Below are positions 1-64,000 of a stretch of 64,000 nucleotides of DNA, piece after piece. The stretch lies in NCBI RefSeq assembly GCF_040529045.1, contig NZ_CP131914.1, positions 2,340,501-2,404,500 on the forward strand, given 5' to 3'. The position numbers and the translations under genes are program-made. The DNA is from Xanthomonas indica (GTDB lineage Bacteria > Pseudomonadota > Gammaproteobacteria > Xanthomonadales > Xanthomonadaceae). The first letter of the stretch is position 1, and every line of letters begins with the position of its first letter. The notes beneath the pieces are model-generated. The model saw only the letters and a list, made by a program, of their open reading frames with translations. It did no database searches and was not told the DNA's origin.

Positions 1-125
1 TGCCCGGCGGCGAACACACCGTCGGCCGCTCCACCGGTCCCATCGACTACGTGCAGCGTCGCCAGTACGACTTCTTCGTGCGGCATCTGTTGGGGGAGCC
101 GACGCCGGCGTGGAACAGGCTGTAG
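1..125 (+). CDS. S9-family (prolyl-oligopeptidase-like) peptidase, C-terminal end only
   Basis: The frame is open from the window edge to a TAG at 123-125 and gives about 41 residues. They contain GGEHTVGRSTGPIDYVQRR followed by YDFFVRHLLGE and TPAWN. This looks like the C-terminal tail of secreted S9 alpha/beta-hydrolase peptidases. In that family the catalytic His lies near the C-terminus, and the His in GGEH is a candidate. The catalytic Ser and Asp would lie upstream of the window, so the assignment rests on a short stretch. Confidence 0.6.
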   Translation, partial: PGGEHTVGRSTGPIDYVQRRQYDFFVRHLLGEPTPAWNRL

Positions 126-133
126 GGGGGGGC

Positions 134-161
134 GGGATTTGGGATTGGGGATTGGGGATTC
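134..161. repeat. GGGATTGGGGATT-type dispersed repeat
   Basis: Tandem copies of GGGATTGGGGATT occur just after the peptidase stop codon. The reverse-complement form (CCAATCCCCAATCCC) occurs at 766-797, so an inverted pair brackets the 135 bp tandem array. Related copies occur at 38751-38780, 45888-46029, 49312-49425 and, within a coding sequence, at 63231-63257. Confidence 0.7.
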
Positions 162-194
162 GCAAAGGCGTGGTGGTTCCTGTTCCCGCGGGAC

Positions 195-735
195 TCGGCT
201 TTTCCCTTCTCCCCTCGGGAGAAGGTGCCCCGCAGGGGCGGATGAGGGTGCGGGGGGATGCACCAGGTTCTGGGGCATCGCGCGGCCTCCGTCCCCTCAC
301 CCCAACCCCTCTCCCGAGGGGAGAGGGGCTTTGGCTTTTCCCTTTTCCCCTCGCGAGAAGGTGCCCCGCAGGGGCGGATGAGGGTCCGGGAGATGCACCA
401 GGTTCTGGGGCATCGCGCGGCCTCCGTACCCTCACCCCAACCCCTCTCCCGAGGGGAGAGGGGCTTTGGCTTTTCCCTTTTCCCCTCGCGAGAAGGTGCC
501 CCGCAGGGGCGGATGAGGGTCCGGGAGATGCACCAGGTTCTGGGGCATCCCGCGGCTCCGAACCCTCACCCCAACCCCTCTCCCGAGGGGAGAGGGGCTT
601 TGGTTTTTCCCTTCTCCCCTCGGGAGAAAGTGCCCCGCAGGGGCGGATGAGGGTCCGGGAGATGCACCAGGTTCTGGGGCATCGCGCGGGCTCCGAACCC
701 TCACCCCAACCCCTCTCCCGAGGGGAGAGGGGCTT
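195..735. repeat. Four-copy tandem array of a ~135 bp palindromic intergenic repeat
   Basis: The marker GAGAAGGTGCCCCGCAGGGG recurs with offsets of 136, 135 and 134 bp: near 219, 355 and 490, and with one change (GAGAAAGTG) near 624. Each unit contains two short palindromes, around TCTCCCCTCGGGAGA and CTCTCCCGAGGGGAGAG, joined by GGATGAGGGT and GCACCAGGTTCTGGGGCATC. The array ends in a partial unit at about 735. Open frames across it are artefacts of a repeat length divisible by 3 in some units. No gene is called between 126 and 857. Confidence 0.85.
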
Positions 736-857
736 CAGATCATCGCGCCGACGCGCCCGCTCTTGCCAATCCCCAATCCCGACTCCCCAATCCCACCCCT
801 CAAGCCCCCGCCAACTCCGCCGATAACCCGGCAAGTCTCCCTGCGCCCCGACCCGCC

Positions 858-1166
858 ATGACCGCCATCGCTCCCAGTTCTTCGATCGCGCTATCCGGCA
901 TGCGCGCCGCGACGTCCGGGTTGCAGGTGCGCGCCAACAACATCGCCAATCTCGCTACCGAGGGCTTCCAGCGTTCGGTACCGGTGAATCAGGCCACCGC
1001 CGGTGGCGGCGTGGTCGGGCAGGTGCAGCAGGCCGACGGGCAGGGCAGCGATCTGGTCGACGACATGGTCGGCACGCTGACCGAGCGCACCGCGTTCCAG
1101 GCCAATGCGCGCGTGCTGCGTGCGGCCGACGACAGTATCGGCAGCCTGCTCGACGTGCTCGCCTAA
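858..1166 (+). CDS. Small FlgC-like flagellar rod-domain protein
   Basis: This 102-residue protein has the two halves of the flagellar rod/hook fold. Residues 8-37 match the N-terminal rod motif (ALSGMRAATSGLQVRANNIAN, then TEGFQR). Residues 74-102 match the C-terminal bbr helix (LTERTAFQANARVLRAADD). FlgC proper is about 135 residues, so the middle is shortened. It is not next to other flagellar genes here, so it is probably an orphan FlgC-like protein of Xanthomonas rather than the rod FlgC. No strong Shine-Dalgarno precedes the ATG. Confidence 0.65.
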   Translation: MTAIAPSSSIALSGMRAATSGLQVRANNIANLATEGFQRSVPVNQATAGGGVVGQVQQADGQGSDLVDDMVGTLTERTAFQANARVLRAADDSIGSLLDVLA

Positions 1167-1230
1167 GCCGTCACCGACGCGCTGCGCTCCCGCAACACAG
1201 CACCGCCGCGACCACGCGGCTATGCGGTTT

Positions 1231-1264
1231 TCCGCATCCATCCTCGGCACAGCGCACAAGACGC
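1231..1264 (+). promoter_or_regulatory. Arabinoside-locus regulatory module, copy 1
   Basis: TCCGCA (1231-1236), 19 nt, then ACAAGACGC (1256-1264), 52 nt before the ATG of the Tat protein gene. The TCCGCA lies in an inverted repeat TGCGG-N4-CCGCA (1223-1236). The same two boxes with the identical 19 nt gap occur at 3734, 15254 and 17984. The factor that binds is unknown. Confidence 0.7.
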
Positions 1265-1316
1265 TGCGGCGCGCGCAGCGCACGATGCGACGATCGCATT
1301 GCATCGGGGACGGTAG

Positions 1317-3683
1317 ATGGATCGGAGAGATTTCCTGCGGCAGGGCTTGGCGGTCGGCGCGATTGCCGGCGTGGAAGCGCTGGCCGGGCGTGCCGCTGCG
1401 GCACCGACAGCAGCCAGCGCCGCGCGGGCGCCGGCAGCGCCGCACCTGCGGCCGCTTGCGGCCGACGCGCTCGCCGGGCATACGCTGCAATGCCGTTTCG
1501 TCGAGGCCGGTGCGACCTGGGAGGTCTACGAAGACCTGCGCCAGCCCGACGGCGATCTGACCCTGCGCGGGCCGGGCGGGGTGCTGGTGCTGGGCAAGCG
1601 CACCGAAGCGGTGTTCCCGGCGGCGCAGGCGCCGTACTTCGGCATGGCCCTGGCCGAAGTGGCGATGGCCGATGCCGATCTGCTCGCCGATCGCTTGCTG
1701 CGCGATGGCGACCCGCGCGCCGATGAGGTGCGCGACGTGGCGCCGCCGCCGGCCTCGCAACTGGATCCCAAGGACTACAACGGGCGCCTGCCGTGGACCA
1801 CCTTCGTCGGCACCCGCGAATGCGCCGACACCATGCCGGTGTACCCGGACGGGCGTACCCGCTGCTACCGCGCCATCCAGACGTTCCCGGAACTGGGCAA
1901 GGACGAACTGGTGCGGCGTCGCAGCGAAGGCCTGCTCGGTGGCTGGATGCCGGCGGTGCGCAAGGTGGTGCCGGCCGGCGACGGCCGCTACTACGACATC
2001 CTGCTGTTCGCCGACGTGCTGGCCGAGGACCGCTTCGTGGTGCAGACCTGGCACCGCAGCGCGCTGGTCGAGCATGGCAAGGTCAGCAAGGTGGTGTACG
2101 GCTACAGCTATCCGGACTACCCGCCGCGGCGCGGCCCGCGCAGTGCCGAGGAGTTCTACCGCGGCCTGCTCGCCTTCGCCGGCTACTGGCAGGCGCAGCT
2201 GGGCGACACCGTGCAGGCGCAGACCCCGGACCCGAGTTGGCGCGACATGGCGCGCTTCGCCTTCGCCCGCGAGCTGGTGGTGCGCCCCGGCGGCACCTAT
2301 CCCAAGTACGGCGCGGTGGACCGCGACTACTACGGCAACGAGTACGACGGCTTCCAGGACACCTTCACTAGTTCGCTGTACGCCAACCTGGAGTGGGGCC
2401 GCTTCAGCCAGGCCGCGGCGGTGCTGGACGGGTATTTCAGTGATTTCGTGCAGGCCGACGGCATGGTCAACATGCGCGGTCCGGAGACCGGCCAGTTCGG
2501 GCTGACCCTGTCGCTGCTGGCGCGCTACCTGCGCTACACCGGCGATGCCGCGCTGCTGCGCAAGCACCGCGACAAGATCGCCGCCACTGCGCAGGTGCTG
2601 GTCGAGCTGCACGACGCCAGCCTGCGCCTGCCGGCGTCGGCACCGGGGCATGGCCTGATTCACGGTTGGAACGAATCCGATGCCTGTCTGTTCCCCGATC
2701 CGCAGGTGTGGTGGAAGCCGTACTACGCCAACAGCGCGCTGGCGGTGCGCGGTTGGCAGGACCTGGCCGCGGTGTGGGCCGGCATCGCCGGGCCGGGTGG
2801 GCAGGCCGCCGCAGCGCAGTGGCAGCGCCGTGCGCAGCAGCTGTCCGCACAACTGCTGCGCACGCTGCGCGGCAACGTCCGCCGCGACTTGCAGCCGCCG
2901 TACCTCGGTCCGCTGCCCGGGGTGAAGCTCACCTTCCGCCAGTCGCTGCAGCAGGAACACCCCAGCGAGCAGGGCTGGCCGCACCGCGCCTACGCCGAAC
3001 TGCTGCAGGCCGATGTGCTGCCCGACGACCTGGCGCACCTGGTCATCGACTGCGTGCGCGGCCACGGCGGCACCAGCCTCGGCGTGGTCGGCAACATCAC
3101 CGCGCCCACGCCGGAGGCGCGCGACCTGCTCGGCTTCATCTCCTACGGCTACGCGCAGCAGTTGCTGCGCCTGGACCGGATCGAGGAATACCTGCTGTTC
3201 CTGTACGCGCACCGCTACCACGTGCATACCCGCGGCAGTTGGACGGCGGGCGAGGTCAGCGGCATCACCGGCGGCATGCCGCTGTTCTGCATTCCCGCGC
3301 AGATGACCATCCCGCTGCTGCTGCGCTGGATGCTGGTGTTCGAGGACAGCGCCGGCGAGGAACTGTTCCTGGCGCGGGCGCTGCCGCGCGACTGGCTGGG
3401 CAGCGGCGAGACGATCGCGATCGAGGCGGCGCCGACGCGCTGGGGCAGGGTGTCGCTGACCCTGCAGGGAGACCCGGCGCGCAAGCGCGTCGACGGCAGC
3501 GTGACGCTGCCGGCGCAGCGCCCGGCGCGGACTTGGCTGACCCTGCGCGTGCCGGCTGGCACCCGCCTGCAGGAGGTGCGGCTGGACGGACAACTGGCGG
3601 TGCTGTCCGGGCCGCGCAATGAGCGTGTGCTGGTCCCGGCCGGCAGCGCGGCGACGGTGGCGATTTCGGCTGTCTACGGCTGA
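1317..3683 (+). CDS. Tat-exported six-hairpin-glycosidase-like protein of unknown family
   Basis: The 788-residue product starts MDRRDFLRQGLAVGAIAG, a clear twin-arginine signal, followed by an Ala-rich linker to about residue 50. The middle (about 290-700) is rich in helices with aromatic/acidic motifs typical of (alpha/alpha)6-barrel glycosidases. These include YGNEYDGFQDT, the stretch at residues 451-455 (WNESD) and WPHRAYAELL. A beta-sandwich-like C-terminus follows (LTLRVPAGTRLQEVRLDG). I could not assign it to a CAZy family. It is the first gene of the arabinoside locus and has its own copy of the shared upstream module, so a periplasmic glycosidase role is inferred. The N-terminal 50-290 may be a substrate-binding domain. 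The ATG at 1317 is preceded by only a weak GGGGACGG. Confidence 0.7.
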   Translation: MDRRDFLRQGLAVGAIAGVEALAGRAAAAPTAASAARAPAAPHLRPLAADALAGHTLQCRFVEAGATWEVYEDLRQPDGDLTLRGPGGVLVLGKRTEAVFPAAQAPYFGMALAEVAMADADLLADRLLRDGDPRADEVRDVAPPPASQLDPKDYNGRLPWTTFVGTRECADTMPVYPDGRTRCYRAIQTFPELGKDELVRRRSEGLLGGWMPAVRKVVPAGDGRYYDILLFADVLAEDRFVVQTWHRSALVEHGKVSKVVYGYSYPDYPPRRGPRSAEEFYRGLLAFAGYWQAQLGDTVQAQTPDPSWRDMARFAFARELVVRPGGTYPKYGAVDRDYYGNEYDGFQDTFTSSLYANLEWGRFSQAAAVLDGYFSDFVQADGMVNMRGPETGQFGLTLSLLARYLRYTGDAALLRKHRDKIAATAQVLVELHDASLRLPASAPGHGLIHGWNESDACLFPDPQVWWKPYYANSALAVRGWQDLAAVWAGIAGPGGQAAAAQWQRRAQQLSAQLLRTLRGNVRRDLQPPYLGPLPGVKLTFRQSLQQEHPSEQGWPHRAYAELLQADVLPDDLAHLVIDCVRGHGGTSLGVVGNITAPTPEARDLLGFISYGYAQQLLRLDRIEEYLLFLYAHRYHVHTRGSWTAGEVSGITGGMPLFCIPAQMTIPLLLRWMLVFEDSAGEELFLARALPRDWLGSGETIAIEAAPTRWGRVSLTLQGDPARKRVDGSVTLPAQRPARTWLTLRVPAGTRLQEVRLDGQLAVLSGPRNERVLVPAGSAATVAISAVYG

Positions 3684-3733
3684 GTGGCGAAAAAGTCGGA
3701 AACGTCCCGCCGGTCCGCGGGGCAATGCGGTAT

Positions 3734-3799
3734 TCCGCACGTTTTCCCGATAAATACGACAAGACGCCGCGCGCGTCCTACGCGCACATTGTGACCGTG
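3734..3799 (+). promoter_or_regulatory. Arabinoside-locus regulatory module, copy 2 (three boxes)
   Basis: TCCGCA (3734-3739), 19 nt, ACAAGACGC (3759-3767), 21 nt, TTGTGACCGTG (3789-3799). It lies upstream of the first TonB receptor. TCCGCA is again half of TGCGG-N4-CCGCA (3727-3739). The remaining 217 nt to the ATG form a GC-rich leader with no gene seen. The third box contains TGTGA, a half-site of the CRP/Clp type, but no good second half follows. Confidence 0.7.
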
Positions 3800-4016
3800 C
3801 AGTGAATGTCCAGGGGGAGATTCGTTGCACGTCACCGGGGACGCAGCGCATGGGTCGTGCGCGTCGCCGTGCAGGCGGCGTCGGGATCGTCCCGTCCGGC
3901 GGCGCCTGCGTGGACACGTCCGTTTTCGTATCCGCCACATGTGCTGGCGTCGGGGCGGCCGCCTGGGGAAGGGCGGCGCTCCAGCGATCGCCAGGCCGCC
4001 GCTCAGGAGATTTCCG

Positions 4017-6845
4017 ATGCCGTCTTTGCTCGAACGCGTTGTGCCGCTGCTCCCGTGTTCCTGGCGCGCCGCGCCGCAACCCGGTCCACTGGCTGCGGCC
4101 ATCTGCACCGCGCTGGCCCTGCTCGCGCCAGCGGTGCAGGCGCAGGATGCGCAGACGCAGGACGCTCAGGCGACCACGCTGGAGCGGGTCAGCGTCACCG
4201 GCAGCCATCTGCGCCGGGTCGATGCCGAGACCGCCAGCCCGGTCATTACCATCGACCGCCAGCGCATCGAGGACAGCGGCCAGAACACGCTCGGCCAGTT
4301 GCTGCAGCAGCTGCCGGCGATGGCCGGCAACATGCCCAACGTGGCGCTCAATTCCGGCTTCAGCCACGGTCGTGCGCTGGTCTCGCTGCGCAATCTCGGC
4401 CCCGAGCGCACCCTGGTGCTGGTCAACGGCCACCGCATGGCCGGGCCGGCCAGCAGCGTCGCCGCCGCGCCCGGCGTGGACGTCAACGCGATTCCGGCGG
4501 CGATGGTCGAGCGCATCGAGGTGCTCACCGACGGCGCCTCGTCGGTGTACGGCTCCGACGCCATCGCCGGCGTGGTCAACATCATCCTCAAGGACAAGTA
4601 CGACGGTTTCGCCGCCACCGCCGACTACGGCCTGAGCACCCACGGCGACGGCAACCGCCGCTCGCTCGGCCTGGAGTGGGGCAAGACCTGGGACCGCGGC
4701 GGGCTGATCCTGGGCGTGAGCCGCAGTTCCATGAACGCGCTGTACGACAGCGACCGCGACTATGCGCGCACCGCGCACAGCTATCTCAACGGCGACGTGG
4801 TGGAGCGCCGCGGCAACGGCACCCGTGCCTTCCTCAGCAATGGCAGCGTGCTGACCCCCAACGCCAACCTGGCACCTGGCCAGGTCAACGCCAGCGACTT
4901 CCACACCTACAGCCAGGCGGTCGAAGGCTACAACGCGTACACCGGCCAGTACCTGATCACCCCGGTGCAGCGCACCAACGCCTCGGCGCACGCCAGCTTC
5001 GACTTCACCCCGAACGTGCAGGGCTACCTGGACATGTTCTGGACCCGCAGCGAGACCACCTCGCAGCTCACCGCCTACGGCCTGGAACTGCCCAACGCCG
5101 CGCAGAACTACTACAACCCCTTCGGCGCCCAGCTCAGCCGCTACCTGCTGCGCTCGGTGCCGGCCAACACCCGCGTCTACACCTCGACGATGTACCAGAC
5201 CAACATCGTCGCCGGCCTGCGCGGCAAGTTCGGCGACAGCAGCTGGCAGTGGGACGCGGCGGCCGGCTACGCGCACTACAAGGACACCCTGGTGCGCAAC
5301 GGCTTCTCCATCACCTCGGCGCTGAACAACGCGGTGGGCGCCTCGTTCCGCGACAGCGACGGCACCCTCAAGTGCGGCACGCCCGGCAACGTCATCGCCG
5401 GCTGTACCCCGATCAACGTGTTCAACCCGGACGATCCGGCCACCATCGCCGGCATCAAGGCCACCCAGAGCGCGGTCGACCTGATCGACGAGAGCACCAT
5501 GAAGTTCGCCGAGGCCAGCGTCAACGGCGACCTGTTCGCGATGCCGGCCGGCACGGTGCAGGCCGCGTTCGGCCTGTCGTTCCGCAAGAACGGCTTCTCG
5601 CAGGGCACCAGCAATCCGGTGGCGGCCGCCGATGCGGAAGGCAACTGCGATTACAACGACGGCTGCATCATGAACCAGGGCCACGACGAGACCATCAAGG
5701 AGGCCTACGCCGAAGTGCTGGTGCCGCTGCTCAAGGGCGTGACCGGCGCGCAGGCGCTGAACCTCAACCTGGGCACGCGCTACTCGCGCTACGACTACTG
5801 GGGCAGCACCACCAACAGCAAGGTCGCGCTGGAATGGCGGCCGATCGACAACCTGCTGATCCGCGCCACCGGCTCGCAGGTGTTCCGCGCGCCGGCGCTG
5901 GGCGACCTGTACGGCTCGCCGTACAACGGCGTGGTCGACGATGTCGCCGACTACACGGATCCGTGCAACGGCTACACCGGCGGCGGCAATCCCGCGGCCT
6001 GCGCCAACGTGCCGACCAATGGCCGTTTCGTCAACACCTCCACCTTCACTGTGCTCACCACCGGCTCGGCCAACGCCGGTTTCGCGATCAAGCCCGAGCA
6101 GGGCCGTTCCTACAACATCGGCGCGGTGTACGACCCGGGCTGGGCCGAGGGGCTGTCGCTGAACCTGGATAGCTGGCGCGTCACTCTCGACGACATGATC
6201 AACGGCGTCGGCCTGAATCAGGTGCTGCAGTATTGCTACGATGGCCAGAGTGCCTACTGCCCGTTGATCGAGCGCGGCCCCACCGGGCAACTGGTCAGCG
6301 TGACCGTGCCGTTCGCGATCAACAGCGGCAAGGTCGACATCCGCGGCGACGACGTTGGCATCAAGTACGCCTTGCCCGAGACCGCGTGGGGTCGCTTCCG
6401 TGCCGGCGTCGATGCCACCTACCTGTCCAGCTACAAATTCAGCGGCGATCCGCACAACTATGTGGGCGAACAATCCAGCTACGGCAATCTGCCGCGCTGG
6501 CGCGCGAACTTCACGCTCGACTGGGACAACGGTCCCTGGCACGCGAGTTGGAACACCCGCCTGATCGGCCGTACCACGGTCGGCAGCGCCTACGAGGACT
6601 TCTGCGTCAACACCGCCGCCGACGGCAGTTGCGTGTATTTCCCGGTTGGCACGGTGACCTACCACGACGCCAGCGTGAGCCGGAAGTTCGAGCGCCTGCA
6701 CAGCACCCTGGCGCTGGGCGTGAACAACCTCGGCAACCGCACGCCGCCGCGCTACTACGGCTACGCCAGTGCGGCCAACACCGACGCGTTCACCTACGAC
6801 ACGCTTGGGCGTTACTTCTGGGCGCGGATCAGGACCGAGTTTTGA
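4017..6845 (+). CDS. TonB-dependent receptor (first of the arabinoside locus)
   Basis: A 942-residue outer-membrane receptor. The start at 4017 is chosen because AGGAGA sits 6 nt upstream and a Sec signal follows (hydrophobic AAAICTALALLAPAVQAQ). The plug domain (about 55-170) shows SVTGSHLRRVDAETASPV and EVLTDGASSVYGSDAIAGVV. The beta-barrel ends in an aromatic residue (RYFWARIRTEF), as outer-membrane barrels do. No long N-terminal signalling extension is present, so it is not a FecA-type transducer. It shares CNGYTGGG and AACANVPT motifs with the second receptor at 18346, so the two are paralogues. The stop overlaps the TTG start of the next enzyme. Its likely cargo is arabino-oligosaccharides or arabinosylated Hyp peptides, by context only. 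Confidence 0.9.
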   Translation: MPSLLERVVPLLPCSWRAAPQPGPLAAAICTALALLAPAVQAQDAQTQDAQATTLERVSVTGSHLRRVDAETASPVITIDRQRIEDSGQNTLGQLLQQLPAMAGNMPNVALNSGFSHGRALVSLRNLGPERTLVLVNGHRMAGPASSVAAAPGVDVNAIPAAMVERIEVLTDGASSVYGSDAIAGVVNIILKDKYDGFAATADYGLSTHGDGNRRSLGLEWGKTWDRGGLILGVSRSSMNALYDSDRDYARTAHSYLNGDVVERRGNGTRAFLSNGSVLTPNANLAPGQVNASDFHTYSQAVEGYNAYTGQYLITPVQRTNASAHASFDFTPNVQGYLDMFWTRSETTSQLTAYGLELPNAAQNYYNPFGAQLSRYLLRSVPANTRVYTSTMYQTNIVAGLRGKFGDSSWQWDAAAGYAHYKDTLVRNGFSITSALNNAVGASFRDSDGTLKCGTPGNVIAGCTPINVFNPDDPATIAGIKATQSAVDLIDESTMKFAEASVNGDLFAMPAGTVQAAFGLSFRKNGFSQGTSNPVAAADAEGNCDYNDGCIMNQGHDETIKEAYAEVLVPLLKGVTGAQALNLNLGTRYSRYDYWGSTTNSKVALEWRPIDNLLIRATGSQVFRAPALGDLYGSPYNGVVDDVADYTDPCNGYTGGGNPAACANVPTNGRFVNTSTFTVLTTGSANAGFAIKPEQGRSYNIGAVYDPGWAEGLSLNLDSWRVTLDDMINGVGLNQVLQYCYDGQSAYCPLIERGPTGQLVSVTVPFAINSGKVDIRGDDVGIKYALPETAWGRFRAGVDATYLSSYKFSGDPHNYVGEQSSYGNLPRWRANFTLDWDNGPWHASWNTRLIGRTTVGSAYEDFCVNTAADGSCVYFPVGTVTYHDASVSRKFERLHSTLALGVNNLGNRTPPRYYGYASAANTDAFTYDTLGRYFWARIRTEF

Positions 6846-9800
6846 GTCGCCTGTCTGCACTCGGTGGCGTCGCGTCGCGCGTGCGGCGCGGCGCCGCCCT
6901 TCTAGGTTGCCTGCTGTTCGCGGTGGCGATTTCAGCATCGGCCACCACCGGCGATGTGCTCGACCGCGATGGCGAAGACCTGCAGCCCAGCAATGCCGCG
7001 ATCGGGATGCCGCGTTTTACCGGCGATGCGCATCCGCTGCCGGACAGCGGCGTGGCGTTCGCGCCGGGGCGGGGGCAGGGCCAGTTGCAGCGGGTGTTCG
7101 CCGCCGACCTGGCGGCGGGCGCAGGCAGCGCGCCCGGCCGCGATTTCTGGATCGACCGCCTGCTGGCGCGGCAGGGCACCGGCGGCGGCTTCGGCGACAG
7201 CAACAACTGGCTATTCACCCGTGGCCGCGCCGCCTACCTGTACACGCACAAGCCGGAGGAGCCCGGCTTCGTCGGCGACGTGGCCTATGTGCACAAGACC
7301 GGCCACGACGCGTTGTTCCGCCTGCAGCTGGAGCGCGACGGCGTGCCGATCGTGCTGGTCGAGGACAGTGCGCAGCGGCGGCAGACGCCGAGCTATTTCA
7401 GCAGCGTCTACGCCGGTGCCGGCGTGCGCCTGCAACTGGTCAAGTTCATCAGCGAGCAGAACGTGGCGGTGGCCGAGGCCACCGTGTCCAGCACCGACGG
7501 CGAGGCGCATGCGCTGACCCTGCGCGCGGTCTCACCGATGGTCACCCATCCCGACGGTGCCGAACTGACCGGCGCCTTCGTCACCCACAATGCCATCACC
7601 ACAGTGTTCCCGCGCCTGTCCGGCGACGGCTTCGCGGTGCAATGCGCGAGCATCGTGCGGCAGGTGGTCGTGCCGGCGCACGGGACCGCGCCAACGCTGA
7701 AGGTGCAACTCGGGCTGGTCGCGCGCGAACTGCCGGCCTCGCTGCAGGAATACCGGCGCATCGCCGCGCAATCGCCGCAGCAGGCCTATCGCGAGCACGT
7801 CGTCGCCTACAACCGCTGGTGGGCCGACAACCTGCCGTACCTGGACACGCCCGAGGACAATCTCGACAAGACCCTGTTCTATCGCTGGTGGCTGCTGCGC
7901 TTCAATTTCCTCGATGCCGCGGTGCCCGGCAACGACTACCAGTTCCCGGTGGCGATCGAAGGCGTGCTCGGCTACGACAACGCCATCGTGCTCACCACCG
8001 GCATGTTCATCGACGACCTCAAGTACCTGCGCGATCCGCTCTACGCGTACGGCTCCTGGCTCGGTACCGGCGAGACCGCCGGCGGCGGCAAGTACGTGGA
8101 CAATCCCGGCGCGCCGGAGAACTGGTCCAACTCCTACGCCCAGTATCTCAGTGCCGCCGCCTGGCGCGCCTATCAGGTGCATGGCGGGCCGCGGGCGATC
8201 GCCGGGCAATTGGCGCGCTACGCCAGCGAAGACGTGGAGGCGCTGCTGCGCGCCTACGATCGCAACGGCAACGGCCTGATCGAGTACGACTGGGCGGCGA
8301 TGACCGGCAACGACGCCGATGCGGTCTCCTTCGACTGGGCCAAGCGCCACGACGCGCCACGCATGGACCGCAGCGAGAGCGCGTACGTGTACGCCAATGC
8401 GCTGGCCGCCGCGCAGGCCGCGCAGGTGGCCGGCGACGCCGCCACTGCCACGCGCATGCAGACGCTGGTGGCGAAGATCCGTCGCGCCGTGCTCGACGTG
8501 CTGTGGCAGGACCACAGTGCACAGGCCGACGGCATGGGCCTGCACGGCGACCTGCTCAAGCAGCGCCAGGCCGACGGGCCGCGCCTGCCGGTGGACTGGA
8601 AGGAGACCAACAACTACTACCCCTTCAGCGTCGGTCTCATGCCCAAGCACGGCGACGCAGACGACGACCCCAAGTACGTGCGCGCGCTGCGCCTGTTCGC
8701 CGACGCGCGGCAGTTCCCGCTGTTCCCGTTCTACACGGCCAACCAGGCCGATGCGCAGGCGCGCGGCGAGGGGGGCAGCAACAATTTCTCGGTGATCAAT
8801 TCCACCGTGGCATTCCGCCTGCTCGGCAGCGTGTTGCGCGATTACCCCAGCCCGTATCTGGACGCGTCCAGCTACCGCACGCTGCTGTACTGGAACGCGT
8901 GGGCGCACTACATCGACGGCGACAACCGCTACCCGGACCAGAACGAGTTCTGGGCGCAGGGCAGCGCCGCCGATGGCGGCCGCATCGGCTACCGTTCGTG
9001 GATCCACCACACCCAGCTCGGCGCCACCAACTTCACCGTGATCGAGGATGCGATGGGCCTGCGTCCGCGCAGCGATGCCCTGATCGAGCTGTATCCGATC
9101 GACATCGGCTGGGACCATTTCGCCGCCGATCGGCTGCGCTACCGCGACCGCGACCTGAGCATCGTCTGGGACCGCGACGGTCGCCGCTACGGCGGCGCTG
9201 CGCCGAAGGGCTATTCGCTGTACCTGGACGGGCAACTGGCCTTCACCGTCGATCGCCTGGCACACCTGTTGTACGACCCTGGTAGCGGTCGCGTGCAGGC
9301 CTTGCCGGATGTGGTCAATGCCGGTGCCGCGCAGATGCAGGTGCTGGCCGCGCATCGGCTGGCGCTGCAGGCGCCGCAGCAGGTGCGCTTTCCAGGCCAG
9401 GCGCGGATCGGTGCGGTACTCGCCGATGCCGGGCTCGACATCGCGCTGCCGCCCGGCGCGCGCAACCTGGCGCAGGGCGCGGCGGTCAGCGCGAGCTATG
9501 CGGCCGACGGGTTCCCGGCCACGGCCGCGGTCGACGGCAGCACCGCCAACGAGCCGTTCTGGGGCACGGCCGGTTCGCCCGCCGCTAGCGACTGGCTGGA
9601 GCTGGATCTGGGTCGGCCGCAGACGCTCGACGACGTGCGTGTGTACTTCTATCGCAGTTCGTCGCCTCCGGGCGAACAGCATGGGTTCCCGTCGGGCACG
9701 CGCGCCGGCTACGCGCCGCCGTGGTTGTACGTGCTGCAGTACTTCGACGCCGGCGTGTGGAAGACCGTGCCGGGCCAGGTGCGCGATGCGCCGATCGCAC

Positions 9801-11188
9801 AGGGCAACCGCAACCGCATCCGTTTCCCGCCGCTGCGCGCGCAGCGCTGGCGCGTGCAAGTGACCCATGCAGGCGCGCTGCGCACCGGGATCAAGGAGAT
9901 CCAGGCCTATGCCAGCGGTGCGGCGGTGCTGGCGGCGCAGGGCAACCAGGCGCCGCAGGTCGAGGCCTGGCAGGAAGACGGCAGCAGTGCCGGCGGCGTG
10001 GTGCGCCTGGCCGGGCGGGTCGGCGACGACGCACTGCCGAACGGCACGCTCGCGCTGCACTGGCGCACGCTGCAGGCGCCGCCCGGTGGCGCCGCGCTGT
10101 TCGAGCAGCCGCAGGCGGCCACGACCGAGGTGCGCTTCACTGCGCCCGGCGCCTACACCCTGCAGTTGCAGGCCGACGATGGCGCGTTGCAGGGGCACGC
10201 CGAGGTGGCGGTAATCGCGGCAGCGGCCCCGGCCGGGCAGACCCTGCAGGTGCAGGGCGAGGCCACGCCGAGCGCGCAGTTCACCGCCGGCCATCACCGC
10301 CTGCAGGCGCTCAACGATGGCCTGCTGCCGGCGCCGGACCAGGAGCCCGCCGCCGACCGCCGCTGGGGCAGCTGGGGGCGCGCGCAGCCCGCCTCGGTGT
10401 GGGTGCAGTACCAGTGGCCGCAAGCGCAGCGGCTGAGCGCGGCGGCGCTGTACTTCTGGGACGACCAGCCGCAGGGCGGGGTGGCGTTGCCGCGCGCGTG
10501 GACGCTGCAATACCTCGACGGCACGCAGTGGCGCGACATCGCCGTGCGCGGCGGTTATCCGGTGCAGGGCAATGGCGTGCCGAGCCGGGTGACGTTCGCG
10601 CCGGTGGTCACCACGGCCTTGCGCGCGGTGCTGCAGACTGCGGTGCAGGGCGAAGGCCACTACGCGGTCGGCCTGGACGAGTGGCAGGTATTCGCCGAGC
10701 GTGCGGTGGTGACCGAAGCGGTGGACGTGCGTATCGCGCCCGGGCAGGCGCCGACGTTGCCGGCACGCATCGCCGGCTACTTCGCCGACGGCAGCTGGGG
10801 CTGGCTGGGCGTGCGCTGGTCGCAAGTCGGTGTGGCGGCGCTGGCCGGCGAGGGCCGCGTGCAGGTGCAGGGCCTGGCCGACGGCGGGGTGCCGGTGACT
10901 GCCAGCGTCTGGGTCCGCGCGACCGCACCGGGCCAGCTCACCACCGTGCAGGCGCCGCCGTCGTTGCACGTGCCTGCAGGGCAGGTACCGGCGCTGCCGG
11001 AACTGGTCTCCGTGCAGTACAACGACGGTTCGCGCGAGCGCGTGCCGGTGCGTTGGTCGCCGCTGGCGTCGGCCGCCTATGCGAAGCCAGGGCGCCTGAG
11101 CGTGGTCGGGCAGGCGCAGGGGCGCGAGGGCAGCGGCGAGTTGCCGGTGCGGCTGGAACTGGTGATCGAGCCGGAGGCGACGCCGTGA
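6842..11188 (+). CDS. GH121-like β-L-arabinobiosidase candidate with carbohydrate-binding and Ig-like domains
   Basis: A 1448-residue exported enzyme. The start is read as TTG at 6842, overlapping the receptor stop (TTGA), with AGGA 7 nt upstream. It gives a signal peptide ending AVAISASA. Residues about 100-830 look like an (alpha/alpha)6 glycosidase (NWSNSYAQYLSAAAWRAYQV, EYDWAAMTGND, DWKETNNYYPFS). Then come an F5/8-type domain (874-1023: NLAQGAAVSASY, WLELDLGRPQTL), a PKD/Ig-like domain (1034-1130), a second discoidin-like domain (1143-1285) and two Big_4 Ig-like domains (about 1291-1448: APGQAPTLPARIAGYFADGS). Position beside GH43 and DUF1680 genes matches the published Xanthomonas HypBA2/HypAA/HypBA1 set, hence GH121. 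Other MGH1-like families remain possible. A GTG at 6881 is an alternative start. Confidence 0.65.
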   Translation: MSRLSALGGVASRVRRGAALLGCLLFAVAISASATTGDVLDRDGEDLQPSNAAIGMPRFTGDAHPLPDSGVAFAPGRGQGQLQRVFAADLAAGAGSAPGRDFWIDRLLARQGTGGGFGDSNNWLFTRGRAAYLYTHKPEEPGFVGDVAYVHKTGHDALFRLQLERDGVPIVLVEDSAQRRQTPSYFSSVYAGAGVRLQLVKFISEQNVAVAEATVSSTDGEAHALTLRAVSPMVTHPDGAELTGAFVTHNAITTVFPRLSGDGFAVQCASIVRQVVVPAHGTAPTLKVQLGLVARELPASLQEYRRIAAQSPQQAYREHVVAYNRWWADNLPYLDTPEDNLDKTLFYRWWLLRFNFLDAAVPGNDYQFPVAIEGVLGYDNAIVLTTGMFIDDLKYLRDPLYAYGSWLGTGETAGGGKYVDNPGAPENWSNSYAQYLSAAAWRAYQVHGGPRAIAGQLARYASEDVEALLRAYDRNGNGLIEYDWAAMTGNDADAVSFDWAKRHDAPRMDRSESAYVYANALAAAQAAQVAGDAATATRMQTLVAKIRRAVLDVLWQDHSAQADGMGLHGDLLKQRQADGPRLPVDWKETNNYYPFSVGLMPKHGDADDDPKYVRALRLFADARQFPLFPFYTANQADAQARGEGGSNNFSVINSTVAFRLLGSVLRDYPSPYLDASSYRTLLYWNAWAHYIDGDNRYPDQNEFWAQGSAADGGRIGYRSWIHHTQLGATNFTVIEDAMGLRPRSDALIELYPIDIGWDHFAADRLRYRDRDLSIVWDRDGRRYGGAAPKGYSLYLDGQLAFTVDRLAHLLYDPGSGRVQALPDVVNAGAAQMQVLAAHRLALQAPQQVRFPGQARIGAVLADAGLDIALPPGARNLAQGAAVSASYAADGFPATAAVDGSTANEPFWGTAGSPAASDWLELDLGRPQTLDDVRVYFYRSSSPPGEQHGFPSGTRAGYAPPWLYVLQYFDAGVWKTVPGQVRDAPIAQGNRNRIRFPPLRAQRWRVQVTHAGALRTGIKEIQAYASGAAVLAAQGNQAPQVEAWQEDGSSAGGVVRLAGRVGDDALPNGTLALHWRTLQAPPGGAALFEQPQAATTEVRFTAPGAYTLQLQADDGALQGHAEVAVIAAAAPAGQTLQVQGEATPSAQFTAGHHRLQALNDGLLPAPDQEPAADRRWGSWGRAQPASVWVQYQWPQAQRLSAAALYFWDDQPQGGVALPRAWTLQYLDGTQWRDIAVRGGYPVQGNGVPSRVTFAPVVTTALRAVLQTAVQGEGHYAVGLDEWQVFAERAVVTEAVDVRIAPGQAPTLPARIAGYFADGSWGWLGVRWSQVGVAALAGEGRVQVQGLADGGVPVTASVWVRATAPGQLTTVQAPPSLHVPAGQVPALPELVSVQYNDGSRERVPVRWSPLASAAYAKPGRLSVVGQAQGREGSGELPVRLELVIEPEATP

Positions 11189-12780
11189 GCCGCCGGTCTG
11201 TGCGCAGTGCAGTCGCCTGCTTGCTGATGACCTGCGCTGCTTGCATCGGCGTTGCCACGGCCGCCACGCCGGCAACGCCGCGGTCGCGGCCGGTGCAGGC
11301 GCCGGGCAACCCGATCCTGGCCGACGGCCGCGACTATGCGGCCGACCCGGCACCACTGGTCGCCGATGGCAAGCTCTACATCATCGCCGGCCGCGACGAA
11401 GCACCGCCGGAGGTCAACGACTTCGTCATGGACCGCTGGCAACTGCTGGTTACCGACGACGTCGGCAGTGGCCGCTGGACCTACTATCCGGCACTGCTGC
11501 GACCGCACCAGGTGTTCGCCTGGGCCGCACCCGGTCATGCCTACGGCGCGCAGATCGTGCAGGGCCCGGACCGGCGCTACTACCTGTACGCGCCGGTGCA
11601 GGAAGCGCACTCGCGCAATGCCGATCCGTTCGCGATCGGGGTGGCGGTGGCCGACAGCCCATTGGGGCCGTGGCGCGACGCGCATCCGCAGGGACCGATC
11701 CTGTCGCAATCGCGGCCGGTGCCCAACACCATCCAGAACATCGACCCGACCGTGCTGGTCGACGACGATGGCCGCGTGTACCTGTACTGGGGTACCTTCG
11801 GCAAGCTGTTCGGCATCGAGCTGGACCGCGACATGGTCACGCCGAAGGGGCAGCCGGTGGCGGTGACCACGCTGGACGGCTACTTCGAGGCGCCGTGGCT
11901 GTTCAAGCGCAACGGCACCTACTACCTGGCCTATGCCGGCAACCGTGCCGGGCCGGCGTCGGACTGCACGCCGACGCTGTACCACGCCTGCATCGCCTAC
12001 GGCAGCGCGCCGTCGCCGCTGGGGCCGTGGACCTACCGCGGGGTACTCCTGCCGCCGGTCTCCTCGACCACCTCGCACTCGGGCATCGTCGAATTCAATG
12101 GCCAGTGGTACCTGGTCTATCACACCGCCGACGCCAAGGGCGGCGGGCATTTCCGCCGCAGCGTGGCGATCGACCGATTGCAGTGGGACGACACCCGGCA
12201 GCCGGCGCGGATCCTGCCGGTGGTGGCCACGCGCCGACCGCAGCTGCCGTTGCCACCGCAGCGCAACCTCGCCCGCTATGCGCAGGCCAGCGCGTCCAAC
12301 GGCCCGGACATCCCGCACCAGTACTGGATCGCCGCGCTCAACGACGGGCGGGTCAAGCGCAATCCCCTGCCGCCGCAGCTATGGGGCAGCTGGACACCGC
12401 ACAACCCGCCGCAGCAGTGGCTGCAGTACAGCTGGGCGCAACCGGTGACGCTGCAGCGCAGCCGCATCCTGTTCTGGGCCGACCATCCGCTGGGTGCGGA
12501 CAGCGGCGTGGCGCCGCCGGCACGCTGGCGGCTGGAGTACCGCCACGATGGCCGCTGGTGGCCACTGGCGCAGAGCACACACGCCCCGGTTGCCGGTCGC
12601 TGGCAGGCGCTGCGCTTCGACCCGGTGACCACGCGCTGCGTGCGCGCGGTACTGGATGCCGCCGGCGGCAGCGAGCGTTACGCTGCGTTGGCGGTGCAGG
12701 AGTGGGAGATGTTCGCGCCGCAGGCGCAGCGCCTGCCGCAGGCCACCGTCGCGGATGCGCAGCGCTGCGACACGCCTTGA
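11185..12780 (+). CDS. GH43-family α-L-arabinofuranosidase (HypAA-like) with C-terminal discoidin-like domain
   Basis: A 531-residue exported enzyme. The GTG start overlaps the preceding stop (GTGA) and has GGAGG 7 nt upstream. The signal peptide ends near GVATAATP. The five-bladed beta-propeller carries the GH43 triad: Asp54 (ADPAP, base), Asp187 (NIDPTVLVDDDG, pKa modulator) and Glu235 (YFEAPWLF, acid). Residues about 365-520 form a domain that resembles the second discoidin-like domain of the upstream enzyme (NDGR..., GSW, RILFWADHP, EWEMF). In the known Xanthomonas pathway a GH43 enzyme removes the terminal alpha-1,3-Araf from Ara4-Hyp. That role is inferred here from context. It is translationally coupled to the upstream gene. 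Confidence 0.82.
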   Translation: MSRRSVRSAVACLLMTCAACIGVATAATPATPRSRPVQAPGNPILADGRDYAADPAPLVADGKLYIIAGRDEAPPEVNDFVMDRWQLLVTDDVGSGRWTYYPALLRPHQVFAWAAPGHAYGAQIVQGPDRRYYLYAPVQEAHSRNADPFAIGVAVADSPLGPWRDAHPQGPILSQSRPVPNTIQNIDPTVLVDDDGRVYLYWGTFGKLFGIELDRDMVTPKGQPVAVTTLDGYFEAPWLFKRNGTYYLAYAGNRAGPASDCTPTLYHACIAYGSAPSPLGPWTYRGVLLPPVSSTTSHSGIVEFNGQWYLVYHTADAKGGGHFRRSVAIDRLQWDDTRQPARILPVVATRRPQLPLPPQRNLARYAQASASNGPDIPHQYWIAALNDGRVKRNPLPPQLWGSWTPHNPPQQWLQYSWAQPVTLQRSRILFWADHPLGADSGVAPPARWRLEYRHDGRWWPLAQSTHAPVAGRWQALRFDPVTTRCVRAVLDAAGGSERYAALAVQEWEMFAPQAQRLPQATVADAQRCDTP

Positions 12781-13017
12781 GGCCAGGTGCGGATGCCGAT
12801 TCAGCAAATGTCGCCGACCTTCGCGCGCGTTCCGGTGGCGAGACCTGCCGCCAACGTCGGCCGCCGTTGCCATCCGCATCATGTTCCTGTCGTGACACCA
12901 GTTCGATTTTCGACATGTGTGCGGAATTAGCCCGATTCCCTGGGGAGAACCGTAAGGTGCGTTGCGTTTGACTGCATTAGGCTGGCAACGGGTTGCCGAT
13001 GTGCGAGTGGCTGAAGC

Positions 13018-13054
13018 GCCGTCTGTTGTCGGCGTTTCGACGGCCGCCTTTTTT
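13018..13054 (+). terminator. Possible intrinsic terminator after the GH43 gene
   Basis: GCCGTC (13018-13023) pairs with GACGGC (13039-13044), and CGCCTTTTTT follows. The loop is long, so the call is weak. The 387 bp gap 12781-13167 holds nothing else recognised. The shared regulatory module is absent from it. Confidence 0.4.
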
Positions 13055-13167
13055 AACCGGCACGCCGTCGGGGGGGCGGCGGATTCATCCAGCACTGCCG
13101 GCTGTGTGGCGTAGCGCGTCGATCGTCCAATCCATCCAATCTCATCGGACAAGAGGAGGGTAGAGCC

Positions 13168-15018
13168 GTGAAAATCGCTGCTTCTCGATTCGTGCGTAGG
13201 GTGTCCACAGTGTGCCTGTCGGCCCTTTTGGCCCTGGTTGCGCAGCAGGCGCATGCCGCGGCCGCGGCCGTCTGCACCGCCGGTCAATGGATCGCCAATC
13301 CCGACGACACCGACATGCCGGCCGTTCGCTACGAAACCGAACACTTCGCGTTCCGCTGGCAGGACGGGCAAGCCGTTTCGCAGGACGAGGTCGCCTCGGC
13401 AGCCAAGGAACTGGAACTGATCTGGGACGATTACATGGAACGTGTCGGTTTTCCCGAGCCTTACTGCAACACGGCGAAGAAGTACAAGGTCAGCGTCTAC
13501 CTGGACCACAGCTTCGGCCTGAACGGCGGTACCTCTGCCAGCGGCGGCATGGGCATGTGGATCAATCCGGACCAGTTGGGATATCACTGGGGCCTGGCGC
13601 ATGAACTGACCCATGGGTTGCAGGGCAGTACCGGCGGCTTGCGCGATTCGCCGTACGTCGGCTGGATCTGGGAATCGCATGCCAACTGGATGGCCCATCA
13701 GTATTTCCACGACGATGTGCAGTGCTCGGAGATGTTGGTGAACTACCCGCATCTCTATCTCGGCTCGACCCGCGACCGCTACTGCAACTGGCAGTTCATG
13801 GAGTACCTCAAGGACCGCTTCGGCTACGCGATCGTCAACGATCTGTGGGCCAAGGCGCCCAAGCCCGGCGATTCCCGCCAGGCCGATGCCGATCCGTTCT
13901 CGATCATCCGCGACAACATGGGCTGGAGCCAGTCGCAGCTCAACGACGTGCTCGGCGACTGGGCCATGCACAACGTGCAGTGGGACTACATCGACCCGGA
14001 CGGTCGCGATCATGGCGCCGTGATGCGCCGGGAATACGGCAGCAATACCGCGTTCGATCCGGAAAACCCGTCCGATGAGACCAATCGGGATCGCGCCCTG
14101 CGCCTGACCCAGTTGGATCCGGTGCAGGGCCAGGCGGGCGTCTACCGGGTGCCGTTCGACTGGGCGCCGCAGCGGTGGGGCTACAACCTGGTCCGGCTGA
14201 TTCCCGCCGAGAGTGCGACTGCGGTGGTGGTGAAGTTCCATGGCAACGTACAGCAGAGGTCGGCGGTCGACACCTTGCCGGGTCTGGCGAACGACCCAGA
14301 GACGATCGGCTCACCCGACTCGGATTGGCGCTGGGGCCTGGTCGCCATCGATGCCAACGGCAAGCCGCGCTACAGCGCCTTGCAGCAAGGCGCCGAGGCC
14401 GCGCTGTCGTTCCAGGTCCGCAGCGATGACAGCGACCTGTATCTGGTGGTCATGGGCACGCCGAGCACGATGCAGAAGATCAAGTGGGATCAGTCCTACT
14501 ACTCGGTCTACCGCTATCCGTGGAGCGTCACGCTGGAGAACGCCTATCCGGCAGGTCACCAGCCCGGTGCGCCGACGCCGACGCGTGTCGGCAGCCGCCA
14601 TCCCAACGGCGGTGGCTGGGTCGCGCAGAACGCGTATGTCGCCTCGACCGCCTATGTCGGCCCGGATGCGCGGGTGCTCGGGGGCAAGGTGCTGGGCGAT
14701 GCGCGGATCGAGGACCATGCGACGATCCTGGGCGGGCAGGTGCAGGACAGCGCGGTGGTCGGCGGATTGAGCCTGCTGCAGGACGGGGTGACGGTGAAGG
14801 ATCGCGCCCAGGTGCATACAGTGTTCAAGCCGGCGGGGGCGTTCGGCGGGTTCACGCTGTCCGGTTCCGCGCAGTTGCGTGGCGACGTCGAGCAGCGGGG
14901 TGCGTCCGCCAGCAAGGGCGTGTTCTACGGATACGTGGATGCGGACACGGTGACCAATCCCGACTATGGCGCCGACCTGACCAACGCGGTGCCAGAGGTG
15001 ACGGCAGAACCGCGCTGA
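13168..15018 (+). CDS. avrXca: AvrXca/Svx-family secreted zinc metalloprotease
   Basis: The 616-residue product has a Sec signal (MKIAASRFVRRVSTVCLSAL...AHA). The start is GTG at 13168, fixed by AGGAGGG 7 nt upstream. Residues 145-149 are HELTH, a zinc HExxH site. Glu169 in WESHANW, 20 residues on, is a plausible third ligand (gluzincin pattern). The sequence matches my memory of the Svx/AvrXca (DUF6055) proteins, first described as a Xanthomonas avirulence protein and a Pectobacterium type II-secreted virulence factor. Residues about 485-570 show hexapeptide-like repeats (AYVGPDARVLGG, DARIEDHATILGG) suggesting a left-handed beta-helix. It lies inside the arabinoside locus but lacks the shared promoter module. 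Cleavage of arabinosylated plant wall proteins is an inference. Confidence 0.82.
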   Translation: MKIAASRFVRRVSTVCLSALLALVAQQAHAAAAAVCTAGQWIANPDDTDMPAVRYETEHFAFRWQDGQAVSQDEVASAAKELELIWDDYMERVGFPEPYCNTAKKYKVSVYLDHSFGLNGGTSASGGMGMWINPDQLGYHWGLAHELTHGLQGSTGGLRDSPYVGWIWESHANWMAHQYFHDDVQCSEMLVNYPHLYLGSTRDRYCNWQFMEYLKDRFGYAIVNDLWAKAPKPGDSRQADADPFSIIRDNMGWSQSQLNDVLGDWAMHNVQWDYIDPDGRDHGAVMRREYGSNTAFDPENPSDETNRDRALRLTQLDPVQGQAGVYRVPFDWAPQRWGYNLVRLIPAESATAVVVKFHGNVQQRSAVDTLPGLANDPETIGSPDSDWRWGLVAIDANGKPRYSALQQGAEAALSFQVRSDDSDLYLVVMGTPSTMQKIKWDQSYYSVYRYPWSVTLENAYPAGHQPGAPTPTRVGSRHPNGGGWVAQNAYVASTAYVGPDARVLGGKVLGDARIEDHATILGGQVQDSAVVGGLSLLQDGVTVKDRAQVHTVFKPAGAFGGFTLSGSAQLRGDVEQRGASASKGVFYGYVDADTVTNPDYGADLTNAVPEVTAEPR

Positions 15019-15253
15019 TCGACTGGCGATGACCATGGCGGCGGTGTCGCGACGGATGCCCGGGCATTCGTTCGCCGCCGCCGCATTTCCTCGATATGAC
15101 ATGAGCGACGTGTGGTGCGGGGTGCTCCTGACGTGAAGGGCTCCTGGCATGCCGGCCGCGTTCGCCTGCGATGCGCGCATGGCCTGGTCGTCTGTGGCGT
15201 TCTTCGTGCGATGTTCGTCGCCTGTGGCATGCCGCGTGGCGATTCGGCAGAAA

Positions 15254-15305
15254 TCCGCATCTGCAGGCATCAGTGGGGACAAGACGCGCTGTCACCCGGG
15301 TGACA
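15254..15305 (+). promoter_or_regulatory. Arabinoside-locus regulatory module, copy 3, with a perfect 16 bp palindrome
   Basis: TCCGCA (15254-15259), 19 nt, ACAAGACGC (15279-15287), then TGTCACCCGGGTGACA (15290-15305), a perfect palindrome, followed by CAGTGACACC. It lies upstream of the DUF1680 gene. The palindrome sits between the second box and the place where the receptor promoters carry their third box. The gap 15019-15374 holds no gene that I recognise. Confidence 0.7.
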
Positions 15306-15374
15306 CAGTGACACCGGATCCGCCGGTCGTTGTGCGCGAAGTCGGCGCCCCGACACCCCACACAGGAGCAGTCC

Positions 15375-15431
15375 ATGCCTCGATGCGTTTCTTTCCCGCA
15401 TGCCACCTCGCGCGCGGGAGTCCGGCGATGA
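15375..15431 (+). CDS. Possible 18-residue leader peptide before the DUF1680 gene
   Basis: ATG at 15375 has AGGAG at the ideal spacing of 6 nt. The frame MPRCVSFPHATSRAGVRR ends in a TGA (15429-15431) that overlaps the DUF1680 start codon (ATGA at 15428). The ribosome site therefore serves this short frame better than the first in-frame ATG of the enzyme (15383, spacing 14). It may couple translation or be chance. There is no evidence for a stable product. Confidence 0.35.
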   Translation: MPRCVSFPHATSRAGVRR

Positions 15432-17842
15432 GCGGGCAGGGGACGCATCGGCACGCCGCCGCCTGCGTGCACGCACCCGCCGATGCGGCCGGCGGCGCGC
15501 TGGATCCCTCGCGCCGCCGCTTCCTGCAATGGAGCGCACTGGCGGTGGCAGCCGGGATGCTGCGCTTTCCGCTGGACGCTGCGGCGTCCACGCCCGGGCG
15601 CGTGCAGGCGCTGCCCTTGCAGCAGGTCACGCTGAAACCGTCGCTGTTCCTGGAGTCGCTGCAGACCAACCGCCGCTACCTGCTGGAACTGGAGCCGGAC
15701 CGCCTGCTGCACAACTTCCTGCAATACGCCGGCCTGCCGCCGAAGGGCGCGGTGTACGGCGGCTGGGAGGGCGACACCATCGCCGGCCATACCTTGGGCC
15801 ACTACCTCAGCGCACTGGCCAAGATGCACGCGCAGACCCGCGACCCCGCGCTGCGTGAGCGCATCGATTACATCGTCGCCGAACTGGCGCGCGCACAGGC
15901 CAAGGACGCGGACGGTTACGTGGGCGGGCTCACCCGCAAGAACGACCAAGGCGCCATCGACAGCGGCAAGGTGGTATTCGAGGAAGTGCGCCGCGGCATC
16001 ATCAAGGGCAGCAAGTTCAATCTCAACGGCAGTTGGTCGCCGCTGTACACGGTGCACAAACTGTTCGCCGGCTTGCTCGACGCACACGCACTGGCCGGCA
16101 ACGCGCAAGCGCTGCAGGTGCTGCTGCCGCTGGCCGGCTATCTGGGAGGCGTGTTCGACGCGCTCGACCATGCGCAGATGCAGACCTTGCTGGACACCGA
16201 GTTCGGCGGCCTCAACGAGTCCTACATCGAACTGGGCGCGCGCACCGGCGATGCACGCTGGATCGCCATCGGCAAGCGCCTGCGCCACGAAAAGGTGATC
16301 GATCAGGCCGCGGCCGGGCGCGACGAACTGCCGCACATCCATGCCAATACCCAGGTGCCCAAGTTCATCGGCGAGGCGCGCCAGTTCGAGGTCGCTGGCG
16401 ACGCCGATGCGGCCGCGGCGGCCCGCTTCTTCTGGGAGACGGTCACCACGCACTACAGCTACGTGATCGGCGGCAATGCCGACCGCGAGTACTTCCAGGA
16501 GCCCGACACCATCGCCGCGTTCCTGACCGAGCAGACCTGCGAGCATTGCAACAGCTACAACATGCTCAAGCTGACCCGGCACCTGTACCAGTGGACGCCG
16601 CAGGCGCGTTACTTCGACTACTACGAGCGCACGCTGCACAACCACACCATGGCCGCGCAGCATCCGGGCACCGGCATGTTCACTTACATGACGCCGATGA
16701 TCAGCGGCGGCGAGCGCGGCTTCTCCGACAGGTTCGACTCGTTCTGGTGCTGCGTCGGCAGCGGCATGGAAGCGCATGCGCAGTTCGGCGATGCCATCTA
16801 CTGGCAGGACGCCACCTCGCTGTACGTGAATCTTTACATCCCCTCGCGGCTGGACTGGAGCGAGCGTGACCTGGCGCTGGAACTGGACAGCGGTGTGCCC
16901 GACAACGGCAAGGTGCGCCTGCAGGTGCTGCGCGCTGGTGCACGCACACCGCGGCGCCTGCTGTTGCGGGTGCCGGCCTGGTGCCAGGGCCGCTACACCT
17001 TGCGCGTGAACGGCAAGCCCGCACGCGCGGCGCTGGCCGACGGCTATCTGACGCTGGAGCGCGAGTGGCGCGCCGGTGACGTGATCGACCTGGACCTGGC
17101 TACGCCGCTGCGGCTGGAACATGCCGCCGGCGATACGGACACCGTGGTGGTGATGCGCGGGCCGCTGGCGCTGGCGGCCGACCTGGGGCCGGTGAGCACC
17201 CCCTACGATGCGCCGGACCCGGCGTTGGTGGCCGCGGCCGATCCGCTGCGCGGCTTCGCCGAACTGCCGCAGCCCGGCCATTTCCAGGCCAGCAGCACGC
17301 AGCCGCCGGGCCTGACCTTCGTGCCGTTCTACGCGCAGTACGAGCGCCGCAGTGCGCTGTACTTCAAGCGCATGGACCCCACGCAGTGGGCGCAGGAGGC
17401 GCAGCGGCGGGCGCGCCGCCAGGCCGAGCAGGACAAGCTGCGCGCGATCGCGGTGGACATGATCCAGTTCGGCGACGAGGCCTCCGAGCAGGCGCACCAG
17501 TTGCGCAGCGACACGTCCTTCGGCGGCGCCTACCGTCGCCAGCAGTGCCGCGACGTGCGCGGCAAGGGCTTCGTCGAGTTCCGCATGCGCGGCAGTGCGC
17601 AACCCCTGGCGCTGCGCCTGCGCTTCTGGGGCAGCGACAAGGGCCGCTTCAACATCCTGGTCAACGGCAAGCTGGCCGTGGAGGTGGCGGTGGAGCGCGG
17701 CCAGGTGATCGATTTCGTCGACCGCGACTACCCGTTGCCGCCGGCGCTGACCCGCGATGCGCAGCCGCTGACCGTGCGCATCGAGCCGCAGCACGGCGAC
17801 ACTGCCGGCCCGTTGTTCGGCGGCTGGCTGATCCCGGCGTGA
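15428..17842 (+). CDS. Tat-exported DUF1680 β-L-arabinofuranosidase (GH127/GH146)
   Basis: An 804-residue enzyme. From the ATG at 15428 (GGGAG 7 nt upstream) the N-terminus carries SRRRFLQWSALAVAAG, a Tat signal. An ATG at 15383 would add 15 residues. The DUF1680 (alpha/alpha)6 barrel shows LLHNFLQYAGLPPKG, YGGWEGDTIAGHTLGHYLSA and the zinc-cysteine site. Glu372-x-Cys374 (CEHCNSYNML) pairs with Cys441-Cys442 (FWCCVGSG), the arrangement that holds the nucleophilic Cys in this family. The C-terminal beta-domains (from about 480) resemble DUF4986/DUF6805, favouring the GH146-type layout over short GH127. The family releases L-arabinose from beta-Araf-Hyp or related beta-arabinofuranosides. It has its own copy of the shared module. 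Confidence 0.88.
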   Translation: MSGQGTHRHAAACVHAPADAAGGALDPSRRRFLQWSALAVAAGMLRFPLDAAASTPGRVQALPLQQVTLKPSLFLESLQTNRRYLLELEPDRLLHNFLQYAGLPPKGAVYGGWEGDTIAGHTLGHYLSALAKMHAQTRDPALRERIDYIVAELARAQAKDADGYVGGLTRKNDQGAIDSGKVVFEEVRRGIIKGSKFNLNGSWSPLYTVHKLFAGLLDAHALAGNAQALQVLLPLAGYLGGVFDALDHAQMQTLLDTEFGGLNESYIELGARTGDARWIAIGKRLRHEKVIDQAAAGRDELPHIHANTQVPKFIGEARQFEVAGDADAAAAARFFWETVTTHYSYVIGGNADREYFQEPDTIAAFLTEQTCEHCNSYNMLKLTRHLYQWTPQARYFDYYERTLHNHTMAAQHPGTGMFTYMTPMISGGERGFSDRFDSFWCCVGSGMEAHAQFGDAIYWQDATSLYVNLYIPSRLDWSERDLALELDSGVPDNGKVRLQVLRAGARTPRRLLLRVPAWCQGRYTLRVNGKPARAALADGYLTLEREWRAGDVIDLDLATPLRLEHAAGDTDTVVVMRGPLALAADLGPVSTPYDAPDPALVAAADPLRGFAELPQPGHFQASSTQPPGLTFVPFYAQYERRSALYFKRMDPTQWAQEAQRRARRQAEQDKLRAIAVDMIQFGDEASEQAHQLRSDTSFGGAYRRQQCRDVRGKGFVEFRMRGSAQPLALRLRFWGSDKGRFNILVNGKLAVEVAVERGQVIDFVDRDYPLPPALTRDAQPLTVRIEPQHGDTAGPLFGGWLIPA

Positions 17843-17983
17843 CGCCGCGTGGCGGTACCGTCCGCATCGCCCCGCATGGCCGATGGCAGCGCGTGCCTGT
17901 CGTGGTCGCCGCTATGCGACACGGCGCCATGCCGCGGCACGCTCGCCGCGTGCAGCGCGGCGCCGCGCACGACCATGCATGAT

Positions 17984-18049
17984 TCCGCACGCGAAACCGC
18001 GAATCGCGACAAGACGCGGCCACGCATCCACGGCACAGTTGTGACCGTG
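17984..18049 (+). promoter_or_regulatory. Arabinoside-locus regulatory module, copy 4 (three boxes)
   Basis: TCCGCA (17984-17989), 19 nt, ACAAGACGC (18009-18017), 21 nt, TTGTGACCGTG (18039-18049): the same geometry as upstream of the first receptor. A leader of about 295 nt follows to the ATG at 18346. I see no gene in 17843-18345. Confidence 0.72.
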
Positions 18050-18345
18050 TGATGAAAATCTGATCGCATCGTTGCACCGGCCGTGGCGCCGGCGCGCGCC
18101 ACCGGAGCGCCGCCAGCGTCGTCGGACGTCATCGCAGGAACGGGGAGCCGCGCACCGGCCGTGCGCGCAGGAGATCGCCTCCCCGTTGTGCGCCAGGCCG
18201 TCGTGGTCCGGTGCAGGCACGCCACCGCAGGCGCCGCGCAGGCGCCACCGTCCAGCAGGTCCGCCCGTCGGCATGGCGCCGGCACGGCGTCGTTCGGCCT
18301 GCGTTTGTCCACTGTCCCGTCTCGCCATCCTCCAGGAGTTCACTC

Positions 18346-21222
18346 ATGTCGTCTTCGCCGTCACGCCCTTGTTTCCGCCATGCCGCGACGCCGCTGGCGC
18401 TGGCGGTCGCCACCGCCTTGTCGCTGGGCAGCACCGGCGCGGCGCAGGCGCAGGAGGCCAGTGCCGACAGCGCCACCCAGACCCTGGACAGCATCGTGGT
18501 CACCGGCTCGCGCCTGCGCCGCGTCGACACCGAGACCGCCAACCCGGTGGTGACCATCAGCCGCGCACAGATCGAAGCCACCGGCAAGGCCACGCTGGGC
18601 GACCTGGTACAGGAACTGCCGTCGATCGCCGGCAACGCCACCAATCCCAACACCAACAATGGCGGCGGCACCGGCGCCTCGGTGATCTCGCTGCGCGGTC
18701 TCGGCGACAAGCGAACCCTGGTGCTGGTCAACGGTACGCGCCTGGCCAGCAACGATGTCAACGCGATCCCGGCGACCATGATCGAGCGGGTGGAAGTGCT
18801 CAGCGACGGCGCCTCGGCGGTGTACGGCTCGGACGCGATCGGCGGCGTGGTCAACTTCATCCTGCGCAAGGGCTTCGATGGCATCGAGGCCAGCGCCGAC
18901 TTCGGCACCAGTTCGCGCAGCGACGGCAACCGCCGCAACTTCTCGCTCACCGCCGGCAAGATCGGCGAGCGCGGCAGCATCGTCGCCGGCCTGTCCTACC
19001 ACGACATCGACCCGGTCTCGGCCGGCGCGCGTGCGTATTCCAAGGACGCGCTGTCGCTGATCGATGGCGTCGGCGTGAAGCAGGGCTCCTCGGCCACGCC
19101 GACCGGCAGCATCAGCTTCAACGACGGCTCGGCCGCGGCCAAGGCGCTGGCGGCCAGCAATGGCTGTTCGCGGGTCACCTTCAACGGCGGCAGCAGCAGT
19201 CCCACCAACGCCAGCCAGTACCACTGCTACGTCGCCTCGACCGATTCCTACAACTACCAGCCGTACAACCTGCTGCAGACCCCACAGGAACGCACCAACG
19301 CCTTCGTGCTCGGCAGCTACCGCTTCAACGATCACCTGGAAGGCTACGTCAACACCTATTTCAGCAAGACCACCTCGTCCTCGATCATCGCGCCGATCCC
19401 GATCTTCGCCAACGGCGACAACTTCCTGGTCTCCTCCGCGAGCTACTACAACCCGTTCGGGGTCAACTTCGGCACCGACCGTAGCACCGGCACCTCGTAC
19501 AACAACTTCAATACCCGCGCCACCGTGCTCGGCAATCGGCAATACCAGTACAACACCTACAATTTCCAGATCAATCCGGGCCTGCGCGGCAGCTTTGGCG
19601 ACAGTTCCTGGCAGTGGGATGCCAGCCTCAACTACGGCAAGGTCAAGCAGAAGTCGATCAACCAGGGCTTCCTCGACTACGCCGGCTTCAATGCCGCGGT
19701 GGGGCCGTCGTTCCTGGCCGCCGACGGCACGGTCAAGTGCGGCAGCGCCGGCGCGGTGATCGCCGGCTGCACCCCGATCGACGTGTTCAACCTCAACGCC
19801 GCCAGCAACAAGGCCGCGCTGGAAGCGCTGGTGGTCAACCCGATCGTCACCAACGTCTATACGGTCAAGCAGTTCGAGGCCAATGCCAACGGCGAGCTGT
19901 TCGCGCTGCCGGCCGGCACCGCGAGCCTGGCCGTGGGGGTCTCCTATCGCAAGGAAAGCACCAGCACTGCCGCCGATCCGCTGTGGACCGGCGACGAGAA
20001 TGGCATGTGCGGCGTGCTTGAGTACTGCGCCTCGGTGCTCGGCGGTAGCTTCAGCGTCAAGGAGGCCTATGCCGAAGCGCTGTTCCCGCTGCTGGCCGGG
20101 CTGCCCGGCGTGCACTCGCTCAACCTGACCGTGGGCAGCCGCTTCTCCGACTACGACACCGTCGGCAGCAAGACCAACAGCAAGGTGTCGCTGGAGTACC
20201 GCCCGATCGAGAACCTGCTGCTGCGCGGCACCGCCTCGCAGGTGTTCCGCGCGCCCAACATCAGCGAACTGTATGCCGGCGTGGCTGGCGATTCGCCGTC
20301 GGTCACCGATCCGTGCAATGGCTATACCGGCGGTCATGCCGCGGCCTGCGCCAATGTGCCCACCGACGGCAGCTACCAGCAGGCCGACAACCAGGTCGGC
20401 GCCAAGGCTTCCGGCGCGGCGGTGGCCGGCTACCAGCTCAAGCCGGAGACCGGCATGTCCTACGATTTCGGCGTGGTCTACGACCCGGGTTGGGTCGAGG
20501 GCCTGTCGATGAGCGCGGACCTGTGGAAGATCAACCTCAAGGACACCATTACCCAGGTGTCGGCGCAGACCGTGCTCAACCAGTGCTACGCCAACGACGC
20601 CAGCGCGTTCTGCGCGCTGATCCATCGCAACGACAACGGCACCGTCAACTACATCGCCGAGCCCACCGTGAACCTGGGCAAGCTGTGGGCCAGCGGCACG
20701 GACTTCAGCCTCACCTATCGGCTGCCGGAGACCGCCTGGGGCAGCTTCAGCGCCGGCCTCAACGGCACCTACGTGATCCGCTACGACATCAACCCCGACA
20801 CCACCGACCCCAGCACCGTCACCATCCACAACGCTGGCAAGTACACCTACGCCTACGGCAACTTCCCGCGCTGGCGCGCGTTGGGCACGCTGAACTGGAA
20901 CCTGGGCGACTGGAGCGCGTCGTGGCGCGTGCGCTACATCGGCCGCACCGAGATCGGCAGCGCCGATACCCGCCAGAGCCTGTCGGCCGACGCCGACCAG
21001 CCCGCCGTGGTCCGCGACATCGGCGCCTACGTCTACCACAGCGTGCAGGTGGGCTATCAGGTCAAGCCGTGGAAGACGCGTTTCGAAGTCGGCGTGGACA
21101 ACCTGGCCGATCGGCAGCCGCCACTGTATTACGCCAACAACGTCACCAACGCCAATACCGACGTGGCCACCTACGATCTGCTCGGTCGCTACTACTGGGC
21201 GCGGGCGACGGTGAAGTTCTGA
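18346..21222 (+). CDS. TonB-dependent receptor (second of the arabinoside locus)
   Basis: A 958-residue outer-membrane receptor. The ATG at 18346 follows AGGAG with 7 nt spacing and gives a Sec signal ending SLGSTGAAQAQE. The plug carries IVVTGSRLRRVDTETANPVV and EVLSDGASAVYGSDAIGGVV. The barrel ends LGRYYWARATVKF with a terminal Phe. It is a paralogue of the receptor at 4017, sharing DPCNGYTGG, AACANVPT and SSWQWDA. Having two receptors with near-identical promoter boxes suggests two related ligands, for instance arabino-oligosaccharide and glycopeptide. That is inference. Confidence 0.9.
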   Translation: MSSSPSRPCFRHAATPLALAVATALSLGSTGAAQAQEASADSATQTLDSIVVTGSRLRRVDTETANPVVTISRAQIEATGKATLGDLVQELPSIAGNATNPNTNNGGGTGASVISLRGLGDKRTLVLVNGTRLASNDVNAIPATMIERVEVLSDGASAVYGSDAIGGVVNFILRKGFDGIEASADFGTSSRSDGNRRNFSLTAGKIGERGSIVAGLSYHDIDPVSAGARAYSKDALSLIDGVGVKQGSSATPTGSISFNDGSAAAKALAASNGCSRVTFNGGSSSPTNASQYHCYVASTDSYNYQPYNLLQTPQERTNAFVLGSYRFNDHLEGYVNTYFSKTTSSSIIAPIPIFANGDNFLVSSASYYNPFGVNFGTDRSTGTSYNNFNTRATVLGNRQYQYNTYNFQINPGLRGSFGDSSWQWDASLNYGKVKQKSINQGFLDYAGFNAAVGPSFLAADGTVKCGSAGAVIAGCTPIDVFNLNAASNKAALEALVVNPIVTNVYTVKQFEANANGELFALPAGTASLAVGVSYRKESTSTAADPLWTGDENGMCGVLEYCASVLGGSFSVKEAYAEALFPLLAGLPGVHSLNLTVGSRFSDYDTVGSKTNSKVSLEYRPIENLLLRGTASQVFRAPNISELYAGVAGDSPSVTDPCNGYTGGHAAACANVPTDGSYQQADNQVGAKASGAAVAGYQLKPETGMSYDFGVVYDPGWVEGLSMSADLWKINLKDTITQVSAQTVLNQCYANDASAFCALIHRNDNGTVNYIAEPTVNLGKLWASGTDFSLTYRLPETAWGSFSAGLNGTYVIRYDINPDTTDPSTVTIHNAGKYTYAYGNFPRWRALGTLNWNLGDWSASWRVRYIGRTEIGSADTRQSLSADADQPAVVRDIGAYVYHSVQVGYQVKPWKTRFEVGVDNLADRQPPLYYANNVTNANTDVATYDLLGRYYWARATVKF

Positions 21223-21383
21223 GGCGGAGCCTGGTTGCGCAGGCGATCGGGTCGGCGGTGCCGGGGCGGGTGGGGAGCACGCCGCGGTACGCACGGCCGG
21301 CCCGGTTCCACGTGGGCGGTAATGAACCGGCACGGCGCATCACACGATCGTGCCGCCTGCCAGTAAAGATGAAAGGCCATCCT

Positions 21384-21444
21384 TAGGAGCGGCTTCAGCC
21401 GCGACGCGATAGCGGTAATGCCGTCGCGGCTGAAGCCGCTCCTA
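21384..21444. repeat. REPIN-like inverted repeat
   Basis: A 23 nt arm beginning TAGGAGCGGCTTCAGCCG (21384-21406) and its perfect reverse complement (21422-21444) are separated by 15 nt. Each arm is itself palindromic (CGGCTTCAGCCG). GTAGGAGCGGCTTCAGCC-type sequences are REP-like elements of Xanthomonas/Pseudomonas genomes, and two inverted units make a REPIN. It lies between convergent genes and could also act as a bidirectional transcription stop. Confidence 0.75.
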
Positions 21445-21499
21445 CGCCATCACCACGTGTTCCCCGCGACTGCGGCAACCCGCATGACGCGAGGTGCCT

Positions 21500-22522
21500 T
21501 CAATCGAGCAAGGCCAGCAGGTCCTGATACAGGGCCTGCGGAATCTGCACGCCTTCGCTGTGACTGCGTGCCCGCGCCTGGTAACGCCGCTGCGAAGGCA
21601 GCCGCGCCCCGGTGGCCTCGTAGGCGGCAAAGAACGCTTCCGCACGGGCCAGGTGCGCGGCGCGGTCGGCCCCAAGAAAGCGCGCCGGATCCAGCGCCAA
21701 AATCAATTCGCCGTGGTAGGGCGCCGCGCCGGCGCCGGCGTCGTGGGCCAGCGATTCGGCGCTGGTGAGGTCGCCGATCAAGGGGCCGGCGATCAGCTCG
21801 ATCATCGCCGACAGCGCCGAGCCCTTGTGTCCGCCGAAGGTCAGCATCGCGCCACCGTCGGCGACCGCGGCCGGATCGGTGGTCGGTGCACCAGCGGCGT
21901 CCACGCCCCAGCCCTCGGGAATCGACTGGCCGGCGCGGCGGCGCAGCTCGATTTCGCCGCGCGCCACCGCACTGGTGGCGAAGTCGAACACGAACGGCGG
22001 CGCATCCATGCGCGGCCAGCCGAACGCCAGCGGGTTGGTGCCCAGCAGCGGCGTACGCCCGCCGGCCGGCGTGACCCAGGCGTGGCTGGGATTGCAGATC
22101 AGCGCGACCAGCCCGGCATCGGTGATGCGCTCGACTTCCGGCCACAGCGCGGAGAAATGCACGCAATGGTTGATTGCCAGTGCTGCCAGGCCATTGGCAC
22201 GGGTCTTCTCGATCAACAGCGGCAGCCCGCGCTCGAACGCCAGCAGCGAAAACCCGCCGCGCGCATCGACCCGGACGATGCCGGGCGCATGGTCGTGCAC
22301 GACAGGCTCGGCATCGCCCATCACCTTGCCGTTGCGCAGCGTCGCCACGCAACCCAGGGTCCGGTACAGCCCATGCGAGGCGCAGCCGTCGCGTTCGCCG
22401 GCGACGATGGTGTGGGTGAGCGCCTGCACGTGCGCCGGGCTGAAGCCGTTGTGGGTCAGGATGCGTTCGACCAGGGTGGTGGCCTGGTCCAGGGACAGGG
22501 GGATGGTGTCGCTGCGGTTCAT
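21500..22522 (-). CDS. Ldh/malate-dehydrogenase-type oxidoreductase, probable Δ1-pyrroline/piperideine-2-carboxylate reductase
   Basis: A 340-residue cytosolic NAD(P)H enzyme of the LDH2/MDH2 superfamily. Its motif ERDGCASHGLYRTLGCVA matches the catalytic SHG-x-YR region seen in DpkA-type imino-acid reductases. PLLGTNPLAFGWP, FDFATSAVARG and GGHKGSAL line the nucleotide and substrate site in this superfamily. Such enzymes reduce Δ1-pyrroline-2-carboxylate (from trans-3-hydroxyproline) or Δ1-piperideine-2-carboxylate (from D-lysine/pipecolate). The gene is convergent with the second receptor and lies beside a locus for Hyp-linked sugars. A Hyp-catabolic role is attractive but inferred. Malate or ureidoglycolate dehydrogenase activity cannot be excluded. 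Confidence 0.65.
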   Translation of the reverse strand: MNRSDTIPLSLDQATTLVERILTHNGFSPAHVQALTHTIVAGERDGCASHGLYRTLGCVATLRNGKVMGDAEPVVHDHAPGIVRVDARGGFSLLAFERGLPLLIEKTRANGLAALAINHCVHFSALWPEVERITDAGLVALICNPSHAWVTPAGGRTPLLGTNPLAFGWPRMDAPPFVFDFATSAVARGEIELRRRAGQSIPEGWGVDAAGAPTTDPAAVADGGAMLTFGGHKGSALSAMIELIAGPLIGDLTSAESLAHDAGAGAAPYHGELILALDPARFLGADRAAHLARAEAFFAAYEATGARLPSQRRYQARARSHSEGVQIPQALYQDLLALLD

Positions 22523-22701
22523 TGAGAAAAAGCAGGGGGGAGTGCCGGATTCTCGCCTGCGCTGGACGTGGTGAGAAGCCTGAGGGTGTCAGCACGAACC
22601 GAGCGGCTCGACTCCGGTGCAGCAAGGCGCGTTGGGTCGCGGCCACGTTCGCCATTCGAATCGGGAGACAGCGCCGCCGGCGGGGGTACTGAAGAATTTC
22701 C

Positions 22702-22732
22702 TTGACAGCTATCCCTGAATCGGCTCGATAAT
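22702..22732 (+). promoter_or_regulatory. Probable σ70 promoter of the RHS operon
   Basis: TTGACA (22702-22707) is followed by GATAAT (22727-22732, 19 nt spacer) or TCGATA (17 nt spacer). A leader of about 170 nt leads to the ATG at 22904. The region 22523-22903 has no other supported gene. Confidence 0.5.
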
Positions 22733-22903
22733 CCGGCCACGGCCATTGCTTGGCCCGCAGGGGATTTTCGTTTGACCGCTTGCCTCGCGCCTTGGCGCGA
22801 TGGGTTTGTGTTGTTGCGATTTTGGTTATCGCGATATTCGCTGGAGTCTCGCGATCGTTCAGGGAGTTCGGCCCGTAACGGGCTGAAAGGGAAGAGGCAA
22901 GCG

Positions 22904-25900
22904 ATGTTCAAGGCGAGGCTGGTGATCGGCATGGTATTGCTATGCCTGTGCGCGCGCGTTTACGCGGCGGACGACGTGGCGCCCTACGAGGAATACGAAA
23001 AGAAAATCAAGGCGTCGCAGGTGGTCGGCCCATTGAAGGGCGACATCTTCGGCGAAAGCGTCAGCCTGTACGACCGTAGCGTGAGCTTCCACGCGACCGA
23101 TGTGAGCGTGCCTGGCAACAATGCACTGCCGGTCTCGCTCGGACGCGAGTTCAAGGTGATGAACCGTCGCCAGGAGTACGTCGCGAAAGGGTTTGGCGAC
23201 TGGGAAATCGACACGCCGCGTGTTTACGGCGAGTTCCTGGCCGAAAAGGGTTGGATGACGACCAGCAGTTCGCCCGCGGCGCGTTGCTCCATGCCGAGTC
23301 GGCCGGATGCGGCGATGACGGTCAACGGCATCACCTATCCCGGCACCGCCGATGATGTCTGGCATGGCTACTACCTGCATGTCCCGGGAGCCGGCGAGCA
23401 GGAAATGCTGGTCGATAACCAAACCAAGACGCCGCGCCCCACCGACGGCGTCAGCCGTCCCTGGATCACCAAGGATGGCTGGCGCCTGGGCTGCCTGGCT
23501 AGCGTCAGCAACTACCCAGGCGAAGGATTTCTCGCCATCTCGCCGGCGGGAGTCAAGTACTACTTCGACTATGCCATTGCGACGCAAATCAAGCCCTACG
23601 CCATGTCGTTTCAGGGGACCGGGAGCTTGGCGCCTCGCGCGCGCATCGCACTGATGGCCAGCCGTGTCGAGGATCGCTTCGGCAATTGGGTGACGTACAG
23701 CTACACCGGCGACAAGCTGTCCTCGATCCAATCCAGCGACGGTCGTGCCATCGCGCTGAACTACAACGGCGATCTGATCAGCAGCGTCCAGGCCAACGGT
23801 CAGACTTGGACCTATGGGTACGAACTCAGTACGGCGTATCCGACGCCGCAGGGCGCCTATCGCCTGAAGACGGTCACCCAGCCTGATGGGTCGCAGTGGA
23901 TCTACAGCATCGCCAGCGGCAACATGCTGCCGACGCGCGAGCCGCCGGCCGGCGGCGGCGCCAGCAACTGCGCATCCGAGCCAGACCCGATGAATGGCGC
24001 GGTGTCGTTGCAGGTCGCGCATCCGTCGGGCGCTGTCGGCGTTTTTGCCTTCGGTTACGAGCGCCAATACCGCAATCACACACCCATCATCCGGTGCGCA
24101 GTGCCTGCCGGGCAGCAACCCCCTGTTCCTTATGTGCCTGGCTATTTCGACAACTACGTCCTGACGTCAAAGACGGTGACGGGGCCGGGCCTGGCACAGC
24201 AGACCTGGAACTATGCTGCCGACACGCCTGCCACGAAGTTCTACACCTCGGGTCAAGCCACCGATCCCTGCCCGACGTGTGTACCGAGCAAGACGGTCAA
24301 AGTCACCAATCCCGACGGTACAGCCACGGCTTACGAGTTCGGCTTCATGTACGGGCTGAACGACGGACGCCTGCTGAGCACCACGGCGCTGGATGCCAGC
24401 GGCAATACGCTGTCCAAGACCAGCAATAGCTATTTCGCCGACGGCGACGTGGCCGCGCAGCCGTTTCCGGCCGAGATGGGCCAATCCTTGCTCGGCATTC
24501 CCAATCCGCTGACCAATGTGCTGCGGCCGCTGCGTATCAGGACCATCGTGCAGGACGGTGTCTCCTATACCTGGACCGCCAATGGTTTCGATGCCTTTGC
24601 GCGGACGCTCAACGTCACCCGTGCAAGCCCGTGGCACTCGCGGACGGATGCGACCGAGTACTACGACGACCTGGGAAAGTGGATCCTTGGCCAGAGCGCA
24701 AAGAGCACCAACAGCGATACGGGACTGGTGGAGTCGCAGACCAGCTTCGACGGCAATGCGATGCCGGCGCAGCGCTGGTCGTTCGGCAAGTTGCGCCTAA
24801 GCCTGAGCTACAACAGCGACGGTACGCTGGCGACGGCGAAGGATGGCAACGCCAACACCACCACGCTGTCCAACTGGAAGCGCGGCGTTCCGCAATCGAT
24901 CCGCTATGCCGACGGCACAACCGAATCGGCCACGGTCAACGATAGCGGCTGGATCACCTCGACCACGGACGAGAACGGCTACACCACCAGCTATGGCTAC
25001 GACACCATGGGCCGGTTGTCGAGCATTGCCTATCCGGCCAACGACACCGTTTCCTGGAACGCCACCACGCAGGCATTCGAGCAGGTCAGCGGCAGCGAGT
25101 ACGGGCTGGATGCCGGCCATTGGCGGCAGACCGTGGCCACCGGAAACGCGCGCAAGCTGACCTATTTCGATGCGCTATGGCGCCCGGTGCTGACCCGTGA
25201 GTTCGATGCCGGCAACGAAGCCGCGACGCAGCGTTTCCAGAAGTTCGCCTACGACTACGACGGCCGCACCACCTTCAGTTCCTATCCCGGCAGCAGCGAT
25301 ACGCTCAGTACGGGGACCTGGACCGAGTACGACGCTCTTGGCCGTACCACGTCGGTCTCGCAGGATAGCGAATTGGGCCTGTTGACGACACGGACCGAAT
25401 ACTTGAGTGGTATCCGGACCCTGGTGACCAATCCTCGTGGCCAACAGACCACCACAGGCTTCCAGGTATTCGACCAACCGGACTACAGCAAGCCGGTGTG
25501 GATCATGCATCCGGAAGGCGCCGTTACCGAGATTCCGCATGATGTGTTCGGCAAGACCTTGGCGATCCATCGCCGCAATGGCGACAGCTCGCTGGCGGTG
25601 ACCCGAAACTACGTCTACGACGACTACCAGCAACTATGCAAGACCGTCGAACCGGAGACCGGCGCGACGGTGATGGACTACGATGCCGCCGGCAACCTGG
25701 CCTGGTCGGCCGGCGGGCAGAGCTACACCTCGACGTCCTCGTGCAATCGCACCGACGTCGCCGCCAGCGCCAAGGTCGGCAGAAGTTACGACGCACGCAA
25801 CCACCTGGCCACGCTGGCGTTCCCCGACGGTGTCGGCAACCAGTCCTTCGTCTACACCGCCGATGGCCTGCCGGCACAGGTCACCACCAACAACAGCAAC

Positions 25901-28135
25901 GGCGGCAACGCCGTGGTTAACACGTATACCTACAACAAGCGCCGCCTGCTGCTGAGCGAGAGCATGACGCAACCAGGTTCCAGCGGCTTGAGCCTCGTTT
26001 ATGCCTATACGGCCGATGGCCATCCGGCCGGGGTCACCTATCCATCGGGACTGGCGTTGAACTATGCGCCCAATGCCCTGGGCCAGGCGACCCAGGCCAA
26101 TGGCTATGCGCTGGGCGTGAGCTACTACCCCAACGGGGCGATCAAGCAGTTCACCTACGGCAACGGCATCGTGCACACCATGGCGCAGAACGCACGCCAG
26201 TTGCCGTCTCGCAGCAGCGACAGCGGCGGCGGCAATCCGCTCGACCTGGGCTATACCTATGACGCCAACGGCAACGTCGGCGCCATCACGGATTACGCGC
26301 GTGGGCGGCAGACGCGAAGCATGGGCTACGACGGCCTGGATCGTCTGATCAGCACGCAGTCGGCGATGTTCGGTGGCGACAACCTAGCGCGCTACAGCTA
26401 CAACGTGCTCGATGACCTGACGGCGGTCAAGGTGGGTGGCAGCCGCGACTACAGCTATTTCTACAACGCCAACCGGCAACTGCTGAGCGTGAACAACAGT
26501 TCCGACAATTCGGCGGTGATCGGCCTGAGCTACGACGCGCAGGGCAACCTGTCCAACAAGAACGGCGTCAACTACGTGTTCGACAAGGGCAACCGCCTGC
26601 GCGAGGTCACCGGCGTGGAAACCTACCGCTACGACGCGCAAGGCCGCCGCGTGCTGGCGAGCAGCCCAAGCCTGGGCGACATCGTCTCGCTGTACGGGCA
26701 AGACGGCGTGCTGCGCTATCAGCGCGACGAGCGCGTCGGCAAGATTTCCGAGTACGTCTACCTGGGCGGCAGCCTGCTGGCCAAGGTCAGCAACCTGCCG
26801 ACGCTGGCCTCGCCCAGCGTGACGGTTCCCGGCTACAGCAGCTCCGGCAGCTACGCCGTGCAGTGGACGACGGTAGCCTCGGCCAACCGCTACGAGCTGC
26901 AGGAGCAGGCCGGCGGCGGGAACTGGGCGGCGCTGTATTCAGGCACCGCGACCAGCCAGGCGATCTCCGGTAAGTCGGCCGGCAGCTATGCCTATCGCGC
27001 GCGCGCCTGCCTGGGCAGCTACTGTGGCGCGTGGAGCGCGACCGCAACGGCCGTGGTGCAGTTCGCGCCCAGCGACGCGCCCAGCATCAGCGTGCCCGCC
27101 ACCGGTGTGGTCGGCAACTACACCATCAGTTGGGGTACGGTCACCGGCGCGGCCACTTACTCGCTGGAGGAAAGCGCCAACGGCGGCAACTGGAGCGTGT
27201 CCTACAGCGGCAGCGCGCAGAGCAACGCCTACAGCGGCAAGGCCGCCGGCAGCTACGCCTACCGCGTGCGGGGCTGCAATCCCGCCGGCTGCGGCCCGTA
27301 CTCGGGGACCGGCACGGTGCAGGCGGTCTATGCGCCGGGCTCGGCGCCGTCGTTGAGTGCGCCAGCGACCAACACCACCGGCAGCTACACGCTCAGCTGG
27401 AGCACGGTCGCCACCACGGTCAGCTACAACCTGGAAGAGAGCAGCGACGGCGGCGGCAACTGGAGCGGGATCGCCTCGGTGGGCGGGACCAGCGCAGGCG
27501 TCAGCGGTCGCGGCGCCGGCACCTACCTTTACCGGATCAAGGCGTGCAACGCGGCCGGCTGTGGGCCGTACTCGGGCAACGCCTCCACGCAGGTCATCTT
27601 CGCCCCTTCCGGCGCCCCCAGCCTGAGCGCTCCGGCCAGTGCCGGCGTCAACGGCTACACAGTGAGCTGGAGCGGCGTGGCCACCGCCAGCAGCTACACG
27701 CTGGAAGAAAGCGCCAATGGCGGTGGCTGGACGGCCACGCAGAACGCCAACGCCACCAGCCAGGCCTTCTCCGGCAAGGGCAACGGCAGCTATGCCTACC
27801 GGGCCAAGGCCTGCAACGTGGCCGGCTGCGGACCCTACTCCAACACCCAGACCACGGTGGTGAATACCTCCCCGCCGGCGACGCCATCGTTCAACAGCGG
27901 CTACCGCTACCTCAATACGTCGCCGGTGAGGTTCGAACTCGACTGGACCGCCAGCGCGCGCGCAACGCGTTACGAGATCACGGGTGCTGTCAGCTATTCC
28001 GGCCCCAACACCAACGTGACATTGAACAAGACCGGCTCGGTCAACACCGTGCAGGTACGTGCCTGCAACGACAACGGCTGTTCGGCGTGGTCGGCGGCTT
28101 TCACGCCGACGGCGGAAGGGGGGAAGGGCAAGTGA
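22904..28135 (+). CDS. Secreted RHS/YD-repeat protein with C-terminal tandem Fn3-like repeats
   Basis: A 1743-residue protein. The ATG at 22904 gives a Sec signal (MFKARLVIGMVLLCLCARVYAADD). An in-frame upstream ATG at 22772 would bury it. Residues about 230-1300 consist of YD/RHS repeats (for example WTYGYEL, YGYDTMGRLSSIAY, YDYDGRTTF, YRYDAQGRRVL), ending in EYVYLGGSLLAKV. Residues 1302-1652 are four ~88-residue Fn3-like repeats, with a divergent fifth to 1735. In canonical RHS proteins EYVYLGG is followed directly by YFHTDALGTP. Here that motif is in the next ORF, which overlaps by GTGA. There is no toxin tip on this polypeptide. It probably forms most of an RHS cocoon or a surface fibre. 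Confidence 0.85.
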   Translation: MFKARLVIGMVLLCLCARVYAADDVAPYEEYEKKIKASQVVGPLKGDIFGESVSLYDRSVSFHATDVSVPGNNALPVSLGREFKVMNRRQEYVAKGFGDWEIDTPRVYGEFLAEKGWMTTSSSPAARCSMPSRPDAAMTVNGITYPGTADDVWHGYYLHVPGAGEQEMLVDNQTKTPRPTDGVSRPWITKDGWRLGCLASVSNYPGEGFLAISPAGVKYYFDYAIATQIKPYAMSFQGTGSLAPRARIALMASRVEDRFGNWVTYSYTGDKLSSIQSSDGRAIALNYNGDLISSVQANGQTWTYGYELSTAYPTPQGAYRLKTVTQPDGSQWIYSIASGNMLPTREPPAGGGASNCASEPDPMNGAVSLQVAHPSGAVGVFAFGYERQYRNHTPIIRCAVPAGQQPPVPYVPGYFDNYVLTSKTVTGPGLAQQTWNYAADTPATKFYTSGQATDPCPTCVPSKTVKVTNPDGTATAYEFGFMYGLNDGRLLSTTALDASGNTLSKTSNSYFADGDVAAQPFPAEMGQSLLGIPNPLTNVLRPLRIRTIVQDGVSYTWTANGFDAFARTLNVTRASPWHSRTDATEYYDDLGKWILGQSAKSTNSDTGLVESQTSFDGNAMPAQRWSFGKLRLSLSYNSDGTLATAKDGNANTTTLSNWKRGVPQSIRYADGTTESATVNDSGWITSTTDENGYTTSYGYDTMGRLSSIAYPANDTVSWNATTQAFEQVSGSEYGLDAGHWRQTVATGNARKLTYFDALWRPVLTREFDAGNEAATQRFQKFAYDYDGRTTFSSYPGSSDTLSTGTWTEYDALGRTTSVSQDSELGLLTTRTEYLSGIRTLVTNPRGQQTTTGFQVFDQPDYSKPVWIMHPEGAVTEIPHDVFGKTLAIHRRNGDSSLAVTRNYVYDDYQQLCKTVEPETGATVMDYDAAGNLAWSAGGQSYTSTSSCNRTDVAASAKVGRSYDARNHLATLAFPDGVGNQSFVYTADGLPAQVTTNNSNGGNAVVNTYTYNKRRLLLSESMTQPGSSGLSLVYAYTADGHPAGVTYPSGLALNYAPNALGQATQANGYALGVSYYPNGAIKQFTYGNGIVHTMAQNARQLPSRSSDSGGGNPLDLGYTYDANGNVGAITDYARGRQTRSMGYDGLDRLISTQSAMFGGDNLARYSYNVLDDLTAVKVGGSRDYSYFYNANRQLLSVNNSSDNSAVIGLSYDAQGNLSNKNGVNYVFDKGNRLREVTGVETYRYDAQGRRVLASSPSLGDIVSLYGQDGVLRYQRDERVGKISEYVYLGGSLLAKVSNLPTLASPSVTVPGYSSSGSYAVQWTTVASANRYELQEQAGGGNWAALYSGTATSQAISGKSAGSYAYRARACLGSYCGAWSATATAVVQFAPSDAPSISVPATGVVGNYTISWGTVTGAATYSLEESANGGNWSVSYSGSAQSNAYSGKAAGSYAYRVRGCNPAGCGPYSGTGTVQAVYAPGSAPSLSAPATNTTGSYTLSWSTVATTVSYNLEESSDGGGNWSGIASVGGTSAGVSGRGAGTYLYRIKACNAAGCGPYSGNASTQVIFAPSGAPSLSAPASAGVNGYTVSWSGVATASSYTLEESANGGGWTATQNANATSQAFSGKGNGSYAYRAKACNVAGCGPYSNTQTTVVNTSPPATPSFNSGYRYLNTSPVRFELDWTASARATRYEITGAVSYSGPNTNVTLNKTGSVNTVQVRACNDNGCSAWSAAFTPTAEGGKGK
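26808..27860 (+). repeat. Four tandem Fn3-like repeats, ~265 bp period
   Basis: In-frame repeats begin near 26808, 27067, 27331 and 27602 (88, 88, 90 and 87 residues). Each has APS...P at the start, SYAYR near the end and a Cys pair (in three copies CN-x-AGCGPYS). The conserved Cys pair would allow one disulphide per module after export. A fifth, diverged module runs to about 28108. Confidence 0.85.
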
Positions 28136-29142
28136 GCATCCGACACAAGAAAGCAGGAAGCGTCATGTCGTGGATCGGGTTGCTCTGGGTGCTGGTGCTT
28201 GCGCTCCCGCTGCAAGCGCTGGCCGAAACGGTGGAGTACTTCCACACCGATGCGCTGGGCACGCCGATCGCGGTGACCGACGCCAGCGGCAACCTCATTG
28301 AGACAAGCGAGTACGAACCTTACGGCAAGTTGCTCAATCGGCCTGTGACTGATGGGCCTGGGTTTACCGGGCACGTGCAGGATGCGGCGACTGGTCTAAC
28401 TTACATGCAGCAGAGGTACTATGATCCGAACTTGGGGCGGTTTTTGAGTTTGGATCCGGTAGGTACTGATAGCTATAAAGACAGGAATTTCAATGGGTAT
28501 TGGTACGGGAATGATAACCCTTATGCTTTTTCGGATTCAGATGGAAGATGTACTGGTTCACATATAGAGAGTAAAGATGGGACATGTGTTAGTTCGGGGG
28601 ATTTTACTACCCAGGGTCCTGGACCAACGATGCGAGGCGCGCAATCTGTTGTGCATCAAGCGTACATAGAGGCTCAACTTGGTTTTGATCCTAGTGCCGC
28701 CTTCGCAGCGGCTGATTTGACCTCAATACCTATGTTTTGTGAGTCTCCAGCTGACTGCGCGACCATCAGGCAGCAAAATCTCTACGCTCAAGGAAAAATA
28801 AGTAAAGATGAGTTAATGGAGCACTATGAGGCTCAGGGTGGTGGGGCTCTTGTGGGGATGGGGGCCTTAGCGGTGGGGTACGTTGTTGTAAGATTCCCTG
28901 CTGCCTTGTCGGCTGCAGGTACGGCGATCAGGTTTATTAGGCTTGGCTACGAAATAAACGGTGGAAAAAATTTCCGTATTGCGCCATTTGGAAATAGAAC
29001 GGGCCATCCTATTGGAAGGTGGCCGCATTACCATCGAAGAGTGACAGATGTGAAGGGTGAGACGCTTCCGGGTCAGGGTATAGGACGGCATCGGCCATGG
29101 GAATCAAAATCTACAGATAAATCTTTTTGGGACAAATTCTGA
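28132..29142 (+). CDS. RHS core-domain protein with toxin-like C-terminus
   Basis: The GTG at 28132 overlaps the previous stop (GTGA) behind GGAAGGGGGGAAGG. An ATG at 28165 is an alternative. From GTG the product is 336 residues with its own Sec signal (WIGLLWVLVLALPLQALA). Residues about 34-120 hold the RHS core: EYFHTDALGTPIAVTDASGN, GFTGHVQDAATGLTYMQQRYYDP and GRFLSLDPVG. After that the DNA becomes AT-rich and the protein is variable, as in RHS toxin tips. The last 60 residues (KNFRIAPFGNRTGHP, PHYHRR, GQGIGRHRPWE) resemble a recurrent small RHS C-terminal domain rich in His/Arg, possibly a nuclease. Toxicity is inferred from the next gene being immunity-like. Confidence 0.8.
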   Translation: MSIRHKKAGSVMSWIGLLWVLVLALPLQALAETVEYFHTDALGTPIAVTDASGNLIETSEYEPYGKLLNRPVTDGPGFTGHVQDAATGLTYMQQRYYDPNLGRFLSLDPVGTDSYKDRNFNGYWYGNDNPYAFSDSDGRCTGSHIESKDGTCVSSGDFTTQGPGPTMRGAQSVVHQAYIEAQLGFDPSAAFAAADLTSIPMFCESPADCATIRQQNLYAQGKISKDELMEHYEAQGGGALVGMGALAVGYVVVRFPAALSAAGTAIRFIRLGYEINGGKNFRIAPFGNRTGHPIGRWPHYHRRVTDVKGETLPGQGIGRHRPWESKSTDKSFWDKF

Positions 29143-29492
29143 TGAGGCCTCCTTTTATACTTATTGATGGTGGTGATATAAATCTCTTTGGTTCTGAAAA
29201 TTCACTTGTTAGGTATGTTGAGTCTCCCGATGTTGCTAGTTACACTGTCTTTGATTCATTGGGGAAAAGGCTGGATTTCTCCGCGACGCCAGATGTTGTT
29301 GAGTTTCATGGTCTGAAGTTGAGTGGTGTTACTCCTGTCAAGTTGGTGGAGTCTGATTCTGGGTTTGATGGGGGGGAGTTGTCTGAAATTATAAGTAAGT
29401 TCATTCAGCGGAGCTTTGGAGAGGATGTGGGGGGGCGTGATTTACATCAGCTCATTTCCATGCTGGAAAGTCGTCTGGGCATGACTAAGTGA
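29142..29492 (+). CDS. Putative immunity protein for the RHS toxin
   Basis: A 116-residue protein. The ATG overlaps the toxin stop (TGATG), so translation is coupled. It is acidic, has no signal peptide or membrane segment, and is encoded by AT-rich DNA unlike the flanking genes. There is no family that I recognise (MRPPFILIDGGDINLFGS at the N-terminus). Size, overlap and low GC fit RHS-associated immunity genes. The cognate relation is inference. Confidence 0.6.
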   Translation: MRPPFILIDGGDINLFGSENSLVRYVESPDVASYTVFDSLGKRLDFSATPDVVEFHGLKLSGVTPVKLVESDSGFDGGELSEIISKFIQRSFGEDVGGRDLHQLISMLESRLGMTK

Positions 29493-29517
29493 TGGTGGCT
29501 TCGATGTCGCTCTATTA

Positions 29518-30079
29518 GGGAAGCTCTGAACAAGCCTCCGCACATCGGCGACACTATGCGGATGTGATCGAGGGCGTGAGACATGACGCAACTGAGCTTC
29601 TCCTACGCCGAGCATGCCGGTGAGCGCAAGCGAACCCGCCGCGATGTGTTTCTTGCGCAGATGGACCAGGTGGTGCCGTGTAGCGCGTTGCTTTCGCAGA
29701 TCCAGCCGCACTATCCGAAGGCCGGCCGAGGCCGCCGTCCGTATGCGCAGGAGACGATATTGCGCATCCACTTCCTGAAGCAGCGGTATGCGCTGAGCGA
29801 TCCGCGCGATGGAGGAGGCGCTTTACGAAATCGCCGCGGGGGCTGGCCAAGAACGATGCCCAATTGAACGTGCTGTTTGCGTTGTGGAACCTGTGGATGG
29901 CGCGCAAGCCGTTGTTGGCGATGATGGGGAAGGTGCGCCCGCCAACTGGAAAGGTCGGGGTATTCCGCAGGTTGCGGCCTGAAATGGTCTGGATTAGGGC
30001 AAATAAGTGCATCCATTTGCTAGTCAATCAGCCGCATCCGATCAGGCCGCTTGGATCGGTGGCTTGTTCAGGGCCTCCC
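29518..30079. mobile_element. Internally deleted IS5-type element
   Basis: Terminal inverted repeats GGGAAGCTCTGAACAAGCC (29518-29536) and GGCTTGTTCAGGGCCTCCC (30061-30079) match at 16 of 19 positions. The element is 562 bp, about half a normal IS5-group copy. It retains both ends and the two ends of the transposase gene. Flanks read ATTA on the left and TAAT on the right, so no clear target duplication is seen. It lies directly after the putative immunity gene. Confidence 0.8.
29583..29940 (+). pseudogene. IS5-family transposase remnant
   Basis: ATG at 29583 gives MTQLSFSYAEHAGERKRTRR, then FLAQMDQVVP, PHYPKAGRGRRPYAQET and ALSDP, the typical IS5-family N-terminus. A frameshift near 29806 moves the expected MEEALYEIA to another frame. 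After about 29835 the sequence jumps to the C-terminal LAKNDAQLNVLFALWNLWMA and RKPLLAMMGKVRP, so the catalytic DDE core is missing. It is non-functional but could be moved in trans. Confidence 0.8.
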
Positions 30080-30256
30080 TAATGATTAGGAGTGGGCGTG
30101 GCGACGTCCAGTTATATTTCGTGGCCTGATAGGTCGCTTCTATAATTTAAGGATGAGCCGCCAGCTATCCCCGCGGCCACTGGCGAAGCGAATGTCACTA
30201 AACACGTGAAAAAAAGCCTCGGCACTGATCGTGGTGATGATAAAGGAGGGCTGATT

Positions 30257-30784
30257 GTGAGGGTTGCACTAATTCTGGTCCTTGGATTGATCTTTTTCCC
30301 TTTTGGGGCTTATGGATCATCTCCTTCAAGCAGATCAATAGAGCGGCTATTCGGAAAATCGACAGCCGTGATCGCTGGAAAAGTCGTGGGAATTAGCGGA
30401 TCGTGTCCTGAGACGGGGTATTGCAATCCAATATATGTGGTGTCACTTGGGCGGGAGACTATGTCGACATTGAAGTCGCCTGGGGTCTCCTTGGTAGGGT
30501 ATGATAAATTCTGCTCTAATGTTCAACTGGAGATGGGTCAGACATATATGGTGTTCTTGGAGTCCGCCAGTGAATTCAATACCGGTGATTCAAAAAAGTG
30601 CCCTCTCGTTGTCGATCTGGATGGTGTGTTCGAGAAGATTGGGTCTGACGTATATCGGGTTGGATCCCCGGAGGCGCAGGTGCTTGTTGACTTCGAGGGT
30701 AATAAATATTTGACCAATGCGGTTTTCGAGCCTGACTTTGAGAATTTACTTGAATCTCTGTCAGGTGCGAAAGGCTTGAAGTAG
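30257..30784 (+). CDS. Secreted low-GC protein of unknown function
   Basis: A 175-residue product. The GTG at 30257 has AAGGAGGG 6 nt upstream and gives a clean signal peptide (MRVALILVLGLIFFPFGAYG). The in-frame GTG at 30206 would add 17 charged residues before it. The mature protein shows an alternating pattern (TAVIAGKVVGISG, YVVSLGRETMSTLKSPG, EMGQTYMVFLESA) loosely like netrin/TIMP-type beta-barrels. I do not recognise a family. A TATAAT lies at 30141-30146 without a convincing -35. The gene is AT-rich like the RHS tip, so it may be part of the same transferred module. Confidence 0.6.
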   Translation: MRVALILVLGLIFFPFGAYGSSPSSRSIERLFGKSTAVIAGKVVGISGSCPETGYCNPIYVVSLGRETMSTLKSPGVSLVGYDKFCSNVQLEMGQTYMVFLESASEFNTGDSKKCPLVVDLDGVFEKIGSDVYRVGSPEAQVLVDFEGNKYLTNAVFEPDFENLLESLSGAKGLK

Positions 30785-30970
30785 CTCCTTAAGTGGCCGT
30801 CTCTCAAGAGCCTCTCATCATCTTGTATGGCAAGCCTTTGCGTCGGCGGGAGCTTGCCCGCCGGTTTATGCGGGCGCTGGCTGGAAAACCCATGCTGGAA
30901 GTTTTTCGCCGGCGAGGTCTTCTCCCAGCGAATCTGCCTCGCGGTTCACGTTCGCTTAGGCGCGATCCAG

Positions 30971-31003
30971 AAAAAACGAAGCCGGCGAGTCGCCGGCTTC
31001 GTT
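30971..31003 (-). terminator. Intrinsic terminator of htpG
   Basis: A 13 bp stem, AACGAAGCCGGCG / CGCCGGCTTCGTT (30975-30987, 30991-31003), has a 3 nt loop. Read on the minus strand it is followed by a run of T (30971-30976 complement). It lies 26 nt past the htpG stop. The stretch 30785-30970 holds no supported gene. Confidence 0.85.
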
Positions 31004-31028
31004 CTTACACTCACGTCGCAATCAAGCC

Positions 31029-32933
<1,905 letters not shown>

Positions 32934-32950
32934 CGGTAGGTGCTCCATGA

Positions 32951-34264
<1,314 letters not shown>

Positions 34265-34304
34265 GCCGTCCACCATTCACTGACGACACAGAGGGAGCCG
34301 TTCC

Positions 34305-34799
34305 ATGAATACCACCGCACGCGCGTTGCTGATCGCTTCGCTGGCCCTGGGCTTCACCGCCTGCAAGAAGGAAGAGGCCGCCAAGCCGGCCGCCGACGCG
34401 CAGCCCGCGCTGACCGCCCCGGCCAAGGACGACGACGCCGGCTGGAAGAAGTACCTGCAGGAAGTGGCGATCCAGAACATGGGCACCGTCACCAACAGCC
34501 CGTTCCTGTACTACCTGCCGCCGGAATCGGATCCGGAGTTCCAGGCCAAGTACGATCGCCAGGTCGAAAGCGCCACCACCGCCATCGGCCGCGGCATCCA
34601 GCCGGGCAACATGCTGGCGTTCGGCTCCTCGGCCTCGGCCAAGATGGCCGACCTGATCGCCGCGGCGTTCGCCAAGGTCGAGCCGAACAGCATGAAGGGC
34701 GTGCGCGTGGTCTACATCGGCGCTCCGGCCGACAACGCCCGCGTCGAAGCCGTGGTCAAGCCGACCGGCGCCGACTACATCTTCGTCGAAGCCAAGTAA
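34305..34799 (+). CDS. Hypothetical lipoprotein
   Basis: A 164-residue protein with a lipobox (LALGFTAC, Cys20), so it is a Sec/Lsp-processed lipoprotein. After a charged, Ala/Pro-rich linker (KKEEAAKPAADAQPA) comes a domain of about 110 residues (NMGTVTNSPFLYYLPPE, VRVVYIGAPADNARVEAVVK, GADYIFVEAK). I do not recognise a named family. The ATG is preceded by GAGGGAG. It stands alone between coaD and the P-loop gene. A GC-rich hairpin at 34809-34832 without a T-run follows. Confidence 0.8.
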   Translation: MNTTARALLIASLALGFTACKKEEAAKPAADAQPALTAPAKDDDAGWKKYLQEVAIQNMGTVTNSPFLYYLPPESDPEFQAKYDRQVESATTAIGRGIQPGNMLAFGSSASAKMADLIAAAFAKVEPNSMKGVRVVYIGAPADNARVEAVVKPTGADYIFVEAK

Positions 34800-34927
34800 G
34801 CCCGCAGGGCCGGCGCGCCGACGCGCGCCGGCTCCGCCATGGCGCGCCGCCTGCAACGGGCGGCCGCGTCGCGCGGACGTGCTGGTAGCCGTCGCGCAGT
34901 TCCGCAGTTCCGGGCGGGGTACAGGCG

Positions 34928-35410
34928 ATGCGGATCTGCATCACGGGCCCCACCGGCGCCGGCAAGACCACCCTGGCGCGCCGGCTCGGCCGCCGTCTCC
35001 GTATTGCCTGCCACGCGTTGGACGATCTGCACGGGGTCCGCGGTGCCGAGGGGGACATGCGCCGCCCGCTCGAGGAAACGCTGTCGCTGTTGCAGCGCAT
35101 CGTCGACGACGAACGCTGGATCGTCGAAGGCGCGCAGTTCAAATGGGCCGACGCGGCGCTCGCGCGCGCCGACCACATCGTGGTGATCGATGCGCCGTCC
35201 TGGCGCACCACCCTGCAGATCGTGCTGCGGCCGGGCCGGCAGTGGCTGGGCCTGGAGGCTTACGCCTGTCGCCCGCGCTTGGCGCGGCTGCCTGGAGCCG
35301 CGACGACCACTGCGAGGAGCGCGCTGTTGCGGACCAAACTGACGCCGTTCCGCGCCAGGACCCTGTTGATCCGCCACAGCCGCGCGCGATTGCCGCCGTC
35401 GCTGGGCTAG
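34928..35410 (+). CDS. P-loop kinase-like protein (adenylate-kinase/FlaR-like)
   Basis: A 160-residue cytosolic protein. A Walker A motif, GPTGAGKTTLARRL, begins at residue 7. LDDLHGVRG and WIVEGAQFKWADAAL, with HIVVID after, match the small NTPases annotated as DNA-topology modulation/FlaR-type or shikimate-kinase-like. The substrate is unknown. Its TAG stop shares the palindrome CTAG with the stop of the convergent downstream gene. Confidence 0.75.
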   Translation: MRICITGPTGAGKTTLARRLGRRLRIACHALDDLHGVRGAEGDMRRPLEETLSLLQRIVDDERWIVEGAQFKWADAALARADHIVVIDAPSWRTTLQIVLRPGRQWLGLEAYACRPRLARLPGAATTTARSALLRTKLTPFRARTLLIRHSRARLPPSLG

Positions 35411-36351
35411 TCGGCGGGCAGGCCGCCCGGTGCCGAGGACGGCGCCAGGAAGGCTTGCCGATGCGCGGCGATCCAGGCATCGATCGAACCGGGTTGGAAA
35501 TCCCCAAGTCCAGGCTGCGCCTGCAGTGGCGCGGCCAGCAGTGCATCGGCCTGCTGTGGGGATGCGGCGAAGAAGCGGAACTTCGACGCCACCACGCGTC
35601 CATGGCCGGCACCCAACGCCGCATCGACCTCGCGCTCGAACGCGTCCAGTGACTGCGCGCGATAGCACACCGGGCGGCCGAGCCCGGCCGTGAGCCGCTG
35701 CACCAGTTCCGGGCCGGTCAGGCTCTCGGTGCCGGCAATCCGGTAGCTGCCGCCGTCCGTGCCATGCCGCAGCAGTGCCAGTGCAGCCTCGGCGCAGGCA
35801 TCGGCCGAGGTCCAGGCGATGCGTTGCGCGGCGGCGATCGGCGGCGCGAACACACCGTGGGCCACGATCTCGGTGCGTGCCGAGGGCTTCAGCAGGTTGT
35901 CCAGGTACAGCGTCGGCCACAGGATCGCGCAGGGCAGGCCGGCGCCGCGCGCCAGCGCCGCGAGTTCGGCGTTGGTGCGCAGGCTCGGTTCGGGACACGG
36001 CGCCGGCAGCGGCGCGCTGCTCAGTTTCAGCACGAATGAGGTCAGCCGCGCCGCGCGCGCGGCGGCCAGCGCATGTCTGGCCCGCGCCAGCGTCGTCGTG
36101 CCGGGACCGGCGGGAAACTGCAGGACCGCGTGGGCGACGCCGCGGCTGGCCGCGAGCACGGCGGCAGGATCGTCCAGGTCGGCTTCGACCACCTCCGCGC
36201 CCAGCGCGCGCAGCGCCGCGGTGGCGGCGCCTTCGCGAACCAGGGCACGGACGGCGAGGCCGTGCTGGCGGGCGGCGCGGACCACGGCGGCGCCCTGCAC
36301 GCCGTTGCCCAGATAGACGAGGAGGGGGCCGGAAAGGGGAATCGGGGACAT
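35407..36351 (-). CDS. NmrA-like NAD(P)-binding Rossmann protein
   Basis: A 314-residue cytosolic protein. The start at 36351 (MSPIPLSGPLLVYLGNGVQG) has AGGAG 8 nt upstream. Residues 10-20 hold a Rossmann GNGVQG loop. EVVEADLDDPAAVLAA and LKLSSAPLP fit NmrA/quinone-oxidoreductase-2-type atypical SDRs. No Tyr-x3-Lys catalytic pair is obvious, as is common for NmrA proteins acting as redox sensors. The substrate is unknown. It converges on the P-loop gene. Confidence 0.78.
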   Translation of the reverse strand: MSPIPLSGPLLVYLGNGVQGAAVVRAARQHGLAVRALVREGAATAALRALGAEVVEADLDDPAAVLAASRGVAHAVLQFPAGPGTTTLARARHALAAARAARLTSFVLKLSSAPLPAPCPEPSLRTNAELAALARGAGLPCAILWPTLYLDNLLKPSARTEIVAHGVFAPPIAAAQRIAWTSADACAEAALALLRHGTDGGSYRIAGTESLTGPELVQRLTAGLGRPVCYRAQSLDAFEREVDAALGAGHGRVVASKFRFFAASPQQADALLAAPLQAQPGLGDFQPGSIDAWIAAHRQAFLAPSSAPGGLPAD

Positions 36352-36698
36352 GCGTTGGCTCCTGCTGGAGGGATCCGCCGCAGCAAGCCCGGTCGAAGGC
36401 GGCCCACGGACAGACCCCGGGACGATGGACACGGGGACTGTCGGGGAATCGCGCGGCACGGCGCGAACAGAGCCTCTCCGCCAGCGCGGAGAAGGGCCTG
36501 GGCCTACCGAGACCAGGCCAGCCATTTTCGACGCCGCGACTCTAGGCGCGGCCGCCACCGGCGTCAATCGCCACAGGCCGTTCGCTGCGCGGCTTCCGGC
36601 GCGGTGGCGATACAGCGTTCCGCACCGCGACGCCGCCTTCGCGGGGCCGTCCCGCCCCGATCCGGTAAACTGCCCCGGTCAGTGCCGAAGTGCGCCAC
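36352..36698. other. Intergenic region between divergent genes
   Basis: 347 bp between the NmrA-like gene (leftward) and the ferredoxin gene (rightward). It should contain promoters for both, but I see no convincing -35/-10 pair, repeat or RNA structure. Confidence 0.5.
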
Positions 36699-36983
36699 AT
36701 GTCCCTCAAGATCAACGAGCTCTGCGTCAACTGCGACGTCTGCGAGCCGGCCTGCCCGAACCAGGCCATCGCCATGGGCGAGACGATCTACGTGATCGAC
36801 CCCGCCCGCTGCACCGAATGTGTCGGCCATTTCGACGAGCCGCAGTGCGTGGTGGTGTGCCCGGTGGAATGCATCGACCCGGACCCGGCCATCCCGGAGA
36901 CGCACGCGCAATTGTTGGCCAAGCTGCAGCGCCTGCAGCGCGACCACCCCGAGTTGTACCCACAGGAGCCCCCTGCCGCATGA
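36699..36983 (+). CDS. YfhL-type 2[4Fe-4S] ferredoxin
   Basis: A 94-residue ferredoxin. The first cluster motif is CVNCDVCEPACP (residues 9-20). The second has the enlarged spacing typical of YfhL/Alvin ferredoxins (CTECVGHFDEPQCVVVCP, Cys pairs about 38-55). A C-terminal extension follows (AQLLAKLQRLQRDHPELYP). It is a low-potential cytosolic electron carrier with unknown partner. The ATG at 36699 is preferred to the GTG at 36690. It overlaps ggt by ATGA. Confidence 0.92.
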   Translation: MSLKINELCVNCDVCEPACPNQAIAMGETIYVIDPARCTECVGHFDEPQCVVVCPVECIDPDPAIPETHAQLLAKLQRLQRDHPELYPQEPPAA

Positions 36984-38737
36984 GAAGCCTCGTCCGCCGT
37001 GTCCTGCTGCTCGCCCTGGTCCTGACGCCGTCGGCGTGGGCCGAGGCGCCGGTCGCCGAGGCGACTGCCACCACCCCGGCCGCGCATCCGCACGGAGCCG
37101 CCATCGCCAGCGGCCACCGCCTGGCCACCGAGGCCGGCCTGCAGATCCTGCGCGAAGGCGGCAATGCCTTCGACGCCGCGGTGGCGGTGTCCTCGACGCT
37201 GTCGGTGGTCGAACCGATCAGCTCCGGCCTCGGCGGCGGCGGGTTCTTCTTGCTGCACGACGCCAGGACCGGCAAGGACGTGATGCTGGACGCGCGCGAG
37301 ACCGCGCCGGAATCGGCGACGCCGGCCGCGTTCCTGGACGCCAAGGGCGAGCTGGACCGCGACCGCTCGATCAACGGCCCGTGGTCGGCCGGCATCCCCG
37401 GGCTGCCGGCGGCGCTGGTGGAACTGGCGACCAAGCACGGCCGGCTGCCGCTGCGGCAGTCGCTGGCGCCGGCGATCCGCATCGCCCGCGAAGGCTTCCC
37501 GGTGTACGCGCGCATGGCCGAGGGCTACCAGTCGCGGCGCAAGGTGATGGAGCGTTATCCCGGTACCCGCCAGGTCTACCTGCGCAACGGCCGCCCGATC
37601 GCCGTGGGCGACGTGTTCAAGCAGCCGGAACTGGCCAACACGCTGCAGCTGCTGGCCGACAAGGGCTTCGACGGTTTCTACCGCGGCGCCACCGCCAAGA
37701 AGCTGCTGGCCGGCGTGAAGCAGGCCGGCGGGCGCTGGACCGCGGAGGAACTGGCCGGCTACAAGGTCAAGGAGCGCACGCCGATCCGCTTCGACTACAA
37801 GGGCTGGACCATCACCACCGCGCCGCCGCCGTCCTCCGGCGGCATCGCCCTGGCCAGCATGCTGCAGATCCTGGAGGGCTACGACCTCAAGACCATGGAT
37901 CCTGTGCACCGCGTGCACCTGACCGTGGAAGCGATGCGCCGCGCCTACCGCGACCGCACCTTCTTCCTGGGCGATCCGGACTTCACCCACGTGCCGCAGC
38001 GCATCCTGCTCAGCAAGGATTACGCGGTGGGCCTGCGCTCGACGATCAACCCCGAGAAGGCCACGCCCAGCGACCTGTTGTCGGGCAAGCCGACTCCGCT
38101 GGAAGACGACGAGACCACGCATTTCTCCATCATCGATGGCGAAGGCAACCGCGTCGGCGCGACCCAGACGGTCAACCTGCTGTACGGCTCCGGACTGATC
38201 CCCAAGGGCACCGGCGTCCTGCTCAACAACGAGATGGACGATTTCGCGCTGCGTCCGGGCACGCCCAACGCCTTCGGCGTGATGGGCTACGCGGCCAACG
38301 CGCCCAAGCCGGGCAAGCGCCCGCTCAGCTCGATGTCGCCCACCTTCATGGAGAACGCGGACAAGGCCATCGTGCTCGGCACCCCGGGCGGCAGCCGCAT
38401 CATCACCATGGTGCTGCTCGGCATCCTCGGCTACGACGACGGCCTCACCGCGCAGCAGGTCGCCGCGCTGCCGCGCTACCACCACCAGTGGCTGCCGGAC
38501 GTGATCGAAGCCGAGACCGGCACCTTCGATGCGGCCACGGCCAAGGGCCTGCAGGCGATGGGGCATGCGCTCAAGCTGCCCGGCGACACCGCCGAGGACG
38601 GCCACGGGTCCAGCCACGTCTGGGGCAACCTGCAGACCGTGGAGTGGGACAAGCGCCGCAACGTGCTCAGCGGCGGCAGCGACCCGCGCAACGAAGTCGG
38701 CAGCGCCGAAGTGCTGCAGACCGCGCCGGTGCCCTGA
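36980..38737 (+). CDS. ggt: Gamma-glutamyltransferase
   Basis: A 585-residue periplasmic Ntn-hydrolase with a Sec signal ([17 protein letters not shown]). It cleaves glutathione and gamma-glutamyl compounds. It autoprocesses before Thr379 in [13 protein letters not shown], the nucleophile of the small subunit. [31 protein letters not shown] and [13 protein letters not shown] are family signatures. Full length. It starts within the ferredoxin stop, a coupling whose functional reason is unknown. Confidence 0.95.
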
Positions 38738-38750
38738 CGCCCGCTTTTGC

Positions 38751-38780
38751 GACTCCCCAATCCCGAATCCCGAATCCCCG
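38751..38780. repeat. CCCAATCCCGAATCCC dispersed repeat
   Basis: Tandem copies of the AATCCCG/AATCCCC unit fill the gap between ggt and the next gene, ending 3 nt before the ATG at 38784. No Shine-Dalgarno is therefore present for that gene. Confidence 0.7.
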
Positions 38781-38783
38781 CCC

Positions 38784-39677
<894 letters not shown>

Positions 39678-39761
39678 GCGCCGCGTGACGCAGCTGCGTG
39701 CGGCGTGCCGGCGCCTGCCGTCGCGCTTGCAGCCGTCATCCTTGCCGGCGAATATCGGCGC

Positions 39762-41492
39762 ATGAAGCTGCCCCATGCCCTGTCCTGCCTGTTCCTCGCC
39801 TGCCTGCTGCTGGGCGGTTGCACCTCCCGTGCCGACACCGCCTTGCCGTCGCCAATTCGCCTGAACCAGGTCGGTTTCCTGCCCGCGGCGAGCAAGCTGG
39901 CGGTGGTGCCGGACGGCCACGGCGACGCGTTTTCGATCACGCGCGCCGACAGCGACGAGGTCGTGCTGCGCGGTACCCTCGGCGCCGCCGCGGTGTGGCC
40001 GCCGGCGCAGCAGACGGTGCGCATCGCCGATTTCTCCGCGCTGCGCACGCCCGGCCGCTATCGCCTGCAGGTCGACGGCCTGCCGCCGTCGGACAGCTTC
40101 GCCATCGGCGAAGACGCCTACAACGCCCTGTCGCGCGCTGCGCTCAAGGCCTATTACTACAACCGCGCCAGCACCGCGCTGGACGGCACCTACGCCGGCC
40201 GCCACGCGCGTGCCGCCGGCCATCCCGACGACCACGTGCTGGTGCATGCCTCTGCGGCCTCGCCGGAGCGCCCGGCCGGCACCGTGATCGCCGCGCCCAA
40301 GGGGTGGTACGACGCGGGCGACTACAACAAGTACGTGGTCAACTCCGGCATCACCGTCTACACCCTGCTGGCCGCCTACGAGCAGTTCCCCACCTACTTC
40401 ACCACGCACCCCGAAGGCATTCCCAACAGCGGCGGCGACGTGCCGGACATCCTGCGCGAGGTCGACTGGAACCTGCAGTGGCTGCTGGCGATGCAGGACC
40501 CGCACGACGGTGGCGTGTACCACAAGCTGACCAACCTGGACTTCGCCGGCATGCAGATGCCGGATCAGGCGCGCGCGCCGCGTTACGTGGTGCAGAAGAG
40601 CACCGCGGCCACGCTCGACTTCGCCGCGGTGATGGCCCAGGCCAGCCGCATCTACGCGCCGTACGACGCCCAGTTCGGCGGCATCTCCCAACGCATGCTA
40701 GAGGCCTCGCGGCGCGCCTGGGCGTGGGCGCAGGCGCATCCGGACGTGGCCTACCGGCAGCCGGACGACGTGCACACCGGCGCCTACGGCGACAGCCAGT
40801 TCGACGACGAATTCGCCTGGGCTGCCACCGAGCTGTACCTGGCCACCGCCGACGACGCGTTCTACGACGCGGCGATGGCGCGCAAGGTGCCGGCCAGCGT
40901 GCCGGACTGGCGCCAGGTCGGCGGGCTGGCGTGGATGTCGCTGGCGCAGCACCGCGCACGGCTGACCCCGCGCGCCGACCAGGCGCGCATCGCCGACGAA
41001 ATCGAGGGGCTGGCCGATCGTCTGGTGCAGGTGTGGCAGGGTTCGGCCTGGCGGGTGACGATGCGCGACGCCGATTTCCATTGGGGCAGCAACGCCACCG
41101 CGATGAACCAGGCGATGATGTTGCTGCAGGCCTACCAGTTGCAGCACAAGCCCGAGTACCTGCAGGCCGCGCAGTCGCAACTGGACTACGTGCTCGGCCG
41201 CAACCCGCTGGGCATGTCCTTCGTGACCGGCATCGGCACGCGCTCGCCGATGCACATCCACCATCGCATCTCCATCGCCGACGGCGTGGCCACGCCGGTG
41301 CCGGGATGGCTGGTCGGCGGTCCGCAGCCGGGGCAACAGGACGCCGATGCGTGCAAGCACGCCTACGTGTCGACGCTGCCGGCGCTGTCGTACCTGGACA
41401 AGGAATGCAGCTACGCCACCAACGAAGTGGCGATCAACTGGAACGCGCCGCTGGTGTACGTGAGCGCCGCGCTGCAGGTGCTGCAGCGCTGA
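39762..41492 (+). CDS. GH9-family endoglucanase lipoprotein
   Basis: A 576-residue lipoprotein (lipobox LLLGGC, Cys20). Residues about 30-110 form the CelD_N-type Ig domain (IRLNQVGFLPAASKLAVV). The (alpha/alpha)6 catalytic domain has the aspartate motif GWYDAGDYNKY (Asp184, Asp187). It also has the HHR substrate motif (MHIHHRIS) and the acid Glu555 in YATNEVAINWN. It cleaves beta-1,4-glucan or xyloglucan, probably anchored to a membrane. It has no carbohydrate-binding module and is not in a larger cellulase cluster here. The ATG at 39762 gives the signal. An in-frame ATG at 39705 is less likely. Confidence 0.92.
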   Translation: MKLPHALSCLFLACLLLGGCTSRADTALPSPIRLNQVGFLPAASKLAVVPDGHGDAFSITRADSDEVVLRGTLGAAAVWPPAQQTVRIADFSALRTPGRYRLQVDGLPPSDSFAIGEDAYNALSRAALKAYYYNRASTALDGTYAGRHARAAGHPDDHVLVHASAASPERPAGTVIAAPKGWYDAGDYNKYVVNSGITVYTLLAAYEQFPTYFTTHPEGIPNSGGDVPDILREVDWNLQWLLAMQDPHDGGVYHKLTNLDFAGMQMPDQARAPRYVVQKSTAATLDFAAVMAQASRIYAPYDAQFGGISQRMLEASRRAWAWAQAHPDVAYRQPDDVHTGAYGDSQFDDEFAWAATELYLATADDAFYDAAMARKVPASVPDWRQVGGLAWMSLAQHRARLTPRADQARIADEIEGLADRLVQVWQGSAWRVTMRDADFHWGSNATAMNQAMMLLQAYQLQHKPEYLQAAQSQLDYVLGRNPLGMSFVTGIGTRSPMHIHHRISIADGVATPVPGWLVGGPQPGQQDADACKHAYVSTLPALSYLDKECSYATNEVAINWNAPLVYVSAALQVLQR

Positions 41493-41519
41493 TCCGAGGC
41501 CGCGGCGCGGTGGCGCCGC

Positions 41520-41710
41520 TTAGGGCGTGTCACCCATTCCCGAGGATGCCGGGTTGGGTCTGCCAGGCCCAACCCGAAGGGCCGCGGGTCCGCGCGCCCG
41601 TGGTTGCGTCATCGCTTGGGCGTGGACGCACGTCCACGTCCTCGTTCTTCCTTGCCACGGGCACGTGCAACCGCGGCGCGGCATGCTCGGGGATGGATGA
41701 CACGCCCTAG
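41520..41710. mobile_element. MITE-like element with ~28 bp terminal inverted repeats
   Basis: The left end TAGGGCGTGTCACCCATTCC (41521-) pairs with the reverse complement of the right end (41681-41710), TAGGGCGTGTCATCCATCCC. About three mismatches are seen over 27 bp. The interior (about 130 bp) has two further hairpins (GGGTTGGG/CCCAACCC and GTGGAC/GTCCAC) and no coding sequence. The right terminal CTAG supplies the TAG stop codon of upp. The parental IS is not in the window. Confidence 0.75.
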
Positions 41711-42339
41711 CCCAGGCGGGTGCCGAAGATGCGGTCGCCGGCATCGCCCAGGCCCGGCAGGATGTAGCCCTTGTCGTTGAGATGGTCGTCGATGGCGGCG
41801 GTGTACACCTCCACGTCCGGATGCGCCGCTTCCAGCGCCTGCAGGCCTTCCGGCGCGGCGACCAGGAAAATGCCCTTGATCCGCCGTGCGCCGGCGCGCT
41901 TGAGCATGTCCACCGTGGCGATCAGGGTGCCGCCGGTGGCCAGCATCGGGTCCAGGATCAGCGCGTCGCGCTCCTCCAGGCGGCCGGTCAGGCGTTCGAA
42001 GTAGGGCACCGGTTGCAGCGTTTCCTCGTCGCGCTGCAGGCCGACCACGCTGACCCGCGCCGCGGGAATCAACGCCAGCACGCCGGGCAGCATGCCCAGC
42101 CCCGCGCGCAGGATCGGCACCAGGGTGATCTTGGCGCCGGCGATGCGCTGCACCTGGGTCGGGCCGGCCCAGCCGTCCATGGTGTGGGTCTCGGTCTCCA
42201 GGTCGGCGGTGGCCTCGTAGCCGAGCAGGGTGCCCAGCTCGGTGACCAGTTCGCGGAAGCCCTTGGTGCTCAGCGCCGCGTCGCGCAACAGGCCGATCTT
42301 GTGTTGCACCAGCGGGTGGCGGACTTCGACGATCTTCAT
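41707..42339 (-). CDS. upp: Uracil phosphoribosyltransferase
   Basis: A 210-residue type I phosphoribosyltransferase of pyrimidine salvage (uracil + PRPP to UMP). The start [16 protein letters not shown] at 42339 is by homology. An ATG at 42366 adds 9 residues. The PRPP-binding loop is [20 protein letters not shown]. Other motifs are [10 protein letters not shown] and [16 protein letters not shown]. Full length. Its stop codon is the end of the MITE-like element. Confidence 0.96.
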
Positions 42340-42462
42340 GGGCGCGCTCGCAAGGGGGAGGCGCACAGTGTGCCGCAGCCGGCTCCGGCGCCGCCAGCTG
42401 TCGGCGCCGGCGCATGGCCCGGGATGCGCCGCGAAGACGCATCCCGGCCATGCCGGAGTGGC

Positions 42463-44646
42463 TCAGGCCGCGGGATCGAGTGCCTCGGCGGTGTGCGCCC
42501 GCGCACGCTGCGCAGCCGCATTGCGCACGCTGCCGGAGGCCGCGGTATGGCGCGTGTCGATCTTGAACAGCGCCACTGCCTGGGTCAGCTGGCCGGCCTG
42601 CTCTTCCATCGAGCGCGCCGCCGCCGTGGCTTCCTCCACCAGCGCCGCATTCTGCTGGGTGGCCTCGTCCATCTGGGTGACGGTCTGGTTGACCTGCTCG
42701 ATGCCGGCCGACTGCTCCTGCGAGGCGGCGGAAATCTCGCCCATGATGTCGGTGACGCGCTGCACCGACGACACGATCTCGTGCATGGTCTTGCCGGCCT
42801 GGTCGACCAGGGCCGAGCCCTCGGCGACGCGGCTGACCGAGTCGTCGATGAGGTCCTTGATCTCCTTGGCGGCGTTGGCCGAGCGTTGCGCCAGCGTGCG
42901 CACTTCGCTGGCGACCACCGCGAAGCCGCGGCCCTGCTCGCCGGCACGTGCCGCTTCCACCGCGGCGTTGAGCGCCAGGATGTTGGTCTGGAAGGCGATG
43001 CCGTCGATCACCGAGATGATGTCGCCGATCTTCTTGGAGGACGCCTCGATGCCGCTCATGGTCTGCACGACTTGGCCGACCACGTCGCCGCCCTGCGAGG
43101 CCACCGAGGCCGCACCGACCGCCAACTGGTTGGCCTGGCGTGCATGTTCGGCGTTCTGGCGGACCGTGGAGGTCAGTTCTTCCATCGACGCGGCGGTTTC
43201 CTCCAGGCTCGCGGCCTGCTGCTCGGTGCGGCGCGACAGGTCGTCGTTGCCGGTGGCGATCTCCCCGGCAGCGGCGCTGATGCTGTTGGCGGCGGTCTGG
43301 ATGCGCGCGACGATGCCGGTCAACTGATCGCTGGTGGCGTTGGCGTCGTTGCGCATCCGCGCGAACACGCCCTGGAACTCGCCGTGCATGCGCGCGGTGA
43401 GGTCGCCGGCGGCGATGGCCTGCAGCAACGCCGACAGCTTGCCCAGGTTGACGTCGCTGACCTCCATCATCGCGTTGAGGTCCTGCACCATCAGCTGGAA
43501 GTCGTGCTGGAAGCGCGCGGCATCGCCACGGGCGCTGAAGTCGCCGGCCGCGGCGGCCGCCGCCAGGCGCTTGATCTCGGTGTTGATCGCCAGCAGGCTG
43601 GCCTTGGCCGCATCCATCGATTCATGCAGTACCGCACGGCTGCCAGGCAGGCGGCGCGCGTCGCGGCGCAGGTCGCCGTTGGCGTATTCGTTGAGTACGT
43701 CGATGGCATCGACGATGGCATCGAGGTGCTCGAACATCATGGTGTTGATGCCCTTGCTCAGCTCGCCGTACACGCCGGGGAAGTCCTGCGGCATGCGGTG
43801 GCTGATGTCCTTGTCGGCGTGCAGTTCGATCATCCGCGCGGTTTCGCCGGAGAAGCGCTGCAACTGGGTCTGCATGCGCCCCATCGCCTGCAGCAGGCGG
43901 CCGGGTTCGTCGCGCGCATCGGTGGCCACGTCGTTGTCCAGGCGGCCCTCGGCGATGGCTTCGGCCGCGCGGGTGGCGCGGGCCAGCGGCACGGTCAGGC
44001 TGCGGGTGATCATCCACGCCAGCAGACTGCTGACCAGCACCACGGCCAGACCGCCGGAGATCAGCAGGATGCGGCCGCGCTCCATCGCCGCGGTGGCGGT
44101 GGCATAGGCCTGCTCGCCGTTGTTGCGCTGCCAGACCGCATAGCCGCCGATCGCCTCGCGCCAGCGCTGGGTGGCCGGCGCCGCCTGGTACAGCAGCACC
44201 TTCATCGCATCGTCGGACTTGTAGGTCAGCCCCAGCTCCAGCACCTGCTGGTTGAGCTCGGTCGCCTGCGCGTAGGTCCGGTTCATCTGCTCGCGCAAGG
44301 CGCGATCACGCGGGCCGGTCGCCGGGATGGCGAACAGTTTGGCGCTGTATGCGCGATAACGGCGCAATTCCTTCACCATGATCTTGGCGAAGGCGATGTT
44401 CTCTTCCTGGGTGGTCGGCAACACGATGTTGCGCAACTGGATGCCGATGTCCGAACTGGCATCGAGCATTTCGTTGGTATAGACGATGGTGGAGACCGTG
44501 CGACGGGCCACGGTGTCCAACTGGCTGCGCGCCTGCGAGAGGGTGAGCAGGCCGCCGACCACCAGTCCGCAGGACAGCAGGATGAGCAGGCCGAAGGAGA
44601 AGGAGAGGCGTCGCGAGACGTTGTAGCGATGCAGAAGAGCGGTCAT
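42463..44646 (-). CDS. Methyl-accepting chemotaxis protein
   Basis: A 727-residue inner-membrane chemoreceptor. Transmembrane segments lie at about 14-38 and 193-213, flanking a four-helix-bundle periplasmic sensor domain. HAMP follows ([20 protein letters not shown]), with further HAMP-like helices to about 430. The signalling hairpin is at [20 protein letters not shown] then [20 protein letters not shown]. It ends in AAEALDPAA-like sequence without a CheR-docking pentapeptide. The ligand is unknown. It stands alone in the minus direction. Confidence 0.93.
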
Positions 44647-44996
44647 GCGCTGGTCCTGGCAGGAGGGGATGGGAGTACCAGAGATGGTCGCGGCACTTGA
44701 TTGATACGAAAAGCAACGAATATTTCACGTAATCGTGACGCAATTGCATATCCGTCTACTTCGTCTCCCCTTAGCGGCGTGGAGCCCGCGTTCTTTAATC
44801 GAATCGGTCGAGTTGCCCTCTGCGTCACAGTTGTCGCGTCCTTGGCGCGCACGCGGCAGCGCCAGCGAGGCCGCTGGCGTCCGCTGCTAGGAGTGTCGGA
44901 AGAGGGAGATCGTTGGGTGTGGCGTGAAGCAAACGAGAGGTTCAGCGCGCGCCTCGACAGCACGCCCAGCGCCGATCGCGACGAAAGTGCGCGGCC
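44647..44996. other. Intergenic region upstream of the chemoreceptor
   Basis: 350 bp. The part next to the chemoreceptor (44690-44760) is AT-rich and probably holds its promoter. No unambiguous σ28 or σ70 hexamers were seen. The rest shows no gene. Confidence 0.45.
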
Positions 44997-45329
44997 TCAG
45001 CCGCGGTCGTCGCGGGTCCACAGCCCGCCATGCTCGGACTTCACCGGAAATTTCGGTACCGGCCCGTAGGCTGGCGCGCACAGCGCGCGCCCATCGCGCA
45101 CGTCGAAGCGGGCGCCGTGCAGCACGCACTCGATGCTGCCGGCGGCGGCGTCGAAGGTGCCGGGCGACAGTTCGTAGTCTTCGTGGCTGCAGCGGTCTTC
45201 CAACGCATAGAACTGGCCGTCGAAGTTGAACACCACGATCGGCGTGTCGGTCACTTCGTCCCACACCGTCTTCATTTCGCCCGGAAGCAGTTCGCCGTCC
45301 GCACAGACGAAGGTCCAGGTCTCGCTCAT
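44997..45329 (-). CDS. Rieske-type [2Fe-2S] ferredoxin
   Basis: A 110-residue cytosolic protein. The Rieske ligands are C-S-H (DRCSHEDYELSPG) and C-V-L-H (IECVLHGARFDV), 2 Cys and 2 His. It resembles ferredoxin components of non-haem oxygenases or NirD-like proteins. The ATG at 45329 overlaps the stop of the upstream GNAT gene (ATGA), so the pair is translationally coupled. Both lie downstream of sufS on the same strand and may accompany Fe-S assembly. The partner oxidoreductase is unknown. Confidence 0.9.
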   Translation of the reverse strand: MSETWTFVCADGELLPGEMKTVWDEVTDTPIVVFNFDGQFYALEDRCSHEDYELSPGTFDAAAGSIECVLHGARFDVRDGRALCAPAYGPVPKFPVKSEHGGLWTRDDRG

Positions 45330-45862
45330 GCGGCACCGCCCAGCGGCTTTTCCAGGACCTCGAAGCGCAGGTCGTCGCGGCGGGGCAGGCCGAAGCGTGC
45401 ATCGCCGTACGGAAACGGCTTCTTGATCCCGGTACGGCGATAGCCGCGGCGCTCGTAGAAAGCGATGAGTTCGTCGCGCAGGTCGATCACCGTCATCCGC
45501 ATCAGCGGCAAGCGCCATTCCTGCCAGGCGATGCGCTCGGCCTCGGCCAGCACGGTCTTGCCCAGGCCGCCGCCTTGCGCCTGCGGCTGCACCGAGAACA
45601 TGCCGAAATAGCCGGCGCCGTCCTCGTCGGCGACGTGCGCGCAGGCGACCAGCACGCCGTCGCGCTCGGCCAGCAGCACCAGGCTGCGCGGGCGCAGGAT
45701 GTCGTCACGCAGCACCTCGCGGTCGATGCGGTTGCCGTCGAGCAGGTCGGCTTCGGTGGTCCAGCCGACGCGGCTGCTGTCGCCGCGATAGGCCGAGGTG
45801 ACCAAGGCGGCGATGGCGTCGAGATCGTCGACAGTGGCGGTGCGGAAGGTGAGGGTGTGCAT
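45326..45862 (-). CDS. GNAT-family N-acetyltransferase
   Basis: A 178-residue protein with the GNAT acetyl-CoA motif VQPQAQGGGLGKTVLAEAE (the Q-x-x-G-x-G/A loop, about residues 90-108) and the C-terminal IAFYERRGYRRTG. The substrate is unknown. It overlaps the Rieske gene downstream. Confidence 0.9.
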   Translation of the reverse strand: MHTLTFRTATVDDLDAIAALVTSAYRGDSSRVGWTTEADLLDGNRIDREVLRDDILRPRSLVLLAERDGVLVACAHVADEDGAGYFGMFSVQPQAQGGGLGKTVLAEAERIAWQEWRLPLMRMTVIDLRDELIAFYERRGYRRTGIKKPFPYGDARFGLPRRDDLRFEVLEKPLGGAA

Positions 45863-45887
45863 GGGGCCGATTTTAGGGCGTGCCGCA

Positions 45888-46029
45888 GGGAATGGGGAAT
45901 GGAGACTCGGGAATCGAGATGCGCGCGCTTAACGTGGGAAGGGCGCCTTTAGCACCACTTCTGCCAGGCAAAGTCCGCACGTGGAGTGCTTTGCCGATTC
46001 CCGATTTCCTAATCCCGATTCCCGGCCCC
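45888..46029. repeat. Inverted pair of GGGAATCGGGA-type repeats
   Basis: GGGAATGGGGAATGG and CGGGAATCGAG (45888-45921) face GATTCCCGATTTCC and AATCCCGATTCCCGG (45996-46029). The pair can fold into a long imperfect hairpin between sufS and the GNAT gene, ending 3 nt from the sufS stop. Confidence 0.7.
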
Positions 46030-46031
46030 AA

Positions 46032-47282
46032 TCACGCCAACAGCGTGCGCACCTTGCGCAGCGCCGCCACGAAGCGCTCGATCTCCTCGTGCGTGTTGTA
46101 GAACGCCAGCGAGGCGCGGCAGGTCGCGGCGACGCCGTAGAACTGCAGCAGCGGATGCGCGCAGTGCTGGCCGGAGCGCACGGCCACGCCTTCCAGGTCG
46201 AGCAGGGTGGCCAGGTCGTGGGCGTGGGCGCCCTCGATCAGGAACGAGACCACCGCGGCCTTGCCGGGTGCGGTACCGAACAGGCGCAGGCCGTCGATCC
46301 GCTGCAGTTCCTCGGTGAGGTGCGCGAGCAGTTCGCTCTCGCGCGTTTCCACGTGCTGCAGTCCGATCGTCTGCAGATAGTCCACCGCCGCGCCGAGGCC
46401 GACGAAGCCGGCGATGTTGGGGGTGCCGGCCTCGAACTTGTGCGGCGGCTCGTTGAACACGGTGCCGTCGAAGCTGACTTCCTTGATCATCTCGCCGCCG
46501 CCCAGGAACGGCGGCATCGCCTGCAGGTGCTCGCGCCGCGCCCACAGCGCGCCGGTACCGGTCGGGCCGCACATCTTGTGGCCGGTGATGGCGTAGAAGT
46601 CGCAGCCGATCGCGGCCACGTCCAGCGGCCGGTGCGGCGCCGCCTGCGAGCCGTCGATGACGCTGACGATGCCGCGCTTGCGCGCCTCGCGGCAGATCTC
46701 GCGGACCGGGTTGACCGTGCCCAGCACGTTGGAGACGTGGGCCAGGGCCAGCAGCTTGACGTCGGCGGTCATCGCCGCGCGCAGCGCGTCCAGGTCGAGC
46801 GCGCCGTCGGCGGTGATTTCGGCGACCTTGATCGTGGCGCCGGTGCGCTGCGCGACCAGTTGCCAGGGCACGATGTTGGCGTGGTGCTCCATGCGCGACA
46901 CCAGGATGGTGTCGCCGGCGCGCACCCGCGGCAGTGCCCACGAGTACGCCACCAGGTTCAGCGCGAAGGTGGCGCCGCTGCACAGCACCAGTTCGTCGGC
47001 GCGCACGTTGAGAAATCGCGCCAGCCGGGTCCGTGCGCCTTCGTAGGCCTCGGTGGCCTCGCTGCCGAGCGCGTGCACGGCGCGGCTGACGTTGGCGTTG
47101 TGGCGGCGGTAGAAGGCGTCGGTCGCCGCGATCACCTGCAGCGGCTTCTGCCCGGTGTTGGCGTTGTCGAAGTACACCAGCGGCTTGCCATGCACTTCCC
47201 GCATCAGCAGCGGGAAGTCGCGCCGGACCGCGTCCCAGTCCGGCGCCTGCGGCGTGGCGGTGTGCGCGGCGGGCCCGTTCAT
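46032..47282 (-). CDS. sufS: Cysteine desulfurase SufS
   Basis: A 416-residue PLP enzyme supplying sulfur to the SUF Fe-S assembly complex. The PLP lysine lies in AITGHKMCGPTGTGALW. The active-site Cys is in the group II pattern RSGQHCAHPLL (persulfide Cys, about residue 371). Further motifs are SRMEHHANIVPWQ and KFEAGTPNIAGFVGL. Its start overlaps the sufD stop (ATGA). No sufE or sufU gene lies in the window, so the sulfur acceptor is encoded elsewhere. Confidence 0.95.
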   Translation of the reverse strand: MNGPAAHTATPQAPDWDAVRRDFPLLMREVHGKPLVYFDNANTGQKPLQVIAATDAFYRRHNANVSRAVHALGSEATEAYEGARTRLARFLNVRADELVLCSGATFALNLVAYSWALPRVRAGDTILVSRMEHHANIVPWQLVAQRTGATIKVAEITADGALDLDALRAAMTADVKLLALAHVSNVLGTVNPVREICREARKRGIVSVIDGSQAAPHRPLDVAAIGCDFYAITGHKMCGPTGTGALWARREHLQAMPPFLGGGEMIKEVSFDGTVFNEPPHKFEAGTPNIAGFVGLGAAVDYLQTIGLQHVETRESELLAHLTEELQRIDGLRLFGTAPGKAAVVSFLIEGAHAHDLATLLDLEGVAVRSGQHCAHPLLQFYGVAATCRASLAFYNTHEEIERFVAALRKVRTLLA

Positions 47283-48537
47283 GCCACGCCTGCGGCGCTG
47301 AGCGCCCGCTCCAGCCGTGCCAGCAAGCCTTCGCCCAGTGCCGGCTCCAGTGCGCCCAGCGGCTCGCGGCAGAACGCAGCGGTCAGCAGTTGCTGCGCGC
47401 GCTCCTGCGGCAGGCCGCGCGAGCGCAGGTAGAACAACGCGTTGGTGTCGAGTTGGCCGACGGTGGCGCCGTGCGCGGCCTTGACCTCGTCGGCATCGAT
47501 CACCAGCACTGGCTGGGTATCGATCTCGGCGTCGGCGGACAGCAGCAGGTTCTTGTTCGACAGCGCCGCGTCGGTGCCGTCGGCGCCGTGACGGATCTGG
47601 ATGCCGCCATGGAAGGCCACGCGGCTGCGCCCGGTGGCGACGCCGCGCCACAGCAGTTCGCAGGCGGTGTCGCGGGCGATGTGCTCGATGCCCAGGCGGG
47701 TGTCGAGCTGGCGCCGGCCGTTGCCGAGCAGCACGCCGTTGGCGACCAGCCGGGCGTTGTCGCCCTCCAGGCGCACGTTGAGTTCGTGCCGGGCCAGCGC
47801 GCCGCCCAGTTCCAGGTCCACGCGCCGGTACTGCGCATCGCGCGCCAGCACCGCATCGGTACGCAGCAGCGCGGTGACGCCTGCTGCCTCGTCCTGCACG
47901 CGGGCGTGGCTCAGCTGCGCCCCGGCGGCCAGGTGCACGTGCGCCAGGCTATTGCTCAGGTGCGCGGCGTCGCCGGCATGCAGGTGATGCTCGACAAGGG
48001 CCAGCACCGCGTCCTGGCGCAGTTCGATTAGGTGGCGATGGTGCCAGGCCAGGTCGGTCTCGGCGGCGGTGGAGACGAACACCAGGTGCAGCGGCGCCTC
48101 CACGCGCACGCCGGCATCCACCCGCAGCACGCTGCCTTCGTCGGCGAGGGCGGCGTTGAGCCGGGCGAAGACCTCGTCGCTGCGCTCGAAGCGGCGGCCG
48201 AGGAAGCGCATGGCATCGTCGCCGCTTTGCAGGATCGTCGACAGGCGCTGCAGTTCCACCCCGGCCGGCAGGCCGGACAGGTCCGACAGCGTATCGCTGG
48301 CGCGGCCGTTGACGAACACCAGGCGCGGTGCCGGGATGCCGTCGAGCAGCGCCGCATCCACTGCCGGTGCGGTCTGCGGTGCGGGCGCGAAGCTGCGCCG
48401 TTCCAGCGCGCGCAGCGAGGTGTACTTCCAGGCTTCGCTGCGCGCGCCGGGCAGGCCGTCGCGCAGCGCCTGCTCCAGCGGCGCGCGGCGCGCGCCATCG
48501 CCGTGGAACGCGGCGGCCAGCGAGTCGAGCAGGGCGC

Positions 48538-48541
<4 letters not shown>
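47279..48541 (-). CDS. sufD: Fe-S assembly protein SufD
   Basis: A 420-residue SUF scaffold subunit, partner of SufB and SufC in SufBC2D. The right-handed beta-helix core runs from about 130 to 370 (GALARHELNVRLEGDNARLV, SRVAFHGGIQIRHGAD). The C-terminal conserved VKAAHGATVGQLDTNALFYL carries the His used at the SufB-SufD interface. It overlaps sufC upstream and sufS downstream by ATGA. Confidence 0.94.
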
Positions 48542-49305
<764 letters not shown>

Positions 49306-49311
49306 GATATT

Positions 49312-49425
49312 GGGAATCGGTAATCGGGAATCGAGAATGGGGAATAGGGACGAGCAGGTAGAGGTGCAGCGGAAAGATGCGGGAAGAGAACCGATTCCCG
49401 ATTCTCCATTCCCGATTCCCGGCTT
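49312..49425. repeat. Inverted pair of GGGAATCGGGA-type repeats inside the suf operon
   Basis: GGGAATCGGTAATCGGGAAT onward (49312-49350) faces GATTCCCGATTCTCCATTCC onward (49392-49425). The hairpin-forming pair occupies the sufB-sufC gap and could act on mRNA processing or differential stability. Confidence 0.7.
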
Positions 49426-49433
49426 CGCAGGCG

Positions 49434-50876
<1,443 letters not shown>

Positions 50877-50891
50877 GGGGCTGCCTACAGG

Positions 50892-51350
50892 TCAGGTGGT
50901 CGCGAACCGCACGGCGATGGGTCGCCGTTTCGGATCGCCGGAGGGGGGGAGGGGGTGGAGCATCTGCGCCAGGGTCACGCCGCGCAGCGCGTCGGCGACC
51001 ACGTCGTTGATCAGCCGCCAGTTGGAGCGCACGCCGCAGGTCTGGGCGATGCTGCACTGGCTGCCGTGGTGGCTGCATTCGGTGATCGCCAATGGGCCTT
51101 CCATCGCCTCGACGATCTGGATCAGGGTGATGGCGTCGGCCGGGCGTGCCAGCCGGTAGCCGCCGCGCACGCCGCGCAGGCCTTCGACCAGGCCGGCCTG
51201 GGCCAACGGCTTGAGCAGCTTGCTGACCGTGGGCGACTCCAGCCCGGCCTGCTCGGCCAGTTCGGTCGCGCTCAACACTTCGTTCGGACGCGCGGCGAGC
51301 ACGGTCAGGACGACGGTGGCGTAATCGGTGAGCTTGGTGACGCGGAGCAT
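50892..51350 (-). CDS. Rrf2-family SUF operon regulator
   Basis: A 152-residue winged-helix regulator. The start MLRVTKLTDYATVVLTVLAA is at 51350. Three cysteines in CSHHGSQCSIAQTCGV (C-x6-C-x5-C) match the Fe-S-binding set of IscR/SufR-type Rrf2 proteins. As first gene of the operon it fits the SUF-regulator subfamily known in Xanthomonadales, which senses Fe-S status and represses or activates its own operon. The operator was not identified. The C-terminus after about 125 (PPSGDPKRRPIAVRF) is an extension. Confidence 0.9.
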   Translation of the reverse strand: MLRVTKLTDYATVVLTVLAARPNEVLSATELAEQAGLESPTVSKLLKPLAQAGLVEGLRGVRGGYRLARPADAITLIQIVEAMEGPLAITECSHHGSQCSIAQTCGVRSNWRLINDVVADALRGVTLAQMLHPLPPSGDPKRRPIAVRFATT

Positions 51351-51546
51351 GGCGACACGGTCGAATTTCAATGCGGACCGAAATTGTACTCTTTTGCGCC
51401 ACAGGGTCCAACCCGGCCATTCATCTTTTCTTTCGATCGTTGCGATTCGGCCTCGACGGGGTGGCGTCTGACGGCCTGGCACGCGCGGGCTTGGGATCGC
51501 GGGCGATGTGCGCCAGAATCTAGGCTTTACCTGTCCGGATCGCCGC

Positions 51547-52014
51547 ATGCCCCGCAAGATCGCCGCCCGCAAGTCCCGTATCCATGGCAACGGCGTGTTC
51601 GCCGTGCTGCCGCTCAAGAAAGGCGAGCGGGTCATCGAGTACAAGGGCCGCCGCCGCACCCACGCCGAGGTCGACCGCGACGAGGCCGGCGACGTCGAGA
51701 CCGGGCACACCTTCCTGTTCACCCTCAGCGACGACTACGTGATCGACGCCAACTACGAGGGCAACGACGCGCGCTGGATCAACCACAGCTGCGCGCCGAA
51801 CTGCGAGGCGGTGATCGTCGAGGCCGAGGGCGAGGACCGCCGCAAGGACAAGGTGGTGATCGAGGCGCTGCGCGACATCAAGCCCGGCGAGGAGCTCACC
51901 TACAACTACGGCATCACCCTGGCCGAGCGGCACACGCCGCGGCTGAAGAAGATCTGGGAATGCCGCTGCGGCGCCAGGAACTGCACCGGCACCATGCTGC
52001 AGCCCAAGCGCTAG
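51547..52014 (+). CDS. SET-domain protein-lysine methyltransferase
   Basis: A 155-residue SET-domain protein. The start at 51547 gives MPRKIAARKSRIHGNGVFAV. An upstream in-frame ATG at 51508 is less likely. It shows the SET N-motif (IHGNGVFA), the catalytic core RWINHSCAPNCEAV and ELTYNYG. A post-SET CRCGARNC supplies three Cys that, with the core Cys, bind zinc. It uses SAM to methylate lysine side chains of an unknown protein. It is divergent from the suf regulator. Confidence 0.93.
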   Translation: MPRKIAARKSRIHGNGVFAVLPLKKGERVIEYKGRRRTHAEVDRDEAGDVETGHTFLFTLSDDYVIDANYEGNDARWINHSCAPNCEAVIVEAEGEDRRKDKVVIEALRDIKPGEELTYNYGITLAERHTPRLKKIWECRCGARNCTGTMLQPKR

Positions 52015-52112
52015 CGTCACGTCCAGCCGTGCACGCCGCGCCGACGCGTGGTTCACGGCCTTGCCACTGCGGCGCTCCTAGGGTGGATGTTCCCCCATTC
52101 GAGGAGTGTCCC

Positions 52113-52658
52113 ATGAGCGCAATGCCTTCCCTTGCCGGCAAGCAGGTGGCTGTCCTGGCCACCGACGGTTTCGAGCAATCGGAACTGCAGGAGCCCAAGC
52201 GCTTGCTGGAATCCTGGGGCGCCCAGGTCGATGTGATCGCGCCGGGCGAGGCCACCAGCATCCGCGGCTGGAACAAGAAGGACTGGGGCGACAGCGTGCC
52301 GGTGGACAAGCGCCTGCAGCAGGCTCAGGCCGGCGACTACGACGCGCTGGTGCTGCCGGGCGGGGTGATCAATCCCGACAACCTGCGCACCGAGCCGACC
52401 GCGATCGCCTTCATCCAGTCCTTCGCCAGTGCCGGCAAGCCGGTGGCGGCGATCTGCCATGGTCCGTGGCTGCTGGCCGAGAGCGGGCTGGTGCGCGACC
52501 GCCAGGTGACCTCGTGGCCGTCGCTGAAGACCGACCTGTCCAACGCCGGTGGACGCTGGCAGGACCAGGAGGTGGTGGTGGACGGCAACCTGATCACCAG
52601 CCGCAAGCCGGACGACATCCCGGCATTCGCGCAGGCCGTGGCCAAGGCGTTGGGCTGA
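52113..52658 (+). CDS. PfpI/DJ-1-family protein (YhbO-like)
   Basis: A 181-residue cytosolic protein, ATG at 52113 with GAGGAG upstream. The nucleophile elbow Cys is in AAICHGPWLLAESG (about residue 114), with Glu in the DGFEQSELQEP region as the helper residue. The family includes glyoxalase III, deglycase and proposed stress proteins. The exact activity is disputed in the literature. Followed by a strong terminator. Confidence 0.9.
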   Translation: MSAMPSLAGKQVAVLATDGFEQSELQEPKRLLESWGAQVDVIAPGEATSIRGWNKKDWGDSVPVDKRLQQAQAGDYDALVLPGGVINPDNLRTEPTAIAFIQSFASAGKPVAAICHGPWLLAESGLVRDRQVTSWPSLKTDLSNAGGRWQDQEVVVDGNLITSRKPDDIPAFAQAVAKALG

Positions 52659-52700
52659 GTCAGCGGCGGTGCGCCTGCGCCGCCACGAGATCGACGTAGA

Positions 52701-52727
52701 AACGGCGGCCTTGGCCGCCGTTTTTTT
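52701..52727 (+). terminator. Intrinsic terminator after the PfpI-like gene
   Basis: CGGCGGCC (52703-52710) TT GGCCGCCG (52713-52720) followed by seven T. Leading A residues also make it usable on the other strand for the convergent DUF1439 gene. Confidence 0.9.
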
Positions 52728-52769
52728 GCGTGCGCGGTGTGCCGGACGGCCGTCGCCGGCATGCGCAAG

Positions 52770-53366
52770 TTATTGCCCGGGAAGCATGCCTGCGGGCACC
52801 AGCTTGCTGATGTCCTGATTGAAACGCACTACCAGCGCGCCGTTCTCCACGCCGGCCGACTGGATCTGCACGTCGCCGAGCATGGCGGTCAGGCGCGGAT
52901 CCAGCTTGTAGATCGGCTCCTTGCGCGCATAGTCCTCCAGCCAGGCATTGAGCAGTTCGCGCGTGTTGGCGTCGAGCTTGCCGCCGTTGGCGGCCGGGCG
53001 GAAGTCGTCGATGGTGGGGGACTGCAGGTGGAAGCTCTGGCTCTGCTGGTCGTAGCGCAGCGCGCTGGTCAGCAGCACCTGCCCCAGCGGCGTCGCCGCG
53101 CCACCGCCGGTGGCCATGCTCAGGTCGAACTGCATCTTCAGGCGATCGCCCGGCGGCAGGCTCAGCTTCGGGTCGCGAACGGTCATCTTGATCAGCCCGC
53201 CGAGCGCCTTGTGCGTCTGCGGGAAGCTGCCGTCCAGATAGTGCTGCACGTCGGCGGCACCGACGCTGACCTGGCGGCCCTGGATGGACGGCTCGGCCTG
53301 GACCTGGGCGGCGGTGGCGAGCAGCAGCAGCGCCGCGGCGCGCAGGGTGAACTGGCGGAAGGTCAT
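52770..53366 (-). CDS. DUF1439 (YceB-like) periplasmic protein
   Basis: A 198-residue protein with a Sec signal (FTLRAAALLLLATAAQVQA). The mature part matches the DUF1439/YceB pattern: ADVQHYLDGSFPQTHKALGG, DPKLSLPPGDRLKMQFDL, KEPIYKLDPRLTAMLGDV and a C-terminal VVRFNQDISKLVP. E. coli YceB is a lipoprotein. Here no lipobox Cys is present, so it is soluble periplasmic. Such proteins resemble lipid-binding tubular folds. The function is unknown. Confidence 0.85.
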   Translation of the reverse strand: MTFRQFTLRAAALLLLATAAQVQAEPSIQGRQVSVGAADVQHYLDGSFPQTHKALGGLIKMTVRDPKLSLPPGDRLKMQFDLSMATGGGAATPLGQVLLTSALRYDQQSQSFHLQSPTIDDFRPAANGGKLDANTRELLNAWLEDYARKEPIYKLDPRLTAMLGDVQIQSAGVENGALVVRFNQDISKLVPAGMLPGQ

Positions 53367-53458
53367 CGAGCGGGCCCTGGCAACGAAGTGGGTTTCACCA
53401 TAACCGCAGGCGGTGAATGCGCGATTAGCGGAATCGCCGCGCTCCCCGCGTCGCGGCC

Positions 53459-53761
53459 TTACGCGACAGGCGCAGGCGCCAGCCGCGCGAGCAGGGCATC
53501 CAGCGCCGGCTGCAACGGCGCCAGCAGCGCGCGCGCCTCGCCGTCGCTGCGCTCGCCCAGGCTGCGCAGCAACTGCGTGCCGACGATCAGCGCGGCGCGC
53601 TCGTCGCCGCGCAATCCCGGCTGGCGCTGCGCCGCCTCCAGCAGGCGCATCCAGTCCTGCCGGCAGCGTGCCTCCAGTTCGATGGTGCAGCGGCCCTGGC
53701 AGGGCAGGCCGTCGTCCTGGATCGGGGTGACGGTGACGCGGTAGCGTTGGGAGGCGGTCAT
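53459..53761 (-). CDS. Small conserved protein (DUF3861-like)
   Basis: A 100-residue cytosolic protein starting MTASQRYRVTVTPIQDDG at 53761. CQGRCTIELEARCRQDWMRL is the conserved-looking core. It resembles DUF3861 proteins of Xanthomonas, an assignment from pattern only. Function unknown. It lies between the DUF1439 and M23 genes without overlap. Confidence 0.6.
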   Translation of the reverse strand: MTASQRYRVTVTPIQDDGLPCQGRCTIELEARCRQDWMRLLEAAQRQPGLRGDERAALIVGTQLLRSLGERSDGEARALLAPLQPALDALLARLAPAPVA

Positions 53762-53855
53762 GGCAGTGGCGCACGCGGTGTGTGCCTCCAAGATAGGCGC
53801 GGCCAGGCGCCACCACGAGCCTGCTGCCCGCGACGCTCTGTTCCAGTGCTTCCGT

Positions 53856-54422
53856 TCAGCGTCCTGCGCGCAGCAGCGGCAGCGGGTCGTAGGCGCCGCC
53901 CTCGGCGTAGATGCCGTAATGCAGATGCGGTGGGGTGCCGCGTGCGTTGCCGCTGTCGCCCACCGCGCCGAGCGGGTCGCCGGGTTCCACCAGGTCGCCG
54001 ACCTGCAGCCCCGGCGCCCACGTCTCCAGGTGCGCGTAGTAGTGCCGCTGCCGGGCCGGGCCGAGCACCCAGACCTGGCGGCCGCCGAGGCCGCGGTCGG
54101 CGATGGCGACGACGATGCCGCGCGTGGCCGCCACCACCGGCGTGCCGCGTTTGGCGAAGATGTCCACGCCGGCGTGCTGGCGGTCGCGTCCGCGCGGCGC
54201 GCCGAAGGTGGCGGCGACCCGGCGCGGATCTACCCCTTCGACCGGCATGTGCAGCGCAGTCGGCGCCGGCGCCCGCGCCAGCTCCCAGCCGACGCGCAGG
54301 CGCTGCGCCCACGGATGCCGCCAGGCCCAGGCGGCAGCCACCGCCAATGCGGCAAGCAACGCCGCGCGCAGCAATTCGCGGCGCAGGCGCTGCGCTGGCG
54401 AAGGCGCGGGCGCAGCGGTCAT
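53856..54422 (-). CDS. M23/LytM-family peptidase with N-terminal membrane anchor
   Basis: A 188-residue protein. A single membrane segment at about 17-35 (LLRAALLAALAVAAAWAW) anchors the domain outside the inner membrane. The M23 zinc motifs are all visible: QHAGVDIFAKRGTPV (H-x3-D), RHYYAHLE and PHLHYGIYAEGG (HLH). It is therefore probably an active peptidoglycan endopeptidase rather than a degenerate LytM factor. Confidence 0.9.
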   Translation of the reverse strand: MTAAPAPSPAQRLRRELLRAALLAALAVAAAWAWRHPWAQRLRVGWELARAPAPTALHMPVEGVDPRRVAATFGAPRGRDRQHAGVDIFAKRGTPVVAATRGIVVAIADRGLGGRQVWVLGPARQRHYYAHLETWAPGLQVGDLVEPGDPLGAVGDSGNARGTPPHLHYGIYAEGGAYDPLPLLRAGR

Positions 54423-54426
54423 GCGC

Positions 54427-55131
54427 TCAGTCCGCGTGCAGCGTCGCGGCCTGTTCCTGCAGGCGCTGCTTCAGGGCGTCGTCGATGCCGAGCTGCCGTG
54501 CCAGTTCGTCCAGGTAGCTGCGCTCCATGAAGCTCTGCGCGTCGGCGGCGAGCAGGCTGGCCAGGTACATTTCCGCGGCCATCTCCGGGGTGGTCGACGC
54601 GCGCGCCACCTCGGCCGGATCCAGCGGCTTTTCCAGTTCCGCATGCAGCCACTGCTGCACGTCGGCGTCGTTGCCGTGGAGGCGGGCGAACTCGCCTTCG
54701 ATCAGGCTGCGTTCGCGTTCGTCCAGGTGGCCGTCTGCCTTGGCCGCGCCGACCAGCGCGCGCAATACCGCCTGGCTGTGCTGTTCCACTTCCAGCGGCG
54801 GCAGCCGGTCCAGCGTCTGCGGTTCGGGTGCGGCGGCACCGAGTTGCTGGCGGCGGTAGTCGCCGTAGGCGCGATAGGCCATCAGCCCCAGTGCGGCCAG
54901 GCCGCCGTAGGTCGCCAGCTTGCGCGTGGTGCGGTGCTTGCCGAGCAGCAGGCCCAGCGCGCCGCCGCTGAGGGCTCCCTTGCCGAAGTCGGCGTTGAGC
55001 AGGCCGCCCAGGCCACCGGCGGCCTGCTGTGCCGGTGCGGTCGGGGCGGCGGTGCCGGTCTTGCCCATGGCCTGGCCGGCGGCGCCCTGCGCCGATTGCA
55101 GCAGTTGGTCGAGAAAGCCCTGTAGTTTCAT
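54427..55131 (-). CDS. DUF533/YebE-like TerB-fold membrane protein
   Basis: A 234-residue protein, start MKLQGFLDQLLQSAQG at 55131 (an ATG at 55158 is less likely). Glycine-rich hydrophobic stretches at about 34-80 (GALSGGALGLLLG, LATYGGLAALGLMAYRAYGD) precede a TerB-like helical domain (about 110-234: AAKADGHLDERERSLIEGEF, AEMYLASLLAADAQ). It resembles DUF533 inner-membrane proteins of unknown function. It lies 4 nt from the M23 gene, so probably co-transcribed. Confidence 0.88.
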   Translation of the reverse strand: MKLQGFLDQLLQSAQGAAGQAMGKTGTAAPTAPAQQAAGGLGGLLNADFGKGALSGGALGLLLGKHRTTRKLATYGGLAALGLMAYRAYGDYRRQQLGAAAPEPQTLDRLPPLEVEQHSQAVLRALVGAAKADGHLDERERSLIEGEFARLHGNDADVQQWLHAELEKPLDPAEVARASTTPEMAAEMYLASLLAADAQSFMERSYLDELARQLGIDDALKQRLQEQAATLHAD

Positions 55132-55210
55132 GCAGGTGATCCTGTCGAAGGGAAGCACCGGTATAGCCGTCGCGGCCTTAGCGGGCCGTCAATCCGGGCG
55201 CGCAGGCCGC

Positions 55211-55242
55211 GCAAAAAAAACGAGACGGCCGGGGCCGTCTCG
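55211..55242 (-). terminator. Intrinsic terminator of the HU gene
   Basis: CGAGACGGCC (55221-55230) GG GGCCGTCTCG (55233-55242). On the minus strand it is followed by eight T (complement of 55213-55220). It lies 32 nt past the HU stop. Confidence 0.92.
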
Positions 55243-55274
55243 TCGGTGTGCTTGCCTGGATCAGGCGACGCTGC

Positions 55275-55673
55275 TCAGAGCGCGGCGTCCTTGAGCTTCT
55301 TCAGCGGGCGCACCTTGAGCTTGGTGGTGGCCGGCTTGGCGGCGAACCACTGCTCTTCCTTGGTGAACGGGTTGATGCCCTTGCGCTTCGGCTTGGCCGG
55401 CACGCTGACGGCGGTGATCTTCAGCAGGCCCGGCAGGGTGAACGAGCCGGCGCCCTTCTTGCTGACCGAGCCGGCCACGGCGTGCTCGAGCGAGGCCATC
55501 ACGGCGCGCACGTCCTTGGCGATCACGCCGCTGGTCTCGGCGATGTGGGCCACGAGCGCGGACTTGCTCAGCACGTCCTTGATCGGCTTGGGAGCGGCCG
55601 GTTTGGCGGCGGCCTTGGTCGCTACCTTCTTCACTGCCTTCTTCGGGGCAGCCTTTTTTGCGGTCTTTGCCAT
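55275..55673 (-). CDS. HU-family DNA-binding protein with lysine-rich N-terminal tail
   Basis: A 132-residue nucleoid protein, start at 55673. Residues 1-32 are a Lys/Ala/Pro-rich tail (MAKTAKKAAPKKAVKKVATK) like histone H1 C-termini. The HU fold follows (KDVLSKSALVAHIAETSGV, GSFTLPGLLKITAV, KPKRKGINPFTKEE), and the basic end KLKVRPLKKLKDA closes it. Typical HU is about 90 residues, so the tail is a true extension. It has its own terminator. High expression is likely. Confidence 0.93.
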   Translation of the reverse strand: MAKTAKKAAPKKAVKKVATKAAAKPAAPKPIKDVLSKSALVAHIAETSGVIAKDVRAVMASLEHAVAGSVSKKGAGSFTLPGLLKITAVSVPAKPKRKGINPFTKEEQWFAAKPATTKLKVRPLKKLKDAAL

Positions 55674-55962
55674 GATGTCCTGATTCCGTATTTGGTGGTT
55701 TTGGGTCGCGCCGACCCCGTCGGCATGGCGAAATGTAGGGCATGTGCTACGCCGCGCCAATAGGCCGGAAGCAAAAAAGCGCGAATATTCGCCGCGAACG
55801 CGGACTTTTCGTCGGCGGCCGGCACCGGCGCCGGCAAATCCGCGGGATGTCGCAGGGCATTGGCCGCGGCGCGCGCGGCCAATGCGATGGTTGCGCAGGA
55901 GCACACATGCGTAACGCCGCCTGGCCTATGGTCCGCCTTCCACTCACCGACAGGAGCCTCGC

Positions 55963-56394
55963 ATGGGCATTTCGCGTCACGCCACCGCGCATTGGGAAGG
56001 CGATCTCAAGACCGGCCAGGGCCGGTTGAACACGCCGCAGAGCGGCCTGCTGGAGAACACCCGCTATGCGTTCAACAGCCGCTTCGGCGAGGAGAAGGGC
56101 ACCAATCCCGAGGAACTGATCGCCGCCGCGCACGCCGGCTGCTTCACCATGGCGCTGTCGGCCAAGCTGACGGAAGCCGGCTTCCCGCCGACCGCGCTGG
56201 ACACGCGCGCCGACGTCGACCTGTCGATGGAAGGCGGTCCGCAGCTGTCGCAGATCCGCCTGAAGGTCAAGGCCGTGGTGCCGAACATCGAGGCCGCGCG
56301 CTTCCGCGAGCTGGCCGACGACGCCAAGCAGAACTGCCCGGTGTCCAAGGCGCTCAGCGCAGTGCCGATCAGCCTGGAAGCGGAGCTCGGCTGA
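55963..56394 (+). CDS. osmC: OsmC/Ohr-family peroxidase
   Basis: A 143-residue cytosolic protein, ATG at 55963 with AGGAG upstream. The two reactive cysteines are in AAAHAGCFTMALS (about residue 60) and QNCPVSKAL (about 126), with a Glu/Arg pair expected around GTNPEELI. OsmC-type proteins reduce organic hydroperoxides, often with lipoyl partners. EELIAAAHAGCF favours OsmC over Ohr. Confidence 0.92.
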   Translation: MGISRHATAHWEGDLKTGQGRLNTPQSGLLENTRYAFNSRFGEEKGTNPEELIAAAHAGCFTMALSAKLTEAGFPPTALDTRADVDLSMEGGPQLSQIRLKVKAVVPNIEAARFRELADDAKQNCPVSKALSAVPISLEAELG

Positions 56395-56644
56395 GCCCGA
56401 TGCGGCCCGGCGACAGGTCGGGCCGCCATTGCGTACGCCGCGCCTGCAGCGCCCCCGGTACGATGTCCGGTACGCGGCGCGCTTGGTTCTTCAACGCTTT
56501 TTCTCTCTCGGGCATGAGCACCCGATGCAGTGCGTAGCTGTCGCAACGCTAAATGCACGCGCCGCGGCGGCCCCAATTCAGTCTGGTTTCACCGCGTCGG
56601 ATCGAGCATGCAGTCGCGCGATCCACGCGCTTGGAACCATCGCC

Positions 56645-57250
56645 ATGAACAAGCTCTCGACCCGTCTGTTGACCGCTGCGCTCGCTGTCGGCGTCATCGG
56701 CTCCGCCGCCGCGCAGGATTACGGTTACACCCGCTACGACGACTACCGCGACCGCGGCTATGCGTCCGGCACCTACGAATACGCGCGCGTGGTACGCGCC
56801 GATCCGATCCTGGTGCAGGTCAACGGTCCGCGCGAGACCACCGAGCGCTGCTACGACCGCCCGGCCTCCGGCAGCTACGCCAGCGACTACGGCTACCGCG
56901 GCACCGATGGCGGCCGCACCGCCTCCTCGGTGGTCGGCGGCATCGCTGGTGCCGTGCTGGGCAGCCGCGTCGGCGGCGGCAATGGCCGTTTCGTCGGTAC
57001 CGCGGTCGGCACCATGCTCGGCAGTCTGGCCGGCCGCTCGATCTACGACACCAACACCCGCGCCTATGGCGGCGGATACGGTGGCGGCGTGGTCCGCGAA
57101 TGCGATCCGGTGTCCTACCGGACCGAACGCTACGATCGCGTCGACGGCTACGACGTGACCTACGAATACGGCGGCCGCTACTACCACACCCGCACCGCCT
57201 CGCCTCCGGGCGACCGCATCCGCGTCCGCGTCGACGTCCTGCCCGACTGA
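56645..57250 (+). CDS. Glycine-zipper 2TM-domain outer-membrane-type protein
   Basis: A 201-residue exported protein (signal STRLLTAALAVGVIGSAAAQ). Residues about 97-131 form the glycine zipper (VVGGIAGAVLGSRVGGGNG, VGTAVGTMLGSLAGR), the 2TM Rick_17kDa/SlyB-like motif. Tyr/Arg-rich segments flank it (YDDYRDRGYASGTYEY, YDRVDGYDVTYEYGG). It has no lipobox. Likely envelope-associated, function unknown. A strong terminator follows. Confidence 0.85.
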   Translation: MNKLSTRLLTAALAVGVIGSAAAQDYGYTRYDDYRDRGYASGTYEYARVVRADPILVQVNGPRETTERCYDRPASGSYASDYGYRGTDGGRTASSVVGGIAGAVLGSRVGGGNGRFVGTAVGTMLGSLAGRSIYDTNTRAYGGGYGGGVVRECDPVSYRTERYDRVDGYDVTYEYGGRYYHTRTASPPGDRIRVRVDVLPD

Positions 57251-57269
57251 CGTATTGCCTGACTGACTT

Positions 57270-57304
57270 AAAGGGCGCCTCCTCGCGAGGCGCCCTTTGT
57301 TTTT
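57270..57304 (+). terminator. Intrinsic terminator after the glycine-zipper gene
   Basis: AAAGGGCGCCT (57270-57280) pairs with AGGCGCCCTTT (57288-57298), then GTTTTTC. It lies 20 nt past the stop codon. Confidence 0.92.
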
Positions 57305-57348
57305 CGCGCCCGTCCGCAGCTGCAGACGGGCGCGGCGGCCGACGGCGA

Positions 57349-58233
57349 TCAGGGCCAGTCGATGTGGCCTTCGATCACCGTCTGCACCTGCCCGCCCGAC
57401 CACACCTCGCCGGCCGCATCCACGTGCAGCGTCAGCAGCGCATCGTGGCCGACCTCGCGACCCTGGCTGGCGACATAGCGGCCGCCGTGGCCGGGCAGGG
57501 CGTCGCTGTGGTCCAGCCATGCCGCCAGCACCGCATTGGCGGCGCCGGAGGCGGCGTCCTCGAACCGCCGGCCGTTGCCGACGAAAGCGCGCACCGCCAG
57601 CGCATAGGCCTGGCCGCTGGCGCGGGCGCGGGCGTAGGCGAACACTCCCATGCTGGCGGTGCTTTCGGCCAGGGCGGCGATCGCGTCCCAGTCCGGTGCC
57701 AGCGCGCGCAGCGCGGCTTCGTCGGCCACTTCGACCAGCCACCAGCAGCGGCCGCCGTCCATGCGCACCGGCGGCAGCGCGCCCAGGGTCCAGCCGCGCA
57801 GTGCCGCCTGCAGGCGCGGATCGGCGGCATCGGCGATCTCGGCCACCTGCGCGCGCGGGGTGCGGATGGCGATGCTGCGCACGCCGGCGTCCACGTCGAC
57901 CCGGAGCGGCAGCAGGCCGGCGATGCCGTCCTGCACCAGTACGCCGTCGCGCGGCGTGGCGATGCCCGCTTCCAGCACGACGTGCGCGGTGCCGACGCTG
58001 GGATGGCCGGCGAACGGTACCTCTTTCTGCGGGCTGAACATGCGCAGGCCGTAGCTGGCGTCCGGCCGCGTCGGTGCGAACACGAAGGTGGTTTCCGGCA
58101 GGCGCGTCCAGCGCGCGATGGCCTGCATCGTGGTGGCGTCCAGGCCATCGGCATCAAGCACCACGGCCAAGGGGTTGCCGTTGCCGGCGCGGGCGGAGAA
58201 GACATCGACCTGGAAGAAGCGGCGTGCGGCCAT
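57349..58233 (-). CDS. PhzF-family isomerase/epimerase
   Basis: A 294-residue cytosolic protein. The start MAARRFFQVDVFSARAGNG is at 58233. PhzF/DAP-epimerase-fold signatures: GNPLAVVLD, LPETTFVFAP (the acid-base Glu of PhzF lies in this P-E-T motif), EVPFAGHPSVGTAHVVL and DAASGAANAVLAAWL. The substrate is unknown, since most genomic PhzF homologues are not for phenazines. A degraded second copy lies immediately upstream. Confidence 0.92.
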   Translation of the reverse strand: MAARRFFQVDVFSARAGNGNPLAVVLDADGLDATTMQAIARWTRLPETTFVFAPTRPDASYGLRMFSPQKEVPFAGHPSVGTAHVVLEAGIATPRDGVLVQDGIAGLLPLRVDVDAGVRSIAIRTPRAQVAEIADAADPRLQAALRGWTLGALPPVRMDGGRCWWLVEVADEAALRALAPDWDAIAALAESTASMGVFAYARARASGQAYALAVRAFVGNGRRFEDAASGAANAVLAAWLDHSDALPGHGGRYVASQGREVGHDALLTLHVDAAGEVWSGGQVQTVIEGHIDWP

Positions 58234-58333
58234 GGCGGAAACTCCGGACTGCGGTGGGGGAGGCCGGAGCTTACCAAGCGATGTTGCCAACGATCACCGC
58301 TTGCGCCAGGCCGCGATCCACACCTCTTTCCCG

Positions 58334-58690
58334 TCACCAGGCGCGCGACGCGGCCGTCTCGGGCCAGTTCGCGTCCCTGTTGGCGACGTAGCGCCCGCCA
58401 TGGCCCGGCAGTCGCCCCTGCGCGGCCAGCATGGCGGCGGTCAGCGCGTTGGCACTGCCGGTGACCGGGACCTCGGCGACGCCGGGAACGAAGGCGCGTA
58501 CCGTCAGCTGGTGTTCGTGCGTGTCGCGCGAACGCGCCAGGCCGTCTCCGGCAGGTTCGGCCAGCCGCCAGGCGCTGCATGCGCCGTGCGTCCAGGTCGA
58601 TGTCGCCGAGCATCACGCCCAGCGGATTGCCCAACCCCGGGCCGGCGGAAACGCCGTCCAGTCGCTGGCCGCGGCGCTCGCTCACCGGCG
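58334..58690 (-). pseudogene. Relic of a second PhzF-family gene
   Basis: Minus-strand fragments align with the neighbouring PhzF in order but in different frames. GNPLGVMLGDIDLDARRMQR and NLPETAWRV match its N-terminus. In another frame VRAFVPGVAEVPVTGSANAL and GRLPGHGGRYVANRD match its C-terminal third, then a TGA at 58336-58334. About 150 middle residues, including the GHPSVGTA site, are missing, and at least one frameshift is present. The 530 bp gap 58234-58764 otherwise holds only the lysC upstream region. Confidence 0.75.
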
Positions 58691-58764
58691 CGCGGTTGGC
58701 AGTAGAATCGGGGGTTCCGCTCGAGCATTCGGGCGTTTTCCCCACATTTCAGACACCCCACTCC

Positions 58765-61374
58765 ATGTCAGCTTCCTCTCCTGCCGATCGTTGGATCGTC
58801 CTCAAGTTCGGCGGCACCTCGGTGTCGCGTCGTCATCGCTGGGACACGATTGGAAGGCTGGCGAAAAAACGCGCGGACGAGACCGGTGCGCGGGTGCTGG
58901 TGGTGGTGTCGGCCTTGTCCGGGGTCACCAACGAACTGACCGCGATCGCCGACGGCAGCGCCGACAGCGCGCAGCGCGTGGCCGCGCTGGAGCAGCGCCA
59001 CCGCGATTTCCTGGCCGAACTGGACCTCGATGCCGAGGCGGTGCTGGGCGAACGCCTGGCGGCGCTGCGCGGCCTGCTCGCCGATCCGCGCGCGGCCGAG
59101 CGCACGCTGGACTGGCAGGCCGAGGTGCTGGGGCAGGGCGAACTGCTGTCCTCCACCCTCGGCGCGGCCTATCTGCGCGCCAATGGCCTGGACATGGGCT
59201 GGATGGATGCGCGGCAGTGGCTGGACGCGCTGCCGCCGCAGCCGAACCAGAGCGCCTGGTCGCGGCGCCTGTCGGTGTCGTGCCAGTGGCAGTCCGATCC
59301 GGCCTGGCGCACGCGCTTCGTCGCCCAGCCCACGCGCATGCTGATCACCCAGGGCTTCATCGCCCGGCACGAGGACGGTGGCACCGCCATCCTCGGCCGC
59401 GGTGGCTCGGACACCTCGGCGGCGTATTTCGGCGCGCTGCTCGGCGCCAGCCGGGTCGAGATCTGGACCGACGTGCCGGGCATGTTCAGCGCCAATCCGC
59501 GCGAAGTGCCGGATGCGCGCCTGCTGACCCGCCTGGACTACTACGAGGCGCAGGAAATCGCCACCACCGGCGCCAAGGTGCTGCACCCGCGCTCGATCAA
59601 GCCGTGCCGCGACGGCGGCGTGCCGATGGCGATCCTGGACACCGAGCGCCCGGAACTGCCCGGCACCAGCATCGACGGCAATGCCCGCACCGTGCCCGGG
59701 GTCAAGGCGATCAGCCGCCGCAACGGCATCGTGCTGGTGTCGATGGAAGGCATCGGCATGTGGCAGCAGGTCGGCTTCCTCGCCGACGTGTTCGCGCTGT
59801 TCAAGAAGCACGGGTTGTCGGTGGACCTGATCGGCTCGGCCGAGACCAACGTCACCGTGTCGCTGGATCCGAGCGAGAACCTGGTCAACACCGACGTGCT
59901 GGCCGCGCTGTCGGCCGATCTGGCGGAGATCTGCCGGGTCAAGATCATCGTGCCGTGCGCGGCGATCACCCTGGTCGGGCGTGGCATGCGCTCGCTGCTG
60001 CACAAGCTTTCGGACGTGTGGGCCACGTTCGGCAAGGAGCGCGTGCACATGATCTCGCAGTCGTCCAACGACCTGAACCTGACCTTCGTCATCGACGAAA
60101 CCGACGCCGACGGACTGCTGCCGATCCTGCACGCCGAACTGATCGACAGCGGCGCGATGCCGGTGGAGGAGGCCGAGGTGTTCGGTCCGCGCTGGCGCGA
60201 GATCGCCGGCACCGTGCGGCCGCGGCCGGTGCCGTGGTGGAAGGGCGAGCGCGCGCATCTGCTGCGCCTGGCCGAGGCCGGCACGCCGCGCTACGTCTAT
60301 CACCTGCCGACGCTGCGCGAGCGCGCGCGTGCGCTCAAGGCGATCGCGGCGGTGGACCAGCGCTACTACGCGATCAAGGCCAATGCGCATCCGGCCATCC
60401 TGCAAACCCTGGTCGAGGAGGGCTTCGGCCTGGAATGCGTCTCGCACGGCGAGCTGCGCCGGGTGTTCGAGACCGTCCCGGAGCTGTCGCCGCGGCGCGT
60501 GCTGTTCACCCCCAGCTTCGCGCCCCGGGCCGAGTACGAAGCCGCGTTCGCGCTGGGCGTGACCGTGACCGTGGACAACGTCGAGGCCTTGCAGCGCTGG
60601 CCGGAGCTGTTCCGCGGCCGCAGCCTGTGGCTGCGCATCGACCTGGGCCACGGCGACGGCCACCACGAGAAGGTCAACACCGGCGGCAAGGCCTCCAAGT
60701 TCGGGCTGTCGGCGACCCGCGTCGACGAGTTCGTCGAGGCCGCGCGCGCGCTGGATATCCGCATCGTCGGCCTGCACGCGCACCTGGGCAGTGGCGTGGA
60801 GACGGCGCAGCACTGGCGGCGGATGTGCGACGAACTGGCCGGCTTCGCGCGGCGCATCGGCAGCGTCGAGGTCATCGACATCGGCGGCGGCCTGCCGATC
60901 CCGTACAGCGCCGACGACGAGCCGTTCGACCTGGACACCTTCGCGCAGGGCCTGGCCGAGGCCAAGGCGGTGCATCCGGCGTTCCGCCTGGCGATCGAGC
61001 CGGGCCGCTACCTGGTCGCCGAATGCGGCGTGCTGCTGGCCCGGGCCACGCAGGTGATCGAGAAGGACGGCATCCGTCGGGTCGGCCTGGATGCCGGCAT
61101 GAACACCTTGATCCGCCCGGCGCTGTACGACGCCTGGCACGACGTGGCGAACCTGAGCCGGCTTGAGCAGCCGGCCGAGACCGTGTTCGACGTGGTCGGG
61201 CCGATCTGCGAATCCAGCGACGTGTTCGGCAAGCGCCGGCGCCTGCCGGCGGGCACCGCGCCCGACGACGTGATGCTGATCGCCGACGCCGGTGCCTATG
61301 GCTACAGCATGGCCAGCACCTACAACCAGCGCGAGTTGCCCCGCGAGGAGGCGATCGATGCGCGCACGGACTGA
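58765..61374 (+). CDS. lysC-lysA: Bifunctional aspartate kinase / diaminopimelate decarboxylase
   Basis: An 869-residue fusion joining the first and last steps of lysine synthesis. The ATG at 58765 gives MSASSPADRWIVLKFGGTSVS, with the kinase site KFGGTSVS at about 15. GRGGSDTSAAYFGALLGA, ARTVPGVKAI and ACT-like regulatory segments (NGIVLVSMEGIGMW, VSLDPSENLV, AAITLVGRGMR) follow to about 490. From about 500 comes DapDC with the PLP Lys538 (YYAIKANAHPAIL), GLHAHLGSGVE, DIGGGLPIPY, EPGRYLVAECGV and CESSDVFGK. Such fusions are known in Xanthomonadales. The kinase should be lysine-sensitive. The C-terminus overlaps the next gene by 17 nt. Confidence 0.97.
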   Translation: MSASSPADRWIVLKFGGTSVSRRHRWDTIGRLAKKRADETGARVLVVVSALSGVTNELTAIADGSADSAQRVAALEQRHRDFLAELDLDAEAVLGERLAALRGLLADPRAAERTLDWQAEVLGQGELLSSTLGAAYLRANGLDMGWMDARQWLDALPPQPNQSAWSRRLSVSCQWQSDPAWRTRFVAQPTRMLITQGFIARHEDGGTAILGRGGSDTSAAYFGALLGASRVEIWTDVPGMFSANPREVPDARLLTRLDYYEAQEIATTGAKVLHPRSIKPCRDGGVPMAILDTERPELPGTSIDGNARTVPGVKAISRRNGIVLVSMEGIGMWQQVGFLADVFALFKKHGLSVDLIGSAETNVTVSLDPSENLVNTDVLAALSADLAEICRVKIIVPCAAITLVGRGMRSLLHKLSDVWATFGKERVHMISQSSNDLNLTFVIDETDADGLLPILHAELIDSGAMPVEEAEVFGPRWREIAGTVRPRPVPWWKGERAHLLRLAEAGTPRYVYHLPTLRERARALKAIAAVDQRYYAIKANAHPAILQTLVEEGFGLECVSHGELRRVFETVPELSPRRVLFTPSFAPRAEYEAAFALGVTVTVDNVEALQRWPELFRGRSLWLRIDLGHGDGHHEKVNTGGKASKFGLSATRVDEFVEAARALDIRIVGLHAHLGSGVETAQHWRRMCDELAGFARRIGSVEVIDIGGGLPIPYSADDEPFDLDTFAQGLAEAKAVHPAFRLAIEPGRYLVAECGVLLARATQVIEKDGIRRVGLDAGMNTLIRPALYDAWHDVANLSRLEQPAETVFDVVGPICESSDVFGKRRRLPAGTAPDDVMLIADAGAYGYSMASTYNQRELPREEAIDARTD

Positions 61375-61810
61375 GTTCGTCGCGGGCAGCGCCGCGGCCG
61401 GCGCGCTTGCGATGGTGGCTGCCACCGCGGTGGATCAGTCGGGTACGTCGCTGCCGTGGACCGACAGCCTGAAATGGGCGTTGCCGGCGCTGGCCGCCGC
61501 TGCCATCGGCGCAGGGCTGGCGGTGCGCTGGCAGCGCCGCGGGCCCGCGGCGAGCACCGGCGCGCTGGCCCTGCGCACCTCACTCCTGGCCGCGTTGGCC
61601 TACCTGCCGGCGCTGGCGTTGTATGTGCTGGTGGCCGTCCTGGCCTCTGCCGCGTCGGTGCCAGCCGGACAGCATGGGCAACTGCTGCTGATGGCCTTCG
61701 TGTTCGGCTGCCTGCCGCTGCTGTGGGCCGCCTTGCCGTTTTCGATGATCGAATTTCTTCTGTGCCGCCGCTATCTGCGGCACACCCGTGTGCTTGCAGG
61801 ACGTCCATGA
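61358..61810 (+). CDS. Small membrane protein in the lysC-lysA/murL operon
   Basis: A 150-residue protein starting at 61358 behind GAGGAGG (7 nt spacing), inside the end of lysC-lysA. Four hydrophobic segments are seen (about 8-24, 36-55, 70-93, 106-132: ALPALAAAAIGAGLAV, LAALAYLPALALYVLVAVLA, FVFGCLPLLWAALPF). It ends in a basic tail ([15 protein letters not shown]). No family recognised. Its stop overlaps murL (ATGA), so it is sandwiched between two wall-precursor genes, and a related envelope role is plausible but unproven. Confidence 0.8.
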   Translation: MRARTEFVAGSAAAGALAMVAATAVDQSGTSLPWTDSLKWALPALAAAAIGAGLAVRWQRRGPAASTGALALRTSLLAALAYLPALALYVLVAVLASAASVPAGQHGQLLLMAFVFGCLPLLWAALPFSMIEFLLCRRYLRHTRVLAGRP

Positions 61811-63162
61811 CCGCTTTCGACAAACAGCAGATCGCCACCTTCCGCTTCGTGCGCTGCGGCTTCGACGCCGACAGCGGCGTGGCGCGCCTGGTCTACGCGT
61901 TCGACGACGGCCCGGAGCTGGTGGAGACCATCACCGTGCCCGGCGCGCCGTTCGCGCTCGACCCGGCGCGCGCGCAGGCGGCACAGCGCGCCCTGCGCCT
62001 GCTGCACCTGGTCGCCGGCGTCAGCTACTACAAGGCGGCGGTGCCACCGCGCATCGTCATCGACGAGTACGCCATCGATGCCGAGACCGCCGCGCTGCTG
62101 GACAGCGTGTACCTGCATGGCCTGGGCGAGTTCGCCTATCGCAACGGCCTGGACCTGCGCGGGCGCATCCGCTTCCCGGCCGCCGAGGCCGGCGCGGCCG
62201 ATGCGGCGGCGCTGGGCCTGCGCGACCGGGCCCTGGTGGCGATCGGCGGCGGCAAGGATTCGCTGGTCAGCATCGAGGCCTTGCGCGCGGCCGGCGTGGC
62301 GCAGACCGTGACCTGGATCGGCGGCTCGCAGCTGATCCGCGCCTGCGCCGAGCGCACCGGGCTGCCGACCTTGAACATCGGTCGCACGCTGGCGCCGGAA
62401 CTGTTCGAACTGAACCGGCAGGGCGCGTGGAACGGGCATATCCCGGTGACCGCGGTGAACTCGGCGATCCTGGTGTTCGCCGCGGTGCTGCACGACGCCG
62501 GCCAGGTGGTGTTCTCCAACGAGCACTCGGCCAGCTACGGCAGCCAGATCGCCGGCACCGGCGAGGTCAACCACCAGTGGTCCAAGGGCTGGGCCTTCGA
62601 GCAGGCGTTCGGTGCCCAGGTGCAGCGCTACGTGGCCGCGGACCTGCACTATTACTCGTTGCTGCGCCCGCTGTCGGAACTGGCGGTGGCGCGGCAGTTC
62701 GCCAAGACCGACCACTACGACGCGCATTTCTCCAGCTGCAACCGCAATTTCCACATTCTCGGCGAGCGTCCGGCGCACCGCTGGTGCGGGGTCTGCCCGA
62801 AGTGCCATTTCGTGTTTCTGGCGCTGGCGCCGTTCATGCCCAAGACGCGGCTGGTGCGCATCTTCGGCCGCAACCTGCTCGACGATGCCGGCCAGGCCGG
62901 TGGCTTCGATGCGCTGCTGGAGTTCCAGGACCACAAACCATTCGAGTGCGTCGGCGAAGGCCGCGAATCGCGTGCGGCGATGGCCGCGCTGGCGGCGCGT
63001 GCGGAATGGAAGGAGGACGCGCTGGTGGCGCGCTTCATCCGCGAGATCCAGCCGCAGCTCGACCCGGCCGACCTGCGCGTGGAGCCGTTGCTGGAACTGG
63101 ACGCGCAGCACCGCATCCCGGCCGACCTGTGGGAACGCGTGCGTGCGAATTTCGCAGCTTGA
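61807..63162 (+). CDS. murL: UDP-MurNAc-L-Ala-L-Glu epimerase MurL
   Basis: A 451-residue cytosolic protein with a PP-loop ATP site ([19 protein letters not shown], Asp151-Ser152), [36 protein letters not shown] and a [11 protein letters not shown] Cys motif. This matches MurL, the ATP-dependent enzyme that epimerises the terminal L-Glu of UDP-MurNAc-L-Ala-L-Glu to D-Glu in Xanthomonas. That chemistry is from the literature and not visible here. The next gene is MurD-like, which fits MurD2, the ligase that adds L-Glu. The genes overlap by 20 nt. Confidence 0.9.
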
Positions 63163-64000
63163 GGCGCAGCGCGTCGCGTTGTGGGGCTGGGGTCGCGAGG
63201 GCCGTGCGGCGTATGCCGCGGTGCGTGGCTGGGAATCGGGAGACGGAATCGGGAAAGCGCGACGCGCGCTGCCGCTGACGGTGTTCTGTTCGGCTGACGA
63301 GGCGGCGGAGATCGCCGCCTTGCACGATCCCGACCTGCACGTGGACACCGAGGCCAGCGCCGAGCGCCTGGCCGCGTTCGATGTCGTGATCAAGTCGCCC
63401 GGGATCAGTCCGTATCGACCCGAGGCACAGGCTGCCGCCGCGCGCGGCACGCGCTTCATCGGCGGCACCGCGCTGTGGTTTGCCGAGCACGCCGGCGCGG
63501 ACGGGGTGGTGCCCGGCAGCGTCTGCGTCACCGGCACCAAGGGCAAGAGCACCACCACCGCGCTGCTGGCGCACCTGCTGCGCGCCGGCGGCCACCGCAC
63601 CGGCCTGGTCGGCAACATCGGCGTGCCGCTGCTGGAAGTGCTGGCGCCTACGCCGCCGCCGCAGTACTGGGCGATCGAACTGTCCAGCTACCAGACCGGC
63701 GATGTCGCCCGCAGCGGCGCGCGGCCGCAGCTGGCGCTGGTGCTGAACCTGTTTCCCGAGCATCTGGACTGGCACGGCAGCCAGGCGCGCTATATCGCCG
63801 ACAAGCTCGAGCTGGTGACGCACGCGCGGCCGCGCATCGCCCTGCTCAATGCCGCCGATCCGCAGCTGGCCAGCCTGCAACTGCCCGACAGCGAGGTGCG
63901 CTGGTTCAACCGCGAGGACGGCTGGCACATGCGCGGCGAGGTGGTCTATCGCGGCGATACGGCGGTGTACGACAGCGCGCAGGCGCCGTTGCCGGGCCGG
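63143..64000 (+). CDS. murD2: UDP-MurNAc-L-alanine–L-glutamate ligase MurD2, 5' part (runs off the window)
   Basis: Open from GTG at 63143 to the window end, 286 residues. The start [20 protein letters not shown] lies inside murL. Mur ligase features: the N-terminal Rossmann loop (GWGREGRA), [15 protein letters not shown] and the P-loop [15 protein letters not shown] at residue 131 (MurD usually has GTNGKS). [32 protein letters not shown] and YIADKLELV follow. Beside murL it should be the L-Glu-specific MurD2 rather than the D-Glu ligase MurD. Residues 29-40 ([12 protein letters not shown]) are encoded by a dispersed repeat. Confidence 0.9.
63231..63257 (+). repeat. Dispersed GGGAATCGGGA repeat inside the murD2 coding sequence
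   Basis: GGGAATCGGGAGACGGAATC then GGGAAAG lies in frame after the Rossmann loop of MurD2. The same unit is otherwise intergenic in this window (38751, 45888, 49312 and others). It encodes WESGDGIGK, a likely surface loop before the second strand of domain 1. Confidence 0.7.

Follow-up and report, generated by a model that had tools for sequence, protein, structure and literature searches.

A conserved two-box module at the hydroxyproline-arabinoside locus of Xanthomonas indica and its probable link to a PAS-AraC regulator of hydroxyproline catabolism

Four transcription units of the hydroxyproline (Hyp)-arabinoside locus of Xanthomonas indica are preceded by one and the same two-box module, which probably acts as operator and promoter for an LhpR-like activator of the PAS-AraC type that would couple the uptake and deglycosylation of Hyp-arabinosides to the catabolism of Hyp. 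The two-box architecture common to these promoters, its conservation and the linkage of the regulator gene to a catabolic operon can be read directly from the genomes. The window analyzed here is a stretch of 64,000 nucleotides (contig NZ_CP131914.1, positions 2,340,501 to 2,404,500), and its relevant features are listed in Table 1.

The preliminary description of this DNA had reported four copies of TCCGCA-N19-ACAAGACGC, each upstream of a gene or operon of the locus. We have recovered all four at those places, every one 5' of a gene and with exactly 19 nt between the boxes, and TTGTGACCGTG does start exactly 21 nt after the right box in the two copies that precede a TonB-receptor gene (at 3789 and at 18039). 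As a separate third box, TTGTGACCGTG was rejected, since it begins within the likely -10 and is absent from the remaining two promoters. The full module is a palindrome, TGC-N4-WTTCCGCAY, followed by 19 nt, CAAGAC over the likely -35, 17 nt and a CANNNT-like -10, i.e., a putative promoter. The left box is an inverted repeat, and no clear direct repeat could be seen by eye in the alignment of the sites. AraC-type operators are usually direct repeats of half-sites rather than 14-bp palindromes like this one, and LysR-type promoters carry a T-N11-A dyad near -65. The dyad found here is TGC-N8-GCA, i.e., T-N12-A and not the LysR-type T-N11-A, and the linked regulator is of the AraC type.

Table 1. 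Module copies and genes of the arabinoside locus (window coordinates), with the candidate regulator (contig coordinates).
Feature	Position	Strand	Remarks
Module copy 1	1223..1286	+	palindrome 1223-1236, right box 1256-1264, likely -10 CACGAT 1281-1286; 5' of the gene at 1317 (788 aa)
Module copy 2	3726..3790	+	palindrome 3726-3739, right box 3759-3767, likely -10 CACATT 3785-3790; 5' of the gene at 4017 (TonB receptor 1)
Module copy 3	15246..15309	+	left box 15246-15259 (left arm GGC, not TGC), right box 15279-15287, likely -10 CACAGT 15304-15309; 5' of the gene at 15428 (GH127 hypBA1)
Module copy 4	17976..18039	+	left box 17976-17989, right box 18009-18017, likely -10 CACAGT 18034-18039; 5' of the gene at 18346 (TonB receptor 2)
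Unit 1, 788-aa protein	1317..3683	+	family not recognised; also follows the module in other genera (67-71% identity)
Unit 2, gene 1, TonB-dependent receptor 1	4017..6845	+	start inferred from ribosome-binding site
Unit 2, gene 2, hypBA2, GH121-like beta-L-arabinobiosidase	6842..11188	+	position and X. euvesicatoria homologue
Unit 2, gene 3, hypAA, GH43	11185..12780	+	start/stop overlap with hypBA2 (GTGA)
Svx/AvrXca-family gene	13168..15018	+	within the locus, between hypAA and hypBA1
Unit 3, hypBA1, GH127 beta-L-arabinofuranosidase	15428..17842	+	
Unit 4, TonB-dependent receptor 2	18346..21222	+	
Candidate regulator, PAS-AraC	contig 2324102-2324806	-	outside the window, 17 kb upstream of copy 1

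Scattered random matches over the genome had been named beforehand as evidence that would speak against the module. No such exact matches appeared, and the 4,807,150-base genome contains only these four copies. At two mismatches four further places were found in the genome. In the scan of the window at up to three mismatches, four matches are at chance level (shuffles, mean 3.54), so the strength of the module lies in its exactness and its conservation. Across the genus the exact pattern gave 48 matches in 20 of 20 genomes (the own genome and one of the same species included), with one to four in each, and the reversed-pattern control gave none; in the family it was present in 36 of 297 genomes. 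The module was also found in Stenotrophomonas (L055). Three exact matches outside the genus (L056, L058 and L060) were taken as chance, since the only gene of the arabinoside locus near any of them was a TonB receptor, at some distance, in L060. They were removed before the site set was built.

This set comprised 40 stretches plus the window, with sites 5' of orthologous genes and no more than two mismatches over both boxes; 41 representatives (<80% alike) were tabulated, and 37 of them entered the alignment and the profile, four similar ones being left out. The other objection raised beforehand, a lack of conservation in orthologous promoters, did not hold either, as the boxes are kept in front of the same units across genera. 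Taking the T of TCCGCA as position 1, T1, C2 and A6 were present in 41/41 representatives and C3, G4 and C5 in 40/41, and the right box (C27 A28 A29 G30 A31 C32) in 41/41, although this conservation is partly built in because the sites were picked by both boxes. That does not apply to G-7 and C-6 of the left arm (40/41 each), nor to A52 (32/41) and T56 (33/41), which mark the CANNNT-like -10, 17 nt past AAGACG. The module in front of the 788-aa gene was within one mismatch in 21/21 rows of the cross-genome comparison. A module copy of its own for hypBA1 is found in the clade of the window; several other genomes lack it, and there the gene lies directly behind receptor 2. A BLAST-anchored best-match scan misplaced the hypBA1 sites in the window, in L086 and L089 and in one row out of two for both L090 and L094, as BLAST aligned these genes only from an internal position; the exact-pattern scans show the true sites.

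When the 37-site profile, built from sequence only, was run against the own genome, the four copies came out with E values of 9.6e-15 to 1.1e-10, followed only by partial matches. The second of these (L100, E 0.086) falls in the gap between a PAS-AraC regulator gene and a 4-hydroxyproline epimerase gene. As had been noted before, no regulator gene lies in the locus, and this candidate is indeed located outside the window. Its product matches HTH_18 with 83.3 bits (cut-off 33.6), i.e., an AraC-family helix-turn-helix, and PAS_4 with 84.7 bits over residues 14-122, i.e., an N-terminal PAS domain. The gene is divergent from the epimerase and its operon. The epimerase scored 437 bits, just below the equivalog cut-off of 442, and is the sole Pro_racemase match above cut-off in the own genome; after it come FAD oxidoreductases, a DHDPS-family enzyme, an aldehyde dehydrogenase, an M24 prolidase-like protein and two DUF885 proteins. 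Judged from this gene content, it is a trans-4-hydroxyproline catabolic operon. An orthologue of the regulator (at least 79% identity) was found in 29 of 30 genomes, the own one included, and the left box was in the regulator/epimerase gap in all 29 loci; the remaining genome (G031) has no orthologue and gave only a chance-like match to the motif. Strong matches in the regulator search were obtained in three of 185 genomes of the class, all from the family of the window, and at E 1e-70 the regulator profile matched in 16 of 56 genomes, some of the matches being paralogues.

We have also observed a second PAS-AraC paralogue, with 55-58% identity, in many genomes (L143 among them). No TGC-N5-TCCGCA was present at the paralogous loci (L143, L317-L319), where the best matches had 3-6 mismatches, and no box was found at L307, a regulator locus apparently beside an epimerase. 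The best partial match of the profile (L099, E 0.023) lies elsewhere in the own genome, near position 1501 of that stretch, is left-box-like and was assigned no target. This TGCAGACTTCCGCAT is at G000:C1:3505509-3505523, and the identical 15-mer is present in G006, G008, G010 and G013.

A scan of named genomes yielded 80 regulator loci in two families, with many genomes overlapping the first set; 75 were usable, L259 and L261-L264 being left out as partial or distant. They came from Xanthomonas (both clades, X. euvesicatoria included), Stenotrophomonas, Pseudoxanthomonas and Luteimonas, and also from Rhodanobacter, Dyella, Luteibacter, Frateuria, Fulvimonas and others. The left box was present within three mismatches in 75/75 loci, compared to 87 of 1500 random stretches of the same loci; the matches in L221 and L233 are probably not genuine boxes. 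With the loci aligned on the left box only, CTAGNCG appeared at N19 in 72 of the 75 (60 exact, 11 with one mismatch and one with two), and at N18 or N20 in none of the 75 within two mismatches. The three loci in which the right box was not found were L221, L233 and L257. The CTAGNCG core was read from these same 75 loci, but the 19-nt spacing had been fixed beforehand by the arabinoside locus, and the presence of CTAGNCG at this preset spacing is the strongest single piece of evidence. The right box differs by class, being ACAAGACG 5' of the receptor and hydrolase units and CTAGNCG 5' of the catabolic operon.

The preliminary description had offered the module as a search pattern for the rest of the regulon, and scanning did lead to further members. 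The joint pattern TGC-N5-TCCGCA-N20-CWAGNCG, which can serve to search for the regulon, gave 143 matches in 49 of 297 family genomes, against nine for the reversed control. In the own genome it retrieves three copies of the locus and the Hyp operon, missing the hypBA1 copy because the left arm there is GGC. Fourteen of the 143 matches end in CAAG[CGT]CG, lie outside the locus and are apparently unrelated; genomes G095, G115, G212, G284 and G293 have only a match of this type and no regulator. TCCGCA-N19-NCAAGACG was found within one mismatch in Frateuria and Fulvimonas (L251 and L256) and in a Rhodanobacter MAG (L254), in all three before a TonB-receptor-like gene adjoining the regulator, and exact copies are located at the edge of the stretch in four Dyella loci (L242, L249, L252 and L253). 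In 77 regulator stretches of up to 10 kb each, neither the hydrolases nor the 788-aa protein had a homologue at 1e-3; only TonB receptors were detected, with 24-34% identity (seven matches in four loci, four of them better than 1e-30). By eye, the left-box palindrome was also seen upstream of a chemoreceptor-like gene in four genomes (L174:6495, L175:6418, L176:6759 and L177:6883), which could hint at chemotaxis to hydroxyproline.

Binding of the regulator, activation, the inducer and the start sites are what we infer from these comparisons, as follows. The PAS-AraC regulator would sense hydroxyproline, as is reported for LhpR, bind the palindrome centered near -63 and, either by itself or together with RNA polymerase, occupy the CAAGAC box that covers the -35. 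The promoters activated would be of the sigma70 type, with a weak -10 (CANNNT) that needs help. A related switch lies beside the regulator and the genes for Hyp use, which makes hydroxyproline, rather than arabinose, the likely signal; it is the amino acid that bears the sugars of the plant wall proteins on which these genes probably allow growth. The probable inducer would be the Hyp set free as HypAA, HypBA2 and HypBA1 take arabinose off Hyp-arabinosides. One regulator could thus govern uptake through two TonB receptors, deglycosylation and Hyp catabolism, in a positive loop in which released hydroxyproline raises uptake, deglycosylation and its own catabolism. We lean slightly towards a broader proposal, that a hydroxyproline sensor is the master switch of plant-glycoprotein use across the Xanthomonadaceae through a bipartite palindrome-plus-minus-35 operator, that pathogens read Hyp as a sign of extensin digestion and that HrpX later took one branch in some Xanthomonas.

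The LhpR of Pseudomonas aeruginosa is an AraC-family protein activated by binding of L-Hyp (PMC6608401), with a PAS domain at residues 1-107 (PMC8694187). The candidate is like LhpR (PA1261) in family, N-terminal PAS and neighboring Hyp catabolism genes, i.e., in domains and gene setting. It differs from LhpR, as far as described in those accounts, in the Hyp-arabinoside TonB receptors and hydrolases placed under its proposed control. The GntR-type HypR (Proteobacteria, PMC5343134; Streptomyces, PMC6608401) also controls Hyp use, but it is a repressor from another family. In several Alteromonadales the HypR regulon is predicted to include a putative TonB-dependent transporter (PMC5343134), and no word beginning with "Xanthomonad" occurs in that source. 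A description of this operator or regulon was not found in the literature on Xanthomonas hydroxyproline regulation, LhpR, AraC and TonB receptors (titles and abstract openings, mostly from journals free of subscription). The kind of regulator is known, and the operator and its wiring to the arabinoside locus appear to be new. For a locus with half-explained control we can now name a regulator candidate together with an operator and the likely inducer, and an amino-acid sensor becomes tied to a glycan-uptake locus.

The different right boxes of the two classes leave room for a second factor, and a tentative alternative is that the PAS-AraC protein binds the left box while CAAGAC is the site of another activator or is recognized by sigma as part of the promoter. 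All 41 locus sites (chosen with no more than two mismatches over both boxes) have CAAGAC, yet it is replaced by CTAGNC at the catabolic promoter, and it sits 17 nt before the likely -10, like a -35. However, the 19-nt spacing is identical in both classes, C27, A29, G30, C32 and G33 are common to both, and the flanks of the right box form, by eye, a weak GCG-N6-CGC dyad resembling the left box. That the module is a promoter class of its own, read by a separate sigma factor and needing no activator, is the least credible option; the geometry is fixed and both boxes are strict, but the palindrome is 29 bp from the second box (center to center, counted by hand), which is not a -35/-10 spacing, and the catabolic promoter makes use of the left box as well. 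Of the two possibilities raised in the preliminary description, one regulator or an unusual promoter class, the comparative evidence backs the former as one shared module of fixed geometry and disfavors the latter. We also consider it improbable that the module is bound by a regulator that senses arabinose (of the LacI, LysR or another type), with the left box of the Hyp operon as a mere by-product. Arabinose is indeed released by the enzymes of the locus, and a dyad centered at -63 plus a -35 box resembles LysR-type geometry; against this, the box and the PAS-AraC gene stay linked in two families, and no transcription factor was found among 10 neighboring proteins inspected at the arabinoside locus in other genera. 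The LysR-type GamR had been considered as the regulator and was dropped once the PAS-AraC link emerged.

Control by HrpX through PIP boxes is published for hypBA2-AA of X. euvesicatoria, where expression is HrpX-dependent (PMC6085000), and we have found a PIP box before hypBA2 in this species (L313:5760) and in L180 (15125), L181 (19583) and L071 (996) among 17 stretches scanned. As the explanation of the module it is very unlikely. The module does not fit TTCGB-N15-TTCGB, which bears out the earlier remark, as regards the PIP box, that no known operator family matches; moreover, the module occurs in Stenotrophomonas, while Rhodanobacter, Dyella and other genera have the regulator accompanied by its box. 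Within the window TTCGB-N15-TTCGB occurs only at 13325 and 55788, neither before a unit of the locus, and no PIP box precedes hypBA2 in the window, L063/L064 or L072, so that here, unlike in X. euvesicatoria, hypBA2-hypAA follow TonB receptor 1 without one. PIP box promoters have a YANNNT-like -10. They and the module both place an activator site 5' of the -10, but sequence, spacing and regulator differ. From this distribution, HrpX control of the hypBA2 branch looks like a later addition in part of the genus.

Returning to the PAS-AraC activator, X. euvesicatoria carries the module before receptor 1 (two mismatches) and receptor 2 (one mismatch), and a further copy (L314, one mismatch) seems to point at the 788-aa gene across a contig break. 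Its hypBA1 lies ~120 bp behind the module-bearing TonB receptor 2, and this gene, which has no PIP box, is reported to be expressed more strongly during plant infection (PMC6085000). The control described in the available text of that source places HrpX/PIP on hypBA2-AA only and leaves the induction of hypBA1 unexplained; a module of the Hyp regulator, if true, would explain it.

The enzyme set is like HypBA1, HypBA2 and HypAA of X. euvesicatoria and Bifidobacterium longum, with the substrate assigned by homology; the X. euvesicatoria enzymes are described as removing arabinose from hydroxyproline-rich glycoproteins (PMC6085000). Unit 2 is an apparent three-gene operon, TonB receptor-hypBA2-hypAA, with the start of hypBA2 overlapping the stop of TonB receptor 1 (TTGA); the name hypBA2 rests on position and homology, with no family match of its own above cut-off. 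The 788-aa protein, which gave no Pfam, NCBIfam or PDB match, is likely an enzyme of Hyp-arabinoside use, of a new kind. It has a twin-arginine-like start (MDRRDFLRQG). At the Svx/AvrXca-family gene no module copy was found 5' of the gene at up to three mismatches in the scan of the window. A leader ORF of 18 codons, which has a ribosome-binding site, may occupy 15375-15431, and its stop overlaps the hypBA1 start (ATGA), which suggests translational coupling. At TonB receptor 2 about 300 nt would separate the likely transcription start from the start codon. Between this gene and the next, at ~21330-21460, a long inverted repeat (GGAGCGGCTTCAGCCGCGACG...) was seen by eye that looks like a dispersed palindromic repeat, and RHS-repeat genes lie downstream of the locus at 22772-29142.
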